IMG/VR virus record: IMGVR_UViG_3300031576_000286
Span: 1 to 21,417 of that record
Length of the DNA: 21,417 nt
Strand: one strand, 5' to 3'
Source: a virus
Below the pieces are notes generated by a model. The model did no database searches and was not told where the DNA came from. It saw only the letters and a program-made list of their open reading frames with translations. Shown here in pieces: positions 1 through 21,417 of the stretch. A program made the translations under genes and the position numbers. Each line of letters opens with the position of its first letter. Within the stretch, counting starts at the first letter, position 1.

Positions 1-2
1 CG

Positions 3-668
3 GTCTCGCGCGACCTCTTCTTCCTCGCGCAGAACGGCTTCAGGTCGGTGTCGCTCATCTCGATCACGGACAACCTGCAGGACAACGACGTGGGCAGCGC
101 GATCGACAAGCTGGTCAAGGCGCAGATTCTGTCCACCGACGACCCACTCTCGATGTACTACCCGAAGCTGGGGCAATTCTGGTGCATCAACGGCTCGACG
201 GTGTGGGTCTACACCTTCAGCCGCACCTCGAAGATCAGCGCCTGGTCGAAGTTCACGCTGCCTTTCGCGGTGGACGACGCGACCGTGCTGAATCAGGATC
301 TCTACGTGCGCACGGGCAACGACGTCTACAGGGTGAGCGACTCGGTCTACAAGGACGGCGTTTCTTCGATTCCGCTGGTCGATGTGCAGATGTTCTTCCA
401 GGACGGCAAGGTCCCAGGCGTGACAAAGCAATTCATGGGCATGAAGGTGATCGGCGAGGGGCAGTGGACGATCAGCCACCTCTTCGCGGTCGAGAACCAG
501 ACGCTCGAGTCGCAAGCGTATGAGTTGTCGGCGATCAGCCAGATGGGCGCGACGCATCCGGTCGAGTTGCTCGCCGAGCGCATCGCGCCGCACCTTACGC
601 ATCAGAAGGACGAGGCGGCCGAGTTGTCGGCGCTGATGCTCTTGTTCGAGAAATTGGGCGTGGTATGA
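3..668 (+). CDS. Phage tail/DNA-stabilisation protein, C-terminal part (partial)
   Basis: The frame is open from the left edge, so the gene starts outside the window and about 221 C-terminal residues are visible. A GTG at 48 is in frame but sits inside a well-formed beta-rich stretch (DLFFLAQNGFRSVSL), so it is unlikely to be the start. The repeated short strands with W/Y/V and motifs such as 'LGQFWCINGSTVWVYTF' resemble beta-propeller-like podovirus tail proteins (P22 gp10 packaged-DNA stabilisation protein or T7 gp12 tail tubular protein B). This is judged from style and from position just before the injection proteins, not from an alignment. The last 45 residues are helical and acidic, unlike the beta part. 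The stop overlaps the next start as ATGA, so the two genes are translationally coupled. Confidence 0.6.
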   Translation, partial: VSRDLFFLAQNGFRSVSLISITDNLQDNDVGSAIDKLVKAQILSTDDPLSMYYPKLGQFWCINGSTVWVYTFSRTSKISAWSKFTLPFAVDDATVLNQDLYVRTGNDVYRVSDSVYKDGVSSIPLVDVQMFFQDGKVPGVTKQFMGMKVIGEGQWTISHLFAVENQTLESQAYELSAISQMGATHPVELLAERIAPHLTHQKDEAAELSALMLLFEKLGVV

Positions 669-1087
669 AGCCTGAACACCTGACGCTTGAGCATCTGCAC
701 GCGTTCCTGCCGCACCTTGGGGCTCGTGACCGAGCGGAAATCCTGCGGATGTACCCGAACCTCGAGGCCTGGGCGCGCTCGAGGATCGAGTTGGGCGGCG
801 CGGCCTGGGCCGGCGTGATCGACGGTGAGGTGATCGTTGTCGGCGGCGTGATCACCAATTCGGCGAAGGAGGGCGTGCTCTGGATTGCTGGGCGCGATGG
901 CTGGGCCCGGCGCCATATCCGCCACGCGCTGCGCGTCTTCGACGCGATCAAGGGCTTCGGCGGCTACACGGCGCTGCGCTGCAAGTGCGTCGCGGACAAC
1001 CTGACCGCGCGGCGTTTCGCCGAGCGGCTGGGGTTCAATGAGATTCAGACCGAAGGCGACCTCGTCCACTACAGGATGGCGACATGA
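665..1087 (+). CDS. GNAT-fold protein, T7 gp13-like virion-associated
   Basis: The 140-residue product has the layout of a small N-acetyltransferase: a central beta strand pair (GVIDGEVIVVGGVI), a helix, then the typical late GNAT segment 'CVADNLTARRFAERLGF', in which an Asn-containing loop precedes a helix and the final strand. Small GNAT-like proteins at this position, after the tail tube and before the internal virion proteins, are known in T7-like and related podoviruses (the gp13/DUF2833 group), where a structural or assembly role is more likely than metabolism. The classical R/Q-x-x-G-x-G/A acetyl-CoA loop is not clear, so catalysis is uncertain. Both ends overlap neighbours by ATGA (665-668 and 1084-1087). 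Confidence 0.65.
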   Translation: MKPEHLTLEHLHAFLPHLGARDRAEILRMYPNLEAWARSRIELGGAAWAGVIDGEVIVVGGVITNSAKEGVLWIAGRDGWARRHIRHALRVFDAIKGFGGYTALRCKCVADNLTARRFAERLGFNEIQTEGDLVHYRMAT

Positions 1088-2010
1088 CGAATCTACTGAA
1101 GTGGATCCTATTTCCAGGCGTACACGTCGTTTGCCGTTTCGGTGGTGATGATGGCGATGGCGGCGGCGGCTTGGGCAGCAACTTCGAGGCCGAAGAAGCA
1201 CGCAAGGGGGCCCTGAGAAAGCGCATCGACCGGATGTACGGCATCGACGCTGATAGAGGCCCAGCGCCCGAGCGCAAGACTTTTACGACTCAAAGAGCCG
1301 GGGAGCCGCCGGAAGGCTGGCACCTGGTCGGTGGCGAAGGTTCCGAAAATATGTGGACCGGTCCGAGCGGTCGCGTGTCCTATGGACCGCCGCCGGCTTC
1401 GACGGTGGATGTCGTCGACGAGGACGCCTACAACAAGGCCGTCGCCGACTTCAACGCGCTCGATAAGGAAACTGTGGACGCACGCACCGCGATGGAGGGC
1501 GAAAACACGAAGCTCGCCAACGCGACCCGGTCCTACTACACCGACCAGCTCGGCCGCGAGTACAACAAAGCCGAGCGTGAGACGCGCTTCAAGCTCGCGC
1601 GCCAGGGCCTCATGGGCGGCAGCGAGGACATCTACCAGCAGGGTGATGTCCGATCTGATCGAGACCTCGGCGCGACGCGCGTCGACGAAGCGGTGCGTCG
1701 GGCGGTGGGGCAAATGAAGACCCAGCGCGAGCAGGAGCGCTTGAACGCGGTGCAGCTCGTTAACAGCGGAGCGGGTGACAGCGCAGTGAGCGCCGCGCAA
1801 GCGGGGCTGAAGAACACCTTCGAGAACGCGAACGCGGCGCAGAAGGTGTCGCTGTTCGATGATCTTTTCACCAACGCTGCGGACGCATTCTCGGCCAACA
1901 ATCTGAACGCGCAGCAGCAACTGCTCGCGGAACGGTACTACAGGCAATTGGGCGCATTTCCGTTCCAACAAATCAGAACGACCTCCGGTAAAACCACCCC
2001 GGATCGCTGA
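1084..2010 (+). CDS. Putative internal virion / DNA-injection protein
   Basis: The 308-residue product has no enzymatic motif. It has a short hydrophobic N-terminus (LLKWILFPGVHVVC), an Asp/Gly-rich linker at about residues 20-30, then a long helical Ala/Gln/Arg/Glu-rich body with many polar coiled-coil-like repeats. This composition, and the position between a GNAT-like gp13-type gene and further helical proteins, fits the ejected internal core proteins of short-tailed phages (T7 gp14-16, P22 gp7/gp20/gp16). The match is one of class and position, and no specific homologue is recognised. The ATG at 1084 is chosen because it overlaps the upstream stop. The next gene follows after three bases. 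Confidence 0.55.
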   Translation: MTNLLKWILFPGVHVVCRFGGDDGDGGGGLGSNFEAEEARKGALRKRIDRMYGIDADRGPAPERKTFTTQRAGEPPEGWHLVGGEGSENMWTGPSGRVSYGPPPASTVDVVDEDAYNKAVADFNALDKETVDARTAMEGENTKLANATRSYYTDQLGREYNKAERETRFKLARQGLMGGSEDIYQQGDVRSDRDLGATRVDEAVRRAVGQMKTQREQERLNAVQLVNSGAGDSAVSAAQAGLKNTFENANAAQKVSLFDDLFTNAADAFSANNLNAQQQLLAERYYRQLGAFPFQQIRTTSGKTTPDR

Positions 2011-2013
2011 GCC

Positions 2014-2733
2014 ATGTTCGATCCATTCTCGCTAGCAATTCTCGCCGCATCGGCGTTCATGAAGATGCAAGCGAACGAGGACGCGGCCAATCGGCGCGAA
2101 GCCTTCCGTCGTTCGATGGAGTCCTACCAGCGCACCAAGGCGAACGAAACTCAAGGCGCGACCGAAGCGTTGCTCAAGAAGCAGACTCCGGAGGCGCGCG
2201 GCGCCGAGTTGGCGGATGTCACGACGGATCGCGAGCGGTCGCTGCGCGACACGGTCGGCGCTGCCCAGGCATTCGATGCACCAGGCATCGCTGGCAAGCT
2301 CCCGAGCGACTACACCGCGGCGCAGGAGGTAAATGCGGCTCGCATCGCCGAGCGCACGCGCAAGGCGATTGAGCAACTCGCGTCAATGGGGGCACCGGGT
2401 GAGCAGGCGCAGGCCTTTGGCCGGCGCTACGGCCAGGCGGCGGGCGTGGTCGATGCGTCCAACCGGGCGAGCGCGAATGTTGGTGAGGGCTATCTCACAG
2501 ACATCAATAACGTGCGTCCCGACCCATTTCTCTCGACGCTAGGGGACGTGGGCATGGCCGTCGGCGGGTCGATGGCTGGCAGCGATGGGAATTCGATCCC
2601 GTGGACCGGGGAAGGGAAACCGTCTCCGTGGGACTACGACGATGCGGCCGCGGTCGGCAAGACCCTGAGAAAACCGACGATCAGCGACCGGCTCAAGTAC
2701 GGCCTCGGCATCTTCGGAACGATGGGACGATAG
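2014..2733 (+). CDS. Putative internal virion protein, gp14-like style
   Basis: The 239-residue product begins with a hydrophobic/amphipathic helix (FDPFSLAILAASAFMKM) followed by an Asn/Gln/Ala/Arg-rich helical region and a Gly/Pro-rich tail. An N-terminal membrane-active helix plus an alanine-rich helical body is the pattern of small podovirus injection proteins such as T7 gp14 or P22 gp7, which form part of a trans-envelope channel. This is inferred from composition and context. The start lies three bases after the upstream stop and the stop directly abuts the next ATG at 2734, so the three genes form a tight unit. Confidence 0.5.
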   Translation: MFDPFSLAILAASAFMKMQANEDAANRREAFRRSMESYQRTKANETQGATEALLKKQTPEARGAELADVTTDRERSLRDTVGAAQAFDAPGIAGKLPSDYTAAQEVNAARIAERTRKAIEQLASMGAPGEQAQAFGRRYGQAAGVVDASNRASANVGEGYLTDINNVRPDPFLSTLGDVGMAVGGSMAGSDGNSIPWTGEGKPSPWDYDDAAAVGKTLRKPTISDRLKYGLGIFGTMGR

Positions 2734-4107
2734 ATGCCGGTCTTTCGGACTCAGCCGAGCGGCAACCTGACAGGCGCGATCCGGCGGCTCCTCGCTTCGG
2801 GCAGCAGCAGCTTGAATCCGTTGCAGGAGATGCAAGCCGATGCAATGGCGGCCGGCACGGCGCACAAGATGGGCCTGGTCGAGCAGATGCGCACCAAACT
2901 GGAGAGCGATCGAGCCGCCGAGGCGCGGCGGAACGACCCAACAGCGCGCACCGAGTATGCGGGGCACGCGGCGGGCATCGACATGCCGGATGCGACGCGC
3001 CTCTACAAGGCGATCTCCGGCGCGCGCGAGCGCCCGTCGCAATCCGGCGGCGTGGACATGGACGACGAGGGCAACCGGATGCCCGATGTTACGTTCGCGA
3101 AGCCTGAGAACCTGCAGCCAGGGCAGGACCGGCTTTTCAGAGCGGCGCTCGCTTCTCTGCAAGGCATGGGGCTCGCCACCAAGGCGACGAACGCGGAGGA
3201 ACTGGCGAAGGCGACCGGGCACACTCAGGAGCAGGGGCTGATCGAGCGCGTTCAAGACTTCATCGAGCGCGGCGATCTTCAACGCGCCTCGGCGATGAGC
3301 CAAGGAGCGAAACCCGGCACAGCGATCAAGTTGCACCAGAACCTCGGCGACACTGGCGCAACGTTTGCGCCGGCTACCGGGGCAGTGCAAGCCGAACCGG
3401 CAAATCCTCTGCTGGCCGGAACGCTCACCGAGCGTGCGTCGAAGGCCGAGCAACAGCGAGCAGCCGCAGTCGCTTCGCGCGCCGCCGCTGGAGCGAGCAC
3501 TGCGCATGCCGATTTGTTCCGTGCGCAGGCCGACAAGACCCGCAAGGAGAAACCGGAGGGCGAGCTCGGCAAGCCGCCAACTGGTTATCGCTGGGGACCG
3601 CCGGACGAGAACGGGGCACCGACCCTCGTGCCGGTTGCTGGCGGGCCGGCCGAGAAGCTCGGCGAGACGCAGGTGAAACAGATAGTCGGCGTGAAGAACA
3701 CTCGCGACGCGATCACTGAGTACCGCGAAGCGCTCAAAAAGTGGGGTGGCGCCGACATCATGAATCCAGCCTCGCGCGCCAGAATGGGCACCGTCTACAA
3801 CAACATGTTGCTGCAGGCGAAGGAAGCCTACAACCTCGGCGTCCTGAACGGCCCGGACTACATGATCCTGCAGGAGGTAATCACGAGTCCGAGCACCCTG
3901 AAGGGCGGCATCACCTCGAAGGAGGCGCTGGACGACCAGGCGGCAAAACTCGATGAGGTGATGGGGCGCATCGGCTTGCAGGTGGACGCATCGAGTAAGC
4001 AGCGTGGCGGCAACGCGGGGCCATCCGCGTCGCCGAGACCCGAGACCACCAAGGTTTTGAACGGCACGACCTACGTGAAAGTAGGTGGAAAGTGGTATCA
4101 GCAATGA
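2734..4107 (+). CDS. Putative internal virion / DNA-injection protein
   Basis: The 457-residue product is mostly helical, with a basic N-terminus (QPSGNLTGAIRRLL) and a long Ala/Glu/Lys/Arg-rich centre containing potential coiled coils around residues 215-275. Its C-terminal part, about 310-440, looks more globular and contains 'YNNMLLQAKEAYNLGVLNGPDYMIL', a pattern seen in large phage internal proteins. No catalytic motif is visible. The context (third of four consecutive helical proteins downstream of a tail protein) suggests an ejected core protein. The stop overlaps the next gene's ATG at 4104. Confidence 0.5.
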   Translation: MPVFRTQPSGNLTGAIRRLLASGSSSLNPLQEMQADAMAAGTAHKMGLVEQMRTKLESDRAAEARRNDPTARTEYAGHAAGIDMPDATRLYKAISGARERPSQSGGVDMDDEGNRMPDVTFAKPENLQPGQDRLFRAALASLQGMGLATKATNAEELAKATGHTQEQGLIERVQDFIERGDLQRASAMSQGAKPGTAIKLHQNLGDTGATFAPATGAVQAEPANPLLAGTLTERASKAEQQRAAAVASRAAAGASTAHADLFRAQADKTRKEKPEGELGKPPTGYRWGPPDENGAPTLVPVAGGPAEKLGETQVKQIVGVKNTRDAITEYREALKKWGGADIMNPASRARMGTVYNNMLLQAKEAYNLGVLNGPDYMILQEVITSPSTLKGGITSKEALDDQAAKLDEVMGRIGLQVDASSKQRGGNAGPSASPRPETTKVLNGTTYVKVGGKWYQQ

Positions 4108-5843
4108 AGCCGGTCACCGACCCCGCTTTGCTCGCGCAGCTCGAGGACGGCGAAGGCGCTCCGGCGCCGGCCGCCTCGAATTTGAAACCGGTTACCGATC
4201 CGCAGCTCATCGAGCAGCTCGAAGCGCCTAACCCGACGACGGACATGTCCACCGGCCAGAAAGTCGCGGCCGGCGCCGGCAAGGCGGTGATGGATCTCGG
4301 TCGTGGCGCAAAGCAGGGGTTGGACATTCCGGCAGTCTGGCTCGAGCGGAAATTTGAAGGGCCGCCCACGCTGGCCGAACTCATCACCGGGGAGCGCAAG
4401 CAGTCGCTTCTCGGTCGTCTCGGCAAGGCGCTTGGCATGCCTACCGCAGCGGACAGCGCGCGCGAGACTAAGGCAGAGATCGAAGAGGCGCGAAAGTTGG
4501 AAGCACCGCTCATGGCCACGACAAGCGGCAAGGTCGGTAACGTCCTGGGTGCCGTTGCGCTTGCCGTATTGACCGCGCCGGTGGCTGCGTTGAATACAGT
4601 TCGTGGAGCGGCAGCGGTCGGCGCGACCCAAGGTTTTCTGCAACCGACAGTCGAGGGCGAGAGCCGCACTTTGAATACCGCCGCAGGTGGCGCTGGCGGT
4701 GCAATCGGGCAGAAGGTTGGGAACAAAATCGCCGAATTCATCAGCCGCAAGTTGAGCAGCACGGCCGCCTCCGAAGCGGCGCGCAAGAGTGCCGACGCAT
4801 CGAAGAACGCCGCTCTCGCCGCCGGACGAGATGCGGGCTACGTAGTACCACCTTCGCAGGCGAACCCCACCGCAGTCAATAGGGTACTGGAGAGCGTTGC
4901 CGGCAAGCTCAGCACCGCTCAGAGTGCGTCGGCGAAGAATCAAGAAGTGACCAATCGGCTTGCCGCCCTGGGCCTTAGGCTTCCGCACAATCGCCCGATC
5001 ACTCCCGAGGCGCTTGCCGCGATCCGCAAGGAGGCTGGACAGGCATACGAGGCCCTCGGGCAGGGGCAGTTCGTTGCCGATGCGACTTACAAGGCTAGGC
5101 TCGAAGGCCTTGCTGCGGCGCAGAAGAAGTTGGCCGAGGAATTCCCAGAACTCGCCAGCAAGGATGTGCTCAAGATCGCCGAGGGCATGAAGAAAGAGGC
5201 CTTCGATGGCCGCACCTTGGTGGAGTTGACCAAAGCTCTTAGGGAGAAGGCGACCGCCGCATACCGGGCAGGGGAGGCTGGGGCGGCGAAGTTCTACAAG
5301 GGTGCTGCACGTGAGGTCGAGGACCTGATGGAGCGGAACCTTGCCTACACCGGGAACGGCGGCCCCAATGCATTGAGAGAGTTCAAGGAGGCAAGAAAGC
5401 TGATCGCCAAGTCCTACGCGGCCGAAGCTGCCCTGAATCCAGCCACGGGCAATATAGACGCAGCGGTGTTCGCCCAGGCCGTGAAGAAGGGCAAGCCCAT
5501 CAGCGACGAGTTCAAGACGATCGGCGAGTTTGCCTCCGCGTTCCCGAAGGCGACCCGCCAGGTGGATAAGGTTGGTTCGGTGCTGCCTGGCAGCCCGCTT
5601 GATTGGGCGACCGCAGGTGGGGTCAGCGCCATTTCGGGCAACCCCGCGCTGATGCTGGGCGTCCTCGCGCGCCCGGCGGCGCGATCGGCGCTGTTGTCGA
5701 AGTTCTTCCAGAGTATCGGGACGACGCCAAGTTACGGGCCGAGCGTCGTGCTACGGGATGCGGATGCTGCGGGGAGAACCGAGCTGGCGAAGCGGATCGC
5801 GGCTGGCTTGGGCACGGCCACCGCGCTTGAGGGCGTGCGCTAG
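4104..5843 (+). CDS. Large injection-type virion protein with VTDP-repeat N-terminus
   Basis: The ATG at 4104 is preferred over a GTG at 4092 because it forms an ATGA overlap with the upstream stop. The product has about 579 residues. Its N-terminus carries a duplicated short motif, KPVTDPALLAQLE and KPVTDPQLIEQLE, about 20 residues apart. A hydrophobic Ala/Val/Gly-rich stretch follows at about residues 140-205, which could insert in a membrane. A long helical body comes next, then a second hydrophobic Gly/Ala region near the C-terminus. This matches the size and style of P22 gp16-type or T7 gp15/16-type ejected proteins. No lytic transglycosylase motif was seen. Its stop codon shares CTAG with the stop of the convergent minus-strand gene. 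Confidence 0.55.
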   Translation: MKPVTDPALLAQLEDGEGAPAPAASNLKPVTDPQLIEQLEAPNPTTDMSTGQKVAAGAGKAVMDLGRGAKQGLDIPAVWLERKFEGPPTLAELITGERKQSLLGRLGKALGMPTAADSARETKAEIEEARKLEAPLMATTSGKVGNVLGAVALAVLTAPVAALNTVRGAAAVGATQGFLQPTVEGESRTLNTAAGGAGGAIGQKVGNKIAEFISRKLSSTAASEAARKSADASKNAALAAGRDAGYVVPPSQANPTAVNRVLESVAGKLSTAQSASAKNQEVTNRLAALGLRLPHNRPITPEALAAIRKEAGQAYEALGQGQFVADATYKARLEGLAAAQKKLAEEFPELASKDVLKIAEGMKKEAFDGRTLVELTKALREKATAAYRAGEAGAAKFYKGAAREVEDLMERNLAYTGNGGPNALREFKEARKLIAKSYAAEAALNPATGNIDAAVFAQAVKKGKPISDEFKTIGEFASAFPKATRQVDKVGSVLPGSPLDWATAGGVSAISGNPALMLGVLARPAARSALLSKFFQSIGTTPSYGPSVVLRDADAAGRTELAKRIAAGLGTATALEGVR

Positions 5844-6046
5844 ACCGTATTCATCAGGTACAGGAACCAAACGGCGATGCCGCCGTACACGATCCACGCC
5901 GCGCCCTTGCCAATGCGCGGATCGAAGAGGATGGTCTTAAGTCTCCCGCTCGGCAGGTAGCGCCTGCAAAGCCAGGTCGTGCCGCCGAAGAGCACGGCAG
6001 CCACCGCAGGTCCCAACACGATTCCCAGTATTGTGGTTGAGGTCAT
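5840..6046 (-). CDS. Small inner-membrane protein, two TM segments
   Basis: The 68-residue product has two likely membrane segments, at about residues 5-24 (ILGIVLGPAVAAVLFGG core) and 49-65 (AWIVYGGIAVWFLYLM). They are joined by a basic loop with RRYLPSGR that would face the cytoplasm if both termini are outside. The ATG at 6046 is chosen because it overlaps the HNH gene's stop as ATGA. It is the last gene of a three-gene minus-strand operon (RHH, exported HNH nuclease, this protein) lying against the late virion genes. Function is unknown. The position matches that of P22 sieA, an inner-membrane superinfection-exclusion protein, but there is no visible sequence likeness. Confidence 0.65.
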   Translation of the reverse strand: MTSTTILGIVLGPAVAAVLFGGTTWLCRRYLPSGRLKTILFDPRIGKGAAWIVYGGIAVWFLYLMNTV

Positions 6047-6318
6047 CGCTGCGCCGTCTCGCGGGCCGTCTTCTCCCTGTGCTGCTCGATGGTGAGCCAT
6101 TGCATATTGTGCGTGGCATCGGCGCCGCCGCGGTGCAGGGGACGAATGTGGTCCACTTGGTAGCCCGGGCAGGCGCCGCGAGCGTTGGCCGTTGACGGGC
6201 AGGGGTTGGACCGCTGGAACTTGGCGCGCACGGACTTGCTGCGCGGCTCGCGGGCGTCGACATCCATGACCGGTAGGGCCAAGGCCAGCGCGAGCGCGGC
6301 GGACAGTGTGCGGATCAT
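6043..6318 (-). CDS. Exported HNH nuclease
   Basis: The 91-residue product starts with a clear Sec signal peptide (MIRTLSAALALALALPVMDVDA, probable cleavage after Ala22). It continues with a compact HNH domain: 'CPGYQVDHIRPLHRGG' with the catalytic Asp56-His57 pair, then Asn71 in 'THNMQW' and a final polar helix. Cys40 and Cys50 flank the domain entry and could form a disulfide in the periplasm. Small secreted HNH proteins with a C-P-[x]n-RGACPGY-x-x-DH signature are a recognised group in Proteobacteria and phages; their biological role is not established as far as I know. Both ends overlap neighbours by ATGA. In this context it could attack incoming DNA in the periplasm. Confidence 0.85.
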   Translation of the reverse strand: MIRTLSAALALALALPVMDVDAREPRSKSVRAKFQRSNPCPSTANARGACPGYQVDHIRPLHRGGADATHNMQWLTIEQHREKTARETAQR

Positions 6319-6551
6319 CGTTTCTTCTTGGCGGTGGAGTGCAACTCTATCGCAGCGCGGAGCAGGCGGCGCACGGCAGGATCGGATAGTAGCCGTTCGG
6401 CATCAATGAGACGCCCTTCGAGGTAGGCCGTCAGAACGTCCGTAACGTGTTGATTTAACGAACGCGAGTTCTTGTCAGCGTCCGCCTTGAGAGCGTCCTT
6501 CAAGGCCCTGGGCATGCGAAACGAGTAGGAGATGGATTCGGTCTCGGTCAT
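6315..6551 (-). CDS. Arc/Mnt-like ribbon-helix-helix repressor
   Basis: The 78-residue product has the Arc-type RHH signature: a beta strand 'SYSFRMPRAL', then helices 'KDALKADADKNSRSLNQHVTDVL' with the typical RSLN turn, covering residues 7-43. A basic helical tail at 45-75 could tetramerise. Both size and layout resemble P22 Mnt (about 82 residues, RHH plus C-terminal helix) more than the shorter Arc. It heads the minus-strand operon with the exported HNH nuclease and the TM protein, and is divergent from another RHH gene. It probably binds the 31-bp dyad in the 6552-6644 gap. No good Shine-Dalgarno is visible before the ATG at 6551, and no convincing minus-strand promoter was found. Confidence 0.85.
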   Translation of the reverse strand: MTETESISYSFRMPRALKDALKADADKNSRSLNQHVTDVLTAYLEGRLIDAERLLSDPAVRRLLRAAIELHSTAKKKR

Positions 6552-6582
6552 GGGCCGGAACCGTGCCAGACACTAGCTGCAC

Positions 6583-6611
6583 TTGCAATAAGCTACATCT
6601 GCATCTATGAT
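6583..6611 (+). promoter_or_regulatory. Sigma70 promoter for the rightward RHH cassette
   Basis: TTGCAA (6583-6588) and TATGAT (6606-6611) are separated by exactly 17 bases, giving a near-consensus promoter reading rightward into the RHH gene at 6645. The -10 hexamer lies at the centre of a 31-bp inverted repeat, so a protein bound there would block RNA polymerase. The predicted start is near 6618, giving a leader of about 27 bases that includes AAAGGAGG. Confidence 0.75.
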
Positions 6612-6622
6612 GCACTTGTAGC
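6592..6622. promoter_or_regulatory. 31-bp dyad operator between the divergent RHH genes
   Basis: The arms are GCTACA (6592-6597) paired with TGTAGC (6617-6622), and inside them TGCATC-TAT-GATGCA (6600-6614). Everything is symmetric around 6607 except two bases on each side. A direct repeat, TGCACTTG, also occurs at 6578-6585 and 6611-6618, 33 bp apart. RHH proteins bind such sites as dimers of dimers, so this is the expected operator of one or both neighbouring RHH proteins. Confidence 0.75.
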
Positions 6623-6644
6623 ACATATGCCGAAAGGAGGGCCG

Positions 6645-6830
6645 ATGCGCAAGAAGGAAGGGAAGAGCTTCACGCTGTATCTGCCGGCGGACGTAATGGC
6701 GCGGGCGAAGCTCGTGGCTGACGAGCGCGACAGAAGCACCTCGCAAATCGTGACGGCCGCGCTGCGGGAGTACCTGAGGAAGGAAGCTGAAGCGGCAGCA
6801 CGAGGTGCATCAACACCCCGCGCCGCCTGA
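6645..6830 (+). CDS. Ribbon-helix-helix DNA-binding protein, Arc-like position
   Basis: The ATG at 6645 is chosen over 6627 because AAAGGAGG (6633-6640) lies between them and can only serve the later one. The 61-residue product has the RHH order: strand 'KSFTLYLPADV', helix 'MARAKLVADERDR', turn STSQ, then helix 'IVTAALREYLRKEAEAAARG'. This is the CopG/Arc class of dimeric repressors. It is the first gene of the rightward cassette and probably controls its own promoter, whose -10 box sits inside the adjacent dyad. Its size is near that of P22 Arc (53 residues), which likewise leads the ant operon divergent from mnt. Confidence 0.8.
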   Translation: MRKKEGKSFTLYLPADVMARAKLVADERDRSTSQIVTAALREYLRKEAEAAARGASTPRAA

Positions 6831-6855
6831 CCAACCGATCTAAAAGGAGACGCGG

Positions 6856-7221
6856 ATGGCTGAGAGCAATTGTAGCGAAGATAGAAAGTGGCCGGAGGGT
6901 GCATACCATCGGCTGACAGCGGTAAGGGATGTGTCCTTCGGCAAGTTGCGGCATGCCAGCTATGGCCTTGACACCGTTCTGAGGATGCTTGCCGATGCGC
7001 TGGCGGCGGACCCGGATTGTTCCGAGCACCTTGACGACAACCGCAAGGGCGGCTTGATCTCGGCCGCGCTCATGTGCTCGGAGGCGATGACTGAGTTCGT
7101 CGAGGATCACGAGCGCGAAGACACGAAGGGGCGACGCGCGTTGTTCGCAGAGCCAACCGAACGCGATCCGGTCGATCTGAGGGCTTATCGAATGACGCGC
7201 GCGAAAGAGGTTACGGCATGA
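6856..7221 (+). CDS. Hypothetical protein, antirepressor-position gene
   Basis: The product is 121 residues and not recognised. The ATG at 6856 is preceded at good spacing by AAAGGAGA (6843-6850). The protein is acidic and helical, with a middle segment 'DTVLRMLADALAADPDC' and 'GGLISAALMCSEAMTEFVEDHERED'. It has no TM segment and no signal peptide. It follows an Arc-sized RHH repressor, which is the place of ant in P22. An antirepressor role is therefore a hypothesis from position only. The stop overlaps the next ATG at 7218. Confidence 0.65.
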   Translation: MAESNCSEDRKWPEGAYHRLTAVRDVSFGKLRHASYGLDTVLRMLADALAADPDCSEHLDDNRKGGLISAALMCSEAMTEFVEDHEREDTKGRRALFAEPTERDPVDLRAYRMTRAKEVTA

Positions 7222-7403
7222 GCAATGCCCCTCGCCGCGAGAAGCGCACGGCTGCTGTCACGGTGCATCTAGTTCCGACCGTGCGATACGCACTGGAGCA
7301 GCTCGCATCGCACGAGGGGCGGAGTATTTCCACCGCAGCCGCTTTGGCGATCCAGCGCGACCCGATCGTCAAGGTTTTCATCCAGAAGCTCGGCCAGCAA
7401 TGA
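7218..7403 (+). CDS. Small basic RHH-like protein
   Basis: The 61-residue product begins 'RREKRTAAVTVHLVPTVRYALEQLA' and continues 'SHEGRSISTAAALAIQRD'. A possible strand is followed by two helices joined by a GRSIST turn, as in RHH proteins, but the fit is looser than for the two RHH genes upstream. The N-terminal REKR motif is shared with the next gene and with the gene at 20939. Translation is coupled to the upstream gene by ATGA at 7218 and to the downstream gene by ATGA at 7400. Confidence 0.6.
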   Translation: MSNAPRREKRTAAVTVHLVPTVRYALEQLASHEGRSISTAAALAIQRDPIVKVFIQKLGQQ

Positions 7404-7597
7404 TCCGACGTGAGAAGCGATCGGCGCAGTTGAAGGCCAACGTCCCCACATCGCTGCGGGAGACCTACGAGCAATTCATCGCAAACGACCCACGCACCAC
7501 CCTGAGCGATTACGTCTACGACGTGCTGCAGGAGCACGCCGCAGTGCGGCTCGCGAAGGAAACGATGCTGCATGGTCACCAGAGAGGACAACAATGA
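7400..7597 (+). CDS. Small phage protein, paralogue of the gene at 20939
   Basis: The 65-residue product is a clear paralogue of the 70-residue protein encoded at 20939-21151. Over the 50-residue block starting at REKRSA, about 30 positions are identical without gaps. Shared landmarks are REKRSAxLKAxVPxSLR and TLSDxVYxxL followed by an Ala-rich helix. The pattern (short strand-like segment, then two helices with a TLSD turn) is compatible with an RHH-type DNA-binding fold but not proof of one. One copy lies in the immI-like island and the other beside cro. Coupled at both ends by ATGA. Confidence 0.7.
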   Translation: MIRREKRSAQLKANVPTSLRETYEQFIANDPRTTLSDYVYDVLQEHAAVRLAKETMLHGHQRGQQ

Positions 7598-8169
7598 CTG
7601 GAATCGCGCTACCGAAGCTCAATTTGCAGCGGGTGAGCATCACCCTGATCGGCGACTCGCCGCTGATCTGCAACCAGTGGTCGAAAAAGGCGATCGGCGC
7701 CATGCTCGACAAGCAGATGAAGCGCGCGAAGGAGGCTAAAGCTGCGAAGGACCCGAAGCAAGATTACGCCAACAGCCTCTACCCGCACCCCGATGGCGGC
7801 TACGGTTTCCCGATGGTCGCTTTCAAGTCTGCGGCTGTGGATGCCTGCTCGCACGTCGATGGCCTGACGAAGGTGGAGGCGCGCGGTGCTTTCCACCTGC
7901 AGGGCGAACTGGCGTGCATCCAAGGAGAGCCGTCGATGCGCGAGGACATGGTGCGTATCGCAATGGGCACCGCCGACATTCGTTACCGTGGCGAGTTCGA
8001 GAAGTGGAGCACGACTCTGGAGGCGGTGGTCAACGTCGGGGTGCTGTCGATCGAGCAGCTCGTCGGCTTGTTCGAGGTGGCTGGCTTTGCAATCGGAGTA
8101 GGCGAGTGGCGGCCGCAGCGCGACGGCAGCTACGGGCGCTTTCACGTCGCGCGGGAAGGGGAGGTCTGA
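7594..8169 (+). CDS. Conserved phage protein of unknown function (pair member 1)
   Basis: The product has 191 residues. I recognise the style as a widespread phage protein, usually seen next to a partner like the following gene. It has an N-terminal beta segment 'RVSITLIGDSPLICNQWSKKA', a Lys-rich linker with 'KDPKQDYANSLYP', and 'YGFPMVAFKSAAVDAC'. A beta-rich C-terminal half ends 'GFAIGVGEWRPQRDGSYGRFHV'. There is no catalytic motif, TM segment or signal peptide. It starts by ATGA overlap at 7594, and its TGA overlaps the partner's ATG as TGATG. In other phages such genes are often early genes, so finding it between the virion and tail-fibre genes is notable. Confidence 0.75.
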   Translation: MTGIALPKLNLQRVSITLIGDSPLICNQWSKKAIGAMLDKQMKRAKEAKAAKDPKQDYANSLYPHPDGGYGFPMVAFKSAAVDACSHVDGLTKVEARGAFHLQGELACIQGEPSMREDMVRIAMGTADIRYRGEFEKWSTTLEAVVNVGVLSIEQLVGLFEVAGFAIGVGEWRPQRDGSYGRFHVAREGEV

Positions 8170-8666
8170 TGGCACGCAGGATGGTGTACGCCTGGCGCGA
8201 AGGCGCGAGGGTGAGCCTCAATGCCCAAATCGCCGGCCAGCGGCTCGAGCAGTTAAAGCGCGAGCACCGCGGGCTGGTAACGCCGGAGGCTGTAGTTACC
8301 GATGCGCGGCCGAAACGCTCGCCTCTGCACGATCACTTCGAATGGGAAGACAGCGAGGCCGCGAAGAAGTATCGGCTCGATCAGGCACGAGAGCTGTTAC
8401 GCTCGATCGTCGTGCGCATCGACGACCGACGCCTCCCGGACAAATCCGTGCGAGCGTTCGTGCACGTCGAAGTGCCGGACAACGGCGAGAGCCGCAGGGG
8501 TTATATGGGCGTGCGCGAGGCGTTGTCAAACAAAGAACTCCGGGCGCAGGTGCTGCGGTGTGCGCTTGGGGAGCTGAAATCGTGGCAGGAGCGGTATCGA
8601 GAACTGCGCGAGTTTGGCGACGTGTTCGAGGCAATCGAAGAAGCAGAAGAAAAAATCGCAGCATAG
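8169..8666 (+). CDS. Conserved phage protein of unknown function (pair member 2)
   Basis: The 165-residue product starts at 8169, from the TGATG junction with the upstream gene. It contains a recognisable block seen in many phage hypotheticals: 'YAWREGARVSLNAQ', 'GLVTPEAVVTDARP', 'SPLHDHFEWEDSEAAKKYR', then a beta/alpha region and a C-terminal coiled-coil-like helix 'ELKSWQERYRELREFGDVFEAI'. The charged 'HDHFEWED' segment is conserved in my memory of the family, but its role is unknown. It closes the rightward island operon and is followed by the pentameric repeat and a strong terminator. Confidence 0.75.
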   Translation: MARRMVYAWREGARVSLNAQIAGQRLEQLKREHRGLVTPEAVVTDARPKRSPLHDHFEWEDSEAAKKYRLDQARELLRSIVVRIDDRRLPDKSVRAFVHVEVPDNGESRRGYMGVREALSNKELRAQVLRCALGELKSWQERYRELREFGDVFEAIEEAEEKIAA

Positions 8667-8671
8667 AGAGC

Positions 8672-8820
8672 GTGGCAGGCTGGGCTGGGCAACGCACGGC
8701 ACGGCAACGCACGTCAACGCACGGCAGGCATGGCCCGGGATCGCTAGGCAAGGCGTGGCAAGGCCCGGGGAGGCAAGGCAAGGCGGGGCCAAGCCCGGCA
8801 AGGCGTGGCTGGTCAAGGTA
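8672..8820. repeat. Degenerate pentanucleotide-period GGCNN array
   Basis: For about 150 bases GGC (or CGC, AGC, GTC) recurs every five bases, mostly as GGCAA, GGCAC, GGCGT or GGCCC, roughly 30 units, with a single one-base slip near 8727. It lies directly after the stop of the upstream gene and before the terminator. A period of five is not codon structure, so the reading frames that run through it are artefacts. The function is unknown. Confidence 0.85.
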
Positions 8821-8830
8821 CGGAGCAGTG

Positions 8831-8863
8831 CGAAGGGCGCTCTTTCGAGCGCCCTTCGTTTTT
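8831..8863 (+). terminator. Rho-independent terminator
   Basis: A perfect 12-bp stem, CGAAGGGCGCTC (8831-8842) with GAGCGCCCTTCG (8847-8858), closes on a TTTC loop and is followed by TTTTT (8859-8863). It ends the rightward island operon and insulates it from the tail-fibre operon. Confidence 0.95.
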
Positions 8864-8868
8864 CTCGA

Positions 8869-8896
8869 TTGACTACCACGCCAGAAAAGCTATTCT
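8869..8896 (+). promoter_or_regulatory. Sigma70 promoter of the tail-fibre operon
   Basis: TTGACT (8869-8874) and TATTCT (8891-8896) are spaced by 16 bases, just after the terminator. The predicted start is near 8903, leaving an untranslated leader of about 100 bases before the ATG at 9002. I see no riboswitch class in that leader. TGGAGG at 8991-8996 is the ribosome-binding site. Confidence 0.65.
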
Positions 8897-9001
8897 CGCT
8901 AGCGATCCGGCTGTACGTGGGTTCGCCTCCACAGACTGAGCAGCGGTTCGTCACCGCCACGGCGCTGCAAGGGCGCAATCGTTCAATCGCTGGAGGTGAC
9001 G

Positions 9002-9337
9002 ATGCCGACATACCGAGTCAAGCCCGAGCCAGACTTCAATACGCCCATCGCGGCCGAAGGGCAGAAGAAGAAGCGTTATCCGACGGTCTACGTGAAGGCT
9101 TCGCCAGAGATCATCGACGCGCTCGAGGTCGGCCAACCTGCCGTCGTCACTCTCAAAGGCAAGATCGTCGGGCTCACCGCCGAGGACCGCGAGCAGGGCG
9201 GCCGGCACGAGCTGCAGATCGAGCTACGTGAGGTCGAGGCTTACCCAGCCGAGGGCGATGAAGAGCCCGAGGAGAAAGAGCCCGACATGAAGGCGGTGAT
9301 CGACGCTGCCCTCGGCTACAGCAAGAAGAAGGAATGA
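9002..9337 (+). CDS. Phage protein of unknown function, acidic C-terminus
   Basis: The ATG at 9002 is chosen over a GTG at 8996 because TGGAGG (8991-8996) is correctly placed for it. The product has 111 residues. The first 75 form a compact beta-rich unit ('PTVYVKASPEIIDALEVGQPAVVTLKGKIVGLTAED' with a final 'HELQIELREVEAY'). An acidic stretch 'EGDEEPEEKEPD' and a short helix follow. The layout of a small beta domain plus charged tail is like some phage head or tail accessory proteins, but I do not recognise a family. It is the first gene behind the 8869 promoter. An ATGA lies at its end, but the frame that opens there does not look like a protein (see the frameshift note for the next gene). 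Confidence 0.65.
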   Translation: MPTYRVKPEPDFNTPIAAEGQKKKRYPTVYVKASPEIIDALEVGQPAVVTLKGKIVGLTAEDREQGGRHELQIELREVEAYPAEGDEEPEEKEPDMKAVIDAALGYSKKKE

Positions 9338-9386
9338 ACGGCGCACCTTCTCGAGGACGGCGCTGCGGATCACGGCGCACGGCCTG

Positions 9387-9623
9387 TTGCTCGGGGGCGC
9401 GCCAGCAGCCGCCGTGCAGCCCGCTGAGGCAATGCCCGCGGCTTCGGCGCCGTTCCTCGGGATCCGCGCAATCGAGTGGGACAGCGACATGACGCCTGCG
9501 GAGAAGCGCGAGGCGGTCAACGAGAAGAATTCGGAGATGCAGGACATCGCCGAGGAGCAGACGCTGCTTTATCAGGCGGCGAAGAAATCCTATAGTCGGT
9601 CGGCCACTGAAGGAACAAGGTAA
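9387..9623 (+). CDS. Small phage protein with probable frameshift at its start
   Basis: The real coding frame ends at 9623 and reads 'APFLGIRAIEWDSDMTPAEKREAVNEKNSEMQDIAEEQTLLYQAAKKSY', a plausible helical phage protein. Its start is unclear: TTG at 9387 and ATG at 9432 are in frame but poorly supplied with a Shine-Dalgarno. The same frame stays protein-like further upstream (ERRTFSRTALRITAHGLLLGG). An ATGA coupling codon at 9334 sits exactly one base out of frame with it. One extra base just after that ATG would give MNRRTFSRTALR, so a one-base deletion or a sequencing error is likely. The stop TAA directly abuts the next ATG. Confidence 0.55.
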   Translation: MLGGAPAAAVQPAEAMPAASAPFLGIRAIEWDSDMTPAEKREAVNEKNSEMQDIAEEQTLLYQAAKKSYSRSATEGTR

Positions 9624-10163
9624 ATGGCGCAACCCACGCGCTTTTCGATCTCGGTCGATTTCTCAGACGAAGAGGCAAGCGGTGTAGCAGGTCGCTCGAC
9701 CGTTCGCACCGCCATGCTCGATGCGCTGATGGCGGCGCTGAAGGTCACGACCGACCAGATTTGCGACAACCTCGCGCTGATCCAGAGGGACGATGGGCGT
9801 CTGCTCGATCAGGTCGTCCAGATCCCGTCCCTCAGCACGGACGTGCTGGCGCTCCTCTCCAGCGCTGCGTGGACCGTGCGCGGGGGCTGGGTCACAGCGA
9901 CCGCCTACGCACGGGGCGATGTTGTGCTGCAAGGCGGCATCGTCTACGTCTGCATGGTGACCCACATCTCGGGCACCTTCGCCACCGATCTCGCGGCCGA
10001 GAAGTGGGGTCAGGTCACGGCGAACTCAACGGCCGCGACGATCAGCTTCTCGCCGACCTCAACTCTCTCCGCGGTCACCGTGCAGGCCGCGATCGCGGAG
10101 CTCGACCAGGAAGTGCGGCCGGTGCAGACCATCCTCGTACGTGAACTCTTCAACGGGCTATAG
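9624..10163 (+). CDS. Tail fibre-associated protein with carbohydrate-binding-like module
   Basis: The 179-residue product has a helical N-terminal region with 'VRTAMLDALMAALKVTTDQICDNLALIQRDDG', as in the virion-binding ends of many phage fibres. The segment 'WVTATAYARGDVVLQGGIVYVCMVTH', ending 'FATDLAAEKWGQV' (about residues 89-130), matches the aromatic pattern of small carbohydrate-binding modules related to ChtBD3/CBM5-12. The last 45 residues (TISFSPTSTLSAVTVQAAIAELD) resemble the stalk of a fibre. It begins directly after the upstream stop with AAGG in front of the ATG. It is probably part of the receptor-binding apparatus with the next two genes. Confidence 0.65.
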   Translation: MAQPTRFSISVDFSDEEASGVAGRSTVRTAMLDALMAALKVTTDQICDNLALIQRDDGRLLDQVVQIPSLSTDVLALLSSAAWTVRGGWVTATAYARGDVVLQGGIVYVCMVTHISGTFATDLAAEKWGQVTANSTAATISFSPTSTLSAVTVQAAIAELDQEVRPVQTILVRELFNGL

Positions 10164-10166
10164 ACC

Positions 10167-10580
10167 ATGAGCGCAAATCCGACCCTGATCTCGAACGTGC
10201 GCGACTTCGTCGCGAAGATTGTCAACGCCGATGGTACCGGCAAAAAGACCATCGTGGTGCCGGTCGGCGCGGGCACGCGCCTGAAGAACCTGATCATCTG
10301 TAGCGACGACACGAGCCAGCGCACGCTGCAACTCGTGAAGACAGTTGCCGCGGTGGACTACATCCTCGGCGAGGTGGACATCCCGGTCGGTGCCGGCACC
10401 GATGGCGCGACCGCAGCGGTCGACTTCTTCGCTGGCTCGCGCCTTAAGGGCCTGCAGACCGACGGGATCGCGAAGTGGATCGACTGCGCGAGCGGCACGA
10501 CGCTCTCGCTCCAAGCGAAGGTGGCCGTCACCGCGGCGAAGACGATCTACATCGCCGGTGAGGGCGGAGACTTTACCTAA
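10167..10580 (+). CDS. Probable virion/tail protein, unknown
   Basis: The 137-residue, beta-rich product has many Val/Thr/Gly-containing strands ('KKTIVVPVGAGTRLKNLIICSDD', 'TTLSLQAKVAVTAAKTIYIAGEGGDF') and no signal peptide, TM segment or enzyme motif. The likely fold is an all-beta sandwich. It lies between two fibre genes, with three bases after the upstream stop and a TAATG overlap with the next gene, so it is probably a component or decoration of the tail fibre. No family is recognised. The Shine-Dalgarno is weak. Confidence 0.55.
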   Translation: MSANPTLISNVRDFVAKIVNADGTGKKTIVVPVGAGTRLKNLIICSDDTSQRTLQLVKTVAAVDYILGEVDIPVGAGTDGATAAVDFFAGSRLKGLQTDGIAKWIDCASGTTLSLQAKVAVTAAKTIYIAGEGGDFT

Positions 10581-11623
10581 TGCTCGGCGGCCTCGACCTT
10601 CACTCCATTGCTGCAGCGGTAAAGCGCGCCATAACTGCCGTTGGCGTGCAAATCGGCGACTTCGTTGTGACGGGGGCGCTGAGTGTTAGTGGCGACATTA
10701 GCCCGTCGCAGATCACGAGCAACCAGAACGACTACAACCCGAGTGGCCTCTCTGCGGCGAGCGTGCTGCGGCTCTCGACCGATGCGAGCCGGAATATCAC
10801 CGGTCTGCAGGGTGGGGCTGATGGTCGCATTTTCAAACTACTGAACGTCGGCGCGAATCCGCTCGTCTTGAAGACGCAGGATGCCAACAGCAGCGTAGCC
10901 AACCGCTTCGACCTCGAAAATGACATCACATTGCTGCCCGATCAGGGCATCGTGCTCTGGTACGACGCAACCGATAACCGCTGGCGCTCTGCGCGGGTGA
11001 CGAACGGCGAGTTTCGGAGCGTGCAGGTCTTCACCGGCAGCGGCACCTGGACCAAGCCTGTCGGACTCAGGCGCATCAAATCCACCATCGTCGCTGGTGG
11101 TGGTGGTAGCGGTGGGGCTGCGCAAGGCGTCGGCACTGGCGCAGGCGGCGGCGGCGGCGGCGGTTATTCGATCAAATGGATCGAGGCGGCGGCGCTGGGG
11201 GCCACGGAAACGGTCACCGTGGGCGCTGGGGGCACTGGTGGCGCGTCGGGCGCGAACAACGGCACTGCTGGCGGCACCACTTCATTTGGCGCGCATCACT
11301 CGGCAACTGGCGGCGGGGCCGGCGCAGGGGCGACCGCGAGCAACGTCCTCGCTGGCACTGCGGCCGGCACGGGGTCTGGTGGCAATGTCAATGGCGTCGG
11401 CTCTCCTAGCGGTCAGGCAACGGTTGCTGGAGCGAGCGGCTTTGGTGGTCTAGGCGGGTCATCAATTTTGGGCGGAGGGGGTGTCCCCCCTGGGGGGAAC
11501 GCGAACGGTAATGCAGGCAGCAACTACGGCGGTGGCGCGTCCGGAGCCTGTTCAAACAATTCCAGCACCGCAGCCGGTGCCGCGGGCGCGGGAGGTATTT
11601 GCATCGTCGAGGAGTTTTTCTGA
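10580..11623 (+). CDS. Tail fibre with glycine-rich receptor-binding domain
   Basis: The 347-residue product has three visible parts. An N-terminal section (about 1-55) contains 'DFVVTGALSVSGDISPSQI'. A beta-rich middle follows with 'RNITGLQGGADGRIFKLLNVGANPLVLK' and 'LLPDQGIVLWYDATDNRW', typical of phage fibre modules. From 'FTGSGTWTKPVGLRRIKSTIVAGGGG' (about residue 152) to the end lies a Gly-rich domain of about 195 residues. The 'SGTWTKP...' strand leading into poly-Gly sheets and the closing 'GGICIVEEFF' are typical of glycine-rich fibre-tip domains thought to bind the host receptor. The GGT/GGC-rich DNA is prone to slippage and may vary between relatives. TAATG overlap at the start. Confidence 0.85.
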   Translation: MLGGLDLHSIAAAVKRAITAVGVQIGDFVVTGALSVSGDISPSQITSNQNDYNPSGLSAASVLRLSTDASRNITGLQGGADGRIFKLLNVGANPLVLKTQDANSSVANRFDLENDITLLPDQGIVLWYDATDNRWRSARVTNGEFRSVQVFTGSGTWTKPVGLRRIKSTIVAGGGGSGGAAQGVGTGAGGGGGGGYSIKWIEAAALGATETVTVGAGGTGGASGANNGTAGGTTSFGAHHSATGGGAGAGATASNVLAGTAAGTGSGGNVNGVGSPSGQATVAGASGFGGLGGSSILGGGGVPPGGNANGNAGSNYGGGASGACSNNSSTAAGAAGAGGICIVEEFF

Positions 11624-12027
11624 TGAAGAAGGCGCTGATAGAAAAAGCAACGAACCGGCTTTGCCAGATTGAGCCGATTAATCCAGATCCTGCGAGCGGG
11701 GGCATTCCGTTCCCAGTGCACGACGCCATTGTGTGGCGCGATTGTGCGGACGATATTAGCCCGCAGACGCACGATTTTGATGGTGCGTCGTTCGTGCTAA
11801 AACCGCCACCGCCACCCCCGCCGTCTCAGACGGACCTCGAAGCGGCATGTATTGCTGGGGTGTCCGCGTCGCCCGCGCCTCAATATGGGTTCGACCTGCA
11901 CCGCGCCTTCATCGCGCATGTGATCTCGTGCGAGGCTTACCGGCTCGGCGTGGCGCCGGGCGCGCTCTCGGGCGCGCAGGTCAGCGCGATCCGCGCCCGC
12001 ATGGCCGCAATCTACAAGGCGCTCTAG
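11623..12027 (+). CDS. Tail fibre assembly-like protein
   Basis: The ATG at 11623 overlaps the fibre stop as TGATG and is preceded by GAGGAG. The product has 134 residues. Residues 1-60 contain 'FPVHDAIVWRDCADDISPQTHDFDGASFV', the kind of domain found at the start of fibre-assembly or fibre-associated proteins. A seven-proline hinge (PPPPPPP) follows at about residue 62, then a helical C-terminal domain ending 'SAIRARMAAIYKAL'. Its place immediately after the fibre supports an assembly-chaperone role, but this is inference. The stop TAG overlaps the GTG start of the next gene. Confidence 0.6.
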   Translation: MKKALIEKATNRLCQIEPINPDPASGGIPFPVHDAIVWRDCADDISPQTHDFDGASFVLKPPPPPPPSQTDLEAACIAGVSASPAPQYGFDLHRAFIAHVISCEAYRLGVAPGALSGAQVSAIRARMAAIYKAL

Positions 12028-12368
12028 TGGCGGCCGAGCAGGATCCAGGACTCTGGCGCGAGATCATCAGCGGCGCGCTCGCTGCCGTGACTGCGGTCTT
12101 TTCGTGGCTTTTCAAAGACGTGCATGAACGCATCAAAAAGGCGCAGGAGATGGCCGAGGACGCCATGTCGAAGGAAGAATTCAACGAACATCGCGAGCGC
12201 GCGGTGCAGGAGCGTCGAGATCTGCGCGACGACGTGAAGGAGCTTTTCTCCCGCGACGAGAAGATGAAAGACCTTTTCAATGAGCGGTTCGAGGACCTGC
12301 GCCGCGAGATGCACGAAGGTTTCGACAAAATCTCGCGCGAGATCCGCACCCGGGAGGGGCGCACTTGA
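12027..12368 (+). CDS. Membrane-anchored coiled-coil protein, lysis cassette
   Basis: GTG at 12027 overlaps the upstream TAG. The product has 113 residues: a hydrophobic segment at about 10-28 (REIISGALAAVTAVFSWLF) followed by a long, highly charged helix (HERIKKAQEMAEDAM ... REMHEGFDKISREIRTRE). One TM segment plus a charged coiled coil resembles XhlA-type or holin-accessory proteins. Here the TM segment is at the N-terminus and the coil follows. It opens the lysis gene group and could be a holin, holin regulator or spanin-like component. I cannot decide between these from sequence. Its end overlaps a TTG start at 12365. Confidence 0.55.
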   Translation: MAAEQDPGLWREIISGALAAVTAVFSWLFKDVHERIKKAQEMAEDAMSKEEFNEHRERAVQERRDLRDDVKELFSRDEKMKDLFNERFEDLRREMHEGFDKISREIRTREGRT

Positions 12369-12658
12369 ACGACGAGGACACGCTCCCGCCGTTTCGCTCG
12401 ATAGAAGAACGCGATGAACGGGCGAGGATGCGACCGTGGGCTATCGTCGCGTGGCTCGTTGTGCTGGTGCTAGCGGGCCTGATTCTCGCCGGCTGCGCGC
12501 CGCTGCCGAAGTGCCCGATCGCAAGTATCGAGATGATCGAGGTCGAGGGCCGTAAGTTCTACGTCTTCGACCAGGCGAACTGGACGCGTGCGGTGGCGAC
12601 CTACCGCGGGCTCTCTGAGGGAAGTTGCGCGCTCTCGAAACCAGGCAAGGAGGTCTAA
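12365..12658 (+). CDS. Putative lysis-cassette lipoprotein
   Basis: TTG at 12365 overlaps the upstream TGA and has GGGAGGGG at good distance, so it is preferred. An ATG at 12428 would give a shorter form starting right before the TM segment. The 97-residue product has a charged cytoplasmic N-terminus, then a hydrophobic segment ending in a textbook lipobox 'LILAGC' (Cys45), followed by a short periplasmic domain of about 50 residues (KFYVFDQANWTRAVATYRGL) with Cys50 and Cys88. A lipoprotein between two TM proteins beside an endolysin suggests an o-spanin-like or lysis-accessory role, but the Pro-rich Rz1 look is absent. Confidence 0.6.
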   Translation: MNDEDTLPPFRSIEERDERARMRPWAIVAWLVVLVLAGLILAGCAPLPKCPIASIEMIEVEGRKFYVFDQANWTRAVATYRGLSEGSCALSKPGKEV

Positions 12659-13126
12659 ATGCTTTCCGCACTCTTTTCTTTCCTTGGCGGCTCGGTCTTC
12701 CGGATGATCTGGGGCGAGGTCGCTTCCTTCGTTCAAAAGCGCCAAGACCACCAGCACGAGCAGGAAATGCTGAAGCTGCAGGCCGAGCTGGACGACCGCA
12801 GGGCCGAGCGGCAGGAGAAGACGATTCAGCTTCAACACCAACTCGGGATCCAGACCGTCCAGGTTCAGGGCGACGTGGATATGGCGAAGGCCGAGTACCA
12901 GGCGTTCGTGGAAGCGATGAAGTCGGCCAACGCGAAAACCGGCGTTCGCTGGATCGACGGATGGAACGGCGCGGTGAGGCCGTCCTTTGCGACGGTGTGC
13001 CTCCTTATCTGGGCGCTCAAGGTGCTGAACCAGGGCTTCGTCGCCGACGAGTTCGACATGAGCCTCCTCGCCACTATCGCCGGGTTCTACTTCGCCAACC
13101 GAGAACTCGCCAAGCGCGGAAAGTGA
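12659..13126 (+). CDS. Putative holin, 3TM-type
   Basis: The 155-residue product begins with an amphipathic segment (LSALFSFLGGSVFRMIW). A charged coiled coil at about 28-65 comes next, and two TM segments lie at about 109-124 (SFATVCLLIWALKVL) and 134-148 (MSLLATIAGFYFANR). The sequence 'WIDGWNGAVRPSFATVCLLIWAL' followed by a final hydrophobic helix resembles the 3TM holin families, including that of gene transfer agents, where 'RP' precedes the TM pair. It follows the lipoprotein without a gap and overlaps the next GTG start as GTGA. A holin is expected because the lysozyme here has no export signal. Confidence 0.6.
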   Translation: MLSALFSFLGGSVFRMIWGEVASFVQKRQDHQHEQEMLKLQAELDDRRAERQEKTIQLQHQLGIQTVQVQGDVDMAKAEYQAFVEAMKSANAKTGVRWIDGWNGAVRPSFATVCLLIWALKVLNQGFVADEFDMSLLATIAGFYFANRELAKRGK

Positions 13127-13464
13127 GCGGCGCGGCGGTGCCGCTGCGGTTGGTGCGCAGCATCTTCTCGAACAAAATCCGCGAGTGGGTAAATGACCGA
13201 TGCACTGGTAAGCCAGGCACGGAGGGCGTTGGGGCGTACTACACGCTCAAGGATGATGAGGTCGAGGCCGGGTTGATCTTCGTGTGCCCTGGCTGCCGCC
13301 AGATCACGTCGATCGCCTTTCGGGACATCGACGGACGGCCGAAGTGGAATTGGAATAATAACCGCGAGAAACCGACGTGCACGCCGTCGATCCTGCACAG
13401 CAAGGACCGCAATGGTTGCGGCTGGCACGGCCACCTGACCGACGGAGTCTTCGAGCCATGCTGA
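13123..13464 (+). CDS. DUF6527-like small zinc-binding protein
   Basis: GTG at 13123 overlaps the upstream stop. The product has 113 residues and the family hallmarks: Cys55-Pro-Gly-Cys58, then W75 in 'KWNWNNN', 'PTCTPSI' (84-90) and 'CGWHGHLTDGVFEPC' at the end. The two Cys of CPGC with Cys99 and His102 could bind one metal ion. I recognise this pattern as the DUF6527 group, often found beside phage endolysins, whose function is unknown. It overlaps the lysozyme start by seven bases, so the two are co-translated. Confidence 0.8.
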   Translation: MSGAAVPLRLVRSIFSNKIREWVNDRCTGKPGTEGVGAYYTLKDDEVEAGLIFVCPGCRQITSIAFRDIDGRPKWNWNNNREKPTCTPSILHSKDRNGCGWHGHLTDGVFEPC

Positions 13465-13880
13465 ACGACCTCGACACCCTGTACGCGCTGATCCGGCGCT
13501 TCGAGGGCTGCCGGCTGATGTCGTACTTGTGCCCTGCAGGCGTGTGGACCTGCGGCTGGGGATCCACCGGGCCGGACGTGTTCCCTGGCCGGGCTTGGAC
13601 TCAGGAATACGCCGACCAAAGGCTCGAACACGATGCTTTGAAGTTCGCCCGCGGCACGCACGCCGCTTGCCCGCTGCTCACCGGGGACCGGCTTTCGGCG
13701 ATCTCAGACTTCGCTTACAACCTTGGCCTGGGCGCGCTGCGCGGCTCAACGCTGCGCCGGCGCGTGAACGACGAGCGCTGGGAAGAGGCCGCGGCGGAGT
13801 TGCGCAAGTGGGTGAACGGCGGCGGCCGGAAACTCCCTGGGCTGGTGCTGCGCAGAGAAGCTGAGGTGGCGCTCCTGTAG
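13458..13880 (+). CDS. Endolysin, GH24 lysozyme (E-C-T type)
   Basis: The 140-residue muramidase is predicted to cut the MurNAc-GlcNAc bond of peptidoglycan. The GH24 active-site block is clear: Glu16 in 'RRFEGCRL', then 'YLCPAGVWTCGWGSTG' with Cys25 and Thr31, giving the spacing E-x8-C-x5-T. The middle position is Asp in T4 and P22 lysozymes. Cys at this place is a known variant. 'LSAISDFAYNLGLGAL' and 'ELRKWVNGGGRKLPGLVLRREAE' are the usual later GH24 motifs. No signal peptide or SAR anchor is visible, so it depends on a holin. The length is usual for the family. It is the last rightward gene before the attachment site. Confidence 0.95.
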   Translation: MLNDLDTLYALIRRFEGCRLMSYLCPAGVWTCGWGSTGPDVFPGRAWTQEYADQRLEHDALKFARGTHAACPLLTGDRLSAISDFAYNLGLGALRGSTLRRRVNDERWEEAAAELRKWVNGGGRKLPGLVLRREAEVALL

Positions 13881-13882
13881 GT

Positions 13883-13894
13883 GGTGTGCATTTT
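13883..13894 (+). repeat. Candidate integrase arm-type site, left copy
   Basis: GGTGTGCATTTT, followed by TCC, recurs in the same orientation at 14086-14097. The two copies flank the tRNA-like core at about 80 and 50 bases, the usual arrangement of arm sites for tyrosine integrases. Confidence 0.5.
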
Positions 13895-13974
13895 TCCGGC
13901 ATCCGACCCTGATTTTCTGGGCGTTTCCATGCTGCTCGCCGCTCGAATCCCGTAAGTGCGGCCAAGGGCTGCGA

Positions 13975-14033
13975 CGGACTCAAAATCCGCCGGTGGCGAC
14001 ACCTTGAGAGTTCGAGTCTCTCTTCCGGCACCA
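13975..14033 (+). other. attP: Attachment site: 3' part of tRNA-Leu(CAA)
   Basis: The sequence matches the 3' part of a tRNA-Leu. The anticodon stem is CGGA/TCCG with loop CTCAAAA (anticodon CAA, 13981-13983). A variable arm follows, then a T-arm GAGAG-TTCGAGT-CTCTC (14006-14022), acceptor strand TTCCGGC (14023-14029), discriminator A and CCA (14031-14033). The 5' acceptor strand (expected GCCGGAA) and the D-arm are absent upstream, so this is not a whole tRNA. It ends 16 bases from the integrase stop. Phages that integrate in tRNA genes carry such a 3' fragment to rebuild the tRNA, so this is the integration core. Confidence 0.85.
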
Positions 14034-14049
14034 TAGGGAAAACAGCGAC

Positions 14050-15105
14050 TTATGCTGCTTTCTTCTTCGCCGCCCTCCGAGGGGGGGTGTGCATTTTCCT
14101 GCGCCCTATCCCCTCGAGCACCCGCTCGGTGTGCTCGGTCACCAGGTGAGCATAGCGCGCGCTCGATCCCCAGTGCTTGTGATGCAGCGCCGCCGATACG
14201 TCGGGGAGTGTGCCGCCGTGCAGCAGGATCTCAGTCGCCACGATGTGTCGGCCGGCGTGCGGGACGATCTCGGGCAGCTTCGCCGCGGTGCGCACCGCAT
14301 TGAAGCGGTCCCGGTAGTAGCGTTCGGAGTGCTTGAAAGGCAGGTAGGCGAGCGTCCAGCGCGCCTTGGGCGGCACCGGAACGAAGCGCGGGCTGCCGTT
14401 CTTCGTCGTGCCCACGGCGAGCAGCACCCGCTCCTTGCGCTTGCCCTTCACTTTGACGATCAGGCGGTGCACGTCGGCGGACTGCCGCGGCAGGATCTCG
14501 GAGGCCCAGCGCGAGCCCGTGTAGAAGGCGAGGGTGAACATCGCGCAGGTCTCGAGGTCGATCGCGCGCAGCGGCACGAGGATCCGGCCCTCGTACTCGG
14601 CGACCGGCAGGCTGACGTCCCGCACGTTGTTGACGGCGGGGAATTCCATCTGGCCAGTCGGGTCGTTCGGCGTGAGGTTGTGCCGTCGCCAGGCGTAACG
14701 CGCGGCGGACCTCAGGTAGGCGAGGCGGTTCCTGATAGTGGCCGGCGCGAGCTCGAGGTTCTCCTCGGCGTACTCCCGGCAGACCGCGGCGAGGTCGGAC
14801 ATCGGGCGGCCGTCGATGTAGCCAGCGAGGTAGGCGAGCTCCTGGGTGATGCCCCTGCCGTCGCGCAGCTTCGGAATCCGGTGGTCAAGATAGAGCTCGA
14901 CCGCCTGCCCGATCAGTGGTTCCGGCCGCTCGAGACCAGTCGCAAGCGCGTAGAGGCGAGACGTTTCCTGCCGGTCGAAGGCCTCGGCTTTGGCGCGGCC
15001 CCATGCCGCCGGAAGCAGCTTGGTAGATCGCCAACGACGGCCGCCAACGATTCGGTTGAAGCTGAAGCGCCAGCGCTTCTTGTCGGTGTCGATGTAGACC
15101 GGCAT
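14050..15105 (-). CDS. int: Tyrosine-recombinase integrase
   Basis: The ATG at 15105 gives 351 residues. The catalytic set is complete: Arg199 (FYTGSRWASEIL), Lys235 (GTTKNGSPRF), His283 and Arg286 (PHAGRHIVATEI), His309 (ALHHKHWG) and the nucleophile Tyr318 (ARYAHL). The N-terminal ~65 residues form a small basic arm-binding domain, and residues 65-155 look like a SAM-like core-binding domain. The tail is very basic (RRAAKKKAA). It catalyses integration and excision at the adjacent tRNA-Leu core. It starts inside the excisionase gene in another frame and is the last gene of the leftward operon. One of the two candidate arm sites lies in its last codons. Confidence 0.95.
   Translation of the reverse strand: MPVYIDTDKKRWRFSFNRIVGGRRWRSTKLLPAAWGRAKAEAFDRQETSRLYALATGLERPEPLIGQAVELYLDHRIPKLRDGRGITQELAYLAGYIDGRPMSDLAAVCREYAEENLELAPATIRNRLAYLRSAARYAWRRHNLTPNDPTGQMEFPAVNNVRDVSLPVAEYEGRILVPLRAIDLETCAMFTLAFYTGSRWASEILPRQSADVHRLIVKVKGKRKERVLLAVGTTKNGSPRFVPVPPKARWTLAYLPFKHSERYYRDRFNAVRTAAKLPEIVPHAGRHIVATEILLHGGTLPDVSAALHHKHWGSSARYAHLVTEHTERVLEGIGRRKMHTPPRRAAKKKAA
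14086..14097 (+). repeat. Candidate integrase arm-type site, right copy
   Basis: Second copy of GGTGTGCATTTT (followed by CC), inside the 3' end of int. A 12-base match at this distance is unlikely by chance. Confidence 0.5.
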
Positions 15106-15257
15106 GCGATTCGATAGGACTCCACGTCCTCCTCGGCCCACCTGGTGCGCCGCGTAGACAGCGGCGACCGGCGAATGGGCAGCGAGTATACAGCCCGGGG
15201 TGTGGCCTCGAGGCCCAGCCGGGCGGCGACTTCCTTGAGGGTGAGCAGGCGGCTCAC
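14913..15257 (-). CDS. xis: Excisionase-like helix-turn-helix protein
   Basis: GTG at 15257 overlaps the upstream stop as GTGA. The first ~53 residues form a MerR/AlpA-type excisionase domain: 'LLTLKEVAARLGL' (helix-turn-helix entry), 'RAVYSLPI', a wing with basic residues, and 'RWAEEDVESYRIACRS'. It probably binds the arm region to direct excision and may also regulate. After residue 51 the frame continues for about 63 more residues (Ser/Thr/Arg-rich) and overlaps the start of int by 193 bases. That tail may be non-functional read-through of the overlap. The excisionase call rests on the domain and on its position before int. Confidence 0.7.
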   Translation of the reverse strand: MSRLLTLKEVAARLGLEATPRAVYSLPIRRSPLSTRRTRWAEEDVESYRIACRSTSTPTRSAGASASTESLAAVVGDLPSCFRRHGAAPKPRPSTGRKRLASTRLRLVSSGRNH

Positions 15258-15619
15258 GCGCTCGCGACCTCCGGGACCGGCTCGGGCTTCGGCTCCTTGT
15301 ACCCGGCCTTGGCGAGCGCTTGGTCCATCTTCACCCCGAGGCTGATCTTTGGGACCGTGGGGTAGTTGATCCAGATGTGCTCAACGTCCTGCCCGCGGAT
15401 CGCCTGCCGAGCGGCGAGCAGCGCCTCGTACAGGTCGGGCGCGGCGGCGCGCTGGGCCTCCCGCCGACGCTCGGCGCCGTGGAAGTCGTTCCGGCACTTC
15501 GTCGAGCAAAAACGCGCCCACTTGCGCCTGGACACGACTTCGCGCCCACAGGTATTGCACACCTTCCATGCTTGGCCAACGTCGCTAGGCGGCTCCAAAT
15601 GCATTGTAGGACTACCCAT
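15254..15619 (-). CDS. Small zinc-finger phage protein
   Basis: The 121-residue product has a four-Cys finger, Cys21-x2-Cys24 and Cys38-x3-Cys42 ('VCNTCGREV ... ARFCSTKCRNDFHGAERR'). It resembles short treble-clef or MYND-like fingers found in phage and plasmid DNA-binding proteins. The rest is helical, with a Pro/Glu tail. The start may be the ATG at 15619 or the in-frame ATG at 15604. The first overlaps the upstream gene by eight bases. It is part of the leftward early operon between recombination genes and xis/int. The role is unknown. Confidence 0.7.
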   Translation of the reverse strand: MGSPTMHLEPPSDVGQAWKVCNTCGREVVSRRKWARFCSTKCRNDFHGAERRREAQRAAAPDLYEALLAARQAIRGQDVEHIWINYPTVPKISLGVKMDQALAKAGYKEPKPEPVPEVASA

Positions 15620-15923
15620 TGACCCTCGTCGCCATCGCCGCGCGCTCGACCTCCGTCAAGTCCCAATGGGCCACGACGAGCCACAGATCACCGCCGAGCC
15701 TGCGAAGCAGCATCGGGTCGCGCGGCGCCGCGGCCTTCTTGGCGTGGAGCTCCGCGAGGCGGCGCGCCACCGCCCTCGTGAAGCGGTCGTCCTGCCGCAC
15801 CTCCACCGGGAGCTGATCGCCGAAGTCGCGGATCTCTTCCACGGTGGTGCAGGACTGAATGTCGGCGATGTGGTCGACGACAGTCAGCGGCATTTCGATG
15901 GTGGACTGCCGAGCCCTGATCAT
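15612..15923 (-). CDS. Hypothetical early phage protein
   Basis: The ATG at 15923 is chosen because it forms an ATGA overlap with the upstream stop, leaving 103 residues. The protein is helical and mixed-charge: 'LTVVDHIADIQSCTTVEEIRDFGDQLPVEVRQDD', 'VARRLAELHAKKAA', 'LGGDLWLVVAHWDLTEVERAAMA'. It has no TM segment, signal or metal site. Not recognised. Transcription from PL with the recombination genes suggests an early role. Confidence 0.6.
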   Translation of the reverse strand: MIRARQSTIEMPLTVVDHIADIQSCTTVEEIRDFGDQLPVEVRQDDRFTRAVARRLAELHAKKAAAPRDPMLLRRLGGDLWLVVAHWDLTEVERAAMATRVNG

Positions 15924-16765
15924 GCCGGCTCCAGGCACTCGTCGATCGCGCGCACCACGTCCGCGTACTCGGGCATGTGGCCGTAGCGATTGCGCCAGAG
16001 CTCTAACGACGTGCGGGCGTCGGTCTTCTCCAGAATCAGGCGCTGCCGCTCACGCTCGGCGGCGGCGCGGGCGTTCTCCTCGGTCTCGCGCTTGATCTGC
16101 TCCACCAGGCGCACGGCGCGGGCCTCCTCGTCTTTCCTGAACTGCTCGGCGCGGGCGTCCTCTTCGAGTTTTCGACGCTCGGCATCAACCCGCTCTCGCT
16201 CGGCGCGCAGCCGGTCTTCCTCTGCCTGGCGCTGGGCCTTGGCCTGCGCCTCGGCTTCCTCAATGCGCTTGCGGGAGGCGCGCTCTTCGGCTTCCACCTT
16301 CTCGCGAGCTGCACGCTGCTCGGCCTCGAACCGGGCGCGGTCCTCGTCGAGCTTCCTCCTCTCGGCCGCGAGGCGTTCCTCCTCGGCTCGCTTGCGCGCT
16401 GCCTCTTCCTCGGCGAGCCGCTTCTGCTCGGCTTCGATCGCCGCATGGCGCGCCTCTTCGGCACGGCGCTCCTCGGCCTGAATCTGCGTCTTGATCGGGT
16501 CCTCGATCTCGGCGACCTTGACCGCGATGCGCTTCGCCTCGCCGTCGATCAGGCGCCCGCGCTCGAGCACGTCCTTCTTCAACTGCTCGCGGGTCTTCTC
16601 CAGCGCGATGCGCACGGCGGCGACCTCGCGGTGCGCGGCCTTGGCGTCCTTCATGCCCTGCTCGGTCTTCACGTCGACGACCAGGTTGCGGAATTTCTCG
16701 ATGCCAGCGAGCGCGGCTTCGATCGGGCTGTACTCGGCGATGGCGGTGGCGGGTTGCGTGTTCAC
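15920..16765 (-). CDS. Long coiled-coil protein of the recombination operon
   Basis: GTG at 16765 overlaps the exonuclease stop as GTGA. The product has 281 residues. Residues 1-75 form a compact domain with 'EYSPIEAALAGIEKFRNLVVDVKTEQGMKDAKAA', an arrangement seen in phage proteins encoded next to RecT/Erf and YqaJ exonucleases. Residues ~95-245 form a very long Glu/Arg/Ala-rich coiled coil, and a short globular end follows (LWRNRYGHMPEYADVVRAID). It probably works with the annealing protein and nuclease, perhaps as a scaffold or SMC-like partner; this is inferred from the gene neighbourhood. Its low complexity makes database matches unreliable. Confidence 0.75.
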   Translation of the reverse strand: MNTQPATAIAEYSPIEAALAGIEKFRNLVVDVKTEQGMKDAKAAHREVAAVRIALEKTREQLKKDVLERGRLIDGEAKRIAVKVAEIEDPIKTQIQAEERRAEEARHAAIEAEQKRLAEEEAARKRAEEERLAAERRKLDEDRARFEAEQRAAREKVEAEERASRKRIEEAEAQAKAQRQAEEDRLRAERERVDAERRKLEEDARAEQFRKDEEARAVRLVEQIKRETEENARAAAERERQRLILEKTDARTSLELWRNRYGHMPEYADVVRAIDECLEPA

Positions 16766-17439
16766 AGGACTGCCTCCTTGAGCTTGAGGCGGTCGAGGAA
16801 CTCGCCGACGGGCTTGCCGGTGAGCTTCTCGATGATCTCGTCCACCTCGCGGTTGAACTGCGCGACCTCGGCGGTGATGCGGCGCTCCTCGCTAGAGTTG
16901 CGCGGCAGGCGCACCACGAAGAGGTTGAGCGGCGCCGGTAGCGCCGGGCAATACGAAACGAAGTCGGACCACTCGCGCTCGCAGCAGGCCATCTCCCAAT
17001 GCATCTGCGGCTCGTACTTCGAGGGCACGACGCGGGCGAGGCAGTAGCCGATGTGCGTCGCGGGTTTGGGGCACTTGAGCTGCACCATACCCTTGTCGCC
17101 GATCAGGCCGTCGGGCGAGGCGCCGGCGCGGTCCAGGCGCGGGTGCACGACGAATGGCAGCGGGTCGACAAAGACCCCGGCTACGGTCTCGTAGGTGGCT
17201 TTGGCGAACGGCTCGTTCTCGACGCCGTCGTCCATCCACTGATTCGTGTAGTCGTCCTCTTGCGGCTTCCCGGTGAGGATCTCGGCGATGATCTGCGCCT
17301 TGTAGTTGGCACGGGTCGCCCCTTCGCTCTTGCGGTCGCGAGCTCGGGACAGCACATCGGCGATGCGCGAGGCGGTGACGCGGCCCGCGCGCGCAGCCGC
17401 CCATTCGGCACTGCCCTGCGGAAAGTCGATGATCTTCAC
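16762..17439 (-). CDS. YqaJ-like recombination exonuclease
   Basis: GTG at 17439 overlaps the Erf gene's stop as GTGA. The 225-residue protein has the lambda-exonuclease/YqaJ layout: 'QGSAEWAAARAGRVTASRIADVL' with Ser24-Arg25, 'DDGVENEPFAKATYE' with its acidic residues (about 70-84), 'GASPDGLIGDKGMVQLKCP' with Asp110 and Lys122, and 'KYEPQMHWEMA' with Gln145. It would resect DNA 5'-3' to make single strands for the Erf partner. The usual Glu of the E-x-K motif is Gln120 here, which could reduce activity or reflect a family variant. A longer frame extends upstream but is only a shadow of the Erf gene. Confidence 0.9.
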   Translation of the reverse strand: MKIIDFPQGSAEWAAARAGRVTASRIADVLSRARDRKSEGATRANYKAQIIAEILTGKPQEDDYTNQWMDDGVENEPFAKATYETVAGVFVDPLPFVVHPRLDRAGASPDGLIGDKGMVQLKCPKPATHIGYCLARVVPSKYEPQMHWEMACCEREWSDFVSYCPALPAPLNLFVVRLPRNSSEERRITAEVAQFNREVDEIIEKLTGKPVGEFLDRLKLKEAVL

Positions 17440-18281
17440 GACCTGGCCCCACGCTGCTTCTTGCGCTGGGCGTCGCGGTGCGCCATAAGGCGGCGCTGCG
17501 CATCCTTGTCCTTCAGGTCCTCGGCGACGTTCCACGCCGGGCCGAAGGCCTTCATCACCTCCTGCTCGGTGGTCGCAGCCTCGATCGCCGCGAGGTGATC
17601 GGCCAGCTTCTTCTCGTCCATCTTGTCGCCGCCGTTGCCCGGGCCGTTTCCGTCGTTGTCGTCGGCGGTGGCCACGTTGAAGATCATGCAAATGAGGTAG
17701 CGGCGCAGATAGCTGACCGTCGAGCCCATCGCATGGATGCCGGTCTTGTTCTTCGTGCCGTCCTTGCCCGCGTCGTCGAGCGGCGCTTCGAGGTGGAACT
17801 TTCGCGAGTGCCCGCCGCGGTGCGCCACGATGGCGATCACGCGGTGCCAGCCCTTCTCGAGCGGCGGCATTTCCTTGTCGCGCTCCGGGGAATAGGTGTC
17901 GAAGGAAATCGACAGCCCCTCCTGCGTATAGAGGGGCGTGATCTCGTCGACGATCGCGGCGAGCGTGGCGTACCAGCTCTTCGTGTGCTCGTTGCGCCGG
18001 TCCTTGGCGATCGGCCGAATGCTGGCTTGGGCGCGCGCCATCGCGTCGTGAAATGCCTGCGCGGCCTCGCGGTCCTGCAGCTCCTTGTGCATCGCGAAGA
18101 GGCGCTCGACCTTGTCGACGTCCATGCGCGGGTCGGCGGCGGCACTGGCGAGCGCCTGCATCAGGTTCGTCGGCTGCACAACGACAGCAGGCACCTCATT
18201 GCGCTTCGAGTACGACTCGCCGGCGCGGACGATAGTATCGGCAGGCTTGGCTTCTTCCTTCTTGTCGGTTACGGCTTCCAT
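17436..18281 (-). CDS. erf: Erf-family single-strand annealing protein
   Basis: The ATG at 18281 has AAGGAG at good spacing. A longer upstream frame is out of register with known family starts. The product has 281 residues. The Erf core is at about residues 75-215: 'FHDAMARAQASIRPIAKDRRNEHTKSWYATLAAIVDEITPLYTQEGLSISF' and 'TGIHAMGSTVSYLRRYLICMIFNVATADDNDGN', the typical end with an Asp/Gly-rich linker. It promotes annealing during phage recombination and circularisation (P22 Erf type). It is coupled to the YqaJ exonuclease, forming a complete two-component recombination system. Confidence 0.93.
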   Translation of the reverse strand: MEAVTDKKEEAKPADTIVRAGESYSKRNEVPAVVVQPTNLMQALASAAADPRMDVDKVERLFAMHKELQDREAAQAFHDAMARAQASIRPIAKDRRNEHTKSWYATLAAIVDEITPLYTQEGLSISFDTYSPERDKEMPPLEKGWHRVIAIVAHRGGHSRKFHLEAPLDDAGKDGTKNKTGIHAMGSTVSYLRRYLICMIFNVATADDNDGNGPGNGGDKMDEKKLADHLAAIEAATTEQEVMKAFGPAWNVAEDLKDKDAQRRLMAHRDAQRKKQRGARS

Positions 18282-18301
18282 GCTGGTCTCCTTGGTGATG
18301 G

Positions 18302-18541
18302 TCAGGCGGCGTCGGGCAGGCAGTTGCCCATGAGCCCGCAGTCGCACAACGCCTTCGGGTTGTGAAGGCACGCCGGCAGCTCCTTGATCGGCTGCACGCC
18401 GCGCTCGCGCGCGGTCTGCTTCTTGAGGGCGGTGTAGAGCGGCCGTTCCTCCTTGCAGAGCGGGCAGACGGCCCTGGCGAACTTGCACCCGCAGGCGTGG
18501 CAGGGTTGCGGCTCGGGAAATTTCAGCGTGATGGCACTCAT
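18302..18541 (-). CDS. Small Cys-rich zinc-ribbon-like protein
   Basis: The ATG at 18541 overlaps the upstream stop as ATGA and replaces longer upstream starts. The 79-residue product has nine cysteines: Cys14-x2-Cys17-x-Cys19, Cys26-x2-Cys29, Cys58, Cys66-x-Cys68 and Cys74. The first five fit a zinc ribbon or knuckle and the rest may bind a second metal ion. No family is recognised. It lies 20 bases before erf in the leftward operon. Confidence 0.7.
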   Translation of the reverse strand: MSAITLKFPEPQPCHACGCKFARAVCPLCKEERPLYTALKKQTARERGVQPIKELPACLHNPKALCDCGLMGNCLPDAA

Positions 18542-18840
18542 GTGGCGTCCTGATAGGTGAGCTGGAATTGCGCGACATAGGTGCCGCGCTCGGTTTTCTC
18601 GGTGCCCCACCAGATCGCTTCGTGGCCTTCGTCCTCGGCGGCGGCGTATCCGATCCATCGCGCGCACTGATCACTCAAGTGCTCGACCGCGAAGGAAAGA
18701 CGGTCGGGCCCCCAAGTCACGGTCCCGGTGAAGTTCTGGCCGCGCCACCTGCAGGAGCCGGTGAAGCTGCGGCAAAAGCGCGCGGCGATGGCCTGCTGAT
18801 CCTTGAGCTGCATCGAATCGCGGATGTCGAGCAGGTTCAC
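18538..18840 (-). CDS. Hypothetical early phage protein
   Basis: GTG at 18840 overlaps the upstream stop as GTGA, giving 100 residues. Mixed alpha/beta: helix 'DIRDSMQLKDQQAIAARFC', then strands 'WRGQNFTGTVTWGPDRLSFAVEHL', ending 'TYVAQFQLTYQDAT'. Trp- and Arg-rich. No recognised motif, TM segment or signal. Second gene of the leftward early operon. Confidence 0.6.
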   Translation of the reverse strand: MNLLDIRDSMQLKDQQAIAARFCRSFTGSCRWRGQNFTGTVTWGPDRLSFAVEHLSDQCARWIGYAAAEDEGHEAIWWGTEKTERGTYVAQFQLTYQDAT

Positions 18841-19223
18841 GACTGCCCTTCGATCTTGGCGAGCAGGGCGTCTATCTTTTCCCATGCCTCGCGGTCGTCC
18901 ACGTGGATATGTCGCTTCGCTTCGCGCAGCGCCTCAAGCAGTAGCGGGGCGTTGGCGATCAGCCGCGCAACCTGAAAGTCCTGAAGCTTCCAGCCAAGCC
19001 AGGTCGGCGAGCAGCCACGCCCGGCGCCACTCTTCGGTTCCTGTGCCCTGATCCGCCAGTTCGCGCTTCCGTAGGCGTACGGCACTCTGATCTCGATCGT
19101 GTGCGGATGAAACTCGTCAGGAAGCCGCAGGCGGAACGCCTCGGTGGGGATCGGGATGAGCGAAGGACGCGCGGCGCGCGCGTCCGCCATGACGTCCTCA
19201 ATGCATTTGCTGGTACTGCTCAT
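18837..19223 (-). CDS. Hypothetical first early protein behind PL
   Basis: The 128-residue product starts at the ATG at 19223, with AAAGGGAG in front on the minus strand. It has a Pro-rich beta section ('IPIPTEAFRLRLPDEFHPHTIEIRVPYAYGSANWRIRAQE') and a helical C-terminus ('LIANAPLLLEALREAKRHIHVDDREAWEKIDALLAKIE'). Being first behind the repressed PL promoter, it takes the place of N-type or Kil-type genes in lambdoid phages, but no such sequence is recognised. An antitermination, host-takeover or inhibitor role is possible and unproven. Confidence 0.65.
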   Translation of the reverse strand: MSSTSKCIEDVMADARAARPSLIPIPTEAFRLRLPDEFHPHTIEIRVPYAYGSANWRIRAQEPKSGAGRGCSPTWLGWKLQDFQVARLIANAPLLLEALREAKRHIHVDDREAWEKIDALLAKIEGQS

Positions 19224-19237
19224 CGCTCCCTTTCCAA

Positions 19238-19253
19238 GGCCCGTGCATGGGCC
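19238..19253 (-). other. Leader hairpin of the PL transcript
   Basis: On the minus strand GGCCC-ATGCAC-GGGCC forms a 5-bp stem with a 6-nt loop, about ten bases before the Shine-Dalgarno of the first early gene. It could be an RNA-stability or antitermination element, or chance in GC-rich DNA. Confidence 0.35.
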
Positions 19254-19263
19254 AGCAGGAGCG

Positions 19264-19292
19264 ATTAAACACCGCGTTTAGAGAAAAGTCAA
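19264..19292 (-). promoter_or_regulatory. PL, leftward early promoter
   Basis: On the minus strand TTGACT (19292-19287) and TTTAAT (19269-19264) are spaced by 17 bases. Operator OL1 fills the spacer and -10, and OL2 overlaps the -35. The predicted start near 19257 leaves a leader of about 34 bases to the ATG at 19223. Confidence 0.85.
19266..19280. promoter_or_regulatory. Operator OL1
   Basis: TAAACACCGCGTTTA, a perfect TAAAC-N5-GTTTA palindrome lying between the -35 and -10 of PL, identical in half-sites to OR1 and OR3. Confidence 0.85.
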
Positions 19293-19303
19293 CAACATGT
19301 TTA
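19289..19303. promoter_or_regulatory. Operator OL2
   Basis: On the minus strand TAAACATGTTGTTGA, one base off the palindrome, starting 23 bp from OL1. It has the same spacing and the same degenerate half (GTTGA) as OR2. Confidence 0.75.
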
Positions 19304-19317
19304 GTTCCCCGTGGAAC
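19304..19317. other. Palindrome next to OL2
   Basis: GTTCC-CCGT-GGAAC directly abuts OL2. It has no T-run, so it is not a terminator. It may be an extra regulator site. It has no counterpart at OR. Confidence 0.4.
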
Positions 19318-19324
19318 AAATGGG

Positions 19325-19531
19325 CTACTTCTTGTGGATCAGATCGTCGTAGGTGGTCCGGTGAGCAGGGGCATCTTCCACAGGGAAACAACCACTTGGA
19401 TCGCAATATCGAATGGCCCCGGTCAAGCGGTTCAGGACGATGAACTCGGCGCGATGTAGGTGCACCACCTCGAGCCTGGTCGCCCACAACACCGCGAGCA
19501 CGGCCAGGACTACCACGCCCGCCTTGATCAC
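19325..19531 (-). CDS. Small membrane-anchored protein in the repressor operon
   Basis: GTG at 19531 overlaps the upstream stop as GTGA. The 68-residue product has one N-terminal TM segment (IKAGVVVLAVLAVLWAT) and an exported C-terminal domain with 'FIVLNRLTGAIRYCDPSGCFPVED'. Cys43 and Cys48 probably form a disulfide loop in the periplasm. 'LNRLTG-x-I-x-x-C' patterns occur in small exported proteins of unknown role. It is the third gene behind the repressor and so should be made in the lysogen, suggesting a lysogenic-conversion or superinfection-exclusion role. Confidence 0.7.
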   Translation of the reverse strand: MIKAGVVVLAVLAVLWATRLEVVHLHRAEFIVLNRLTGAIRYCDPSGCFPVEDAPAHRTTYDDLIHKK

Positions 19532-20097
19532 CGGCAGTACGTGTCGACCAGCGTGCCGCGGCGAGTCGACGTGCAGATTAGGGGTTTGGGGAACGGGTTG
19601 TAGACTGGCAGTGCTTGGCGGGCCCCGGCGGCAGCGCCGCGCGTGATCGCCGCTCGCCGCTGCTGATCGGCAAGGGCCTGTCGCTGCTCGATGGCAGCGA
19701 GTTGCTGATCCATCGCAGCACCGAGCTGGGCGACCGTCTTGTTGTACTCCCCGAACGTGATTTTCCCGAGGTATAGGTCGGCGCGCGCGGCCTGCTCTTT
19801 GGTCACGGCGCTGTTGAAAATGATCAAGGCTTCGGAGGGCGCGTCAGACAATTCCTTCACTAGGGCATTCGCGCATCGGATCTTCCTGCGGTCGAGCTCG
19901 ATCAGGGCAACCTGCTGCTCCTCCGTCGGCCTCGACTGATCCGAGAGCTGCTCGAGCGTCGGCGGGGCCGTGAAGGGCAGCTTGCTGCGGATCGAGTCCA
20001 GCACCTTATCGGCGAAACTCTCCTTGCACTTGATGTCTGAATCCGCCCAGGCGGTCGCGGCGGCGACGGCGAGTAGGAGAATCTGGATCATTTTCAT
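19528..20097 (-). CDS. Exported protein coupled to the repressor
   Basis: The ATG at 20097 overlaps the repressor stop as ATGA. The 189-residue product has a signal peptide (MKMIQILLLAVAAATAWA, cleavage after Ala18). A helical body follows, with an Ala/Gln coiled coil around 120-160 (AAMDQQLAAIEQRQALADQQ), and then a short beta end 'PLICTSTRRGTLVDTYCR'. Four cysteines (24, 75, 175, 188) could make two disulfides. There is no lipobox. No family is recognised with certainty. Co-transcription with the repressor predicts expression in the lysogen; a periplasmic exclusion factor acting with the next gene's membrane protein is plausible. Confidence 0.7.
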   Translation of the reverse strand: MKMIQILLLAVAAATAWADSDIKCKESFADKVLDSIRSKLPFTAPPTLEQLSDQSRPTEEQQVALIELDRRKIRCANALVKELSDAPSEALIIFNSAVTKEQAARADLYLGKITFGEYNKTVAQLGAAMDQQLAAIEQRQALADQQRRAAITRGAAAGARQALPVYNPFPKPLICTSTRRGTLVDTYCR

Positions 20098-20588
20098 TTT
20101 GAGGACTCCTTCGTGCGCTGGTGGTCAAGCATCGTCTTCGCCGTGATGTTCTCCTGGTGCCACCTCTCGAACTCAGCATACGACTTTCCGATCGGCTTGC
20201 CGTGCCGCAGCCACGGGAAGGACTTGTCGATCACCGTGTAGATGAAGACCTGCTCGCGAATGAATTCCCTGGCCTGCGACTGGAGTTGATCAAAGGCGAG
20301 GGCGATCTGCAGCGCTTCGTCGGACAGGGCGCGGTACGCGGTGCCCGGCTCGCGCGCCTTGGGCGGTGATTCTCCAGCGGCAACTAGGTAGTCCTCGTAC
20401 GAGATGCCCATGAGCCCGGCGACCGGGCCGACCTCGGCTCGAGGAATGCCGCGGGCCCGCCAGTTCGTGATCCGCCCGTCCGAATAACCGGTGGCGCGCA
20501 GGCGCCCGCGGTTCTCCTTCGCGCTCTTGAACCAGTCGAAGAGCGGCTTGGCCGAGACGTTGCCCGATTTCGCTTGTGCCTTGGTCAT
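20094..20588 (-). CDS. Phage repressor (CI-like, no S24 protease domain)
   Basis: The ATG at 20588 lies against operator OR3. Upstream in-frame codons would place the start inside OR2/OR3. The 164-residue product has an HTH-like N-terminus ('LFDWFKSAKENRGRLRATGYSDGRITNWRARGIPRAEV' then 'GLMGISYEDYLVAAGE'). Its C-terminal half is helical ('LSDEALQIALAFDQLQSQAREFIREQVF') and not the beta-rich S24 fold: no Ala-Gly cleavage site and no Ser/Lys dyad motif are visible. So SOS self-cleavage is unlikely. It should bind the TAAAC-N5-GTTTA sites and autoregulate. With no ribosome-binding site and a -10 box eight bases upstream, its mRNA is probably leaderless, as for lambda cI from PRM. Confidence 0.75.
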   Translation of the reverse strand: MTKAQAKSGNVSAKPLFDWFKSAKENRGRLRATGYSDGRITNWRARGIPRAEVGPVAGLMGISYEDYLVAAGESPPKAREPGTAYRALSDEALQIALAFDQLQSQAREFIREQVFIYTVIDKSFPWLRHGKPIGKSYAEFERWHQENITAKTMLDHQRTKESSK

Positions 20589-20602
20589 AAACAAGAAGTT
20601 TA
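20588..20602. promoter_or_regulatory. Operator OR3
   Basis: TAAACAAGAAGTTTA, a perfect TAAAC-N5-GTTTA site that touches the repressor start codon and contains the PRM -10, so occupancy should shut off the repressor gene. Confidence 0.8.
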
Positions 20603-20625
20603 GGGAGCCTGTTCTAAACATGCCG
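20597..20625 (-). promoter_or_regulatory. PRM, repressor-maintenance promoter
   Basis: On the minus strand TAAACT (20602-20597) is a good -10, eight bases before the repressor ATG. The -35 at 17-base spacing (CGGCAT) is poor and lies within OR2, as expected for a promoter that needs activation by repressor bound at OR2. Confidence 0.55.
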
Positions 20626-20629
20626 TTGA
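20615..20629. promoter_or_regulatory. Operator OR2
   Basis: TAAACATGCCGTTGA, one mismatch from the palindrome, 23 bp from OR1 and 27 bp from OR3. It overlaps the -35 of PR and the -35 of PRM. Confidence 0.75.
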
Positions 20630-20654
20630 CAAAAGGCTAAACGCTGTGTTTAAA
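20626..20654 (+). promoter_or_regulatory. PR, rightward early promoter
   Basis: TTGACA (20626-20631, consensus) and TTTAAA (20649-20654) are spaced by 17 bases, the same design as PL. OR1 fills the spacer and -10. The predicted start (20660-20662) is only a few bases from the ATG at 20664. Confidence 0.88.
20638..20652. promoter_or_regulatory. Operator OR1
   Basis: TAAACGCTGTGTTTA, a perfect TAAAC-N5-GTTTA site between -35 and -10 of PR. Confidence 0.85.
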
Positions 20655-20663
20655 ATGGGACCC

Positions 20664-20942
20664 ATGCGAACGAACGAAGACGAATCGCCCGTAGACATGG
20701 CCGTCGATGCCGTGGGCTCGATCACCGAGTTGGCTCGGCGCCTGGGGGTGCTGCCGCAGACGATCGTGAATTGGCGAAAGCGCGGCATTCCGGTTGAGCA
20801 GGTGCCCGAAGTCGAGGCCGCCACGATCCCGCGGGACGAGCACGACAAGCCCGTAGAAGGCGCCGAACCGCGCGTGCATCGCTCACAGTTACGACCTGAC
20901 ATGCCGAAGCTGTTTCCACCGGTGGAGCGGGCGGCGGCATGA
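20664..20942 (+). CDS. Cro/YdaS-like regulator
   Basis: The 92-residue product starts at the ATG at 20664; an earlier ATG at 20655 lies before the expected transcript start. The HTH is clear: 'AVGSITELARRLGVLPQTIVNWRKRGIPVEQVPEVEAAT', the YdaS/Cro pattern in which 'IPxExVxxVExAT' follows the recognition helix. The later 'RSQLRPDMPKLFPP' is also typical of that family. It is divergent from the repressor across the three-site OR, as cro is in lambda and P22, and probably binds OR3 first to block PRM. The mRNA would be leaderless or nearly so. Confidence 0.88.
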   Translation: MRTNEDESPVDMAVDAVGSITELARRLGVLPQTIVNWRKRGIPVEQVPEVEAATIPRDEHDKPVEGAEPRVHRSQLRPDMPKLFPPVERAAA

Positions 20943-21151
20943 GAAACCTTGGCATGCCCATGCCGATGCGCGAGAAGCGCTCGGCGCTGCTTAAGGCCTA
21001 CGTGCCGCAGTCGCTGCGCGATTTCTACGAGGAACAGATCGCCAAGCATCCGCAGAAAACCCTCTCGGACGTGGTGTACGAGGCGCTCGAGGACCAGGCA
21101 GCCATGCACATAGCAAAGCAAAAACTCGGCGGTCGCGTCGGGAATCAGTAG
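20939..21151 (+). CDS. Small phage protein, paralogue of the gene at 7400
   Basis: The ATG at 20939 overlaps the cro-like stop as ATGA. An internal ATG (MPMREKRSA...) may be the true start because the similarity begins there. The 70-residue protein shares about 30 of 50 residues with the one at 7400-7597 (REKRSAxLKAxVPxSLR; TLSDxVYxxL). It is probably a small DNA-binding or regulatory protein. Its place beside cro, with a sister gene in the immI-like island, suggests cross-talk between the two regulatory regions. Confidence 0.75.
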   Translation: MRNLGMPMPMREKRSALLKAYVPQSLRDFYEEQIAKHPQKTLSDVVYEALEDQAAMHIAKQKLGGRVGNQ

Positions 21152-21237
21152 GGCCGGAGTGGACTACAAATTCTTTTCAGGCGAGTCGATCTCTTTTTTT
21201 CGTTGTGACTGGTCCACTTTAGACCGGAGCGGCCTGA
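21152..21237 (+). other. Gap with inverted repeats before the last gene
   Basis: AGTGGAC (21158-21164) pairs with GTCCACT (21212-21218), and GGTC-CACTTTA-GACC forms a small hairpin at 21211-21225. A T7 run lies at 21194-21200 without a clear stem directly in front. It may hold an antitermination or regulatory site. No convincing promoter was seen. Confidence 0.35.
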
Positions 21238-21417
21238 ATGTCGCGAACGTATAGGTGGACGGTCGAAGGGCTCACGAAGCGGCGCGCCGCGAACGCACGG
21301 CCCGAGGTGCGGGCGAAGAGGGCAGCGGCGGCGAAGCTGACGTGGGCACGGCCCGAGGTGCGGGCGAAGATGGCAGCGGCGGCGAAGCTGACGTGGGCAC
21401 GGCCCGAGGAGCGGGCG
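21238..21417 (+). CDS. Protein with 17-residue NUMOD3-like tandem repeats (partial)
   Basis: ATG at 21238 opens a frame that runs off the window; 60 residues are visible. After 'MSRTYRWTVEGLTKRRAAN' come repeats of ARPEVRAKMAAAAKLTW (17 residues): two complete and a third cut by the window end. Basic repeats of the type 'RAKMSAAAKxxWxxPE' are known as NUMOD3-like motifs near HNH or GIY-YIG homing nucleases and in repeat proteins of phages, where they bind DNA. A nuclease domain may follow beyond the window. No clear Shine-Dalgarno is seen (CGGAGCGG is a weak candidate). Confidence 0.6.
   Translation, partial: MSRTYRWTVEGLTKRRAANARPEVRAKRAAAAKLTWARPEVRAKMAAAAKLTWARPEERA
21295..21417 (+). repeat. 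51-bp tandem coding repeat
   Basis: Units at 21295-21345 and 21346-21396 differ by very few bases, and a third starts at 21397. The unit is 17 codons, so the frame is kept. The near identity at DNA level points to recent expansion and possible length variation. Confidence 0.9.

Follow-up and report, generated by a model that had tools for sequence, protein, structure and literature searches.

What is carried by the block of genes that lies between the internal virion proteins and the tail-fibre genes of this phage, and how might it act? The material is one metagenomic contig, a viral record of 21.4 kb analysed over its full 21,417 nucleotides (the window), together with contigs of the same phage family, here termed sister phages (G001, G003 and G004), whose genomes are incomplete. 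The initial annotation likened the region to the immI locus of P22, carrying unrelated effectors. In P22, immI has divergent Mnt and Arc ribbon-helix-helix (RHH) repressors over an operator, with ant downstream of arc and sieA next to gene 16.

Borders and regulators of the island

The left border of the island is formed by an internal virion protein of 579 aa (4104–5843, plus strand), whose description as injection-type was fair given its 37% identity to the 'putative internal protein C' of Xanthomonas phage PBR31. Relatives of this protein in other viral contigs share 29–43% identity and none has the island behind it; the island was missing from all 6 injection-protein relatives and from PBR31, where the tail spike lies directly 3' of the internal protein C homologue. 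Internal virion proteins make up the left flank, and the right flank comprises gene U (9002–9337, plus strand), which is 52–60% identical to U of G003 and G004 and is the window's counterpart of the putative target gene described below, and the tail-fibre genes. The backbone of the window is PBR31/T7-like and not P22-like. All of the island genes are open and coding-like according to a codon model trained on the window, and they are arranged as a minus-strand operon (RHHa, HNH and membrane protein) opposite a plus-strand operon.

The two operons diverge from a pair of RHH genes. RHHa (6315–6551, minus strand) is Mnt/Arc-like, scoring above the cut-off for Pfam Arc (2e-4), and its best natural solved relative is the Mnt repressor (1mnt, E=0.007). 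RHHb (6645–6830, plus strand) is CopG-like (RHH_5 3e-5; PDB 9kkd 4e-4) and probably starts at the ATG at 6645, behind an AGGAGG box, over the ATG at 6627, which is also possible. Between them lies a sigma70-like promoter for the rightward operon (6583–6611, plus strand; TTGCAA-17-TATGAT), assigned as a consensus match only (9/12). Its −10 element is overlapped by an operator-like dyad at 6592–6622, with 14-nt arms (6592–6605 and 6609–6622) that are 86% complementary and separated by a 3-nt spacer, and TGCACTTG direct repeats are found beside it at 6578 and 6611. The divergent RHH island of the initial annotation is therefore real, with Mnt-like and CopG-like genes on opposite strands flanking a promoter with an overlapping dyad. 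The proposal of a second immunity-like locus also holds in its topology, the ordinary CI/Cro-type switch of the window being located elsewhere, at 20094–20942.

The minus-strand operon encodes, in addition to RHHa, a small membrane protein with approximately two hydrophobic segments by hydropathy (5840–6100) that has no family match, and an HNH nuclease domain protein (6043–6318). The HNH assignment stands (phrog_333 1.7e-8; Pfam HNH 0.0017, below cut-off), and its supposed export amounts to a hydrophobic, signal-like N-terminus. Neither protein is necessary to the account given below and they may be separate cargo. On the plus strand, RHHb is followed by a 121-aa protein without a family match (6856–7221), by RHHc, a small RHH-like protein (7218–7403; phrog_3431 Arc-like, 1.3e-5), and by a small protein at 7400–7597 to which RHHc shows distant similarity. 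The 7400–7597 protein is a paralogue (52% identity) of that encoded at 20939–21151, adjoining the CI/Cro-type switch, as would result from the copying or relocation of an immunity-type operon. No match to an antirepressor (ant) or to sieA was found among the island proteins in family searches.

The Vipr gene pair and its array

The remaining plus-strand genes, which the initial annotation grouped as a set of small unknown ORFs, can be assigned by comparison with VIPR, an RNA-guided system that is related to CRISPR and was described only recently (preprint 2026, PMC13142463). As described there, VIPR is carried by phages and comprises Vipr, a RAMP protein of ~20 kDa whose fold has an RRM core, a G-loop and a thumb, and an accessory gene (PMC13142463; bioRxiv 2026.04.26.720920). 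Seven types of VIPR and the accessory families vap1–6 are distinguished (PMC13142463). Its vrRNAs consist of 9–16 YNNGG repeats and a tail; it is the NN pairs that recognise DNA, a single base being skipped, and competing phages are repressed (PMC13142463). The VIPRs described include those of SUSP1 and a P. fulva prophage, with 1-nt-skip matches both in competing phages and in other VIPRs (PMC13142463).

By sequence homology and predicted structure, the gene at 7594–8169 (plus strand) is a Vipr of RAMP fold, that is, a Cas7-like RNA-guided effector. It matches phrog_4652 (3e-26), and a profile built from 22 relatives finds a sole significant solved structure, the SUSP1 Vipr (36pp, E=5e-10), the sequence match running mainly across the C-terminal half. 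Its predicted model (pLDDT 86) matches the Csm3 and type VII Cas7 RAMPs with probability 1.0, at modest TM-scores of 0.4–0.5 to Cas7/Csm3. The conserved GVGEWRP loop (GVGEWRP...G.F, the G-loop) and all invariant residues are kept. The gene that follows, at 8169–8666 (plus strand; phrog_15946, 1e-28), occupies the position of the accessory gene vap, and a structure search with its product gave no significant match to a known fold. Both genes are intact with a strong coding signal. Family and gene scans of the window found no cas genes beside the single RAMP.

A GC-rich tract (8674–8859) directly follows the accessory gene, and can be divided into an array and a hairpin-terminator. The array (8674–8826, plus strand) is a period-5 tract of GGY/NN pentamers in which GGY is exact in ~21/30 units and ~9/30 deviate, and the 4-nt unit GGCA, at 8674 and again at 8723, shifts the phase and divides it into segments of 9 and 16 units. 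It ends in a 3' tail (GGAGCAG) and hairpin-terminator at 8822–8859 (plus strand) with a 13-pair stem and a T run, the hairpin itself spanning 8830–8859 with a fold z of −4.0. The terminator expected ahead of the tail fibres is thus present, and the feature extends beyond 8666, where the initial annotation had closed the island, to 8859. An Rfam scan of the window gave no match, as expected for an RNA family that is undescribed there. We interpret the tract, tail included, as a putative vrRNA of the VIPR type.

Relatives of Vipr accompanied by GGY/NN arrays were found in mycobacteriophages of cluster F, Gordonia phages ODay and Pipp, cyanophage Cy-LDV1 and LESphi2, all of which save LESphi2 have the accessory gene. 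The accessory gene shares a locus with vipr in 29/30 viral relatives, and the pair recurs in unrelated contexts. A period-5 array lies beside the gene at most loci with vipr relatives and was found in none of the Markov-shuffled sequences. These arrays are broken mainly by GGCA, which accounts for 85 of 109 four-base units, most commonly into segments of 8–11 units, a pattern of punctuation that the breaks at 8674 and 8723 fit. The RHH genes have no match in any of the 30 viral loci with Vipr relatives, nor in the named phages. Upstream neighbours of vipr at other loci belong to no common regulator family, and the regulators beside it vary from phage to phage. Since no relatives of RHHa were found in viral contigs and none of RHHb in phages, the RHH pair cannot be traced comparatively. 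The initial annotation suggested gene order in relatives as a check on its reading; the unit that is conserved across phages is Vipr, the accessory gene and the array, and not the RHH pair.

These findings bear on whether the island is a true homologue of P22 immI, with Mnt/Arc-type repressors over an antirepressor and an exclusion membrane protein alongside. The divergent RHH pair across a dyad, the Mnt/Arc likeness of RHHa and the location between an internal protein and the tail genes are all in its favour; however, no island protein matches an antirepressor or SieA, the payload is Vipr and an array, and the backbone is PBR31-like. We consider such homology very improbable, and the likeness to immI, which holds for the RHH pair, the operator-like dyad and the second locus and does not extend to matches for sieA or ant, to be one of analogy only.

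Guide matches in sister phages

The array was decoded by the published rule, in which NN pairs are read with a 1-nt skip between them. Guide 1 (8678–8722, plus strand) reads TG TG AA AC AC AA AC AA AC, and guide 2 (8727–8806, plus strand; 16 units) reads AT CC AT TA AA GT AA CC GA AA AA GG CA CC AA GT. Scanned blind with units 1–8 of guide 2 and a 1-nt skip, 2.9 million viral contigs returned 19 matches, of which one alone (in contig L050, the sister phage G003) was in a relative of the window's phage. This match falls exactly on the ATG of U, the gene adjoining the window's array; five left-hand backbone proteins of L050 are 48–79% identical to those of the window and its U is 52% identical. 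None of the other matches was in a phage related to that of the window. Separate scans with units 9–16 of guide 2 and with guide 1 gave matches that had no backbone relation and did not extend to neighbouring units, and these were treated as chance. A scan of genome contigs with units 1–9 of guide 2 gave 5 matches, approximately the number expected by chance, none of them in a recognised relative.

Further sisters were gathered through the conserved protein at 48–668, and seven family genomes were compared. Units 1–9 of guide 2 (8727–8771) match 18/18 at the start codon of U in G003 (29843–29868) with a 1-nt skip, while skips of 0, 2 and 3 reach 12–13 across the seven genomes and 0/400 shuffles reach 18. 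The window's own U matches at 15/18, with three mismatches. The match is confined to these units: units 10–16 have none in the phage family, so we infer the guide boundaries.

The best site for guide 1 is at 29805–29830 of G003 (16/18 with a 1-nt skip; 12–13 with other skips), ending 12 nt upstream of the guide 2 site, and is missing from the window's own genome. Guide 1 is of low complexity, with 6/400 unit shuffles reaching its score. Its site encodes the acidic C-terminus of the G003 gene preceding U. With G as the skipped base the guide spells VVEDDEDED, against VVDDDEDDDED in G003 and a shorter acidic stretch in G004, and comparison of these acidic ends suggests that the exact target is an unsampled relative of G003.

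The arrays of other phages were decoded in the same way. G001 is ~90% identical to the window over 1–3104 and 87% identical over 8822–10596; everything in between is replaced, and homology restarts at the vrRNA tail. At the same site G001 has a different Vipr (3e-5 to the SUSP1 Vipr), the gene for which lacks its N-terminus. Its first guide matches 19/20 in G004 with a skip of 1 only, and its second matches 21/24 in the window gene 2734–4107 and equally in G001's own copy. A third VIPR adjoins the immunity region of G003; it is preceded by a homologue (64%) of the 7400–7597 protein, and the best site for its array (16/18 in G004) is not above shuffles, giving no significant target. Further out in the clade, phage L024 has a guide that matches the vipr gene of phage L009 at 21/22 and L024's own vipr at 17/22. 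The skipped base falls at the wobble position for units 1–9 of guide 2, both G001 guides and the L024–L009 pair, and does not for guide 1 of the window.

Could a VIPR be present without a sister phage as its target, the match to U being due to chance or to derivation of the array from the neighbouring U region? The last units of guide 2 and the G003 array have no match, and U does adjoin the array. Against this, two guides match adjacent sites in one sister and need the 1-nt skip, the score is higher in the sister (18/18) than in the window's adjacent copy (15/18), and the independent array of G001 behaves likewise. This explanation is unlikely. It is also quite improbable that the cassette is decayed, with its genes retained by chance and its array no longer functional. 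Several units depart from GGY, the segments of 9 and 16 units are irregular and the G001 vipr is without its N-terminus; however, vipr and vap are intact and coding with all invariant residues, a promoter-like site, the dyad and the terminator accompany them, and the matches of the guides to a sister phage persist.

Proposed mechanism and relation to known systems

The best explanation of the locus as a whole, mechanism included, is very probably a VIPR under RHH control that has been inserted into the late region of a phage of the T7/PBR31 type, itself temperate. From the Vipr homology, RAMP fold, gene pair, array and 1-nt-skip matches read in the sequence, we infer that the array would be transcribed, that a ribonucleoprotein would form, and that repression and RHH regulation would follow. 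The operon from RHHb to vipr, vap and the array would give one transcript ending at 8859, and the RHH proteins would repress it, the pair working through the dyad to control the rightward promoter and set the timing of the operon. Vipr subunits would coat the vrRNA of GGY/NN pentamers, with the NN pairs reading target DNA and one base skipped between pairs. The complex would then block late transcription of a G003-like sister where the internal-protein gene ends and U begins, and the window's own U would be spared by its three mismatches and the absence of the guide 1 site from its genome. VIPR here resembles a programmable weapon with which phages compete against one another.

More tentatively, and with somewhat less than even confidence, VIPR may be an allele-exclusion device at a hot spot, where rivals swap by recombination at the tail and silence island-less or rival alleles. 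This reading draws on the island lying between the internal-protein and U genes, a junction that is uninterrupted in the sister and whose flanks there (the 3' end of the gp2734-type gene and the beginning of U) are matched by the two guides, 12 nt apart. It also draws on a 90%-identical phage in which the Vipr at this position is unrelated and homology restarts in the shared vrRNA tail.

VIPR itself is already known (PMC13142463), and the payload is thus not of the undescribed type initially proposed; what is new is the putative target in a sister phage as read from the guides, the probable exchange of VIPRs at a shared site and the predicted control by RHH proteins. The window provides an independent test of the 1-nt-skip code with a Vipr far from that of SUSP1, in which guides decoded blind fall on the start codon of a sister phage with a one-base skip only. 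It also provides a ready candidate pair of weapon and target in phage contigs and, with G001, a case of nearly identical phages whose VIPRs at a common site are unrelated. In addition, VIPR arrays are uncovered beside 'hypothetical proteins' of well-studied mycobacteriophages: in the named phages, the vipr and accessory genes are annotated just as hypothetical proteins and the regulators beside vipr are of HTH/CI-Cro types, unlike the RHH proteins of the window.

Compared with Class 1 CRISPR-Cas, Vipr shares the RAMP fold of the effectors Cas7 and Csm3 by structure comparison, whereas the window has no cas operon and has an NN-pentamer array instead of a spacer array. P22 immI likewise has divergent RHH regulators over one operator region, with an Mnt-like regulator on the minus strand, and is a second locus beside tail genes. 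The window differs in having no match to ant or sieA, a VIPR payload and a T7/PBR31-like backbone, and at the position of sieA it has a small membrane protein without a family match (5840–6100). The closest likeness is to the VIPRs of SUSP1 and the P. fulva prophage which, as far as their description extends, share with the window Vipr, an adjacent accessory gene, a GGY/NN array with a 3' tail and 1-nt-skip matches. Set against that description, the Vipr of the window is distant from that of SUSP1, and its array is punctuated by GGCA every 8–11 units, which may equal the staggered arrays of the preprint. The island is probably RHH-regulated and lies in the late region, and the predicted targets in the window's family are late structural genes of sisters, whereas the VIPR described there acts on the lysis–lysogeny switch.

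A guide matching vipr in a related phage

One guide in the vrRNA array of L024 (7735–7925), a locus of the wider clade, matches the vipr gene of the related phage L009 (8100–8131) at 21 of 22 bases under the 1-nt skip rule, in which successive NN pairs read the target DNA with one base skipped between them. Against the vipr gene of L024 itself, the same guide matches at 17 of 22 bases under this rule.

Flanking sequences and the ordinary immunity region

Directly 3′ of the vrRNA terminator, in the interval 8869–8977, the window carries a promoter-like site (TTGACT-16-TATTCT) that is kept in the sister phage G001. Two further sister phages, G002 and G003, contain the block at 8908–8977 at other places, and this block is possibly a late leader that they have in common. 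In L099 (3967–7317), from the 90%-identical sister phage, the 579-aa internal protein is replaced by a 1116-aa protein without a Pfam match.

The ordinary immunity region of the window (20094–21151) comprises a gene in the CI position (minus strand), a YdaS/Cro-like HTH gene (plus strand) and then a 70-aa gene, which is a paralogue of the small island gene at 7400–7597. A tandem repeat of approximately 60 bp (gcccgaggtgcgggcgaag...) occupies 21290–21417 and runs off the contig end.

Arrays and cassette layout in named actinophages

GGY/NN arrays are overlapped by annotated hypothetical proteins in two phages: in mycobacteriophage Donkeykong (L032, 5531–5835) by gp48 together with the extended gp49 start, and in Gordonia phage Pipp (L034, 6617–6842) by gp43. 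Because of these overlaps, gp48, the extended gp49 start and gp43 probably correspond to vrRNA and not to protein genes. The array of Gordonia phage ODay (L033, 6638–6795) sits between gp19 and gp20. The ODay cassette (4751–7254) consists of the Vipr pair and two divergent HTH regulators, and its insertion site lies between the genes for the tail assembly chaperone and the tape measure protein. Its layout is the same as that of the cassette in the window, but the regulators belong to a different family.
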